From: Pirellula staleyi DSM 6068
GTDB taxonomy: Bacteria; Planctomycetota; Planctomycetia; Pirellulales; Pirellulaceae
DNA length: 45,038 nt
Assembly: GCA_945900945.1 (NCBI GenBank)
Contig: CAMDKL010000029.1
Location: 1-45,038 of the forward strand
Direction of reading: 5' to 3'
Part shown: piece by piece, positions 1 through 45,038 of the stretch
How the letters are laid out: each line of letters begins with the position of its first letter
Numbering within the stretch: position 1 is the first letter of the stretch
The notes under the pieces: model-generated
What the model saw: the letters and a program-made list of their open reading frames with translations, nothing else
Databases searched by the model: none
Told to the model about the DNA's origin: nothing
Translations under genes and position numbers: made by a program

Positions 1-165
1 GAAAAGTCCAACGCTAGAAATCTTGGACTCAAATTCGAGACGTCGCTCGATGAGTGGCTACCGGTGCGCGACGACCTACGCAATTCTCGAGACTTTCGAC
101 TAGAATGCTGCCATTCAATCGACTGTCCGACTTATGATCGAGGCCGAACGTACGCGGCAAGGTAG
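1..165 (+). CDS. Possible C-terminal tail of an upstream gene (partial)
   Basis: Frame 1 is open from the first base to a TAG at 163-165, giving 54 codons with no start inside the window that must be used. The peptide carries a Cys-Cys-His...Cys stretch near its end. I recognise no family. The other two forward frames close at or before about base 110. It could be chance, because 54 open codons is not long. The 57 bases between its stop and the end of the convergent phosphatase gene hold nothing recognisable. Confidence 0.25.
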   Translation, partial: EKSNARNLGLKFETSLDEWLPVRDDLRNSRDFRLECCHSIDCPTYDRGRTYAAR

Positions 166-222
166 AGAACTACGACGCCCGATTTATCTGCTGACACTCC
201 AGTTTTTGTGTGTGACAAAGCA

Positions 223-1428
223 CTACAGCTTCAAATCCATGATCGAAAAATCGTCGTCCAGAACGTCGCCACCTTTGAGCATTCGAACGTGCTTGATGAG
301 ACGGTCCATTGCGTTTTGTTCCGAGTCCTCCGGTTGGGACATGAATTGCATGAACTCGCGAAACGTCCACATGACTCCATCCTGTTTGTCGATTTCAAAC
401 ACGCCATCGCTGTAAATAAAAATCCTTGCGTTCTCAGGAACGATGATCTCCTTCTGTTCAAAGTCATCCCACTCGAACATACCGACACCCGGGTTCAAGG
501 ACTCCAACTCCACAGGAGCTGTTTGACCCGGCTTGAAGAGCAAGGCAGACGGATGGCCACCCGCACACCATACGAGCCGCCGCGTTTTGGGTTCAAACAC
601 ACCGTACCACATCGTAAAGGTGCGCCCATCCTGCTCCTCCATCTTGAACGTGTTGTTCAACGCCGATAGCACTTGGCTCGGATTCGCGAAATCAACATTC
701 GGCAGAGCTCGAGCGCGAAGCACATTCGAGACCGTAACGCCCAGCAAGGCAGAAGCCAGCCCATGTCCTGTTACATCTAACAAGAAGACAGCAAAACGGT
801 CTTCATCCAATGGAAAATAGCCGAGGGAATCACCCCCTAACTCTGCACTTGGCACGAACCGCCAATCGATCTGAAACGGTTCTTGGATAGGTGGTGGAAT
901 CAAAGAGGCAACATACTTGGCGCCTGTTTCCATCTCGTGAGTCATGCGTTGTTCGCTCAAGGACAGTTTCGTGAACATCTCATTCCGTTCCAGGAGATTC
1001 AGGTAAGCTCGCGAGTGGTAGCGGATCCGTGCGATCAGCTCGATCCGGTCTGGTAGTTTCACCAAATAGTCGTTGGCTCCCAGTCCGAATGCTTCTGCTT
1101 TGGTTTTTGGATCCTCGGTCGACGAAAGCACAATCAGCGGAGTTTCCCGGGTGGCAGAATGGGACCGAAAGAACTTTACCAAAGTTAGCCCATCGACCTC
1201 TGGCATTACCAAATCCTGAAGGATGACAGTCGGCTTGAGGTTCGTAGCCATCTCGATCGATTCAAACGGGTTTTGGCAGAAATGAAATTGAATGTCGGGT
1301 TCATCCGCCAGCATTCGTTTGATTGCCTGACCAACGATTGCTTGGTCGTCGACTAACAAAACGACGGGGCCCTTTGGTTGGGTTGCCGTATTGGAATTGG
1401 AGTTGGAAATTCCTGACATGCGATTCAT
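223..1428 (-). CDS. Response regulator with PP2C (SpoIIE/RsbU-type) phosphatase output
   Basis: A 401-residue soluble protein in two parts. Residues about 20-140 form a receiver domain with the acidic pair D27-D28, phospho-acceptor D72 (in QDLVMPEVDG), the LSST switch threonine/serine and the VKLPD lysine. A short helical linker leads into a SpoIIE-type PP2C domain, about 175-401, with GGDSLGY, LLDVTGHG, YSDGVFE and a final DDDFS. The metal-binding aspartates are therefore present and it should be an active serine/threonine phosphatase. Proteins of this build (HsbR, RsbU relatives) dephosphorylate STAS anti-anti-sigma proteins when their receiver is phosphorylated. It is divergent from the chemosensory operon and is the most likely CheA~P target, as no stand-alone cheY is present. 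Two ATG starts (1428, 1419) are possible; neither has a strong ribosome site. Confidence 0.9.
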   Translation of the reverse strand: MNRMSGISNSNSNTATQPKGPVVLLVDDQAIVGQAIKRMLADEPDIQFHFCQNPFESIEMATNLKPTVILQDLVMPEVDGLTLVKFFRSHSATRETPLIVLSSTEDPKTKAEAFGLGANDYLVKLPDRIELIARIRYHSRAYLNLLERNEMFTKLSLSEQRMTHEMETGAKYVASLIPPPIQEPFQIDWRFVPSAELGGDSLGYFPLDEDRFAVFLLDVTGHGLASALLGVTVSNVLRARALPNVDFANPSQVLSALNNTFKMEEQDGRTFTMWYGVFEPKTRRLVWCAGGHPSALLFKPGQTAPVELESLNPGVGMFEWDDFEQKEIIVPENARIFIYSDGVFEIDKQDGVMWTFREFMQFMSQPEDSEQNAMDRLIKHVRMLKGGDVLDDDFSIMDLKL

Positions 1429-1557
1429 CCTAGATTGTTTTCCCTAAAACCCACTCGACGTTACAATCGATCCAATCTACCTCAGCGTCACATTTCCGTC
1501 GCGGAAAGTGTTCAGCTTTATTAGGATCGTTGCTTCTTAATTGAATCTCGACCTGTC

Positions 1558-1569
1558 TAGTCTAGACTA
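1558..1569. promoter_or_regulatory. 12-bp perfect palindrome in the divergent phosphatase/chemosensory promoter region
   Basis: TAGTCTAGACTA is identical to its reverse complement, and flanking GTC and AGAC extend a looser symmetry. It lies about 40-50 bases before the Hpt-STAS start, in the 180-base gap between the divergent phosphatase gene and the chemosensory operon. Its position suits an operator shared by both transcripts. No convincing -35/-10 pair could be fixed in this gap. The palindrome is seen; the operator role is inference. Confidence 0.4.
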
Positions 1570-1608
1570 AGACCTAAGGTTTTCCATTTGAAAGTAAAGG
1601 AATCACGC

Positions 1609-2448
1609 GTGAGCTACGACCACAACGAAATGATGCTGGAGCTTTTCCGCGTCGAAGTCGAAACACACGCAGCATCGCTCACCAACGGACTTCTCAAACT
1701 GGAACATGACTCCAATACGCCCGGCTTGCTCGATGGGATGATGCGTGCCGCACATTCCATCAAAGGAGCTGCAAGGATTGTAAGGATTATGCCTGCCGTC
1801 GAGGTTTCTCATGTGATGGAAGACTGCTTTGTCGCCGCTCAACGGGGCGAATTGTTGCTGGAACCAAGCGGTATAGACGTACTGCTTCAATCGGTGGATT
1901 TGCTTGCTCAAATCTCTAACGAGTCCAAAAACGACACTGCCGACTGGAATTCTTTCCAGGACATAACCGCGTCTACTGTTGCACAATTGCGTTGCGTCTT
2001 GCAAGGACGGCCCGTTGTTTCGAACGTTGAGGAAATCAGACCAATGGAGCAGGTTGCGAAACCTGAAATAAAAACATTGGCTCCGAACCTTGTCGTCCCC
2101 GTAATCCAGTCAGTAGCGAAACAAACTCCTGTCCGACCTGAAACAAAAAAGCAGTCCAATCATTTACTCGTGCCCTCGATGCTATTGGCAAAAAACGCAG
2201 AGGCTTTGCGTCAAGAATTGTTAGCGGCATTTGCACACATACCGCCATACCACGAAATTGTTTTGGACTTGTCCAAAACCGAGGATCTGGACGCAATCGG
2301 CTTGGCCTTGCTGCACTCAGCTATCCTCTATGCGGAAAAAGGCAATCGAGAACTGAAGCTCCAACATGCTTCCCCCATCGTTCGCCGAGTTCTCTCTGCG
2401 ATGGGTATTGCTAGTTTGGCTTCTCGAAACGAGGGCCAGGATGGTTAG
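1609..2448 (+). CDS. Hpt-STAS fusion protein of the chemosensory cluster
   Basis: Residues 1-110 are a histidine phosphotransfer domain with the acceptor His49 in RAAHSIKGAAR. Residues about 185-279 look like a STAS domain (VLDLSKTEDLDAIGLALL). A 70-residue Pro/Lys/Glu-rich linker joins them. In SpoIIAA-type STAS proteins the DSSG motif carries the phosphoserine; here it reads DAIG, so that site is absent, as in MlaB-like STAS domains often found beside chemotaxis genes. GTG at 1609 is chosen because AAAGGA sits 7 bases upstream; TTG at 1588 (with AAGG upstream) is the alternative and adds 7 residues. The 3' end overlaps cheA by 8 bases, so translation is probably coupled. Likely role: phosphate carrier and/or protein-binding partner for CheA or the REC-PP2C phosphatase. 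Confidence 0.8.
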   Translation: MSYDHNEMMLELFRVEVETHAASLTNGLLKLEHDSNTPGLLDGMMRAAHSIKGAARIVRIMPAVEVSHVMEDCFVAAQRGELLLEPSGIDVLLQSVDLLAQISNESKNDTADWNSFQDITASTVAQLRCVLQGRPVVSNVEEIRPMEQVAKPEIKTLAPNLVVPVIQSVAKQTPVRPETKKQSNHLLVPSMLLAKNAEALRQELLAAFAHIPPYHEIVLDLSKTEDLDAIGLALLHSAILYAEKGNRELKLQHASPIVRRVLSAMGIASLASRNEGQDG

Positions 2449-5400
2449 CATACCGAATACTTTACGTACGGATTTTGTTGTTGAGTCGCGAGAGCACTTA
2501 CTCGTCTTAGAAAACGCGATGCTTTCCATAGAAAATGCCGTGAACGCGTCGGATGTTCGCGAATGCATCGACACCAGCTTGCGAGCGATGCACTCGCTAA
2601 AAGGCAACGCCGGGTTTATGGGCTTTCATACGGTACAGAAGTTAGCCCATGCGACCGAGAGCGTCCTCGAAAACTACCGAGATAGTTCGGGCGCACCGCC
2701 AAGATCAGCCGTAGAAACGATACTGGTTACCAATGATCGTCTTGCGGCAATGCTGGATGATTTGGACCATAGCGATTCACAAGATATTAGCAGTCTGTTG
2801 CTTCGACTCGATGGCATCGTTGCTTCTCCGCCGGATAATTCTTCAGTCGATTTGGTGCACGAAGCAACGACGGCATTTCAAGTCCGACTGCCTTCGGCAC
2901 CTTTCGAAATCCTTGCCATGCTCGACGCTATCGGTGCGATCGCGACGATGCGAACGGTGAATTGGCCTGAATGGGATTTAACCGCAAGCGTCGACAGTTG
3001 GGACGATTCAGAACTTGACGTCGAAGTTGAGTTGAATGCCAATTCAACAATTTTTGACCTTCATCGTCAGATGTCACTGCACATTCCCGATATGCATTGG
3101 AGGGAGCTTGGTGCCGTCGATCTACGAACATGGGTGTTTAGCGACAGCCAGGGCATCCTAAAGCAATTTCACGAACAATTCCCGCAACTCGCCGGGGAAC
3201 TCCATTATGAACCCGCCGATTTGGCAACTGGCGTTCCAACGTCCGTTGTTTGGATAGCCAGTGGAAAGCCGATCGCTACGATTGAGAGCACACCAATCGA
3301 ACAACCATCGCCCGAGCTTAACCCAATCCCTGTACCATCCGAATCAGTGCGAGCTGCTCCCAAGACCGAGCCACTCGCATTACCAACGCAGGGATCCAAC
3401 TCAGCAAGTGTCGACAGAACCGAAAATCTGGATAGTGCGGTCACCAAACAATTCGGCGCTGCTACGGTACCTAATGCGGTACCTAATTTGGGTGCCGAAC
3501 GCTCCGTTAGTTTGCGTATACATGTCGAACTGTTAGATCGACTGATGAATTTGGTTGGCGAATTAACTCTGGTCCGCAACCAAGCCTTGCTCGCGTTCGG
3601 CGAATTGGATGGCACTCCGCGTGCGGTCATCCAACGCCTCAATTCGGTCACCTCCGAATTACAAGTTTCTGTACTCAAAACGCGGATGCAGCCCGTCGGC
3701 AGTCTCTTTGACCGTTTCCCTAGAATGGTGCGAGATCTCAGTCGGCAACTCGGCAAGGAGATAGAGCTCGTAACGGTCGGACAGGAAGTGGAGCTCGACA
3801 AAACTGTTTTGGAACAGCTTTCCGACCCCCTGATTCATCTCATTCGAAACAGCATTGACCACGGATTGGAAACACCCAGAGTACGCCTTCATGCAGGCAA
3901 GCCACGTATTGGAAAGGTGACGTTGTCCGCCAAGACGGCAGACGGACAAGTCGTAATCGAGGTCCGAGACGATGGACGCGGCATTGATCCGAACGCGATA
4001 CGAAGTAAAGTTTTGGCCCTCGGGCTCAAGACGGAAGCCGAATTGTCAAAGATCTCGCCCAAGGAACTTTACTCCTATATTTTGCTCCCAGGTTTCTCAA
4101 CAGCCAAACAAGTTAGTGATGTTTCCGGTCGCGGCGTTGGAATGGACGTCGTTCGGACCAACATTGAACGGCTTGAAGGATCGTTGACCATCGATTCGAA
4201 ACCCGGAAAGGGAACTTCGATGGTCATGCGAGTTCCACTTACGCTAGCGATCATTCCCTGTTTGATCGTAACGGTTGGAGAGGAACGATTCGCTATTCCT
4301 CAACGTGGGCTGGAGGAGATCGTGTGTTTGTACCCAGGAGGACAGGGCGCAATCGAACATGCATACGACACGGAGATGTATCGACTCAGGGAAGTTCTGC
4401 TGCCGGTCGTTCGATATGCGGAAGTGCTGAGGCGGACGAAACCGTTCGATGCGGCCGTGAAATGCGAGATAATGGCTGCCAACAAACCAGAGCTGCGAGA
4501 TCCAAAGCGGATTGAGTACATATTGGTCCTTCGAACAGGAGACAGGAAGTTCGGCCTGCTGGTGGATGACGTTCGAGGGACGGTGGAAGTCGTCGTCAAG
4601 CCGATGCATCCATCGCTAAAAAAAATCGGTATCTTCGCGGGTGCTACGCTCATGGGAGATGGCTGTGTCTCGCTGATCTCCAACATCGACGGTGTTGCCG
4701 AGCATGCAGGTTGCTTCGGAGTCGAAACAATTGCGAAAGAGGAAACGCTCCGAGACGCCGCCGAAGTGCATCGCGTTTTATTGTTTGAATATGGACCGGA
4801 AGAACAATTTGCGGTTCCCTTGGTCCAAGTGCGTCGGATCGAATCGATATCCATGGATCGAGTAGAACACGTGGGAAATCAAAGTTTTATCACGATTGAA
4901 GGGGTAGCGACACGCATTGTTCATCTCGACAAGTACCTGAATGTTTCGTCTTGTGATCCGTTGCCGGAAATGCATTTGCTGCTTCCGAAGTTTGTTCGCG
5001 AGCCGATGGGAATACTGGTTTCGAGAATCATTGATTCTGATTCGCTTGCCATAGAAATACATGAAGTTGCGGTGGATGATCCAGGCATTTTGGGCACAGC
5101 CATTGTTCGTGGACGTCTAGCGCTCTTCTTAGACACGCAGTATCTCCGTGAAAAGATCTTCGGTTCGATTTCAGACAAGCAATTGATTGGAAAAAGGGCA
5201 TCGGATGGTGCCGAAGACGACGCCACAAGATCCCCTTATGAACCAGTCAACGGTTCCCACCGTCTACTGCTTGTTGACGATACTCGGTTTTTTCGAGAAG
5301 TGGTCAAACGGTACTTTGAGCGGGAAGGGATTTCGGTCGTGACAGCGGTGGATGGAATCGATGGAATGCGCAAACTGGCCAGCGAATCCTTCGACCTGGT

Positions 5401-5626
5401 TGTATCCGATATCGAGATGCCCAACATGAATGGTTGGCAGTTTTGCACAGCAGCCAGAAAAGAGGGATACAAGACCAAATTTCTAGCTCTCTCATCGCTT
5501 AACAAGGCCGATAACGAGAGCCGGGCGAAAGCGTGTGGTTTCGATGGCTTTGAAGAAAAGCTCAACCACGATCGCTTGATTGTAACGGTTCGAAAACTCT
5601 TAGGTGTCGAAAGCGAGGAGGGGTAA
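2441..5626 (+). CDS. cheA: Hybrid chemotaxis histidine kinase CheA with C-terminal receiver
   Basis: 1061 residues from ATG 2441, which overlaps the preceding stop; the frame is open further upstream to 2366 but that would run into the Hpt-STAS gene. Order: Hpt domain with acceptor His51 (AMHSLKG); a poorly conserved response-regulator-binding-like region to about 290; Pro-rich linker; dimerisation helices near 362 (LMNLVGELT); HATPase with N-box NSIDHGLETP (about 466), DDGRGID (about 509) and GRGVGMDVV (about 562); a CheW-like domain about 600-740; a second CheW-like domain about 776-900; and a receiver about 941-1058 with VDD, phospho-acceptor aspartate near 990 (VSDIEMPNMNG) and a lysine in EEKLN. 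It phosphorylates itself and then receivers in response to chemoreceptor state. The double CheW plus receiver makes it much longer than E. coli CheA (about 650 residues). The terminal receiver may act as a phosphate sink. Confidence 0.95.
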   Translation: MVSIPNTLRTDFVVESREHLLVLENAMLSIENAVNASDVRECIDTSLRAMHSLKGNAGFMGFHTVQKLAHATESVLENYRDSSGAPPRSAVETILVTNDRLAAMLDDLDHSDSQDISSLLLRLDGIVASPPDNSSVDLVHEATTAFQVRLPSAPFEILAMLDAIGAIATMRTVNWPEWDLTASVDSWDDSELDVEVELNANSTIFDLHRQMSLHIPDMHWRELGAVDLRTWVFSDSQGILKQFHEQFPQLAGELHYEPADLATGVPTSVVWIASGKPIATIESTPIEQPSPELNPIPVPSESVRAAPKTEPLALPTQGSNSASVDRTENLDSAVTKQFGAATVPNAVPNLGAERSVSLRIHVELLDRLMNLVGELTLVRNQALLAFGELDGTPRAVIQRLNSVTSELQVSVLKTRMQPVGSLFDRFPRMVRDLSRQLGKEIELVTVGQEVELDKTVLEQLSDPLIHLIRNSIDHGLETPRVRLHAGKPRIGKVTLSAKTADGQVVIEVRDDGRGIDPNAIRSKVLALGLKTEAELSKISPKELYSYILLPGFSTAKQVSDVSGRGVGMDVVRTNIERLEGSLTIDSKPGKGTSMVMRVPLTLAIIPCLIVTVGEERFAIPQRGLEEIVCLYPGGQGAIEHAYDTEMYRLREVLLPVVRYAEVLRRTKPFDAAVKCEIMAANKPELRDPKRIEYILVLRTGDRKFGLLVDDVRGTVEVVVKPMHPSLKKIGIFAGATLMGDGCVSLISNIDGVAEHAGCFGVETIAKEETLRDAAEVHRVLLFEYGPEEQFAVPLVQVRRIESISMDRVEHVGNQSFITIEGVATRIVHLDKYLNVSSCDPLPEMHLLLPKFVREPMGILVSRIIDSDSLAIEIHEVAVDDPGILGTAIVRGRLALFLDTQYLREKIFGSISDKQLIGKRASDGAEDDATRSPYEPVNGSHRLLLVDDTRFFREVVKRYFEREGISVVTAVDGIDGMRKLASESFDLVVSDIEMPNMNGWQFCTAARKEGYKTKFLALSSLNKADNESRAKACGFDGFEEKLNHDRLIVTVRKLLGVESEEG

Positions 5627-6100
5627 ATGATCGATCAGCCAACCATGTTTTGCACATTCAGGGCAGCCGGGCGTTTGTTTGGCATACCCTTGGCCGACAT
5701 CAAGGAAGTAACGGACGACGTTACCTGCACTCGCATCCCGCATGCGCCGTTTGGTGTACGTGGGTATATCAATATTCGGGGTCAGATTATCCTCGGATTG
5801 GACTTGAAGCAACTGCTCGAACTGCTCGTGGAGAACGCGGAGGATGCTCGTCGTTTGGTTATTTTTAAGCCTACAATCGGGCAAGCATTTGGACTGTTTG
5901 TCGATCATGTCGGCGAAATCGTCGAGGTACCAAGAAGCGATCTGGAATCTGGCGAATCGGCCAAACTTGGGCTGGCGTCAAGCGGGCGCGGTGGGTTGAT
6001 CGAACGAGTTGTCCGACTCCCTGAGCAATTATTGGTAGTCCTCAATCCACGAAAATTTCTGCCCATCATTGAAATCGAAAGCCAAAGCACGAATAACTGA
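5627..6100 (+). CDS. cheW: Chemotaxis adaptor CheW
   Basis: 157 residues, essentially one CheW domain: [19 protein letters not shown] at the start, then [23 protein letters not shown], the hallmark of the family. It couples chemoreceptors to CheA at the inner face of the membrane. The ATG follows the cheA stop with no gap and GAGGAGGGG just upstream is a very strong ribosome site inside the cheA tail. Length is typical of stand-alone CheW. With the two CheW-like domains of CheA the array has three different adaptor surfaces. Confidence 0.95.
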
Positions 6101-6111
6101 AGAGAAACATC

Positions 6112-7965
6112 ATGAAGAACCTCAAGCTAAGTACCAAGTTAATTTTGTTGACGTCTATCCTGTCAGGATTTCTATTGCTAACGGGATGGGTTGGACAGTC
6201 TCGGCTTTCTACCCTTAATCGAAACAACGAAATCTGGAGCAAACAGACCATTACGAAAGTGGTGGCCGCAGCAGAGGTCCGAAGCAAGCTATTTGAAGTC
6301 ATTCGGTCCCAGAAAAATGCAGTGCTAGCTAGCACGGATAGTGAGTCGGCGGAATTCGCGGTTGCGAGTGAGGCTGCAGCAAGAGACCTACGGCGATTGG
6401 TCGAAGGATTGGATAATGCATTGACTGCACCCACTGCGAAGGACTTGGCCGCTAGATTGTTGGACAACGTCGATGTCTTAACTGGCTTAAACAAACAATG
6501 CCTGGAATTGGCGAAAGAAAACACTGCCGACTCGAAGGCTAAGTCGATTGTTATTTCCATCAAACAATCCAAAGAGGTGACAGATGAATTACTCCTGCAC
6601 CTCAATGAGATCAAGACCATGTTTGAACGAGAAGCCAATGATGGAGTGATTGCGAGTCAAGTTATTTATAACAAGAGTGTTTTCTACATTGTTGGTATGA
6701 CTGCGTCGGGGTTAATTCTCGGTTTTGTTGCGTCGTTCTTTGTTTCCCGTTCGATTTCGCGGCCCATCTCTCTCTTGAAGAATCTCGCCGTGGAAATGGC
6801 TAGTGGTAATCTTATGTCTCGCGTCAATCTCTCGCAAAAGGATGAGGTTGGAGAATTGGCGACAGCTACCGACTCCCTGGCCGATTCGTTAGCGAGTGTC
6901 GTAAAGAAAATTAAGAATGCATCGTCGGAACTGGTATCTTCGTCGAGTGATCTTGGCAGCATCGCCCAATCGCTAATCTCGCAAAGCGCGTCTACTTCAA
7001 CCCGAGCCAGCGATGCGTCAGTGTCCTCCGTCCAATTGTCGACGAATATTAGCACGATGAGTTCGGCCGCCGAGGAATTGAGTATTAGCTTCGCAGCGAT
7101 TTCGGCTGCGACGGAGGAAATGAGCGTTTCGGTTGGAGCAATCTCATCAGCCGCAGAGCAAACCTCCAACAATGTCGCAGCCGTTTCAAGCGCCTTTCAC
7201 GCGATATCCGATGCGTTTGAGCAGGTGTTAGGCAATGTACGGAGCGGAGCTCAAGTTGCCAGCAATGCAAGCCAAATGGCGGACTCGGCAACCGCAACGA
7301 TGCAGCTTCTCGATCGCTCGAGCACTGAGATTAGCAAAGTAACCGAGACCATTAAGATGATTGCCCTGCAGACCAACCTCCTGGCCCTGAATGCGACCAT
7401 CGAGGCAGCTTCGGCTGGTGAAGCCGGCAAGGGATTTGCGGTCGTGGCTCATGAAATCAAACAACTCGCGAACCAGAGTGCGAGGGCTGCCGAAGACATT
7501 GCAACGAAAATCGAAGGCGTCCAGACTGGAACCCGACAAGCTGTCGGTGTTATACAGCAAATCGCTGGCGTGATCAAAGAAATCAACCTATCAGCCGACG
7601 GGATTTCCAAGTCGGTTGAGCAACAGAGCCGCGCTGCACAAACGATTTCTCACAATATTCATGAAGCAAATTCCGGGGTCGGGCAAATTGCTCGGTCCAT
7701 TGCCGAAGTCGCAGCAACAGCAAATGACATGGCTCGCAGCATTGCTGAAGCCACCCGAGGAGCCAACGACGTGTCTAGAAATGTTGGTCAAGCTGCCTTG
7801 GTGGCGTCGTCGATTGCGGATACAATCGGCGAGGTCAGCAAAGCGACGATTGAAACAAATCGGTCTGCAAACGGGGTCATGACAGAATCCAAGGACCTCT
7901 CACAACTATCCGTCGAGCTTTCCCAGATCGCTTCCCAATTCAAAATACCCAACAATGGTTTGTAG
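6112..7965 (+). CDS. Methyl-accepting chemotaxis protein (two-TM chemoreceptor)
   Basis: 617 residues. A membrane segment near residues 8-28 is followed by an extracytoplasmic helical ligand domain of about 155 residues resembling the four-helix-bundle MCP type, a second membrane segment near 190-212, a HAMP domain ([18 protein letters not shown]) to about 265, and a long alanine/serine-rich signalling coiled coil. The hairpin tip near residue 417 reads [21 protein letters not shown], the CheA/CheW contact site. The C-terminus (QFKIPNNGL) lacks the NWETF-type CheR/CheB tether of E. coli Tar/Tsr. It starts 12 bases after cheW with an AGAGAAA-like ribosome site and overlaps cheB by 11 bases. 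The ligand cannot be read from sequence. It is the only receptor in the window and presumably the dedicated input. Confidence 0.95.
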
Positions 7966-9064
7966 CCCAATACGGATATTGATTGTGGACGATTCGCGAA
8001 TCTTTCGCGGCATTTTGGAAAGCGTAATCTCGAAGCTTCCGGATGCGGTGATTGTTGGGTCTGTATTCAATGGAGAAAAAGCACTTGAGTTTCTGCGTCG
8101 CACTCCTGTCGATCTAGTAACACTCGATATCGAGATGCCGGGCGTCAGTGGACTTGAGACGCTCAAAGCGATTCGCGAGTTGAATCGTTCGCAGCCAAAT
8201 GCGGTTCAAACCGAAGCGGTTTTGATCAGCTCCCTCACCAAACAAGGCGCCAAAAGTACGGTCGAGGGACTCCAGCTTGGTGCGATTGACTTTATCCTGA
8301 AGCCGAATGGGGGATCCGAGGCGGAGAATTTGGCTTCGTTGCACAGTGCATTGCTTTCCACTTTGCAGCTGTTTCGAATGAAATATGCTTCACGATCCAG
8401 TTCGGTAACCGGTCGAGTGGAACCCCCGAAGCATACGGTATCGGGAGTTGATTCACGGACAACCAAACCGCTGGCGTCCGGCTACAAAGCGATTGCCATC
8501 GGTATTTCAACCGGGGGGCCAGAGACTCTCGCAAAAATGCTTCCCGATCTTGTGGGGAAAACCAAGGCACCGATCTTTATTGTCCAGCATAACCTGAATG
8601 GACTCAGTGGGTACATGGCAGACAGTCTAACGCGACGTCTCGGCCAAAGCGTTTCAGAGGCTCAGGAGAATATGGCCGTCGTTCCTGGGGGAGTCTACAT
8701 GGCGCAGAGCGGCAGCCATATGATTCTTCGGCAGCCTGGCGGAAACATCACGATCGGCTTGAGCGACGCTCCTCCGGAAAATCACTCTCGGCCAGCCGTC
8801 GACGTGTTTTTAAGGTCTGCGTCTGCTGTTTATGGACCGACATTAGTTTCTGCCATCATGACAGGAATGCTCGACGATGGAGCCAAGGGCGTTCGCGTGG
8901 TAAAACGAGCAGGCGGATTCGTGATCGCTCAAGACCAAGCTACGAGTGTAATATGGGGTATGCCACGCGCTGCAATTGAAACGGGTTGCGTGGACTTGGT
9001 GTTGCCTTTAGACAAGTTAGCGTCAGCGCTGCTTGAGCTGACTAAAAGAATGCGCGACACATGA
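7955..9064 (+). CDS. cheB: Protein-glutamate methylesterase CheB
   Basis: 369 residues. N-terminal receiver with D12-D13 and phospho-acceptor D58 (VTLDIEMPG), and a C-terminal methylesterase from about residue 175. The esterase has the catalytic serine in [10 protein letters not shown], histidine in IVQHNLNG and aspartate in [10 protein letters not shown]. It removes methyl groups from, and deamidates, receptor glutamates/glutamines when phosphorylated by CheA, giving adaptation. The start overlaps the receptor gene by 11 bases and the end overlaps cheR by 4 (ATGA), so all three are translationally coupled. Length matches family norm (about 350). Confidence 0.95.
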
Positions 9065-9939
9065 ATTTATCAGACCAAGAATTTAAAGACATCCGACTCG
9101 TCGTTCTACGACTCAGCGGGATTTGGCTTGGTGAGGACAAGCAGTATTTGATTCGTTCAAGACTAGAACCCATTTTGCGACTCAATAAATTATCAAGCTA
9201 TGCAGAATTGGTATTGCGATCGGCCGGCATCGCGGGTCTGGCTCTGCAAGAAGAAATCATCGAGGCAATTACGACGAAAGAGACGTCGTTCAATAGAGAT
9301 GGTCACCCGTTCGATGAGTTTCGGCGAACACTCTTGCCAGAGTTGATCCGAAATAAATTCGATAGACAACGCAGTATCGGCTTGCCATTTGGGAAATTGA
9401 GGATTTGGTCGGCGGCCTCTTCCACCGGGAATGAAGCATACAGTTTGGCGATGACCATCTTAGAGTACATCGAAACGCAACCTCAAAATGGGCTCAATCC
9501 AATTCGTTTGACTGCGGACAGTTTTCAAATATTGGCCAGCGACATATCGGAACAAGCGTTACAGAAAGCACGCGAAGGAAGTTATTACGAATGGGAGCTG
9601 GATCGAGGACTTTCAAACGAATGGAAGCTAAAGTACTTTGAAAAGAGCGACAGTCATTTTACCATCCAGCCGACAATTCGGGCCATGGTGGAATTCAAGC
9701 GAATAAATCTCATTAAACCTTTTGCAGACATCAACGGCTTCGACTTGGTACTGTGTCGAAATTTGCTTATTTATTTCGATCAAAACACGCGACGAGAGAT
9801 TGTGGATAAACTAGTAAACTCGTTAACGCAGGGCGGCATACTTATGTTGGGCGCGTCCGAGAGTCTTACGGTCTTGCCAAAAGGGCTCGTGCAAAGTCAA
9901 GTAGGCCGAACCGTCGTCTATCGAAAAACGGGCACTTAG
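9061..9939 (+). CDS. cheR: Chemotaxis methyltransferase CheR
   Basis: 292 residues. N-terminal helical CheR domain with ITTKETSFNRDGHPF, then a SAM-binding Rossmann domain with IWSAASSTGNEAYSLAM and the FDLVLCRNLLIYFD signature. It adds methyl groups from SAM to receptor glutamates, opposing CheB. ATG lies in the ATGA overlap with cheB. It is the last gene of the chemosensory operon and ends 9 bases from the convergent kinase/nucleotidyltransferase relic. No tetratricopeptide extension is present, so this is the plain short form. Confidence 0.95.
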   Translation: MNLSDQEFKDIRLVVLRLSGIWLGEDKQYLIRSRLEPILRLNKLSSYAELVLRSAGIAGLALQEEIIEAITTKETSFNRDGHPFDEFRRTLLPELIRNKFDRQRSIGLPFGKLRIWSAASSTGNEAYSLAMTILEYIETQPQNGLNPIRLTADSFQILASDISEQALQKAREGSYYEWELDRGLSNEWKLKYFEKSDSHFTIQPTIRAMVEFKRINLIKPFADINGFDLVLCRNLLIYFDQNTRREIVDKLVNSLTQGGILMLGASESLTVLPKGLVQSQVGRTVVYRKTGT

Positions 9940-9947
9940 GAGCTAGG

Positions 9948-11299
9948 CTAACTCCACTTGCATAGCTTATCAATATAAGCGGCGGAGTCGTCCCGAACCC
10001 AGCCGTCGAGTTGACCTGGATCCTTTATCTGCTGGCCACGCATTGTTTCAACCGCAATGTACTCGCACGACAAGTCAGAAAGCGTGCTCATATCGCCCTA
10101 AAGTTTCTCGAACTGAGTGACTGGAAACACATCTTCCTGGCCTAGCCCCCAGCGCTTCTTTACATCTTTGATCGTAATGTAGGTCGGTAGCTTCGCAGCC
10201 ATTGCTCGAACGGACTGATCAACCCATTCTGAGTTGCCCAGCTTCGCCCGATCTAAGCGGAAGGTCATCAAAAGCTGATCGATATCGATCCAGGTCGTCA
10301 TGGAGGAATAGAAAGTCAGTCCGAATTCATCGTGTTCGTTCGGCATGGCCATGCCCTCAAGCAGCCTTCGTTTGCCATCCACGACTGCCAATCCCCCACC
10401 GCGGTCCTCTATGCGACGACCAACCACTTCGAAACTAAAGCATGCGCCTGATTCGATGTGTTTACTCAATACCAAAGGATTTAAATTGGCGCCTAAAGTA
10501 TCGATGTTGTGCAATAGTAAATACTTAAGCGATGGCCGTTCCGTTAGCATTTTATGCAATAATCCATTGCGTAGCATGTTTGGAATCTCGTACCAGTGCC
10601 CAACCGGGTGCATGCACTGTTGGGGACCCGTGAATCCGAAATTGCCTACGCTGACCAAGTGCTTTTCTAAAGGTTCATGCGTCCTATAGCCGGTCGTAAA
10701 GACATGCGGTACAGGGCACTTGAATAGCTCGGACGTGAGTCGACTCTTTGCCAAATGCAATTCAATAAAGCTTCGGTGCTTTCCGGCGAATTGGGCGAAT
10801 GGGTGCAATCCTTTGACGACACCCGCACCTCCCGTCCAACGCGATCCAATTCCGGCAGCTAACCAAACCACGGCGACTTGCCCTGACGCGATCGCTTGCC
10901 GGCCGAGTCTAGAATCGACGGGTCAAAAAAGAATCCCATCCCGCCACCCGACATGCCGCCGAACACAAGAAAACCCCAGAACCGCTCGCCCCACCGGACG
11001 CGACACTGTTCGATCATCGACTCGGTAAAGCGGTTGGTGCACCAGGGTATGATCGTTTGTAACGGACCAAATACTTTTCTGTTACCATTTCAAGAATCGG
11101 ACCGACGTTTTGAGCCATTCCACCGTAAATCAGTACCAGACTGTTTTGGAATGCAATGCGAGATGCATCGGAGATACGATCCTCACGCAGAAATGAACCC
11201 AGGTTGCTTCGGCGTAAGGTTGTTCACGACCACGGTCCACAGTCTGCCGTCCGACGGGGTCTTCAAACCATATTCACTGGAGGCGAACTCCTCCTCCAT
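9948..11299 (-). pseudogene. Relic of a GHMP-kinase / UDP-sugar pyrophosphorylase-like fusion
   Basis: Conserved pieces lie in order in several frames of the minus strand. From 5': a short piece with [11 protein letters not shown] (in the read-through frame of the DUF1559 stop, assignment weak); frame 11190-11014 with [22 protein letters not shown]; frame from about 11040 to 10859 with [21 protein letters not shown], a GHMP-kinase-like glycine motif; then 10922-10098 with [16 protein letters not shown] and KGLHP, the nucleotide-binding motif of UDPGP-family pyrophosphorylases, plus a further 240 matching residues. A TAG at 10098-10100 (probably once TGG, Trp) interrupts it, but the same frame runs on for 49 codons (RGQQIKDPGQLDGW) to 9948. 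So at least two frameshifts and one nonsense change. The domain order kinase then pyrophosphorylase suggests sugar to sugar-1-phosphate to NDP-sugar. Substrate unknown. Confidence 0.75.
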
Positions 11300-12307
11300 C
11301 TACTCCTCGATTTGCGATACTTCACCGCCATTTGGCGTACCTAGTGCACGCCAAATCGGTAGCGATAAACTCTCCGATAAAAATCGTACCGACCCATCCG
11401 CTAGCCCGATTTGAACACCTCCGATGTGATAACTTCGCGAGGTAACGGCTGCGTAAGTGATATTCGTCGTCGTCTTGCCTTCTCGCGACGAGTTAAAGTC
11501 AATATCGTAAAGCTTGCCCGCGTCGGTATAAGGGACTTTGGTATTGGGGCGAAACGTCATGGTAAATCCAGACTGATGAACGCGGCTATCGACCCATTCA
11601 GTGTGTCCCGAATTGGATTTAAAGCTCCCGCCCAAACCAGCGATATCATTAGGAGAAAGCGGAGGAGTAGTTCCAATTGCACTCGGATTTCCACCATCGC
11701 GCAAGTAAGGTGTCCAGCCCTTTACCTCCGCGAATGCAACCGTGTTGCTCAATCCATCTGAGATAGTAGAAAATGAGTTGCGCCCATTGACGAGGAATAG
11801 ACCCGAACCCGTGCCCCTTGTCGCGGGCGAATACACAAACCACTCCCCCATATTTGCTGCATAGCTGAGCGGGTAATGAGAGAAATTGGGATCAGCAGGT
11901 TGCGGATCCGGTCGAACACGATCGTTCGCTTCACTCGGACAGACGTAGGTGGAGACTCTCGTTTTAGCAACAGTCCCTTGCACCGCGTAACTGAGATTCC
12001 AATCGATCCCGTTTTGAAGATTGGCTTGCTCCAGAAAGGATAACAATCGGGACTGCACAGACCAACTATCGGATACAACATCGGTTCGGTGCACTGCGCT
12101 GGGCGGAACTCGATTGAAAGCGCTATGATAATTGTGGAGCGAGATTCCCATTTGCCGAACATTGTTCGAACAACTCATTCTCCGCGCCGCCTCGCGAGCG
12201 GCTTGAACTGCGGGCAAAAGAAGCCCTACCAGAATGCCAATTATGGCAATAACCACCAACAACTCAACCAACGTAAACGCAGGACGACTTACCGAAACTC
12301 TCATCAT
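11300..12307 (-). CDS. DUF1559 prepilin-like protein
   Basis: 335 residues. The N-terminus is a type IV prepilin-like leader and hydrophobic helix: [19 protein letters not shown], then [17 protein letters not shown], diagnostic of the very large planctomycete DUF1559 family. The C-terminus has the usual [16 protein letters not shown] and a Gly-Gly-Glu-Val end, so the protein is full length. It is expected to be cleaved by a prepilin peptidase and sit at the inner membrane or in a pseudopilus; the precise job is unknown for the family. It has its own upstream promoter candidate at 12427-12455 and sits between two decayed gene groups, apparently intact. Confidence 0.9.
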
Positions 12308-12426
12308 AAACCTCGATCGACAATGCAGTAACTACGAAGTAGCCCGACTATGGGGCCTAGCTAAATTGGCTGGCTACTAGAAATTCTGAAAAGAAATCGA
12401 TGGCCAGCTTGTTGATACTGAGTCTC

Positions 12427-12455
12427 ATTTAAGCACCGTTCAATGAAGTTGTCAA
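12427..12455 (-). promoter_or_regulatory. Sigma70-like promoter for the DUF1559 gene
   Basis: On the minus strand TTGACA (12455-12450) is followed after exactly 17 bases by TTAAAT (12432-12427). This gives a start site near 12420 and a leader of about 113 bases to the ATG at 12307. The remainder of the gap between the gene and the sulfatase relic shows nothing else. Confidence 0.5.
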
Positions 12456-12492
12456 GCTAATTTGTGAATGTTCTACCGATTCAGATAATTTA

Positions 12493-12841
12493 TCACGATA
12501 TTCCACTCCGTCCTGCATGGGTCTTACAAAAGTGATTGTTTTGCCAAACGGGGCTGAGGCCGGTGAGGACGGCGGAGCGCGTAGGCGAATAGAGCGGGCT
12601 GGCAGAGTAGGCCCGAGTGGATGTCATACCGCGTTTTGCGAGTCGGTCGAGGTTGGGGCGTCTGGTGGAATTTGCTGTGACCGTAGAGTGATGTATCGGC
12701 CCAACCGAGGTCGTCTGCAAGGATGAAGACAACATTGGGCTAAGTCTCGGCATAAACCGATTGGCACGACAGCGCGAAGGAGCCAAGGATTGGGAGATAA
12801 ACAAAAAGGGCGAGGCGAAATCTCAATGGTTCTCTCTGCAA
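12493..12841 (-). pseudogene. Sulfatase relic 2: N-terminal part, active-site cysteine lost
   Basis: From TTG 12841 the frame encodes a signal peptide ([17 protein letters not shown]...VYAET), a TAG at 12742-12740 where a lysine or glutamine is expected, then [20 protein letters not shown], the metal-binding start of formylglycine sulfatases. An extra C in a four-base run at 12655-12658 shifts the frame; the next frame continues [32 protein letters not shown]. The sulfatase signature C/S-x-P-x-R here begins with Tyr (TAT, 12589-12591), so the residue converted to formylglycine is gone. After LTGLSP the homology stops and a TGA closes it. Nonsense, frameshift, active-site loss and truncation together make it dead. 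Confidence 0.85.
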
Positions 12842-12852
12842 GTTTGAACTTA

Positions 12853-13308
12853 TTACTTTCTTGCACCGCCAGGAGTAATGGTGGTGACGGGTTCGCCGGC
12901 CAAGAGTGGATTCCCAAAAACACCTTGCGAGTCACCCTGCTGTTTCATCCATGCATCCAAGTCATTACGAAGCTCGGCCAAGCGTGAGGCTTGGAGCGGA
13001 TCCGTGGCAAGATTATTCCATTCGAACGGATCGACGGCGAGATCATAGAGTTCTTCAGCGGGTCGCGTTGTGTAGCGATTTACGGTCTCCGCAGCGGTAG
13101 CGTCCTTCTTCGCAGCGTCCAGTCAAGTTTTCCAATACACGAGGCCGCTGGGCCCGCTCGACCGCGAAATGTGAGTGTGATGCTGGAACTCGGGATGCAG
13201 GTTGCGAATGTACTTCCAGTTCTGCGTTCGCACAGCGCGGATGGGATAAACGTTGAAGTCGCCATCGCCGATATGTGTTGCGAAGATGTGTTCGTTTCTC
13301 CGGTTGTG
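12853..13308 (-). pseudogene. Sulfatase relic 1: C-terminal part with in-frame TGA
   Basis: The minus strand encodes the C-terminal third of an arylsulfatase: EHIFATHIGDGDFNVYPIR, RTQNWKYIRNLHPEF, then after an in-frame TGA at 13125-13123 (where Trp would fit) LDAAKKDATAA, RPAEELYDLAVDPFEWNNLA and LDAWMKQQGD, ending at TAA 12853. The ELYDL..DP.E..NLA block is typical of sulfatase C-termini. It lies upstream of the N-terminal relic, so these are remains of two tandem genes, not one split gene. The 5' end abuts the 64-bp repeat at 13289-13352 after a stop at 13311-13309. Confidence 0.8.
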
Positions 13309-13352
13309 TCAGCGGGTGATGGTTATGCCAGTTTACTTAGGTACAGTTGCTT
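13289..13352. repeat. Dispersed 64-bp repeat, copy A
   Basis: Matches 26352-26415 at 55 of 64 positions without gaps, including an identical 22-base core (ggtgatggttatgccagttt and on). Copy B is the leader of the GxxExxY gene, ending at its start codon. Copy A sits between the stop codon of myo-inositol oxygenase and the sulfatase relic, with no GxxExxY gene attached. Confidence 0.8.
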
Positions 13353-14217
13353 ACCATTCGATTTGGCGAGGAAAAAACTCTGCGATCAACTCCTCATAGA
13401 AGGGCCTTAATGTGGCGACATCCATGCGTTCGTCCCGTTTTGTATAGAGATCGTATTGATTGAAATCATTGACCCAGACAAACATTTCGCGATCGCGATC
13501 GTTCAAGAGAGATTGATATGCATGTTCGCGGTGAATCGGATAGCAAGAGTGGTAGCGAATCATGTACAGCCCAGGCAGGGGCAAGAAGTCTTTGACAACG
13601 TGGTACAAATATTCGTCGTGCCCCCAAGACAGCAGGACTTGATCTAACCCACAGCCCGATTCGTAGATACCCAACTCGGTCTGGTACCGAACGTTATGGA
13701 AATCCTCGTTCGCATGGAAAGCTTCGTAAAAGACGATCTTTTCGGAGTAGCGACAGCCAACAGGGAACGTATCACCGACGACTGCCCACTGAGGCTCATC
13801 CCACAAACAAAGGATCTTGCCTAGATCGTGGATGAGCCCGGTCAGAATATACCATCGTGGTCGGCCCGCCTTGCGAATGGCTTCAGCCGTTTGCAGTAAA
13901 TGCTCAATCTGTGGGAGATCAATATCGGGGTCGCTATCATCGACAAGCGTATTTAGGTACTCCATCGCGTCCCAAATACCCATACGACGTTGGTTGAGAG
14001 ACAGATAATGCTCACGCTTGTGTTTCACAAAGTCGAGCGTCTGGTTTTGATGATTCAATCGATAGAACTCCTTAACGCTCGGTCTCGCTTCGGCCGCATA
14101 GTTTCGGAACGATGCCGCAGCATCTAGGGTCGGTTTTGGATAACGCCGGAGCAAATCATCTTCCCATTCGTCCAAACTGACCAAGGGTTGATCGCTATTT
14201 GGGTTGTTAGATTTCAC
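13351..14217 (-). CDS. Myo-inositol oxygenase (inositol to D-glucuronate)
   Basis: 288 residues, matching the size of the animal enzyme (about 285). It is an HD-domain-like di-iron oxygenase: [42 protein letters not shown] and [10 protein letters not shown] supply the iron ligands, and [12 protein letters not shown] with the C-terminal IEW ending are family features. It uses O2 to cleave the ring of myo-inositol to D-glucuronate. It is the last gene after a sugar-type ABC importer on the same strand, from which it is separated by a 190-base stretch of three repeats. The pairing implies that the importer carries inositol. Its stop codon touches repeat copy A, but the conserved C-terminus is intact. 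Confidence 0.93.
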
Positions 14218-14238
14218 GGTAAGATTTCCTTTTATGAT

Positions 14239-14406
14239 GTTTAACCGGCGCAGCCGCGAGATCAGCTAGTATAGCTGCATTCACAACGCCGTGACTTGTT
14301 TAACCGGCGCAGCCGTTGGATCGAGTAGTATAGTTGCATTCACAACGCCCGCCGCTGCGCGGGTTAAACGAGTTGCAGCCGCGAGATCGAGTAGTATAGT
14401 TGCATC
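14239..14406. repeat. Three imperfect tandem repeats of about 45-65 bp
   Basis: Units start near 14239, 14298 and 14364 and share the core cagccg(c/t)(g/t)(a/g)gatc(g)agtagtatag(t/c)tgcat; the first two also share tgtttaaccggcg at the front and tcacaacgcc at the back. They fill the gap between the permease and myo-inositol oxygenase genes. Unequal unit lengths and no spacer structure rule out a CRISPR array. They may be a processing or attenuation site between importer and oxygenase, or a planctomycete dispersed repeat. Confidence 0.8.
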
Positions 14407-14407
14407 T

Positions 14408-15445
14408 CTACTCTTGTCTGCGATTGCGAAATTGATCTATCGACACAGCGGCGATGATAATGATACCGATCATGATATCCTGTGTTGCATTGACGACTCC
14501 CAGTTGATCGCAGCCGCTCGAAATCACACCCATTATCAACGCGCCAGAGAGTGTCCCTAGCACGGAGCCGCGTCCGCCGTTCAAGCTACCACCGCCAATA
14601 ACTACCGCTGCGATAAACTTTAACTCTTTGCCGATGCCTTCACCAGGGTTGGCCATTCGCAGCAAGGAAAACGAGTAAAGTCCCGCGATACCAAACAAAA
14701 CTCCTGCCAACGCATAAACAACCAATTTCGTCCCAAACACGTTGACACCGCAGAGCCTCGCAGTCGCTTCGTTCGATCCCACTGCTAGTACATGCCTTCC
14801 AAAAACAGTAAGCGACAAAATGATCGCCACCACTACGGAAATTGCCAATGCAAACCATACGCCGCTAGGAATATTTGGCAACCAACCATACCAATGCGGG
14901 GGTGCGGTAGACGTGAATTTGGTCATCCATTCCGGAATTCGCTTACGATCTACAAAGACCGTCGAACTGTTTGCCAGGTGTTTTGCAATCCCGAGGAAAA
15001 TGGTCATCGAACCCAACGTCACGATGAACGGCGGGATTCGAAGAATGCCGATGAACAAACCGTTGAACAATCCGCAGACCGCTCCAGTGCCTACCGCGGC
15101 GAGCACCGCGATCGCGACCGGACAATCGGCGTTGAGAGTGCATGCAAGCACGGTAGCACATAACATACTCGCTGTTCCAGCCGATAGATCAATGCCACCC
15201 GTCATGATAATCAAAGTCATACCTAACGCCGCTACCGCCACAGGTGCCGTAAATACTAAAATGACGCGAGCATTTCGAATCTCGATGAAACGACCTTGTC
15301 CCCAGACTTGGTCTGCTATCGCAAAGCCCAACGTAACGAGAATCAGCGCCATCAGCGGCCCCAGCCGTTCCATCCACCATCGCCAACGGAATTGCGAATC
15401 CGCTTTTTTTATACGACTTCTCATAGGTCCCATGATTCTGAGCAC
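14408..15445 (-). CDS. ABC sugar-type importer, permease (RbsC-like; probably inositol)
   Basis: 345 residues, mostly hydrophobic, with about eight to ten membrane spans. It shows the BPD_transp_2 signature: TLIIMTGGIDLSAGT near residue 80, PPFIVTLGSMTIFLG near 145, and a final AAVVIGGGSLNGGRGSVLGTLSGALIMG. This is the ribose/xylose/inositol permease family. GTG 15445 is the longest start; ATGs at 15433 and 15424 fit equally well. It is the third gene in the binding protein, ATPase, permease, myo-inositol oxygenase series. The inositol call is inference from the oxygenase; the family also moves ribose, xylose and galactose. Confidence 0.92.
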   Translation of the reverse strand: MLRIMGPMRSRIKKADSQFRWRWWMERLGPLMALILVTLGFAIADQVWGQGRFIEIRNARVILVFTAPVAVAALGMTLIIMTGGIDLSAGTASMLCATVLACTLNADCPVAIAVLAAVGTGAVCGLFNGLFIGILRIPPFIVTLGSMTIFLGIAKHLANSSTVFVDRKRIPEWMTKFTSTAPPHWYGWLPNIPSGVWFALAISVVVAIILSLTVFGRHVLAVGSNEATARLCGVNVFGTKLVVYALAGVLFGIAGLYSFSLLRMANPGEGIGKELKFIAAVVIGGGSLNGGRGSVLGTLSGALIMGVISSGCDQLGVVNATQDIMIGIIIIAAVSIDQFRNRRQE

Positions 15446-15507
15446 TCCAATCTTGGTGGCATTCGCCGGGAAGTGTCTTTTTTAAATTGTTTCGATCGGT
15501 GTTGTAT

Positions 15508-17043
15508 TCACGCCGTTACCTTCTCCGGTTCGATGTCGTTGTCCAAGGCTATGGCTACCGAAAGGACTTCGCTCTCTGTCCATTCGCATGCTGCCCTTAG
15601 CTCGCGAAGCTTCCCCCGCGACATGACCCCTACTGTATCGCAGACGGCCAGTAGCTCTGGCAGGTACGAACTCACAAAGATGATACTCTTACCCTCTCTG
15701 GCTAGTTCCCCAATCAGTCGATAAATCTCTGCTTTGGTCCCGACGTCAATGCCACGGGTTGGCTCATCTAATAGCAATATCCTTGCGTCTTGGTGCAGGA
15801 CGCGAGCGATTGCGACCTTCTGCTGGTTGCCGCCAGACAATTGGCCAATGGTTTGTTCTGGACCGTGGGCCTTGATGGACAATCGCGTCATCCATTTCTC
15901 GACCGCCACATGTCGACGCTTGAGCCTCAATAGCCCACCTACACTGTATTGATGGATCGCAGAAAGGGTTAGATTGTCTGCAATGGAGAGTTTCTGGGCT
16001 AAGCCTTCGCCTTTTCGATCTTCGGAAACCAGTCCGAAACCGGCAGCGATGCGAGCCCGCGGGCTCGCAGTTGGAAAGCGACCGTTGAGTTGGACTCGCC
16101 CCTTCGCAACGCGATCGAGTCCAAATAGGCATCGTAGTGTTTCCGTTCGCCCCGCTCCGATCAAGCCGAATAGGCCAAGGATCTCGCCTCGACGCAATTC
16201 CATACTGACTCTACATGGCATTCTCCGGCCTTCCATTCGATCCACTAGCATGGTTGGTTCACCCATCGCATGTTGTATGGTCGGAAAAAGATTTTCAACG
16301 CTGCGACCAATCATCAGGGACACGATCTGCTCATCGTTGGTATCCGACAGGCAACCTGCTCCCGCCGTTTGTCCATCGCGCAGCACGACGTATCGCGTGG
16401 CGATTTCGCGTATTTCCTCGAGGAAATGGCTGATATAAATGATCGCTAGCCCCTGCTCTTGCAATCGCGTGATGATCGCAAACAGTCGCTGGACATCGTG
16501 TCGCGACAATGAACTCGTCGGCTCGTCGAAGATCATGACACGTGCATCCGAGACCAATGCTCTTGCAATTTCCACCACTTGCTGCACCCCTATCGACAAT
16601 GAACCGACGCATCGTTGCGGGCTCAGGTCGGCATGGCCAAGGAGCGCCAGCGCTCGACGGATTTTCTCGCGCTGTTCACCCGTCCGCACAAATCCAAATC
16701 GACTGTGCTCACATCCCAGCATGATATTGTCTTCCACAGTCAAATCACGGGCCAAATTCAGCTCTTGATAAATCATGGCGATACCAGCGCGCCTTGCGTC
16801 CACAGGTCGCATTGGCTGAAACGGTCGACCATTCAATTCAATGGAGCCAGAATCGGGAGAATGGGCACCTGAGAGTACTTTCATCAACGTACTTTTGCCG
16901 GCGCCGTTCTCGCCGATCAGTGCAAGCGTCTCACCTCCGAACGCCTCCAGGGACACATCGTGCAGGGCCTGCGTAGCACCGAATCGTTTTGCAATCCGGT
17001 CCATGACTAGCAATGGGGTACGTACGTCGACGGCTAAGTTCAT
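15508..17043 (-). CDS. ABC sugar-type importer, double ATPase (RbsA/MglA-like)
   Basis: 511 residues with two tandem ABC domains, typical for the family. First domain: Walker A GENGAGKST, signature LSIGVQQVVEIARAL, Walker B VMIFDEPTSSLS. Second domain: degenerate P-loop GLIGAGRTET, intact signature LSGGNQQKVAIARVL, Walker B LLLDEPTRGIDVG. The one-good, one-degenerate P-loop arrangement is normal here. It powers import of the sugar or polyol captured by the lipoprotein. The start lies 12 bases after the end of the binding-protein gene. Confidence 0.95.
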   Translation of the reverse strand: MNLAVDVRTPLLVMDRIAKRFGATQALHDVSLEAFGGETLALIGENGAGKSTLMKVLSGAHSPDSGSIELNGRPFQPMRPVDARRAGIAMIYQELNLARDLTVEDNIMLGCEHSRFGFVRTGEQREKIRRALALLGHADLSPQRCVGSLSIGVQQVVEIARALVSDARVMIFDEPTSSLSRHDVQRLFAIITRLQEQGLAIIYISHFLEEIREIATRYVVLRDGQTAGAGCLSDTNDEQIVSLMIGRSVENLFPTIQHAMGEPTMLVDRMEGRRMPCRVSMELRRGEILGLFGLIGAGRTETLRCLFGLDRVAKGRVQLNGRFPTASPRARIAAGFGLVSEDRKGEGLAQKLSIADNLTLSAIHQYSVGGLLRLKRRHVAVEKWMTRLSIKAHGPEQTIGQLSGGNQQKVAIARVLHQDARILLLDEPTRGIDVGTKAEIYRLIGELAREGKSIIFVSSYLPELLAVCDTVGVMSRGKLRELRAACEWTESEVLSVAIALDNDIEPEKVTA

Positions 17044-17055
17044 AGACGTTGGCGG

Positions 17056-18075
17056 CTACTGACCATGCTGCGCGGGACGCAACAGTCGATCGTAAGGTGG
17101 CTTGGCTTGGTTGTCTGGAGTGGCCACATACTCGCCGGTGGAAATTACCGGCTCAACGGCTTCTTTACGTAAGTGCTTTGTCAGTGCCAAAACCGACTGT
17201 CTTCCCATTTCAAAAGGGTCTTGCAACATGATACCAGCGACCGTATTTTCGCTCATGCCTCGGATCAACGTGTCGCTTGGATCAAATGCAACGAACTTCA
17301 CTTTGCTTGCAAGACCTGTTTGCGAGAGCGCTTCGAGCACGCCGTTGCAATTCGGCTCGCAAACGGCAAAAATGCCGTTGACCTGGTCTCGATACTTGTT
17401 GAGCAATTGCGTAGCCTTGGCAAGAGCCTCTTCTGTTTTCGTGCCGGCATATTGATCTGACGAAAGCACTTCGATTCCCTTTTCCTCCTCCATCGCTTCC
17501 AAAAACCCAACTTCGCGTTGCTCCGTGCTCTCGCTACCTGGATTGTAACGAAGCATAATGACTTTACCTTGGTGTCCAATGGCCTCGGCTAGGCACTTGC
17601 CAGCCAAGACTCCACCTCGATGATTGTCGGTTGCAACGTAGCTTACGATCTTGGGACCCTTGCCCAGGCCACTGTCAAAGATGACAACGGGGATATTCTC
17701 AGCGTTGGCTTCTGAAACCACGTCCATCAACGATTGGGAATGATTAGGGGCCAGAACGATACCATCGACTCTATTGGTGATGAAGTTTTTCACGACTGCA
17801 ATTTGACCGGATGTATCGGCTTCGGTCTCAGGCCCTTTCCAAAGAATTTCGACGTCACCCACTTCCTTGGCGGCTGCTTCAGCCCCTGCGTGCACCGAAC
17901 GCCAAAACTGATGGCTAGTGCCTTTGGGAATTACTGCTATCCGAAGTTTGTTGACCTTAGTGCCACCCTTGGAGGTGCTGACACCAGATAGAGAAGAATC
18001 ACAGCCAGAAATCAGGAATAGCCAGGCACATGACAGAATCGATGTAAAGGAAGCGGCGCGGGAGAGTTGCAGCAT
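17056..18075 (-). CDS. ABC sugar-type importer, substrate-binding lipoprotein (probably inositol)
   Basis: 339 residues from ATG 18075, chosen because it opens a lipoprotein signal (LSCAWLFLISGC, lipobox ending at Cys) with AAGG 8 bases upstream; the frame is open to 18165 but that extension reads through a fold-back repeat. The mature part is a periplasmic-binding-protein fold: LRIAVIPKGTSHQFWRSV, then NRVDGIVLAPNHSQSLMDVV, FDSG, SYVATDNHRGG and VKFVAFDPSDTLIRGM. Phe-Trp near the N-terminus and Asp in the hinge suit polyol or sugar stacking. First gene of the importer/myo-inositol oxygenase series. Confidence 0.92.
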   Translation of the reverse strand: MLQLSRAASFTSILSCAWLFLISGCDSSLSGVSTSKGGTKVNKLRIAVIPKGTSHQFWRSVHAGAEAAAKEVGDVEILWKGPETEADTSGQIAVVKNFITNRVDGIVLAPNHSQSLMDVVSEANAENIPVVIFDSGLGKGPKIVSYVATDNHRGGVLAGKCLAEAIGHQGKVIMLRYNPGSESTEQREVGFLEAMEEEKGIEVLSSDQYAGTKTEEALAKATQLLNKYRDQVNGIFAVCEPNCNGVLEALSQTGLASKVKFVAFDPSDTLIRGMSENTVAGIMLQDPFEMGRQSVLALTKHLRKEAVEPVISTGEYVATPDNQAKPPYDRLLRPAQHGQ

Positions 18076-18102
18076 GGGAAATACCTTGTATGTGGTTGTC
18101 TG

Positions 18103-18202
18103 AACTGCGGGCGCTAGCCGCGTTAGGAAATGCATAAAGCCTCGGTTGTGCCGCAAGCGACACAACCAGCGAATTCAGGCCCGGGGCTAGCGCCCGCCGG
18201 TT
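18103..18202. repeat. 100-bp fold-back element upstream of the importer operon
   Basis: Outer arms GCGGGCGCTAGCC (18107-18119) and GGCTAGCGCCCGC (18185-18197) are exact inverted repeats, extended loosely by GAAC/GTTC. An inner pair, GGTTGTG and CACAACC (about 18144-18167), makes a second hairpin in the loop. It lies 28 bases before the binding-protein start, so it is in the leader or promoter region. Resembles REP-like repeats scattered in planctomycete genomes. Confidence 0.8.
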
Positions 18203-18257
18203 CACGGAATCGCAAAACGAGCGTTATTTGGGTGGCGCCCGCGCCTGAAAAAATCAA

Positions 18258-19232
18258 CTACTTGAAATCTCCAGCTCGAATAACAACAAGCTTTTTCGGG
18301 TAAATAAACTTTTGAAACGCTTCGCGAACATCCTTCTCTTCTCAAAGTATGCTGGCAAGGACCGATAGCGGGGCCCAATCGGAATGCGCAGCAGCGGGAA
18401 TATGGTAGACGACGTTGATCGCACCTACACTGCCGACACGACGCAAGACGACCGATCGTTCGCCGTCTTGCGGAGGCTCTTCCGTATAGGTTGGGTCGAG
18501 TCGTCGCTCAGGCTTTGGAATAGAACCGAGATACTTGCTTACGTATTCCAGTGCTTTCGATTCCTCAAACTTGCCTGTCACGACAAGAACCACGTTATCG
18601 GGCTGATAGTATTTACGGTAAAAATCTTGAAGATTGTTGATCGGCACGCGTTCGATATCGGACCTGTTGCCAATGGTGCTTTTGCCATAGTTGTGCCACT
18701 CATAGGCAACTGCCTGAACCCGTTGCGAAAGAACGGATTGAGGGCTGTTTTCGCCACGCTCAAACTCGTTGCGAACAACAGTAAATTCGGACATCAAGTC
18801 TTCACGTCTGATGTGACTATTAACCAACCGGTCGGACTCCATATGAATCGCGAATTCTAGATTCTCGTCTGAGGCCGGCAGGGTTTCGAAGTAGTTGGTT
18901 CGGTCGACATTGGTAGTGCCACTGAAACTTGCCCCATGATCACGCAACGCCTTTGGCACTTCAGGAAATGTAGGCGTACCTTTGAACACCAAGTGTTCGA
19001 GCAAGTGGGCCATTCCCGCTTCGCCATATCCTTCGTGGCGAGAGCCAACCAGCACAGTCATGTTGACCGTTATCGTTGGCCTGGAAGCGGCCGGAAACAG
19101 CAGGACACGAGCCCCGTTGGAGTAACGGTATTCGGTTACCCCCTCAACCGACGCGCCTTTTTCGTATGCGTCTTTCGCGATTAGGGTGTTCACCATAAAT
19201 AGGATCATGGCAATACTCAAAGGTTTTTGCAT
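18258..19232 (-). pseudogene. M16 zinc peptidase relic with large internal deletion
   Basis: From ATG 19232 (signal peptide MQKPLSIAMILFMVNTLIA) the frame encodes the first M16 domain with the inverted zinc motif HLLEH (residues 76-80) and the downstream glutamate region NEFERGE, then YYQPDNVVLVVTGKF and ends ...LSVLASIL followed by TGA at 18344-18342. In the same frame right after that stop comes EEKDVREAFQKFIYPKKLVVIRAGDFK and TAG at 18260-18258, which is the usual extreme C-terminus of these peptidases. Family members of this type run to about 430 or about 900 residues, so the middle has been deleted and a stop sits at the join. The N-terminal 296 residues could still be made but would lack the second domain needed for the active clamshell. 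Confidence 0.8.
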
Positions 19233-19406
19233 ATATCCAGTTTGCTCCGCAAAAAATGAACATTTAAAATTGGCCAACTGCGATCAATGGTTCTTCAGTT
19301 TAGCAATCCTGACGGTGGGATGTAATCCACCCAGTAGATTTCGAATCGAAGCTCGCCTAAGATGCCGTCTTTGTTTGAGAAGCCCCTTTTTTGCTGAGAT
19401 ACAGGC

Positions 19407-20855
19407 ATGCGTTGCGAGCGTTTTTCGGGTGATTTGGTTCAATCGGCGTGCGATTGCTTGGTTGTTGGGATCGAGGATGCGTGGAGCGAATCGGCGGAAA
19501 TTGCGAAAGTAAACCTTGCAACCAACGGATTGTTAGGGCGGCTAATCGAGGACGACGAAATTTCGACCAAACCTCTCAAAATAACAACCATGATCGCGCC
19601 CACGGGTTTGGCGACGAAGCTGCTCGTTACGGTTGGTCTTGGTTCTCGTGTTTCAGCCCACCCAAGTGTTTACTCGTGTGCAGCGGCGGCGGCCCTCAAA
19701 ACGGCCGCAGTCAAGAAACGAAGTTGTGTGCGGATGGTGGGATTTCAAGCGTCCCCAATGTTGCTCCGCGGCGCTGTCTCTGGAGCAATGGTTGGCTGCG
19801 TCGGCCAAGACCTCTTTCGAAAAGTGAAATCTTTATACCCGCCTGACTGTATCGAATGGGTTGGCATCGACGAAGACACGTTACTCCAAGGCGCGATCCT
19901 AGGCGACGCAGTTAATTTTTCGCGCCGACTAGTCAACTTGCCCCCAAACTTCCTTTTCCCTGAATCCCTGGCAGAGGAAGCCATTGGGTTGGGCAAATTG
20001 CATTCTATGGAAGTTGAAGTCTGGGACCGAACGAAACTAGAAATAGAGAGATGTGGTGCGCTGTTGGGAGTAGCTCGCGGCTCGATTCGTGAGCCAAGAT
20101 TGGTCATTTTACGTTACAACGGAGGTGCAGCAGACGCACCGCCTACGGTTCTGGTTGGAAAGGGAGTAACGTTCGATAGCGGTGGCTATTCCATTAAGCC
20201 AACTGACGGGATGTTGACTATGAAATGCGATATGGCAGGTGCCGCTACCGTTTTGGGAATCATGAAGGCTGCAGTTGAACTTAAAGTAAAGCACAACTTG
20301 GTCGCCATCCTTGGTCTCGTTGAAAACTTGATCTCGGGCGATGCTTTCAAACTCGGGGATGTTCTGACTGCTCGAAGTGGCAAGACGATCGAAATACATA
20401 ATACCGATGCTGAGGGAAGGTTGGTTTTGGCGGATTGTCTCAATGTCGCTCTCGATCAGAAACCGTTACGGATCGTGGACTTCGCGACATTGACAGGAGC
20501 TTGCGTGGTTGGCTTGGGACTCGATATTTCTGGTTTAATGACCAACGACGAGACTTGGCAGAACGAGATCCGGCAAACGGCCGATGCATGCGGCGAATAC
20601 ACTTGGCCTTTGCCGATGCACCCATTTTTTACCGAACAGATTGCAGGCAAGATTGCCGATATCAAAAACGTAGGCGAGGGTCGGTACGGGGGTGCCATAA
20701 CAGCCGCTAAGTTCTTGGAGGAGTTTGTAGATGGAGTCCCTTGGACGCACATTGACATAGCCGGCCCAGCATTTTTGGACAGCGCAAAGCCTTGGTGCGA
20801 TGCAGGTGGATCCGGAACGCTGGTTCGAACGTTTGTCGAGCTGCTCTCCAAGTAG
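19407..20855 (+). CDS. pepA: Leucyl aminopeptidase (M17 family)
   Basis: 482 residues, near the 503 of E. coli PepA. The C-terminal catalytic domain has VGKGVTFDSGGYSIKP (metal-binding lysine and aspartate), MKCDMAGAATV, and the M17 signature NTDAEGRLVLAD, followed by DFATLTGACVVGLG and the closing YGGAITAAKFLEEFV and HIDIAGPA. A two-zinc cytoplasmic enzyme that removes N-terminal residues from peptides. It is divergent from the M16 relic, with 174 bases between their starts. Followed by a strong fold-back at 20874-20990 that could end transcription. The ribosome site is weak. Confidence 0.95.
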   Translation: MRCERFSGDLVQSACDCLVVGIEDAWSESAEIAKVNLATNGLLGRLIEDDEISTKPLKITTMIAPTGLATKLLVTVGLGSRVSAHPSVYSCAAAAALKTAAVKKRSCVRMVGFQASPMLLRGAVSGAMVGCVGQDLFRKVKSLYPPDCIEWVGIDEDTLLQGAILGDAVNFSRRLVNLPPNFLFPESLAEEAIGLGKLHSMEVEVWDRTKLEIERCGALLGVARGSIREPRLVILRYNGGAADAPPTVLVGKGVTFDSGGYSIKPTDGMLTMKCDMAGAATVLGIMKAAVELKVKHNLVAILGLVENLISGDAFKLGDVLTARSGKTIEIHNTDAEGRLVLADCLNVALDQKPLRIVDFATLTGACVVGLGLDISGLMTNDETWQNEIRQTADACGEYTWPLPMHPFFTEQIAGKIADIKNVGEGRYGGAITAAKFLEEFVDGVPWTHIDIAGPAFLDSAKPWCDAGGSGTLVRTFVELLSK

Positions 20856-20873
20856 GGGGCGGAGCCGTAGGGT

Positions 20874-20990
20874 GGGCTGATGAAATCGCAGCCAATAGTT
20901 GACCTAGCGGCTTCAATACAAGCCCGAAGCGCAAGCGAGGGATGATTCCGACCCCTCGCTTGCGCGTCGGGCTTGTATTTTCATCAGCCC
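20874..20990. repeat. Nested fold-back downstream of pepA (possible terminator)
   Basis: Outer arms GGGCTGATGAAA (20874-20885) and TTTTCATCAGCCC (20978-20990) enclose an inner pair of about 26 bases: ATACAAGCCCGAAGCGCAAG onward (20916-20941) and its near-complement ending GGGCTTGTAT (20952-20978), with a 10-base loop. The RNA stem would be very stable. There is no clean U-tract, so it is better described as a REP-like hairpin that may block transcription between pepA and the convergent Gly-rich gene. Confidence 0.75.
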
Positions 20991-21125
20991 AGCCGCAGGG
21001 TGCCAACGTTCAACTCAATGCTGATACCGGTTTACTGACGTTACCTTGAAGAGCCTTGCGTAAGATAGTATTGAGATACGAATGAAATCCAGTCCCGCGA
21101 GCGGAGTCGCGGGGCTACAGCAGAA

Positions 21126-21542
21126 CTAGCGTCCGATGTAAAGGGAAAAGCCACCCCCGCCATAAGATCCGCCGCGTGGGAACGCTCCGCCACCATAGGA
21201 ACCACCCATTGGAAATGCTCCGCCACCGTAGGAACTGCCTGTTGGATAGCCACCAACTCCATAACCACCGCCGAAGTTGTTGTACCCGCCATAATTGCTT
21301 GAGTACCCACTATAGTTTCTCGAATAACCGTTGACACCAAAGTTGGTACCATAGTACGGCAGCACCACGACGGGACGGTACCCGTAGTTCGAATAGCCGA
21401 CACGCGGCGAGCATCCGTGGTTGTGCCCGTGGTTGTAGTGGTCTGCTAATGCGGAGTTAGCACCTGCAAAGCAAGCGAAGGTTGCAAACGCACCCAAGCC
21501 GATGTTTCGGATCCATTTCGTAGTCGTAGTCATAGTAATCAC
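21126..21542 (-). CDS. Small secreted Gly/Tyr-rich protein with internal repeats
   Basis: 138 residues. A signal peptide (IRNIGLGAFATFACFAGANSA) is followed by a His-rich bit (DHYNHGHNHGC), then a Gly/Tyr/Asn-rich body. The C-terminus has three successive copies of a ten-residue unit, GGSYGGGAFP-like, then GFSLYIGR. Short proteins of this make-up are common in planctomycetes and are assumed to be envelope or matrix components; no enzyme fold is visible. The start is MITMTTTTK; an internal ATG is also possible. Low sequence complexity makes homology calls unsafe. It is convergent with pepA. Confidence 0.75.
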   Translation of the reverse strand: MITMTTTTKWIRNIGLGAFATFACFAGANSALADHYNHGHNHGCSPRVGYSNYGYRPVVVLPYYGTNFGVNGYSRNYSGYSSNYGGYNNFGGGYGVGGYPTGSSYGGGAFPMGGSYGGGAFPRGGSYGGGGFSLYIGR

Positions 21543-22127
21543 ATCCCCTCAACAAAAAGATTTTCGAACCTGCAGCCAGCGACGCGAACATAGCTGCATA
21601 AATCTTGTCTCTCACGCGTGCGGAACTAATCTTATATACAAATACCGTGCCAAAGCGTAGATAGACGAGCACAATCTTTTATTCACGCGAAGGCGCGGAG
21701 ATGATGGCTTAAGGTATCCGCTATTGTTTGTCTCCGCGTTCTCCGTGGCTCCGCGTAAGTCATCTTTCGTCGATCTTGCCGGTGATGTCGGAGATCAACC
21801 CGGAACCAACTAAGAGTCTGATTGTCCGGCTCGGGCTCGACCCGACCGGACACCGCTTTGGCGTTCTAGATGAGGGGATCGCGAAGCAAACACATCCGCC
21901 CCGCATTGCTAGCTTTCCGACAAGTTTTAATCGTACAGGTCGGAAGTATTAGCCTAGTCCGTTCTCAAATCGTAGTCGAATAATTCGATTTGAGGGCGCA
22001 TTGCCGTACGGTGAAATCGAACTGACCTTTTCGCTCGAAAATGACTACAATATTCGTTCGATGTCGCAGTTTTTTACGCAATTTAAAACTGCATATGGCC
22101 AAGACCGTTTACTAGACCCACTTTTGT
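21543..22127. other. 585-base gene-free stretch between Gly-rich and SulP genes
   Basis: Frames here are short and none looks coding. It contains a Cys/Gly-rich-codon-like repeat of the CGCGGAGA...TCTCCGCG type (arms 21694-21701 and 21731-21738), which resembles the 'cgcggagacgcggag' dispersed repeat of planctomycetes. A GC-rich tract follows with ccgac...gtcgg symmetry (about 21918-21943), and a nested inverted repeat at 21964-21994. Probable leader and promoter of the SulP gene at its right end. Confidence 0.5.
21964..21994. promoter_or_regulatory. Nested inverted repeat before the SulP gene
   Basis: CTCAAATCG (21964-21972) and CGATTTGAG (21986-21994) are exact inverted repeats, and inside them TCGAAT-a-ATTCGA (21976-21988) is another. 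It lies about 30 bases before a weak promoter candidate (CTGACC 22022-22027, 18 bases, TACAAT 22046-22051). Could be an operator for the anion transporter. The symmetry is seen; the role is inferred. Confidence 0.4.
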
Positions 22128-23921
22128 ATGCCTTCTCCGCTCGCAAGCGCGATTTACCGATATGTCCCTGCGATTGATTCGTTGCGTACCTATAGTCTGG
22201 GATATTTCAAAAGGGATATGTTCGCAGGCCTAACGGTTGCCGCTGTGGCCGTTCCTCAAGCCATGGCTTATGCCGGTATCTTTGGAATGCCCGTCGAAAT
22301 GGGGCTTTACACTGCGATCATCATGACGGCAGTTGGAGCATTGCTGGACTCGTCTAAGCAGTTGATCAACGGTCCCACCAATGCGATTTCGATCGCCATG
22401 CTCAGTGCTCTCTCGATCATTCCGGAAGACCAACGTGTTTCCGCAGCGATCATGATGGCGTTTTTTATCGGATTGATTCAAACAACCATTGCGTTGCTCC
22501 GATTTGGCGATCTGTCCCGATTTGTTTCGCATTCTGTCATTGTGGGCTTCACATTTGGTGCCTCGGTCCTGCTTTTTTTGGACCAGCTTAAAAATGTTTT
22601 TGGGCTCAAGGGCAATGGACAGGCCCACGATCATTTTCTGGTGCGATTTTGGAGCGATATGACGGAAGGCGGTGCGATCCATTGGGCGACAGTCGGGGTC
22701 GCCATCTTGACGATTGTGGCCGCGATTGGTTTTCGTTTTCTCAACAATCGTTTCAGACTAGGCTTACCCGAATTATTGCTCGCGATCGCCGTATCCTCCG
22801 CAGTTCTCTTTGCTTTGGACCCCATGAAAGGTTCTGGGGTCAAGTTGCAATTAGCGATACCGCGCTCGCTCCCTACCTTTGCATTGCCGGAGATCGATTG
22901 GGGGCTAGCAAGAAATCTATCCAGTAGTGCCGCAGCAATTGCATTTCTAGGGCTTTTGGAAGCGGTGTCGATGGCCAAATCCATCGCTTCCAAAACTGGG
23001 CAAAAGCTGGATATGAACCAACAATGCCTCAGCGAAGGACTTGCCAACATGGCCGGTAGTTTCTTTCGTTGTTTCCCGGGTTCGGGGTCCCTGACTCGAT
23101 CCTACATCAATCATACCTCCGGAGCCGCAACGCAATGGTCAGGAGTGATTAGCGCATTAGGAGTCGCGGCTACCATTCTGGTCTTAGCTCCCTTTGCGCA
23201 ATACATTCCCAAAGCGGCATTGGCGGGAGTGCTGATCTTAACCGCGGCTCGCATGAACGATATCAAGACATTAGGTTATTACTTGCGCGCGACCAAATTT
23301 GATCGTTGGATTCTTATTGCGACGGCACTGTCCTCCATTCTCATTTCCGTCGAGTTTTGCATCTTGATCGGCGTTTTTCTTTCGTTCGCGTTCTATGTCC
23401 CTAGGGCAGCTCAAATCAAGATGAACGAACTCACGGTCACGAGCGATCGCGTGATTCGTGAAGTTGTGTCGTCCGACATACGATGCTCCTATATTCGAGT
23501 TTTCAACTTGGAAGGAGAAATGTTCTTTGGTTGTGCACCGGAATTAGAACGGCAGCTCGATTCCATTCTTGAAGAAGCGCCCGATAGTCTCAAGGTCGTT
23601 ATCCTCCGACTCAAACGGGTTAACAATCCCGATGCGGTTTGCATGGATGTACTGCAACGTTTCGTCGAGAAGATGCATGCACGTAGCGTTGTGATCATGC
23701 TGTCTGGAATCAGGGAATCCATGGCACAAACACTTAAAAACGTTGGAATAACGCAGCTCGTAGGTCAAGAGAATATCTTCCGAGAGGAATCCGAGATATG
23801 GGCGAGTACAGTGACCTCCATGAAGAAGGGCTACTCGCTACTTGGAAACAACCATTGCCAACACTGCCCCAATCGGGCGATTGCCCGCGAGCAACGCACC
23901 GATTGGTCCTACATGATTTAG
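22128..23921 (+). CDS. SulP-family anion transporter with STAS domain
   Basis: 597 residues. About residues 25-425 are the membrane domain with SulP hallmarks: DMFAGLTVAAVAVPQAMAYA, INGPTNAISIAML, FLGLLEAVSMAKSIA, and CFPGSGSLTRSYINH. Residues about 440-560 form a STAS domain (CSYIRVFNLEGEMFFG...VVILRLKRVNNPDAVCMDVL). The family exchanges or co-transports sulfate, bicarbonate or similar anions across the inner membrane; the substrate cannot be told here. An extra C-terminal tail carries HCQHCPNRA, a CxxC pair not part of the usual fold. No clear ribosome site precedes ATG 22128. It ends one base before a 30-bp hairpin repeat. Confidence 0.92.
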   Translation: MPSPLASAIYRYVPAIDSLRTYSLGYFKRDMFAGLTVAAVAVPQAMAYAGIFGMPVEMGLYTAIIMTAVGALLDSSKQLINGPTNAISIAMLSALSIIPEDQRVSAAIMMAFFIGLIQTTIALLRFGDLSRFVSHSVIVGFTFGASVLLFLDQLKNVFGLKGNGQAHDHFLVRFWSDMTEGGAIHWATVGVAILTIVAAIGFRFLNNRFRLGLPELLLAIAVSSAVLFALDPMKGSGVKLQLAIPRSLPTFALPEIDWGLARNLSSSAAAIAFLGLLEAVSMAKSIASKTGQKLDMNQQCLSEGLANMAGSFFRCFPGSGSLTRSYINHTSGAATQWSGVISALGVAATILVLAPFAQYIPKAALAGVLILTAARMNDIKTLGYYLRATKFDRWILIATALSSILISVEFCILIGVFLSFAFYVPRAAQIKMNELTVTSDRVIREVVSSDIRCSYIRVFNLEGEMFFGCAPELERQLDSILEEAPDSLKVVILRLKRVNNPDAVCMDVLQRFVEKMHARSVVIMLSGIRESMAQTLKNVGITQLVGQENIFREESEIWASTVTSMKKGYSLLGNNHCQHCPNRAIAREQRTDWSYMI

Positions 23922-23922
23922 T

Positions 23923-23952
23923 CACGTAGGGCCGGCTGTCCTCAGCCGGACA
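23923..23952. repeat. 30-bp hairpin repeat, copy 1 (after the SulP gene)
   Basis: Contains CCGGCTG-TCCT-CAGCCGG, a perfect 7-bp stem with a 4-base loop. It matches 30031-30060 at 28 of 30 positions. Both copies lie within 40 bases after a stop codon (SulP here, accC there), so it may serve as a terminator or mRNA 3'-end protector. Confidence 0.75.
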
Positions 23953-24002
23953 GTAGGCATCCAGGCAAGAAGTCTGTCGACGAACTCTAAAGTTGAAACG
24001 AA

Positions 24003-24647
24003 ATGAAACGACAAAAAACCAACGGCTTTCCCGAGCTCGAACGCCTTGATTTCGATTGGGATGATTCGGCTGAAATCCCACCTGCGACGGAACTGATTTT
24101 GAAGGACGCGGATCGTGTCCTGCAAGCTTATTGGGATCAGTGGAACAAGAAGCCGATTGAACAATACGTGGCGTGCGATTTTCGTGACGTGTGGCGTGCC
24201 CTAGCAAAACTTACCGCAAGCAAATTGGCCAAGGGCAACACGTTTTGTGAATGGGGATGCGGGTTCGGAATCGTAACGGGCCTCGCATCCCAACTCGGCT
24301 GGGACGCGATAGGGATCGAAGCCGAATCGTTTCTGGTGGACCAAGCCAATCGTTTTTTAATTCGAAATCAATTAAAGGGTGAGATATTGCATGGTAACTT
24401 CCTTCCGCGCGGAAGCGAACGGCTTGCAGATGCACAGTCAAACCATGCATCGTTGTTTCATCAAGTCGAAAACGCATACGAACAGCATGATCTTGAGCTA
24501 GACGATTACGCATTGGTGTTTGCTTACCCATGGCCGGGTGAACATCCTTTTTTGGAGGATGTTTTTAGACACTATGCCGGGGACGGCGCACTCCTGCTGA
24601 TGTTTCTAGGTCCGTATGAAATAGAGCTCTTTCGTAAGATCGCTTAG
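24003..24647 (+). CDS. Class I SAM-dependent methyltransferase
   Basis: 214 residues. A SAM-binding motif I, EWGCGFGIVTGLASQLG, sits near residue 82, followed by the acidic end of strand 2 (GIEAES) and a plausible post-motif DYALVFAYPWPGEHPFLED. This is enough for the Rossmann methyltransferase class but not for a substrate. The family is short and cytoplasmic. It follows SulP by 81 bases that contain the hairpin repeat. The start has no strong ribosome site; ATG 24003 is kept because the next methionine comes much later. Confidence 0.8.
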   Translation: MKRQKTNGFPELERLDFDWDDSAEIPPATELILKDADRVLQAYWDQWNKKPIEQYVACDFRDVWRALAKLTASKLAKGNTFCEWGCGFGIVTGLASQLGWDAIGIEAESFLVDQANRFLIRNQLKGEILHGNFLPRGSERLADAQSNHASLFHQVENAYEQHDLELDDYALVFAYPWPGEHPFLEDVFRHYAGDGALLLMFLGPYEIELFRKIA

Positions 24648-24692
24648 GGCTATCGGGGCCTAAGAGGAACGCATCCGACCAGCTAACTCCTG

Positions 24693-25940
24693 TTAATTTC
24701 GTCCGGCTGCGATTCTTGCGGGCTGGGCTTCAACGTTGGGTTTCAAATACTTGGATAGCGCATCCGAGAAGTTGGAATAAGTGACGATTGAGCGATCCGT
24801 GCAGCCAATCGGTACGCCGCCGACAAATGCAGCCAGGGACGGGTATTTCGGATCGGACACACCAGCAAATTTCAAACCTTGATGGTCCAACGAAAACTGA
24901 ACCGCCAATTGGTCAATCGGAGCGCGCGGTCCCATTTTGCTCCAAGGACTATCGTTGTCGGTGTAAAGCATCTTGTAAGCTGTGTTTCGATCCAGCCAGT
25001 CGGTATCGACCGTACATGAATCGCTTGTCAACACGCCTCTCACTTCGCGTAGGGCGCCATCGCTGTGTACCGCGTTGTTGATACTTAGCTTACCTACGCC
25101 CTGCATAGGTTTTCCAATTGGCCATGAAGCGTACGCTAAGTCCACGGAATGAACATCTCCTTGAATCGACATTTGCCAGTTCTGTTTTTTCTGCCACCAA
25201 GCAATAGTACCTTGAAAGCTGGCTTGGCTACCGAGATAGCGCAAAGGTGGGAATCGTTCGCTTAAAACGCGGCACGGTATCGCAATGTCTTTCGATTCAA
25301 TACTCCATTTTGTGGATTCTTCGATATGATCTCGATCGACTCGAAAGGAGGCAGGGCGTTCAAACTTTTGACCTTCTAGTGAAAAAGCCACTATTAAAGT
25401 GGACGCAAAATCGGTTGGCTTAAGTCCCACTTCTACGTTTTGAAATCTGAGCTTGTTCGCTCCGTCGTCGACCACCAGATCCGGCACCGATAACCTAAGC
25501 AAACTAGCGGACTTTTGTGGACGGCAGAGAAACCAATCATGGACGGTCTTCATCGCACTTTGAATCTGGTGTCCGTTCAGTTCAGGCGAAACCACTTGCA
25601 CCGACCAACCGCTTCGATCCATGGTTGCTTTGACTTGAGCCGCTTTGAGAATCACTCGTCCAGTCTCAGGATTAGCGCAGACCAACTCAACCGTGCGAAA
25701 TTGGTTCGGGCTAGGAAACTCGATCGACTTAAAATGAACTTCGACACCCAAATTGTCGCTGAGTCGCCGTTGCCAGAGATCCTTTTGATAGCTTTGATAC
25801 CACGGTGTGGATCGAAGAACGCTGTAGCTCAAAACGCCGAGCACGGGCATCAATGCTAGCCAAAAAAAAACCATTCGGCACAGCGATCGCTGCGTCGACT
25901 CTTGAAATATAAGTCTTTTTTTCCTGGGAATGGAAGGCAT
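24693..25940 (-). CDS. Membrane-anchored protein of unknown function
   Basis: 415 residues. One N-terminal membrane segment near residues 23-42 (MVFFWLALMPVLGVLSYSV), then a long soluble part, presumably periplasmic, rich in beta-strand-like alternation (FKSIEFPSP, ELVCANPETGRVILKAAQVK, ASFQGTIAWWQ, SIQGDVHSVDLAYASW). This pattern recalls AsmA/DUF3971-like proteins that line lipid-transport paths, but no diagnostic motif could be fixed. It is convergent with the methyltransferase gene. I do not assign a function. Confidence 0.7.
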   Translation of the reverse strand: MPSIPRKKRLIFQESTQRSLCRMVFFWLALMPVLGVLSYSVLRSTPWYQSYQKDLWQRRLSDNLGVEVHFKSIEFPSPNQFRTVELVCANPETGRVILKAAQVKATMDRSGWSVQVVSPELNGHQIQSAMKTVHDWFLCRPQKSASLLRLSVPDLVVDDGANKLRFQNVEVGLKPTDFASTLIVAFSLEGQKFERPASFRVDRDHIEESTKWSIESKDIAIPCRVLSERFPPLRYLGSQASFQGTIAWWQKKQNWQMSIQGDVHSVDLAYASWPIGKPMQGVGKLSINNAVHSDGALREVRGVLTSDSCTVDTDWLDRNTAYKMLYTDNDSPWSKMGPRAPIDQLAVQFSLDHQGLKFAGVSDPKYPSLAAFVGGVPIGCTDRSIVTYSNFSDALSKYLKPNVEAQPARIAAGRN

Positions 25941-26085
25941 CCGGGAGAGCTTGCCAGCGATAACAAAATCGTTTCGAAAACCACGTACTCTCTAATTAGC
26001 AAAATCAACCGTTAGGGGCAAGTTTGAAAAAAGTGCGAAAGGTTATGGGGCGGAGAGAGTCGGTGATTTCAACTCGCTCGCAGAT

Positions 26086-26358
26086 TCACTTGTATCGTGT
26101 GAATCGTTTGGTTTCGAGTTTCGGATTACCAAAATGGATCAGTAGGCCGACCTCGATTCCAGTTGCCGTTAGTTAGTTAATAATCTGGGCCTGGTGCTCG
26201 GGAGCGATTGCCAAGGCTTTCTCATAAACTGATTCAATAAACCCGGTTCCCAACTCATGGATGACTTCGAATGCACAACCGATGATTTTCTCAGTGATTT
26301 CTTCAAACGGGTAGTCGGATCGACGATCATCCTTTAAATCCTTTAAATCCATGTTCAT
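26086..26358 (-). pseudogene. GxxExxY-family gene with internal deletion and nonsense codon
   Basis: From ATG 26358 the frame gives YPFEEITEKIIGCAFEVI, HELGTGFIESVYEKALAI, the family's opening with its G-F-x-E-x-x-Y motif. It then jumps to PEHQAQIIN, stops at TAA 26175-26173, and continues in the same frame as LTATGIEVGLLIHFGNPKLETKRFTRYK to TGA 26086, the family's usual C-terminus. Members are about 125 residues; about 35 central residues are missing, and Tyr before the LTATG block has become a stop. The function of the family is not settled. Its leader is repeat copy B and its 5' end is nearly repeated at 35041-35109. Confidence 0.85.
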
Positions 26359-26415
26359 TTCTTCGGTTGTGTCGAATGGTGATGGTTATGCCAGTTTACT
26401 TATATACAGGTGCTT
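26352..26415. repeat. Dispersed 64-bp repeat, copy B (GxxExxY leader)
   Basis: Matches 13289-13352 at 55 of 64 positions. Read on the minus strand it ends with the ATG of the GxxExxY gene, so it is that gene's upstream region, perhaps with its promoter and ribosome site. It implies that a related gene once stood at the copy A site. Confidence 0.8.
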
Positions 26416-26521
26416 CTGTCGCGATAATATACGTTTGGCTTGCGATAGATAGACGGCTGTCTACACTGTAGGTATTCAACTCGTGATGGCATCTAAGCTT
26501 CCCGCTTCACAAGGAAATTCC

Positions 26522-28030
26522 ATGCTCTATCCTCTTTGTTCCGCAGCCCTACTTTTATTGTCAACTACGCTTTTTATGGTTGATGCCCAGGCTCAGTTCA
26601 GCGGTAGTATAGAACCCCCAGTTGATTTCAAAACCGGATTCGATACCATCACCGACGAGCGAGCTCAAGAGTGGCTTTCGATTCTCGCAGGCCCTTTATT
26701 TGAAGGCCGCGGTTCTGGGCAGATTGGGTACACCAAAGCAGCCCACTGGGTCGCTGGAAAGACTGCTGAGTTTGGTTTGGACCCCGTCGGAGACGGTGGC
26801 GGCTATTTTCAAATGCTTCCGATGTCCAGGCTTTCTGTTGAACCTACTCAATCCAAGCTGACTGGCCCGAATCAACTCTCAATCCTGTTTGATAAAGCAA
26901 TCGGGCTCGAACGATTCACAAATGTTCCCGAACTGATTGGTGGCGTTGCCTTTGTAAGCCTCTCCGGTGAATCCCCAAAGTTAGACGAATCTATTTCGCT
27001 GCGAGACAAGATCGTCCTCTACATTGCGGATGAAAAAGCTCAAAGTCGAGCGGCGATGCTCCTAGCCCGTCAAAGACCTTCGGCGACCTTCCGCATTGTG
27101 GATACTGAGCCAAAGTCCGGATCGCAACTTCTGCGAGAAGGGGGGCGACAGCGAGCGGCCAGTCTTTCGGGGACCCTATCAACCGCCGCAGCCCTGACGA
27201 TCTTGAAATCGCTCAACGGCGATCCAAACTGGATCAAACCTGTCGAGGGAAATAGCGTCGATGTGCATTTTGCCGAAGGTGATCTGAAACTCGAGTTTCG
27301 TTATCGCGAAGAACCCGCCGCAATTCCCAACGTGCTCGCGTGGCAGCCAGGTTCCGATCCAGAACTTAGGAATGAGTACGTCGTTATCGGAGCACATTTG
27401 GATCACCTTGGTATTCAGAATGGCTCGCTGTTTCCTGGCGCTGATGACAACGGATCTGGGTCCACCGCTTTGCTTTGTATTGCTCGAGCAATCTCGGCCA
27501 ACCCAATCAAGCCCAAGCGAAGTATTCTTTTTATGTGGTTCGCTGGCGAGGAAATCGGCCTGGTAGGGTCAGCCCACTATTTGGATCACCCATTGCTGCC
27601 ACTGGACAAAATGGTTTGCATGCTCAACGTCGACATGGTCGGTCGGAACGAAGAAAAACAAGGAGATGCTGCGAGTGACAACGAAACATCGATCCACTTG
27701 GTCGGCAGCAAGCAAGGCGACCCAGACCTTCACGACGTGATTATCAAGGCGAATCAATACGTGAACTTCGCCTTCGAATACGACGAGGAAGGCGTCTTTG
27801 GAAGAAGCGATCAAGCCAATTTCTTCAAGAAGGGAACTTCGGTTGCGTTCCTCTTCGGTGGTTTTCATCCCGACTATCACAGGCCGACAGACCAAGTCTC
27901 CAAGATCAACTTTCATAAAATCGCATCGGCAGCCAAGCTCTTTTATTTGTCAGCGCACTTCGCCGCCGAGCATGGTGCATTTAAGATCCCTCCCAAGGTA
28001 GAGGAAAAGGACGGCAACGTCGTTCCCTAA
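26522..28030 (+). CDS. Secreted M28-family zinc aminopeptidase
   Basis: 502 residues from ATG 26522, chosen because AAGGAA lies 5 bases upstream and a clean signal peptide follows ([21 protein letters not shown]); longer starts at 26483 and 26486 are open but lack this. The catalytic part carries the co-catalytic zinc ligands: IGAHLDHLG (His), GADDNGSGS (bridging Asp), WFAGEEIGLVGS (catalytic and ligand Glu), LNVDMVGRN (Asp) and FHPDYHRPTD (His). A protease-associated-like insert lies between residues 140 and 250. The family removes N-terminal residues from peptides outside the cytoplasm. It stands alone, followed by accB after 120 bases. Confidence 0.92.
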   Translation: MLYPLCSAALLLLSTTLFMVDAQAQFSGSIEPPVDFKTGFDTITDERAQEWLSILAGPLFEGRGSGQIGYTKAAHWVAGKTAEFGLDPVGDGGGYFQMLPMSRLSVEPTQSKLTGPNQLSILFDKAIGLERFTNVPELIGGVAFVSLSGESPKLDESISLRDKIVLYIADEKAQSRAAMLLARQRPSATFRIVDTEPKSGSQLLREGGRQRAASLSGTLSTAAALTILKSLNGDPNWIKPVEGNSVDVHFAEGDLKLEFRYREEPAAIPNVLAWQPGSDPELRNEYVVIGAHLDHLGIQNGSLFPGADDNGSGSTALLCIARAISANPIKPKRSILFMWFAGEEIGLVGSAHYLDHPLLPLDKMVCMLNVDMVGRNEEKQGDAASDNETSIHLVGSKQGDPDLHDVIIKANQYVNFAFEYDEEGVFGRSDQANFFKKGTSVAFLFGGFHPDYHRPTDQVSKINFHKIASAAKLFYLSAHFAAEHGAFKIPPKVEEKDGNVVP

Positions 28031-28150
28031 AAATAGGCAAGGTGTGAAAACCCACCGGCAGGGCTTCCAGGGGGCATGGCTGGAATGTATAAAACGTTGC
28101 TGCACAACAGTTTCCTTTTCAGATTTTCATTCCGAAAGGTCCTTTGAGAA

Positions 28151-28639
28151 ATGGCGGAATCAACCAAACGAACCGACGACGTATTCGACATCGATCGTAT
28201 TCGAAAGTTGATCGAGTTGATGAAGGAGCACGAACTCGGTGAAATCGATCTTCGTCAGGACAATCAACGCATTCGATTGTGCGGAGCGGGACATGGCCAA
28301 CAGTTGCTTTCGCCAGCCTTGATGGCCCCTGCTGTAGCGGCGGCCCCGCCGACTGCCGGTGCTTCGACTCCGGTTCCGGAGGCAGACGGTCCACATATCG
28401 TTTACATCAAGTCGCCGATGGTCGGGACGTTTTACACCCGCGCCAACCCAAATGCAAAGAATTTTGTAGAGACGGGTTCCGTTGTTCAAAACGACACCGT
28501 GATCTGCATCATCGAAGCGATGAAGGTTTTTAATGAAATCCCTGCGGAAATGCGTGGCAAGGTCGTTCAAGTACTTGTCAAAAACGAGGAAGCTGTCGAT
28601 TTCGGTAAGCCGCTCTTCAAGATCGATACGCGAGGCTAA
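28151..28639 (+). CDS. accB: Biotin carboxyl carrier protein of acetyl-CoA carboxylase
   Basis: 162 residues, the usual length. N-terminal helix ([22 protein letters not shown]), an Ala/Pro-rich linker, and a biotinyl domain from about residue 85: [15 protein letters not shown], then [14 protein letters not shown], whose lysine is the biotin attachment site. It carries CO2 between biotin carboxylase and carboxyltransferase in fatty-acid synthesis. Two bases separate its stop from accC, so they form one operon. Family usage is EAMKLMNEI; here VFNEI is a mild variation. Confidence 0.95.
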
Positions 28640-28641
28640 GA

Positions 28642-29997
28642 ATGATTAGTCGTGTGCTTGTCGCCAATCGAGGCGAGATCGCTTTACGTATCATTCGAGC
28701 CTGCAAAGAGCTGGGCATCGAGACGGTTGCTATTTTCAGCGAAGCGGACCGGAGTGCGCAGTATCTGGAATTGGCAGATCAAGCAATATGCATTGGACCA
28801 GCCAAGTCCATGGATAGCTATTTGCGCGTCGATCGGGTCATTGCGGCAGCCGAGGTAGGCAATGTCGATGCAATTCATCCGGGATATGGCTTTCTTGCCG
28901 AAAACTCGGATTTCAACGAAGTTTGCCGCAGCTGCAAATTTACCTTCATCGGACCATCACCTGAAGCGATGGAAAAACTCGGCGATAAGAATACCGCCCG
29001 CGAAATGGCAGTCGCGGCTGGAGTACCCGTGGTTCCCGGTAGTGACGGTCTGCTGGAGACCGAGCAGGACGCGCTGACCGCAGCTCGCAAGATCGGTTTC
29101 CCTGTCCTGATCAAAGCGACTGCTGGCGGTGGCGGCAAAGGGATGCGGGTTGCACTCGATGAAGCGTCCTTGCAAACGTCAATGTCTCAAGCTCAAACCG
29201 AAGCCAAAGCGGCTTTTGGGAACGGCGGCGTGTATTTGGAAAAGTTCATCGATCGTTCGAGGCATGTTGAGGTGCAGATCATCGCTGACCAACATGGAAA
29301 CATTGTGCATTTGCACGAGCGCGATTGCTCGGTCCAACGTCGACACCAGAAATTGATCGAGGAAAGCCCGTCACCACGCTTGCCAGAGGCGACTCGAAAA
29401 GCCATGTGTGACGCTGCGGTCAGGATGATCAAACATGCAAACTACTACAATGCAGCGACCGTCGAGTTTATAGTCGATCAAAACGACAAGTTTTACTTTA
29501 TCGAGGTCAACGCTCGGATCCAGGTCGAGCATCCCGTGAGCGAAATGATTTCCGGGATCGATCTCATCAAATCGCAGATCCTGGTCGCTTCGGGACAACC
29601 CCTGCCCTTTACCCAAGCGGATATTAAACCCTTTGGTGCTGCGATCGAGTGTCGGATCAACGCAGAGGATCCAGACAAAAATTTCCAGCCTTGCCCAGGT
29701 CGCATCGAAAAAATGTTTTTCCCCGGTGGTTTAGGAGTGCGAGTCGATTCGCATGCATATGCTGGTTACACGGTCCCGCCCTATTATGATTCGATGATCG
29801 CCAAGATCATTGTGCATCGCCCGACGCGTGAGCAAGCGATCGAGTGCATGCTGCGAAGTCTGAGCGAACTAAGAATTACAGGCATCAAGACGACGGCGAG
29901 TTTTCATGCGACCGTCCTCAAGCAAAGGGAATTCCAAGAGGGAACCGTCGACACCAAATGGGTCGAACGCGAATTGCTCCCACGCCTCAAGTCGTAA
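28642..29997 (+). CDS. accC: Biotin carboxylase of acetyl-CoA carboxylase
   Basis: 451 residues, as in E. coli (449). ATP-grasp enzyme with [19 protein letters not shown] at the N-terminus, [13 protein letters not shown], the glycine-rich lid [43 protein letters not shown] and the catalytic block [17 protein letters not shown]. It carboxylates biotin on AccB using ATP and bicarbonate. The carboxyltransferase genes accA/accD are not in the window. The gene is followed after 33 bases by hairpin repeat copy 2. Confidence 0.97.
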
Positions 29998-30030
29998 GTT
30001 AATTTCCGGCATCAAAATTGTCCAGCTATT

Positions 30031-30060
30031 CACGTAGGTCCGACTGTCCTCAGCCGGACA
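30031..30060. repeat. 30-bp hairpin repeat, copy 2 (after accC)
   Basis: 28 of 30 bases match 23923-23952. The stem has one mismatch (CCGACTG against CAGCCGG) around the same TCCT loop. Placement 33 bases after the accC stop supports a role at transcript ends. Confidence 0.75.
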
Positions 30061-30150
30061 CCCCCTATCCGGTACCCAAATGTCCCGTTTTGCATCATTG
30101 CCCTACATCCAAACCAACAGACAGGCCTAAATTGAATGGCAATTTACTAA

Positions 30151-30169
30151 TTGTTTAATAATTAAACAA
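30151..30169. promoter_or_regulatory. AT-rich palindrome, possible operator
   Basis: TTGTTTAAT-a-ATTAAACAA is an exact 9+9 inverted repeat around one base. It lies about 95 bases before the -35 element at 30264. A regulator site is possible; a simple chance AT palindrome of this length is less likely but not excluded. Confidence 0.4.
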
Positions 30170-30263
30170 AAAAGCAGAACCAAGCGAAGGATCGCCAACA
30201 GTCCATTCTAGGCTTCGGAAGCCATTTTTCGGCATCTAATTTGCTCCTATTCGCGTACATTGT

Positions 30264-30292
30264 TTGACAGCGGTGAAGTCTGGTATTTTAAT
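30264..30292 (+). promoter_or_regulatory. Sigma70-like promoter for the heme-motif/DUF1080 gene
   Basis: TTGACA (30264-30269), a 17-base spacer, TTTAAT (30287-30292). The start site would be near 30299, leaving a leader of about 98 bases before ATG 30398. Confidence 0.55.
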
Positions 30293-30397
30293 CAAGGTAT
30301 CTCGTTAGAGACCTTTGAGGAAAATCGCAGTTCGCAACCCGCTTTTTAAATGCAAGCCGCGATTTCCGTTCACCACACCTTTGGAGAGTCGTTTAGT

Positions 30398-31396
30398 ATG
30401 AAAAGGTTATTTTTTGTTTTTGCTGTTGCTTTGATGGCAACCGTCACTTTCCAGCCTGCGTTAGCGACGAAGGAGTTTGGCGAACATTTCAAGAAGTTTT
30501 ATGCCGATGATAGCAAAAACGAAGAGTTTAAGAAACTCGTAGCGGAAGCGAAGTGCAACGTCTGTCACATTGATGGCGAAAACAAAAAGAAGCACAATCC
30601 ATTCGGCGAGACCCTCAAGGCAGGTGGCTTACTGAAAAAAACTTTCGCGGACATGATCAAGAAGGAACCGGACAAGGCTCGCAAAGAAATCGAAGAGATC
30701 CTGAAGAAGGCCGAAGAAAAAAAGGCTACTGGCGCGGACAAAACCTTCGTCGAACGGATTAAAGCCGGTTTGCTGCCAGGTGGCGATACCAAAGGAAAAC
30801 AGTCCATTGAAAAGCTAATTTCGTTCAATGCACCCGCCGCAGAGTTCGTCGAGCTGTTTGATGGCAAAAGCACCGACGGCTGGAAGATAAATGAGAATTC
30901 TAAGAGCTGGTCCATTGTGGATGGGTGCATTGTTTGCCAGGGCGAACGAAGTCACATCTTTTACGTGGGTGATAAAAAGCCATTCAAGAATTTCCACTTC
31001 AAGGTGGACGTTAAGACGATGCCCAACAGCAATGCTGGTATCTATTTCCATACAGCGTTTCAGGATGAAGGCTGGCCCAAGAAGGGCTTTGAATGCCAAG
31101 TGAACAATTCCTACAAAGGAGACCCTCGTAGAACGAGCAGTTTGTACTCGGTGAAGGATGTCTTGGAGGCTGCGGCCAAAGATAACGAATGGTACACCCA
31201 AGAGATTATTGTTCAGGGAAAACAGGTTACCCTCAAAGTAAACGGCAAAACTTTAGTCGAATACAATGAACCAAGCGATCAAGAAGCAGGTAAAGATTTC
31301 GAACGGAAACTTGGCGAAGGCACGTTTGCTTTGCAAGCTCATGATCCAGGAAGCAAGGTTTCCTTTAAGAACCTGATGGTTAAGCGTCTCGATTAA
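30398..31396 (+). CDS. Secreted protein with c-type heme motif and DUF1080 (3-keto-glycoside hydrolase-like) domain
   Basis: 332 residues from ATG 30398, which opens a signal peptide (KRLFFVFAVALMATVTFQPALA); the frame is open 16 codons further up but without one. Residues 45-100 contain C53-N-V-C56-H57, a single CxxCH heme-attachment motif, with a charged helical stretch after it (KKAEEKKATG). Residues about 145-332 are a DUF1080 domain: FVELFDGKSTDGWKI, SIVDGCIVCQGE, FKVDVKTMPNSNAGIYF and GKTLVEYNEP. DUF1080 proteins are concanavalin-like and some hydrolyse 3-keto-disaccharides. Joined with a heme site this suggests a periplasmic protein linking sugar oxidation products to electron transfer; that is inference. 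Followed 15 bases later by the large membrane-protein gene. Confidence 0.85.
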   Translation: MKRLFFVFAVALMATVTFQPALATKEFGEHFKKFYADDSKNEEFKKLVAEAKCNVCHIDGENKKKHNPFGETLKAGGLLKKTFADMIKKEPDKARKEIEEILKKAEEKKATGADKTFVERIKAGLLPGGDTKGKQSIEKLISFNAPAAEFVELFDGKSTDGWKINENSKSWSIVDGCIVCQGERSHIFYVGDKKPFKNFHFKVDVKTMPNSNAGIYFHTAFQDEGWPKKGFECQVNNSYKGDPRRTSSLYSVKDVLEAAAKDNEWYTQEIIVQGKQVTLKVNGKTLVEYNEPSDQEAGKDFERKLGEGTFALQAHDPGSKVSFKNLMVKRLD

Positions 31397-31411
31397 GAAC
31401 TCAGAGTCAAT

Positions 31412-33817
31412 TTGCTCAAATCCAATTCAGGCCAGCTTGATCGACTCAACGAGAAATACGCTGGCAAATCAAAAACGTGCTCTCTTTGGAGAGCACTCTT
31501 TTTTACTACCGCCGCACTTTGGTTGTACTCTTTGAAAATATTCGTAGCGATCCTGAGCATCGTCGCATTTTCCTCGGGCGAATTCGTTAGTGCTGAAGAT
31601 CCATCCCATTCCGATTCGATTCAGTTTCGTGCGGAAATGGGACTCGGTGGCTATTGGAAAGTGGGCTATCCAACACGCACATCGATCACGATTACTTCGG
31701 GTACAACGGGAATCGATGGGTTATTGGAGATTCAGACGTTTGACGGGGATGGAGTTCCCGTCGTTTATCAAAGTGATTCATGGACGGTGCAGCTACAGCC
31801 AAAGTCGACCCAACGAATCGAAGTGGTAGCCAAGCACGGTCGCAGCAACCGGCCCATAACTATTCAAATCGTTGGCATAGATGGATCAATTCTTCACAAA
31901 AGAGCATTGCATTCGGAAGAACGCGGCACGGCAATTTCTGCCACGCAGCCGTGGGTGGTTGGTATCGGAAGCGATCGACTAGAACTAAGCCAGGGGGCAA
32001 TGAAATCGGCTCGTGGAGCTTTGCCGGAACACTCGACGGTCCAATTGACTCGCGCCGAACAATTGCCCCTGTCGGCAATTTGCTATGGCGGAGTCGATTT
32101 ATTGATTTTGTCGTCTGGTAATGTTGAACTTAATCATGCCATCCATTCTGAGAGTGCAATCGCTATCAGGGATTGGATCGCACAAGGGGGCAGATGTGTT
32201 TTGTCACTTGGCCAGAACGCGGAATCGTGGCTAAAAACACCAGAATTCACATCGCTTGTTCCTGGAACTTTCAAAGAGATCTCAACGGATTGCGATCCTA
32301 CTCCGCTCGAGTCCTTCTTAGGTTCGCAAAACCGACTGGGAGATCTGAAGTGCTGTCTATTCACTTTGGGATCGGGTACGGTGGAAATCGAATCCAAGAC
32401 CAAGAATCGGTCGAGGTTTCCCATGATCGCAAGATGGGCGTACGGTTCGGGAAAGGTCCATTTCCTGGCCGTCGAACTGGATAGCGAACAGATATTAATA
32501 TGGGAAAGTCGCCCTAGTCTTTTAAAATTCCTATTTAATGAGCAATGGGAAAAGAAGGATGTTCAGACAGAAAAGCGTGTGTATCTGGGCTACGACGATA
32601 TCTCAGGCCAACTGAATTCCACGCTGGATCATTTCCCTCTTCTGACGCTTGGGAGCCTCGCTACGATCTCGATCATTGCTGGCCTACTTTGTTTAGCAAT
32701 AGGCCCATTGGACTATTTTTTAGTATCTCAGCGGTGGAGAAAACCAGGTGGTACTTGGATAACACTTCTAGTCTGTTCTTTTGGCAGTTGTATTTTCATT
32801 TATGGCCTTGCAAGGCGATGGAAGCCAGAAATGCCAAGTATCAACAGCCTGGAGGTACTTGACATCGACTATCAAACACATACGCTTCGAGGGCGTGCCT
32901 TTGCACACTGCTATGGCGGCCGTCGCGGCGCTTTTGACTTTTCTGCTCATCGACGCACTCAGGGATTGAACGCGAGCGAGATTAGCACTACGAGCAAAGT
33001 CCAACTCGATTGGTTCGGTCAACCAGGAAAAGGAATTGGCGGCTTCGAATCCACCGTTGCTACAGATCGGGGTATGCCAATTTATGAAATCGACATGAAC
33101 AATGGCGGTACCGAGGGAATAAAAAACGAGAACAAAAAAACTATTTCTCCCAAACAATCATTGCATGGCATTCGTGGTGTGGGCATTCCTGCCGCAGGAA
33201 CAAAATCGCTTATCGCAACTTGGCATGAAGGGATCACATTGCCCAAAGAAACAAACAGTTTGTCCATGGTATCTGGTTCGATCGACTTGCTTGAGGGTAG
33301 TTTTGAAAACCCGCTGGATGTCGACCTTCTGGATGCTTTGTTGATTTATCGCGGGCGGGCTTACACGCTTGATACTAGGATTCGTGTTGGCCAACGGTTA
33401 TCCTTTTCTGCTGCAACCGTGCCCAAGGATATTACGCGTCGCTTGCAACGCCGTCAGAATGTGGGTGGTGAAGAACGCAGCACACCGTGGAATCCCGCTA
33501 GTATCGGCAATTTAGACCGACTGATGGAGCTGATTAGCTTTCACGAATCGGCGGGCAGTAGCAAATACACGGGGCTTTACAATCGGTACTTAAGTGAGCT
33601 CGACTGTTCGGACGTGATTCGATTGGATCGCGCCATTCTGATATGTGAATTAAAGGATTCATCGCTCCTATGGTCTATGCGAAGGAATTCCGTACCGATA
33701 CAAGCCACCGAAGGACAACGAAAGACATTCCTACGTTTGATCATCCCTGTCAGCAAACTCAAATCCGCATCGCCCGATTTGAGTTCAGCCAATCCACCCA
33801 TCGATACAAAACCGTGA
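31412..33817 (+). CDS. Large membrane protein, probable partner of an ABC ATPase
   Basis: 801 residues with TTG as start and no strong ribosome site. A signal/anchor segment lies near residues 25-55, a soluble part of about 350 residues follows (with IRDWIAQGGRCVLSLGQ, as in glutamine-amidotransferase-like GldG/DUF4350-type domains), then two membrane segments near 410-470 (LATISIIAGLLCLAIGPLDYF, ITLLVCSFGSCIFIYGLA), and a long C-terminal soluble part. Its stop overlaps the ABC ATPase start by 4 bases. Planctomycetes often carry such proteins beside ABC-2 ATPases. I cannot name the function. Confidence 0.75.
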   Translation: MLKSNSGQLDRLNEKYAGKSKTCSLWRALFFTTAALWLYSLKIFVAILSIVAFSSGEFVSAEDPSHSDSIQFRAEMGLGGYWKVGYPTRTSITITSGTTGIDGLLEIQTFDGDGVPVVYQSDSWTVQLQPKSTQRIEVVAKHGRSNRPITIQIVGIDGSILHKRALHSEERGTAISATQPWVVGIGSDRLELSQGAMKSARGALPEHSTVQLTRAEQLPLSAICYGGVDLLILSSGNVELNHAIHSESAIAIRDWIAQGGRCVLSLGQNAESWLKTPEFTSLVPGTFKEISTDCDPTPLESFLGSQNRLGDLKCCLFTLGSGTVEIESKTKNRSRFPMIARWAYGSGKVHFLAVELDSEQILIWESRPSLLKFLFNEQWEKKDVQTEKRVYLGYDDISGQLNSTLDHFPLLTLGSLATISIIAGLLCLAIGPLDYFLVSQRWRKPGGTWITLLVCSFGSCIFIYGLARRWKPEMPSINSLEVLDIDYQTHTLRGRAFAHCYGGRRGAFDFSAHRRTQGLNASEISTTSKVQLDWFGQPGKGIGGFESTVATDRGMPIYEIDMNNGGTEGIKNENKKTISPKQSLHGIRGVGIPAAGTKSLIATWHEGITLPKETNSLSMVSGSIDLLEGSFENPLDVDLLDALLIYRGRAYTLDTRIRVGQRLSFSAATVPKDITRRLQRRQNVGGEERSTPWNPASIGNLDRLMELISFHESAGSSKYTGLYNRYLSELDCSDVIRLDRAILICELKDSSLLWSMRRNSVPIQATEGQRKTFLRLIIPVSKLKSASPDLSSANPPIDTKP

Positions 33818-34752
33818 TCAAGACTTCACAGCTAACAAAAAAATACGACGACATGTACGCTATTCGAGACATCAATCTCGATTTAGGCCAGGGAGACTTG
33901 TTCGGCTTCATTGGTCCGAACGGTGCTGGCAAGACAACAACCATGCGTATCATCGCCACACTTTTGACGCCGACGTATGGTGAAGCATACGTTTGCGGAT
34001 ACTCAATCTACACACATCCAAAAGACATTAGACGACTCGTTGGGTACATGCCGGATTTTTTCGGCGTCTACGATGACATGACCGTTATTGAGTATTTGGA
34101 TTTCTTTGCCGCTGCGTATCGTATCGCACCACAAGCACGCCGAAAACGCTGCGATGAAATGCTAGAGGTCGTGGATCTTGAATTCAAGCGGGACGCTTAC
34201 GCAAACACACTTTCGCGAGGACAGACGCAACGTCTTGGATTGGCTCGTGTCTTGTTGCACGATCCGGCTGTCTTGCTACTCGACGAACCCCTGAGCGGCT
34301 TGGATCCGCGTGCCCGAATCGAAATGCGAGCGCTCATGCGTCGGCTTGGCTCGATGGGTAAAACGGTCATCGTCAGCAGCCACATCCTGCCCGAGTTGGC
34401 TGATGTTTGCAACAAAGTTGGCATTATTGATTCGGGCAAGATGATCGCAAGCGACGATGTTGCATCTATGATTCGCCAAGTAAGGCCAAATATGGCGATA
34501 CTCATTGAGCTCGCAGTGCAGAATCAATTGGACGCCGCCGCGAAACTCCTCAGCAATCACGAATTGGTTCAAGCTGTAGATGTTGTAGCCCAATCGATCA
34601 AGGCGACCCTTAAGGTAGATGCGGGCGATTATTCATCGTTGGCGACAATGCTTGTTGGCAACGGCATTGCAATCAAGCGATTCGCCGAAGAGGAGATCAA
34701 TCTCGAATCTGCATTCATGGCATTTACCAAAGGTGCCGGCGCCAAGATCTAA
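33814..34752 (+). CDS. ABC-2 type transporter ATPase
   Basis: 312 residues from GTG 33814, which lies in the GTGA overlap with the preceding gene; the frame is open to 33670 but inside that gene. Walker A FIGPNGAGKTTTMR, Q-loop region VGYMPDFFGVYDDMT, signature LSRGQTQRLGLARVL, Walker B AVLLLDEPLSGLDPRAR, and the switch histidine in VSSHILPE. The C-terminal 80 residues are the small accessory domain of CcmA/NatA-like ATPases. It would energise an exporter, but no permease gene follows: a VTC relic on the opposite strand begins at its stop codon (CTAA shared). The 801-residue protein upstream may supply the membrane part, or the permease is elsewhere. Confidence 0.93.
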   Translation: MIKTSQLTKKYDDMYAIRDINLDLGQGDLFGFIGPNGAGKTTTMRIIATLLTPTYGEAYVCGYSIYTHPKDIRRLVGYMPDFFGVYDDMTVIEYLDFFAAAYRIAPQARRKRCDEMLEVVDLEFKRDAYANTLSRGQTQRLGLARVLLHDPAVLLLDEPLSGLDPRARIEMRALMRRLGSMGKTVIVSSHILPELADVCNKVGIIDSGKMIASDDVASMIRQVRPNMAILIELAVQNQLDAAAKLLSNHELVQAVDVVAQSIKATLKVDAGDYSSLATMLVGNGIAIKRFAEEEINLESAFMAFTKGAGAKI

Positions 34753-34946
34753 TTGTCTGCACAACAGCCCATGCCGCAGTCGATCGTCAAACGGATCGGT
34801 CCCAGATTTTCCATTTGCAGGAACGCGACTCCATCGTAGGCTATGCAAAGTGTCGGGCGAAGAGGCATCCGAGCCGTGACAGCAGGAATTAGTTTTTCCA
34901 CTAGCGAATGATCCACCAGAAACTTGATTTCAAAGGCCACTGGTTT
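34749..34946 (-). pseudogene. VTC-domain relic (polyphosphate polymerase-like), middle missing
   Basis: The minus strand reads KPVAFEIKFLVDHSLVEKLI, the first strand and helix of a VTC domain (E-x-K-F-L-V), then within 25 residues IAYDGVAFLQMENLGPIRLTID, which resembles the central YxRxAF...RxTxD block of the same domain that normally lies over 80 residues later. It then ends CGMGCCADN with TAG at 34749. So the frame is kept but the middle and C-terminus are gone. The frame continues upstream to 35117 into a GxxExxY fragment, which is not part of it. Motif assignment is by eye. Confidence 0.55.
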
Positions 34947-35040
34947 CGATAGGCTGGTTTGCGATTGGCTAATGGAAAGTTCCGGTTTCCAAATTGAAGG
35001 CGAAGCCAAAGGCTGAGTCAAGACGAAGTCCTCGGATGCA

Positions 35041-35109
35041 GATTTACAGGATTTACAGGATGATCGTCGATCCGACGGCCAGTTTGGAGAAATCACTGAG
35101 AAAATCATC
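35041..35109 (+). pseudogene. 5' fragment of a second GxxExxY gene
   Basis: 63 of 69 bases match the reverse complement of 26281-26349, the beginning of the GxxExxY gene. The frame reads DLQDLQDDRRSDGQFGEITEKII and then loses homology at LTIQVY. Only about the first 23 codons remain. No 64-bp leader is attached. Confidence 0.8.
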
Positions 35110-35187
35110 TTGACCATCCAAGTTTATTCATTGTGTTCGAAAACTTATGCATTGGTGGTTAACACATTCAGGAGCATTTAGAACGCC

Positions 35188-36048
35188 TTACCGATCAAAG
35201 ATCTTCTTGATGGCGTAAACAGTTGCGGCTCGTCCAGCGCGAGCGATCGACGTGGTCAGCGGGATCTCTTTCGGGCAAACCGCGACGCAATTCTGTGCGT
35301 TGCCGCAGTCTTGGACTCCACCGGCAGATGTCAATGCGTCCAGACGTTCACGCGCCATGATTTTGCCCACCGGGTGAGCATTGAACAACATCGCTTGAGA
35401 AATCGCGTGTGCGCCAATAAAACCATCATCAAAAGATGCGTTCTTACGAGTCGTGTAGTCGGCTTCGGTTTCAGCTGGTTGGCGTTGGATTTCAATTTTT
35501 GTGAATTGAGGGCATGCGTCCAAGCAACAGCCACAGCTCATGCATTGGCTCAATGGATAGTTTTGCTCTTGTTCTTCTCGCGAGATTCGAGGGCCAGGTC
35601 CCATATCGTAATAGCCATCCACTGGCACCCAAGCTTTGACGCGCTCCAAGGACCGAAAGAGTCTCGAACGATCTATGCATAAATCACGAATGACCGGAAA
35701 CTTAGTCATCGGACGAAGTTCGATTTCGTTTGCATCGTCTTCTAGCAAACGGTCAACGAGTGCGCTGCAGCTTTGGCGTACGCGTCCATTGATCACCATG
35801 GTGCAGGAGCCACACACTTCTTCCAAGCATCCACAATCCCAAGCTACCGGTGCGACCTTGAGGCCATCGCTCGTTTTGGCTTGTGCTGCGACCTTTTGCA
35901 ACACGCTGATAACATTCATATCAGGCTCGTAGTCAACCTGATGCCGCTCCCAATACGCTGGTAACCCCGGCCCATCCTGTCTTAGGATTCGTACGTTGAC
36001 TTTCGTGGGACGTCGTTTGGCGGATGCTTCGTTTCCTGGTGCAATCAT
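35188..36048 (-). CDS. sdhB: Succinate dehydrogenase iron-sulfur subunit
   Basis: 286 residues. The 2Fe-2S site is WDCGCLEEVCGSC with a later cysteine in VRQSC; the ferredoxin-like part has CMSCGCCLDACP (4Fe-4S) and CGNAQNCVAVCP (3Fe-4S/4Fe-4S), giving three clusters. It passes electrons from FAD in SdhA to quinone at SdhC. Length and motifs fit type B (menaquinone-reducing) enzymes. Last of the sdhC-sdhA-sdhB operon, 68 bases after sdhA. The gap before it (34753-35187 on the plus side) holds only the VTC and GxxExxY relics. Confidence 0.95.
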   Translation of the reverse strand: MIAPGNEASAKRRPTKVNVRILRQDGPGLPAYWERHQVDYEPDMNVISVLQKVAAQAKTSDGLKVAPVAWDCGCLEEVCGSCTMVINGRVRQSCSALVDRLLEDDANEIELRPMTKFPVIRDLCIDRSRLFRSLERVKAWVPVDGYYDMGPGPRISREEQEQNYPLSQCMSCGCCLDACPQFTKIEIQRQPAETEADYTTRKNASFDDGFIGAHAISQAMLFNAHPVGKIMARERLDALTSAGGVQDCGNAQNCVAVCPKEIPLTTSIARAGRAATVYAIKKIFDR

Positions 36049-36116
36049 GGGAGCTATTCGAGATTGGGTTTGTAATGTGGTTTGGTAAGCGAAATGCGAG
36101 TAAAGTCATTGGGGTC

Positions 36117-38108
36117 CTACGTGGTCCCAGTCAATTGCTTCTTTCCAGATTGAGGATTCTTCGCGGCGATGACGGCGCTGCGTTCTTTCCATACTTGCTC
36201 GATCACTTCAGCCCCAACGAGCCCGTAGAGTCGCGGCCGAGGCGGGAGCAGTCGCGTATCAATGTCTTCGTATGAAATATCCGGCTCGTTTCCGTTCCAA
36301 GTACAAACGGTCGATTTGAGAAATTTTTTATTGTTCGCCTCAAAGGCATCGCACCAACCCTCTGCTTCGGCACGCTTTGCAACCGGTTCGGTCGCAGTCA
36401 AATTCGGCATGGAAAACGCTGGTTTGAAGTGAGCACCGCGACTTTCATCCCGTTGCAATGCACCTTTGAGGATGCATTTAGCGACAGGGAACATGTCTTG
36501 AACGGCCTTGGTAAAGATGACATTCTGGTTCGTCCAGCTTCCAGTATCTGACAAACCGCATTTGGAAGCTCGATCGCTCAATTGGCAAATCTTTGCATAC
36601 GACTCGGATAATTGTTTATTGTCACGCACGACGGTCGCGGCTCGCGTCATGATGTCTCCCAACTCCTGATGGATCAAGTAAGGGTTTTCATCTCCGGCGG
36701 TATTGGAAAGGAGCTTCTTATGGCGGGCTTCTTGAACAGCAACGGCCTTTTCGTAAAGGCTTTTCGGCAAGTCGCTCGCGACCCTATTTCCTTTTATCCA
36801 GTTGACGATGCCAGGGCCAGTGAACAAGCCACTGAAAATGCAGCTCAGGAGCGAATTTGCGCCAAGTCGATTGGCACCGTGATATTGGTAATCGCATTCG
36901 CCGATAGCATAAAGGCCTGGAACACTCGTGGCTTGGTTTTTTGGTGAACCAGGCAGTAAACCTCCGTCGGCGTTCGCTTCGTAGTTGACCCAAAGTCCTC
37001 CCATACTGTAATGGACTGCTGGAAAAATTTTCATGGGCTCTTCGCGAGGATCGACCCCTTGAAACTTTTCGTAAATTTCAAGAATACCTCCCAGTTTGCG
37101 ATCCAATTCCGCCCTGGGAATATGGGTTAAGTCCAGGTAGACGCTCATTCGGAGCGGATCGACGGACAATCCCTCGTTGACGCAAATATTAAAGATCTCT
37201 CGTGTCGCAATGTCGCGAGGAACCAAATTTCCATACTTTGGAAATCGCTCTTCTAGAAAATAATACCGCTCGTTTTCAGGGATTACCTTCGGATAACGCG
37301 AATCATTTGCCTTTCGTGGCACCCACACTCGTCCACCCTCGCCTCGAGCCGATTCACTCATCAGTCGCAGCTTGTCCGCGCCTGGAATCGCAGTCGGATG
37401 CACTTGAATAAATTCAGGATTTCCCATTCTCGCACCGACTTGGAAGCATCGGCTCGCGGCACTTCCAGTACAGAAGACCGACATCGTTGACCGACCGTAA
37501 ATAAGACCGTTGCCCCCGGTTGCGACAACGACTGCATCTGCCGGAAAATCGCGGATTTGCATGGTTACCATGTCTTGGGCTGTCGCACCGACGCATCGAC
37601 CGTTGTCGTCCAAAATCGGGCCAAGAAAATCCCAGAATTCGTATTTCTTTACCAGCCCTTCGCTCTCGCGACGTCGCACCTGTTCGTCCAAGGCATAGAG
37701 AAGTTGCTGGCCGGTCGTCGCTCCAGCAAAAGCAGTCCGTTTGTAAAGCGTTCCTCCAAATCGACGTCGATCGATGAATCCCTCCGGCGTTCGGTTGAAT
37801 GTTACTCCAAGTCGATCCATCAAATCGATAACTTTAGGTGCCCAATAAGTCATTTCCTTAACGGGCGGCTGATTCTGGAGAAAGTCACCGCCGTAGATCG
37901 TATCGTCGAAGTGTTTCCATTCGTCATCGCCTTCTTGACGCGTCATATCGCTGACGCTGTTAATCCCGCCTTGCGCACACACGCTATGGGATCTCTTGAC
38001 CGGCGTTAGACTTAGCAAATCCACGGCGACGCCAAGTTCCGCCAGCTTCATCGTCGCTGCCAAGCCTGCTAAACCACCACCTACTACCAAAACTCGATTA
38101 CTACCCAT
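36117..38108 (-). CDS. sdhA: Succinate dehydrogenase flavoprotein subunit
   Basis: 663 residues. FAD-binding VLVVGGGLAGLAATMKLAELG at the N-terminus, the covalent-FAD histidine in RSHSVCAQGGIN, VVVATGGNGLIYG, the catalytic ESARGEGGRVW and HPTAIPG region, and HYSMGGLWV with GANRLGANSLLSCIF near the end of the capping region. It oxidises succinate to fumarate in the TCA cycle on the cytoplasmic side of the membrane. Gene order C-A-B matches type B enzymes. Spacing to sdhC is 43 bases. Confidence 0.97.
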   Translation of the reverse strand: MGSNRVLVVGGGLAGLAATMKLAELGVAVDLLSLTPVKRSHSVCAQGGINSVSDMTRQEGDDEWKHFDDTIYGGDFLQNQPPVKEMTYWAPKVIDLMDRLGVTFNRTPEGFIDRRRFGGTLYKRTAFAGATTGQQLLYALDEQVRRRESEGLVKKYEFWDFLGPILDDNGRCVGATAQDMVTMQIRDFPADAVVVATGGNGLIYGRSTMSVFCTGSAASRCFQVGARMGNPEFIQVHPTAIPGADKLRLMSESARGEGGRVWVPRKANDSRYPKVIPENERYYFLEERFPKYGNLVPRDIATREIFNICVNEGLSVDPLRMSVYLDLTHIPRAELDRKLGGILEIYEKFQGVDPREEPMKIFPAVHYSMGGLWVNYEANADGGLLPGSPKNQATSVPGLYAIGECDYQYHGANRLGANSLLSCIFSGLFTGPGIVNWIKGNRVASDLPKSLYEKAVAVQEARHKKLLSNTAGDENPYLIHQELGDIMTRAATVVRDNKQLSESYAKICQLSDRASKCGLSDTGSWTNQNVIFTKAVQDMFPVAKCILKGALQRDESRGAHFKPAFSMPNLTATEPVAKRAEAEGWCDAFEANNKKFLKSTVCTWNGNEPDISYEDIDTRLLPPRPRLYGLVGAEVIEQVWKERSAVIAAKNPQSGKKQLTGTT

Positions 38109-38151
38109 CTGGTTTTACCATTCGCTAAAACGCGTATTCAGTTACATTTAA

Positions 38152-38982
38152 TTATTTCACAAGCTCAGATTTTGGCTTTTCCACCGCATGGCCATCAGAT
38201 CGCTTGTGATCGTCGGGCGTAATCGTGTGTGCATGGATCCTAGCGTCGTACATCGCGTTTTCGATTTTCGCAGCCTCCATTGCGTCGGTGGTTTTTACCG
38301 CGACCAAGGAACTAAGCCCTGCCGAACCAATGAAAAGACCGAACAGTGCACAAGCGATGCTTGCTCGACGTTGTGACTTGGGAGTCAGCCAAACGCCCCA
38401 AGTAATGCCCGCCGTCCAAATTCCGTTGGCTAAATGAAACGTGCAGGCCAAAACCCCGATAGCGTAGAAAATTGGCCAGGCGATGCCGGTCATGGCCGAC
38501 GCCAGAGAACTCACAGCATTGTAGGGACGGAATTTGGCCATCCCCATCGGTTCGGCAATGGTTTTAAGCCACCACTCGTTATGGAACCAACCATGTAGGT
38601 GAAAAACGTGTGTAAAAATGAATAAAAACGCGATGTAGCCCGTGATTCTCTGCCAGGTGTATCTCCGATTGCCAACCCATCGGTATTGTTGCAGATTTGA
38701 TTTTCCGCTCCTAGCGATCCAGATCCCCGCGACAGCATGGAAAATGAGCGGCAAAAAGATAAAGGACCATTCAATCACAGGCAAAAGTGGCAAACTGTGA
38801 ATCGAAAAAACATTGTTTTGAAAAACGGAGACTCCCCCGACCAAGCTGGCGTTGGTGATCAAGTGGACGCACATATACGCTCCCACTGGAATCAACCCGC
38901 TAAGTGAGTGCAGGCGTCGAATTAAAAAATCGTTTTTTTGGAGAAACGTTTGGGAAGGAGCCGGATCAGCAGGCGAACTCAT
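38152..38982 (-). CDS. sdhC: Succinate dehydrogenase cytochrome b subunit (type B)
   Basis: 276 residues with about five membrane spans and conserved histidines in each of HSLSGLIPVGAYMCVHL, FHAVAGIWIARSG, FIFTHVFHLHGW and TFHLANGIWTAGITWG, which fit the two-heme single-subunit anchor of menaquinone-reducing SQR. A charged, His-rich tail (about residues 240-276) is longer than usual. First gene of sdhCAB. The start context is MSSPADPAP; no strong promoter was fixed upstream. Confidence 0.9.
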   Translation of the reverse strand: MSSPADPAPSQTFLQKNDFLIRRLHSLSGLIPVGAYMCVHLITNASLVGGVSVFQNNVFSIHSLPLLPVIEWSFIFLPLIFHAVAGIWIARSGKSNLQQYRWVGNRRYTWQRITGYIAFLFIFTHVFHLHGWFHNEWWLKTIAEPMGMAKFRPYNAVSSLASAMTGIAWPIFYAIGVLACTFHLANGIWTAGITWGVWLTPKSQRRASIACALFGLFIGSAGLSSLVAVKTTDAMEAAKIENAMYDARIHAHTITPDDHKRSDGHAVEKPKSELVK

Positions 38983-39221
38983 GCGTAAATTTCTTGGTCG
39001 AACGGCTAGTCTAGGAGAGCGGTAGAATTTGGGGAACGAAAATTCCCACCGTCATAATGTACTGTAAAGGATATCCCAGTTTTAACTCGGATCCAAGTGG
39101 GAATAAGGGTGTTGGCTACCGTTCTTCCACCAAGCGTATCGTCAAAATCGCTAAAAACGGACCGCAGAACCAGCCGGTCTCTATTGAAACTGTAGCAATC
39201 ATGTCAAAATTTCCGCTTTCG
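38983..39221. other. Gene-free divergent region between sdhC and the coiled-coil gene
   Basis: No coding frame is visible. One inverted pair, ATTCCCAC (39042-39049) and GTGGGAAT (39097-39104), is spaced by 47 bases and may be chance. The promoter of the rightward gene lies at its right edge. Confidence 0.5.
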
Positions 39222-39251
39222 TTGACAGGGCAGATTTAGCCGAACTATACT
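39222..39251 (+). promoter_or_regulatory. Sigma70-like promoter for the coiled-coil gene
   Basis: TTGACA (39222-39227), 18-base spacer, TATACT (39246-39251). The start site would be near 39258, about 110 bases before ATG 39371. Best promoter match seen in the window. Confidence 0.6.
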
Positions 39252-39370
39252 CTTTTACTGGTGAATTGCCGTCTCCTTTTCACCCGAGCTGACTCCATTA
39301 CCCAAAAATATGGATCGCGTCAGATCGCTTGTTCCACCAGCCTATCGCTTCATTACCAGCGGATGCCCCA

Positions 39371-40210
39371 ATGACACTCCTCGGCAAAATATTCACGTTA
39401 TTGGTCCTACTCCTAAGCGTGGCTTTTTTCATTGTCTCGTTGCTTGCGAATTCTTCCCATCTCGACCACAAGCAAAAGGTCTCGGAGTTTCAAGGCCAGG
39501 CCAAGAAACTGGAAACTACAGTTGATGAACTTAAAAAACAAATTGAGCAAATGAAGACTTCGCTCGCTCAGGAACAAGTGTCGCGAAAGTCGACTCTGGC
39601 TACTTTGCAAACGCAACTCACCATGGCGAACAAGGACCTTGCAGAAGCGCAAACAGAGCTGAGCACCAAAACAGGATTGCTTACTAGAAATACTCAAATA
39701 ATTTCGGAAGTGACGGATCGTGTCTCTTCGCTTACCAAGCAGAACGATACGGTCAAGACAGAAATCGATAAGATCATCACGGACCGAAACGACCAGCGTA
39801 AACGAGTGATTGCACTAACCGATAGACTGAATGGATTACTAAGCGTCGAATCGGATCTTCGAGCAGAGATGACTCGCCTCCAATACGACGCTACGCTTTA
39901 TCAAGCGAAGGCCGAAACCGCTGAGGCTGCATTGAAGATAGCAGGTATCAAAGACTACGAAGACGTCCCACCAACCGACCTCAAGGGTGAGGTACTTGCC
40001 GTGAATAGCAGCCAACAAGTTGTCGTTTCCGTCGGACGCGATGATGGACTTCGCGTTGGACATAAACTCGAAATTTATCGAGGTGGTCAATACCTCGCTC
40101 GCATCGAGATCAAGAGTATTAAAGACGACCAAGCGATCGGTCAAATCCTTGCAGCGTTTCGCAAGGGATATGTTCAAGCAGGCGACAAAGTTGCGGCCAC
40201 GATTAACTAA
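39371..40210 (+). CDS. Membrane-anchored coiled-coil protein
   Basis: 279 residues from ATG 39371, where a membrane segment follows at once (TLLGKIFTLLVLLLSVAFFIVSLL); the open frame 14 codons further up lacks this logic. Residues about 35-195 are a long heptad-like coiled coil (KKLETTVDELKKQIEQMK and on). Residues about 205-279 form a small beta domain (GEVLAVNSSQQVVVSVGRDDGLRVGHKLEIYRGG) like the C-terminal domain of FlgT-like and other envelope proteins. Planctomycetes keep this protein next to a small membrane protein, as here; role unknown, perhaps envelope scaffolding. Confidence 0.85.
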   Translation: MTLLGKIFTLLVLLLSVAFFIVSLLANSSHLDHKQKVSEFQGQAKKLETTVDELKKQIEQMKTSLAQEQVSRKSTLATLQTQLTMANKDLAEAQTELSTKTGLLTRNTQIISEVTDRVSSLTKQNDTVKTEIDKIITDRNDQRKRVIALTDRLNGLLSVESDLRAEMTRLQYDATLYQAKAETAEAALKIAGIKDYEDVPPTDLKGEVLAVNSSQQVVVSVGRDDGLRVGHKLEIYRGGQYLARIEIKSIKDDQAIGQILAAFRKGYVQAGDKVAATIN

Positions 40211-40271
40211 CAGCATTCGCGTTGTTCCTCCTCTCGAATCCATTCTTATTTAAAGCATCGATTGAAATAGC

Positions 40272-40439
40272 ATGGCCGCAGCAAAGCACCCGATTTCCAT
40301 TTACACGATGATGATGATCCTAGCGGCCATCTTTATGTTCCTTGCATGCGTCTTCATGGGAATCGAATGGGCTCGCTACGAAGCCACCCCAACAGCTTTT
40401 CGAATTGAAAATTCTCAGTCGCTATCCAGCTGGTCCTAA
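40272..40439 (+). CDS. Small membrane protein (55 residues)
   Basis: ATG 40272 to TAA 40437-40439. The peptide reads MAAAKHPISIYTMMMILAAIFMFLACVF, one strong membrane span, then GIEWARYEATP and a polar tail. It follows the coiled-coil gene by 61 bases on the same strand. The hydrophobic pattern, clean frame and position make it more likely real than chance. I do not know the function. Confidence 0.65.
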   Translation: MAAAKHPISIYTMMMILAAIFMFLACVFMGIEWARYEATPTAFRIENSQSLSSWS

Positions 40440-40465
40440 TCGCACGACGGAATGCGGGCCGGAAT

Positions 40466-40735
40466 CGCAAGTCTTGAAGTTGCGCTATTAGATTTAGGGG
40501 CAAAGCCCCGGTTATTTACCTAGCCCAGCCCAACGGGCTGGGTCAAATCGAGTATGCGTATCATAGGGCCAACGGCCCGACCGTTTGTCTGCGGTAGCTT
40601 CGTCAGTCATCAAACGGCCAGACCTTTGGCCCTGAAGACCATTTACGCCCAATACCCAGCCCGTTGTGCTGGGCTAGGTAAATCGCTGGGCCGTTGGCCC
40701 GGAAACACAAAAATAGCGCAACTTCAAAACTTGCG
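40466..40735. repeat. 270-bp nested fold-back element
   Basis: Three pairs of inverted arms are nested around one centre. Outer: 40466-40489 with 40712-40735 (23 of 24 match). Middle: 40514-40543 with 40654-40683 (29 of 30). Inner: 40565-40587 with 40611-40633 (19 of 23). Each middle arm is itself a hairpin (GCCCAACGGGC type), and GGGGCAAAGCCCC and GGGCCGTTGGCCC form others. It carries no coding frame of note and could fold as one long branched cruciform. No clear target-site duplication; TGCGGGC occurs 6 bases outside the left end and 1 base outside the right end. Confidence 0.85.
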
Positions 40736-40802
40736 CTGCGGGCATAGAGCAAATGTACAGACCGCAAATCACGGCAAAGACCGCCGTGCCACTTTATTAT
40801 AT

Positions 40803-40904
40803 GTGCTATTCTTTTACTGTTTCGCGGCATTTCTAGGAACTGGCTACGCTGCAGTTCGTCTATTCAAGCGATCCAAGTCTCTTCGCGACCTTAGTATCGA
40901 GTAA
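40803..40904 (+). CDS. Possible short membrane peptide
   Basis: From GTG 40803 the frame gives MLFFYCFAAFLGTGYAAVRLFKRSKSLRDLSIE and stops 4 bases before the large secreted-protein gene. The hydrophobic then basic pattern is membrane-like and the frame stays open upstream through the right arm of the fold-back element to 40554. It may be the 3' part of a gene whose 5' end was replaced by that element. No ribosome site was found, so coding status is doubtful. Confidence 0.35.
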   Translation: MLFFYCFAAFLGTGYAAVRLFKRSKSLRDLSIE

Positions 40905-40908
40905 AACC

Positions 40909-43900
40909 ATGTTCCCTCTTAATCGTGCAATTGGCCTCTGTCTTTGTGTTTTAGCCAACTGTTTGCTGAGCAACCACAGGACACCAGCTCAGGAAATTGG
41001 ATTTAGCGAACGGTTCGCTCTTGCCGAAAACCGAGACGCGGCCTTGAAAGAGCTAATACCGGGAACAGACACCTATTTCTACTACCATTGCTTGCATTAC
41101 CAAACCAACGGTGGGGTTGCCGAAGCACGCGGGCATCTTGACGCTTGGATCGCGAAATTCGGTTTGAACGAACAAACCAAAAGGATGCAAACGCGGCAAT
41201 TCATCCTGGAATATAAAGCCAACTCCAAATCAACCCTCGACCACCTTCGCTCCGATTTTGGAATGGACATCGATCATCCGGCGCCCCGAAAAGATGAAGC
41301 GGCCGAGTTGCCAACTAAATTGGATCCCAACAACTTAAACTGGAGAACAATCTTCCAATCCCACTCGAACAATCCCAGTGCGATCGAAAACGTTGCCCTT
41401 GCACATCTCGGTCCGCTGCTGAATCAACCGGCAACGACACGAACTTGGTTAGAGCGTATCGACCGCATCGACGCGCCAGGATTGGTCGAGATCATCGAAC
41501 GCGAACTCAATATGCCCGACTCCCGAGGTTTCGGCTGGGCCGCTATCCACAATCAATTGACCACCTCCCAATTGCTGGACCTACAAAAACGTATTCCAAA
41601 ATTGATCGAGTCCAGCCCGTTCATTCAGGCCCGATTGCGTCGCATCCGACCCAACGACGATTCCTCGTTAGAAGATCGAACCGTCCTGGGCGATCAACTC
41701 ATCGCACTCGAGACGTTCGTCACCGGTCTACCCGAATCGCAAAACAGCCTTATCGCTTCAGTTCTCTATAACCGACTTCAATTCGATGAACGCGATGGGA
41801 ATATGGATCGCGAACGCTTCCTTCGCTATATCCGACTGCCAAGCAATCGCCCGTTCTTCCATCAAGAATACGTTGCTCGGCAAAATCGTCGGCCACAAGT
41901 AAATCTTGCGGCCAACTACAAAGGTGAAACAATGCTCGAAATGATTGGAGACGATACATCGCTGGTCCATCGGTACCTGGAGCACTTCTTCAAGACAGAC
42001 GCCACCGTCGATGTCTTCGCGACGATTATCGATCGCGACACTTTGCGACGAGTATTTGCCTCCACCAAAATCCTTTACGGTATCGGTGACGCAAAGACAT
42101 TTTACGCTCAGCTATCTCCAGACGAGCAACGCGAACTGCAATCGCGTATTGAACTCAAGTTCGCATTAAATAACCCAACGTACTATCGTCCAAGCGATGC
42201 GGTTCGACTCACGTTGGACCTCAAAAATGTCCAAGAATTATTGGTGAAAGTATATCGGCTCAACGCCCGCAATATCCTAAACCAACAAAAGCAACCCATC
42301 GGTACCAACCTCGACTTGGACGGCCTGGTGGCAAACATTGAAAAGCGATTCGCATACGCTCAACCCGCAGACTTGCGACATCGCGAAGTGCTCGAGATGC
42401 CCGAACTCGAAGGGGGCGGAGTATGGGTAGTCGATGTTCTAGCTGGTGGCCAGCGCAGCCGAACCCTCATTCACAAGGGGCATTTGCATGCGATGCAACG
42501 CATGACCGAAGCTGGCGACACCTTTCGCATCTTTGACGCCGAGGGAAAGCACCTTCCATCCGCTAAAGCTATCTTTGGCACTCGCGAATTTGAATCTGAT
42601 GACAAGGGGGATATCGTCATACCGTTCGGCAGTGAAGCAAAGCAAGATTCGCTGATCTTCATCGACGGAGCTATCGCTTCGGTGCAAATGTTTGTTCACA
42701 ATAGCGAAAACTACCAATTGCAAGCCGGCATCCTGCTCGCCCCGCAATCGCTGCTGGCCGGGGCTAAGGCAAGCGTTGTAATCCGTCCTAACTTGCTTTG
42801 CAACGGACAAATGGTTTCGCTCGCTCAGCTTGAGAAACCCATCCTGACGATCACCTCGACCGATTTGGACGGAATCGCTGCAACCCAGACAATTCCCGGC
42901 GTCAAACTGGCCGACAACGGTGAATTGGTTCACACTTTCTTGGTTCCGCAACGACTTGCTAGCATCGCGATGTCACTAAGCGGTCAAGTGCTGAAACTGA
43001 GCAACGACTCCCGTGTTCCGGTTTCGGCATCGCATTCACTGGTCATCAACGGTATGGCCAAATCGGCTCAAACTCGGGACTTTTATTTAACGCAAACCGA
43101 TAAGGGCAATTTATTGGAGGTCCGAGGTCGTAACGGCGAGCCCGCATCGCGAGTCCCGGTCCAGTTGGAGTTCAAACTCTTCGGGCTTGTACCCACCACT
43201 AGCCTTCGTTTGGCAACCAATGAACTTGGAATAATCGACCTGGGGCCACTTGCCAACATCGAACGATTCAAAGCTTCTGCCGACTCGATAAACCCCCGCG
43301 ACTTTAATCTCGCTAGCTTGAGGCCAACATGGCCGGCAGCCTATCACACACTCAGCGGTCAACCGATCGAAGCGGTTTGGAATACGAAGGACGGTGCAGA
43401 ACAAGGACCTCAAAAACTCGGCCCCGACGACAAGCCTTTTTCGCGAATCAGTCTCTTTGAGTTTCGCGGTGGTGTCGTGTCTGCCAACCACTCCGACAAA
43501 ATGTCCCTCGAAAGCGGTCTCGTCAAAATCAAAGGACTTGAACCAGGTTCCTATCGTCTCACCGACCATTGGTCCGGTCGCTCGATGACAATCTCAGTCG
43601 TAAAGGGAGAGAAACAAGGGGAAACGCTCGTTGGCCAATCCAAGTACCTTGAAACAAACCGAGTCCGCCCCGTCCATGTCCGCGAGGTGAAATGGAACGA
43701 CGACAAGTTACAAATCCAGCTTGGCAATTTCGATAATTTCACTCGAGTTCATATTGTGGCAAATGCATATGCACCCCAACTGAATCACGGCTTAAGTTTG
43801 CCAGCTCCCGAGTTTCCAGTCTTATCCTCTGCACGAATGCGAATTCCTAGCTTTTACATCAACTCGCTCAAGCTGGATGAAGAGTACCAGTACGTGCTAC

Positions 43901-45038
43901 AGCGACAATTTCTAAAGAAGTATCTCGGCAATCTACTGCCACAACCAAGTGCAATTTTGAATCCATGGGAGCTAGCAGTCACACAAAACACAACACAATC
44001 CGCAGCGGCTGGCGATCCGATGGCAGCCATGGCACCCAAGATGGCAGCTCCCTCTGCGGCTGCGGCTGACCGCCAGGATAATCTTGCGAGAGCCGTTGAT
44101 GGGTCACCCGAATACGAGTTTCTCAAACGAGGAGGCATCCTAATCGCCAACGGTCGGTGCGACGAAAAAGGAACTCTATCGGTCGATCGCAAAGCTTTTA
44201 TTGGCCTAACGAGTGTTACGGTGGTTGTTGTACACCCAAGTGGTACAACCTATCGTACGGTCCACCTGCCACTCAACGAACCGCGAGAACTGACAGATCG
44301 TCGGTTGGCCAAGGCGTTTCCGGCGAAGGATCGATTGACAGAAGTACAAAGCATTCGCGTGCTGCCCAAATCGGACAAGAGTGATCTTGGCGATGCCACA
44401 TCGACTCGAGTCAAGATCTGCAGCTCGATTCCTGACGTATTCCAACTCTACCGAACCCTTCTAAGCAATCATGCAGATTTCGACAAACTGGAGTGCCTGT
44501 CGCGCTGGCCTTCGCTCAAGGACGAAGAAAAGGAAAGGCACTATTCCGACTTAGCTTGCCACGAGCTGAACTTGTTCTTATTCGTCCACGATCACCCGTT
44601 CTTTGATCGTGTTGTGCGTTCCTATTTGGCCAACAAGATGCAGAAGCAATTCATGGACGACTACGTTCTCGGGACGGATCTTTTGAAATACACACCGCCT
44701 TGGAAACTCGCACAGTTAAACGCTATCGAACGCGTTCTGTTGGCTAAGCGAATCACCTCCCAGTCCGGTAGTACAAAGCGTTGGATGGGAGACCTCGTCA
44801 GCTCGATTCCGGTCGATTCCGCAGCCCAGTCGGTTCGATTCGCCAAGGGGCTCATGAGCTCTGGGTTGTGGGCTTTCGATAGTGATGTAAATGGAGTCGC
44901 AGATGCAGTGAACTTTGAAGCTGGCCTTCAATTGCGCGATTTGAGTGATGCCAAAAGGTTTGGTTTTGGCTCTAGCGACAAGCAGACGGACGCATTTCTC
45001 GCGGACCGGATGGAGTTAGAGGAAAAAGCCAAGGACCC
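40909..45038 (+). CDS. Very large secreted protein, MG-domain-like, partial at the right edge
   Basis: Open from ATG 40909 to the last base: 1376 codons and two bases with no stop, so the C-terminus lies outside. The start is a signal peptide (LCLCVLANCLLS...TPAQ). Residues to about 450 are helical (FYYHCLHYQTNGG...WIAKFGL). Near 470 comes LDLDGLVANIEKRFAY, then GGVWVVDVLAGGQRSRTLIHKG; about 600-800 is a beta-rich part with macroglobulin-like wording (YLTQTDKGNLLEVRGRNGEP..VPVQLEF); about 1050 is an Ala/Met/Pro linker; near 1210 ACHELNLFLFVHDHPFFDRV opens another helical part. It resembles alpha-2-macroglobulin-type envelope proteins, but no thioester motif is visible in what is present. Function unassigned. 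Confidence 0.85.
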   Translation, partial: MFPLNRAIGLCLCVLANCLLSNHRTPAQEIGFSERFALAENRDAALKELIPGTDTYFYYHCLHYQTNGGVAEARGHLDAWIAKFGLNEQTKRMQTRQFILEYKANSKSTLDHLRSDFGMDIDHPAPRKDEAAELPTKLDPNNLNWRTIFQSHSNNPSAIENVALAHLGPLLNQPATTRTWLERIDRIDAPGLVEIIERELNMPDSRGFGWAAIHNQLTTSQLLDLQKRIPKLIESSPFIQARLRRIRPNDDSSLEDRTVLGDQLIALETFVTGLPESQNSLIASVLYNRLQFDERDGNMDRERFLRYIRLPSNRPFFHQEYVARQNRRPQVNLAANYKGETMLEMIGDDTSLVHRYLEHFFKTDATVDVFATIIDRDTLRRVFASTKILYGIGDAKTFYAQLSPDEQRELQSRIELKFALNNPTYYRPSDAVRLTLDLKNVQELLVKVYRLNARNILNQQKQPIGTNLDLDGLVANIEKRFAYAQPADLRHREVLEMPELEGGGVWVVDVLAGGQRSRTLIHKGHLHAMQRMTEAGDTFRIFDAEGKHLPSAKAIFGTREFESDDKGDIVIPFGSEAKQDSLIFIDGAIASVQMFVHNSENYQLQAGILLAPQSLLAGAKASVVIRPNLLCNGQMVSLAQLEKPILTITSTDLDGIAATQTIPGVKLADNGELVHTFLVPQRLASIAMSLSGQVLKLSNDSRVPVSASHSLVINGMAKSAQTRDFYLTQTDKGNLLEVRGRNGEPASRVPVQLEFKLFGLVPTTSLRLATNELGIIDLGPLANIERFKASADSINPRDFNLASLRPTWPAAYHTLSGQPIEAVWNTKDGAEQGPQKLGPDDKPFSRISLFEFRGGVVSANHSDKMSLESGLVKIKGLEPGSYRLTDHWSGRSMTISVVKGEKQGETLVGQSKYLETNRVRPVHVREVKWNDDKLQIQLGNFDNFTRVHIVANAYAPQLNHGLSLPAPEFPVLSSARMRIPSFYINSLKLDEEYQYVLQRQFLKKYLGNLLPQPSAILNPWELAVTQNTTQSAAAGDPMAAMAPKMAAPSAAAADRQDNLARAVDGSPEYEFLKRGGILIANGRCDEKGTLSVDRKAFIGLTSVTVVVVHPSGTTYRTVHLPLNEPRELTDRRLAKAFPAKDRLTEVQSIRVLPKSDKSDLGDATSTRVKICSSIPDVFQLYRTLLSNHADFDKLECLSRWPSLKDEEKERHYSDLACHELNLFLFVHDHPFFDRVVRSYLANKMQKQFMDDYVLGTDLLKYTPPWKLAQLNAIERVLLAKRITSQSGSTKRWMGDLVSSIPVDSAAQSVRFAKGLMSSGLWAFDSDVNGVADAVNFEAGLQLRDLSDAKRFGFGSSDKQTDAFLADRMELEEKAKD

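Follow-up and report, generated by a model that had tools for sequence, protein, structure and literature searches.

The window analysed here is a stretch of 45,038 nucleotides of Pirellula staleyi DSM 6068. Between its positions 223 and 9,939 lie seven genes of a chemosensory cluster, all of which were found at their predicted positions with key residues intact by a Pfam scan and alignment. The first gene (223..1428, reverse strand) encodes a response regulator, REC-PP2C, with a WspR-type receiver (1021-1362), a long helical stem and a SpoIIE/PP2C phosphatase (235-807), as assigned from Pfam, a receiver tree and a structural model. These are its only two Pfam domains: the output is SpoIIE/PP2C instead of a GGDEF diguanylate cyclase, and the third, kinase domain of the HsbR-type regulator is absent. 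A divergent intergenic sequence (1429..1608) separates this gene from the che operon on the forward strand. The operon begins with an Hpt-STAS protein (1609..2448) combining a WspE-type Hpt (1633-1911, His56) with a STAS domain (2140-2412, Ala236), both assigned from Pfam and the Hpt also from a tree. Its open reading frame opens at 1588; the likely start is the GTG at 1609, and two relatives begin with MSYDPNEMM there. The hybrid CheA (2441..5626; Pfam, tree) has its own Hpt, H-kinase_dim, HATPase, two CheW domains and a C-terminal receiver; its reading frame opens at 2366, the ATG at 2441 being the likely start, which overlaps the stop of the Hpt-STAS gene. Pfam identified the products that follow as CheW (5627..6100), a chemoreceptor with 4HB_MCP ligand domain, HAMP and MCP signalling domain (6112..7965), a CheB methylesterase with receiver (7955..9064) and a CheR methyltransferase of 292 amino acids (9061..9939), in which the scan found no TPR family.

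The Pfam assignments confirm the original prediction of an operon for receptor, CheW, hybrid CheA, CheB and CheR with a divergent REC-PP2C gene. As had also been predicted, the seven genes do not include a stand-alone CheY; by Pfam, CheC, CheD and CheX are missing from them as well. The gene order, Hpt-STAS, CheA, CheW, MCP, CheB and CheR, the last without TPR, is not wspA-B-C-D-E-F-R.

Lineages of the receiver, Hpt and STAS domains

The receiver residues D27/D28, D72, S102 and K124 and the phosphatase residues D200, D218, D341 and D393, which we take to be catalytic, are invariant in all ten aligned sequences, the window's included, in keeping with the predicted completeness of both domains. 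The best PDB sequence matches of REC-PP2C are the WspR structures 3i5a and 3bre (179.6 and 174.5 bits, residues 19-163), which cover only the receiver and the start of the stem; RssB of P. aeruginosa scores 118.9 bits over both domains. Identity to WspR persists to about residue 158 and then drops to 0.02. As aligned, the homology to WspR ends inside the coiled-coil stem, and a SpoIIE/PP2C phosphatase replaces the diguanylate cyclase. In the predicted model, a single helix (128-175) connects receiver and phosphatase. The top structural match of the protein is RssB, and SiaA-PP2C is also among the structural matches.

A tree of receivers separated 96 WspR-type receivers, four of them from REC-GGDEF proteins, from nine others, including those of seven other REC-PP2Cs (SH-aLRT 99); it is a quick tree, without bootstraps like all the trees used here, with 48 of its 102 inner branches open, long branches to the outgroup and a Paracoccus row filled to only 32%. 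The eight receivers of window-type clusters are scattered over it, requiring six changes, so that, with the open branches, one acquisition and several are not distinguishable. An HsbR/RssB-like lineage was rejected: the WspR structures score far higher, and the tree splits the receiver from other REC-PP2Cs. The HptB/HsbR/HsbA lineage of the original prediction thus gives way to a Wsp lineage, with a WspE Hpt and a WspR receiver, RssB having served in this comparison as a stand-in for the layout of HsbR.

The Hpt of the Hpt-STAS protein aligns with those of Azoarcus and planctomycete WspE proteins and is placed among them in the tree; on this basis it is WspE-type. The 13 Hpt domains that CheAs of the window class carry themselves form one group (support 83). 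The core of the window CheA is not WspE, since a core tree set 13 window-class cores and one other planctomycete CheA apart from 23 WspE cores with a support of 100; it belongs to another planctomycete CheA class. The lineages of its parts make the cluster a mosaic, in which a WspE-type Hpt and a WspR-type receiver are combined with an unrelated receptor array. A planctomycete array seems to have borrowed the hand-over parts of the surface-sensing Wsp pathway to switch on a protein phosphatase in place of producing the customary messenger, the purpose being probably the control of gene expression.

In the fused STAS domain Ala236 (codon 2293-2295) occupies the phospho-serine column. The serine is absent from all six fused STAS domains (Ala in five, Pro in one) and present in ten of ten comparison STAS (Fisher 1e-4), a set selected by the authors that excludes the window SulP STAS, a small STAS on contig C19 and those of loci L091 and L182. 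Among the aligned sequences, all four unlinked STAS proteins of the same genome keep it. The fused STAS of the window and of L025, L026 and L030 clear the Pfam cut-off of one STAS family; those of L079 and L094 were detected below the cut-off, so that the fused STAS may be decaying and not working. Two of the eight window-type clusters (L027, L054) have an Hpt without STAS, and in two of the eight the WspE-type Hpt is fused to CheA.

Related clusters and partner-switching genes

The divergent REC-PP2C gene is present in eight of eight window-type clusters, the seven besides the window having all been located through that gene, while no REC-PP2C gene adjoins six related cores that were retrieved by way of CheA. 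The original prediction, which would have fallen had the divergent gene not been conserved beside the cluster in relatives, passed this check in the window-type clusters. A WspE-type Hpt accompanies all eight clusters with the divergent gene and none of the six cores without an adjoining REC-PP2C (Fisher 3e-4). Since the seven window-type CheAs in the tree form one group (94), the eight-of-eight pattern may reflect a single acquisition. Some contigs entered from two sources (L028 and L053, L025 and L043, L026 and L044, as judged from their equal length). A close copy occurs in only 2 of 26 same-genus genomes, and the CheA-core search recovered the class in at least 7 of 294 genomes, the own genome included, a lower bound because only two candidates were scored per genome. 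At a threshold of E 1e-25, one bare-core genome (G153) has a WspR-type REC-PP2C elsewhere, in G203 two sequences match at 28-30% identity, and G299, G188 and G076 have no REC-PP2C match; in G263 the match (49%, E 1e-79) spans residues 141-400 only, the phosphatase half. G043 encodes, divergently beside another non-WspE CheA, a nucleotide cyclase that carries a WspR-type receiver.

Among the best 80 database loci of REC-PP2C, a Wsp-type CheA is encoded nearby in 43, which span several phyla; 30 of these show the full order receptor-CheW-CheR-CheW-CheA-CheB. No che gene is in view at 25 of the 80, eight of which are covered for 7 kb or more to either side, so the family can apparently function without an array.

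In line with the connection to partner switching drawn in the original prediction, such genes occur near some related REC-PP2Cs: a HATPase_c_2 and/or STAS gene lies within 2 kb in 7 of these 80 loci (67 of the 80 reach at least 1 kb downstream), and G153 has a run of REC-PP2C, STAS and HATPase genes. With queries from the own genome, seven loci had such genes within 2 kb and three (L051, L075, L110) farther away (binomial 0.004). The corresponding comparison with profiles, in which matches in open reading frames of more than 600 amino acids were dropped, removing L075, gave seven against two loci and a figure of 0.0016 that is biased upward, as the profiles were partly trained on the matches of the own-genome queries. 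In the window-type cluster of G050, an intact-serine STAS gene lies 97 bp downstream of CheR. Searches of the own genome found no partner-switching gene beside the window cluster, nor did own-genome queries and profiles beside its two nearest relatives (L043, L044); the genome does encode stand-alone partner-switch genes with an intact serine.

Putative signal route and its alternatives

The reading that we favour, and hold to be reasonably probable, is a chemosensory system that is non-motor, or not only motor, with a Wsp-derived output stage in which a phosphorelay leads to PP2C and a partner switch. The anatomy, lineages, conserved residues and gene neighbourhoods given above are read from the DNA itself; every phosphotransfer step, the PP2C substrate and the transcriptional outcome are what we infer. 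The predicted route from CheA or Hpt to REC-PP2C remains the best reading. The receptor array would induce autophosphorylation of the hybrid CheA, from which phosphate would pass to the Hpt-STAS protein, whose WspE-type Hpt would act as a separate P1 domain, and on to Asp72 of the WspR-type receiver. This would rearrange the dimeric helical stem and render PP2C active, as has been proposed for RsbU/RssB-type phosphatases (PMC12143880). The active phosphatase would dephosphorylate a stand-alone, intact-serine STAS antagonist encoded elsewhere in the genome, candidates being the RsbV/RsbW-like pair at G000:C6:7222-8048 and the STAS/HATPase genes on C19, whereupon the partner switch would shift and gene expression change. 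Adaptation of the receptor would fall to CheB and CheR, the receiver on CheA probably serves as a sink, and the serine-less STAS may be a binding or docking module without phospho-switch. The Hpt of CheA itself could bypass the Hpt-STAS protein, and the WspE encoded on contig C57 could also phosphorylate the window receiver.

The same genome encodes flagellar motor components, namely FliG (on C21 and also at the end of C7) and FliM (C82), which refutes the notion of an organism without flagellum genes. The N-terminus of FliM, MPDDVLSRNDIESLL, resembles what we take to be a CheY-binding peptide. CheW domains were found by the genome search only in the window cluster and on C57, so a motor-directed CheA would have to be one of these two and a role in motility may apply; the original reading of gene expression rather than a flagellar motor may be too exclusive. 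It is conceivable, if unlikely, that the cluster serves the organism for flagellar chemotaxis and addresses a CheY encoded elsewhere, REC-PP2C being a side branch; this would be compatible with the favoured mechanism. The existence of the CheA core class without an adjoining REC-PP2C fits this, whereas the lack of CheY, CheC, CheD and CheX among the seven genes speaks against it and the dedicated Hpt/receiver pair points to REC-PP2C. Nor was a single-receiver gene found beside the six bare cores in the stretches covered, which in L166 and L169 break off at one cluster end; the L166 cluster is incomplete because it starts near a contig end.

It is rather improbable that PP2C controls a STAS protein whose target is a second-messenger enzyme and not a sigma factor, as in SiaA/SiaC/SiaD of P. 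aeruginosa. SiaABCD is such a pathway (PMC9239204), Wsp governs c-di-GMP in Pseudomonas, and SiaA-PP2C is among the structural matches. In some REC-PP2C operons of the database loci there is also a nucleotide cyclase (L106, L119) or an HD-GYP-like domain (L104) fused to a WspR-type receiver, but none of the seven window genes encodes a cyclase. The HATPase_c_2 neighbours are indecisive here, as SiaB is a kinase of the same sort.

We consider it very improbable that REC-PP2C belongs functionally to the WspE on C57 while the window CheA acts on something else. In favour are the WspR type of the receiver and the presence in the genome of a second, wsp-ordered cluster with a WspE on C57; two REC-PP2Cs of 55% identity coexist. 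However, at its end, in the place of wspR, the C57 cluster has a REC-PP2C of its own, the divergent gene stands beside every window-type cluster, and the window cluster supplies a WspE-type Hpt of its own. Hardly credible is direct action of REC-PP2C on the adjoining Hpt-STAS protein as a classical anti-anti-sigma factor, along the lines of the original prediction: a STAS fold is plausible, albeit with weak matches to RsbV/RsbW-complex chains and SpoIIAA (E 0.07-0.14), but the phospho-serine is missing from all six fused STAS domains, and two clusters lack the STAS altogether.

An extension of the favoured route, speculative and itself unlikely, is that the WspE-Hpt/WspR-receiver pair is a portable plug lifted from Wsp onto an unrelated array, on which the serine-less STAS, as a permanently "dephosphorylated" antagonist, holds an anti-sigma kinase. 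If so, receptor signals would act on a partner switch tethered to the array.

Relation to known systems and meaning of the apparent output swap

The cluster shares with Wsp (WspA-F, WspR) of Pseudomonas the WspE-type Hpt, the WspR-type receiver with the start of its stem and the logic of receptor, CheA, CheB and CheR; it differs in its non-WspE CheA, a CheR without TPR, the gene order, PP2C in place of GGDEF and the additional STAS on the Hpt. The WspH variant of Burkholderia has a histidine kinase output where PP2C is found here (PMC8552884). ACF clusters likewise use a multidomain response regulator as output, and the accessible part of a 2012 census of those with CheR-TPR lists receivers fused to a family-2C phosphatase and a mononucleotidyl cyclase (PMC3447774). 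CheR-TPR is absent here, and that part of the census is silent on receiver lineage, partner-switch neighbours and a detached Hpt-STAS. For PP2C output in Wsp- or ACF-type clusters, a literature search, with subscription papers largely outside it, found this census only.

HptB-HsbR-HsbA of P. aeruginosa has a similar logic, from Hpt via REC-PP2C to a STAS antagonist; however, HsbR carries a kinase/anti-sigma domain as its third, HptB receives its signal from hybrid kinases and not from a receptor array, and the STAS fused here lacks the phospho-serine (PMC6482189). In Bacillus cereus, a methylation-tuned hybrid kinase acts on a REC-PP2C and a partner switch (RsbK-RsbM-RsbY/RsbV/RsbW), with no receptor/CheA/CheW array or separate Hpt described in the text available (PMC4574943). 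A pathway proposed for Campylobacterota also links receiver, PP2C, STAS and chemoreceptors: a REC-bearing PP2C-kinase, itself downstream of an unnamed kinase, acts via STAS on a chemoreceptor, so that signals flow toward the receptor, in contrast to the flow from receptor array to phosphatase suggested here (PMC9239204). PP2Cs with a coiled-coil linker such as RsbU and RssB resemble REC-PP2C in domain layout and helical stem and differ in receiver lineage. Exchange of sensory domains among PP2C, kinase and GGDEF proteins has been proposed (PMC12143880), and the WspR-type REC-PP2C family looks like a natural case of it.

In conclusion, PP2C would add to Wsp-type receivers a third kind of output, a widespread one, next to the diguanylate cyclase of WspR and the histidine kinase of WspH. 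With GGDEF, PP2C, nucleotide cyclase and HD-GYP-like outputs on one receiver type, outputs appear to be swapped naturally near a single point of the coiled-coil stem. Planctomycete "WspR" calls, such as those in PMC6461901 and PMC9119077, may include REC-PP2Cs, and the name WspR should therefore not imply c-di-GMP.

Architecture and relatives of the chemosensory cluster

The window spans all of contig C29 in a 6.47-Mb genome with a completeness rating of 99.96 %; the named matches closest to it are two Pirellula-labelled MAGs (82 and 81 %). Pfam domains bore out the predicted chemosensory cluster with a divergent REC-PP2C gene (223-1428, minus strand). The cluster is a tight plus-strand operon of genes for Hpt-STAS (1609-2448), a hybrid CheA with two CheW domains and one receiver (2441-5626), CheW, a receptor, CheB, and CheR, ending at 9939. 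The start codons of Hpt-STAS and CheA are probably GTG 1609 and ATG 2441, respectively. The key residues of the receiver and the phosphatase in REC-PP2C are invariant in 10/10 aligned sequences. Elsewhere in the window, the minus-strand genes for myo-inositol oxygenase and an ABC transporter (permease, ATPase, and periplasmic binding protein; 13351-18165) look like an operon for inositol uptake and oxidation. A DUF1559 protein (PF07596) is encoded at 11300-12307 (minus strand), and a SulP sulfate permease with a STAS domain, apparently unrelated to the chemosensory cluster, at 22128-23921 (plus strand).

Eight distinct clusters combine a CheA of the window's class with REC-PP2C (window, G017 (=L043), G009 (=L044), G035, G050, L054, L079, and L094). 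The divergent gene is conserved beside all eight, as had been anticipated, seven besides the window having been located via REC-PP2C itself. A WspE-type Hpt, which was not used to find them, is also present in 8/8; in G035 and L054 it is fused to CheA, without STAS. A CheA-only search of 294 genomes of the phylum yielded six bare cores (L166-L171), and neither REC-PP2C nor WspE-type Hpt was in view in any of them (Fisher's test for Hpt in window-type clusters versus bare cores, 3e-4, kinship not corrected for). Of 26 genomes from the genus to which the window belongs, just two carry a close copy of its REC-PP2C gene.

Judged by sequence, the Hpt of Hpt-STAS is of the WspE type and the window CheA is not a WspE. 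This Hpt can be aligned with the Hpts of planctomycete WspEs and with the one encoded in an annotated wsp cluster from Azoarcus. In a tree of CheA cores, seven window-type sequences, the six bare cores, and L038 (one other planctomycete CheA, on a long branch) were separated from 23 WspEs with a support of 100. In the Hpt tree, the extra Hpt falls among those of WspEs, apart from 13 CheA-own Hpts (group support 83).

Exclusion of a flagellar motor as the output, part of the original prediction, is unproven because FliG and FliM are encoded in the genome and CheW domains were found only in the window cluster and in one on contig C57. The FliM N-terminus resembles the CheY-binding motif.

Origin of the REC-PP2C receiver

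The receiver of the window REC-PP2C is, on sequence comparison, of the WspR type. Its top PDB sequence matches are two WspR structures, confined to residues 19-163; the match to P. aeruginosa RssB, likewise built of REC and PP2C, spans both domains but at a lower score, and RssB is the top fold match of the predicted model. A tree of 105 receivers separated 96 of the WspR type (88 with PP2C, four with GGDEF, and four with other outputs) from nine others with a support of 99; seven of the nine come from other REC-PP2C proteins. Compared in 15-residue blocks, the window protein shares an identity of 0.35-0.85 with four REC-GGDEF proteins over residues 24-158 and of 0.02 over 159-173. The same drop-off was seen with the nucleotide cyclase-linked receivers of L106 and L119, and one block earlier with the HD-GYP-like receiver protein of L104. 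As a single helix (128-175) joins receiver and phosphatase in the predicted structure, the model places the change of output within this helical stem.

WspR and WspH are the Wsp outputs described in the portion of PMC8552884 consulted. Excerpts of PMC3447774 list receivers with family-2C phosphatases and nucleotide cyclases in CheR-TPR/ACF clusters, and sensory-domain exchange via coiled-coil linkers is proposed in part of PMC12143880. In the excerpts of the literature searched, no description was found of the WspR origin of the REC-PP2C receiver, of partner-switch neighbors of WspR-type REC-PP2C, or of the mosaic cluster with serine-less Hpt-STAS.

Distribution among wsp-type loci

The C57 cluster has wsp order (receptor, CheW, CheR, CheW, WspE-type CheA, CheB) with, in the wspR position, a REC-PP2C 55 % identical to that of the window. 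A scan of genome contigs confirmed at least 587 relatives. Among the best 80, which were ranked by REC-PP2C match and are thus uninformative on WspR-GGDEF frequency, 43 loci have a wsp-type CheA in view, five a window-type cluster, seven only CheB, and 25 no che gene in view (21, four, two, and eight, respectively, among the 35 loci flanked by 7 kb or more on each side). All five che gene kinds are present in 32 of the 43 wsp-type loci, and 30 have the one-strand order receptor-CheW-CheR-CheW-CheA-CheB. Counting recognized genes only, REC-PP2C directly follows this run in 19 of them and precedes it in eight. By record title, the hosts, mostly MAGs, include planctomycetes, deltaproteobacteria, Lentisphaerae, Acidobacteria, Elusimicrobia, Ignavibacteria, Chlamydiae, and Methylococcaceae.

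Two outputs share one cluster in L066 (Methylococcaceae), where a wsp operon terminating in REC-GGDEF is accompanied by a divergent REC-PP2C with a STAS gene. Genome G043 encodes nucleotide cyclases (PF00211) on WspR-type receivers at L038:6326-7429 and L037:8590-9747; the former lies next to, and divergent from, a further non-WspE CheA with a weak WspE-type Hpt match (32 bits), a window-like layout with another output. Such cyclase receivers also occur shortly 5' of REC-PP2C in wsp-ordered operons (L106:7624-9111 and L119:8338-9798), and an HD-GYP-like domain (PF13487) on a WspR-type receiver adjoins REC-PP2C in a Phycisphaerales wsp operon (L104:6563-7753). Multiple WspE-type Hpt matches were seen in the WspE-like CheAs of L116 (five), L119 (three), and L076 (three). 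CheB lies immediately 5' of REC-PP2C, with no further che genes in view, in L055, L057, L059, L071, L074, L075, and L098, a recurrent pair on contigs some of which are short.

Candidate targets of the phosphatase

The STAS of Hpt-STAS is unlikely to be the phosphatase substrate because the serine of the phosphorylation column is missing from all six Hpt-fused STAS domains (Ala in five, Pro in one); Ser is present in 10/10 comparison domains (four from the window's genome, five from the surroundings of other REC-PP2C clusters, and one from L168). The predicted fold is STAS-like, with weak structural matches. We infer that the fused STAS is a docking module; it is possibly decaying. The L168 STAS (12699-13046), a stand-alone domain with intact serine immediately upstream of the bare-core CheA, is a possible ancestor of it.

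No HATPase_c_2/STAS partner-switch neighbor was found beside the window cluster. Among the best 80 loci, seven have a HATPase_c_2 kinase gene, a STAS gene, or both no more than 2 kb from REC-PP2C (L056, L066, L069, L077, L083, L091, and L093; six of them wsp-type and one without che genes), and two or three, depending on the query, have such genes farther away. Pfam confirmed these neighbors in the loci scanned (L091 was not among them). G153 has consecutive REC-PP2C/STAS/HATPase genes, and in the window-type operon of G050 a STAS gene with intact serine lies 97 bp 3' of CheR. In the window's own genome, contig C6 carries a STAS/HATPase pair, and genes for STAS, HATPase, and PP2C proteins are present on C19. 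Partner-switch STAS proteins may be the targets of the REC-PP2C phosphatase.
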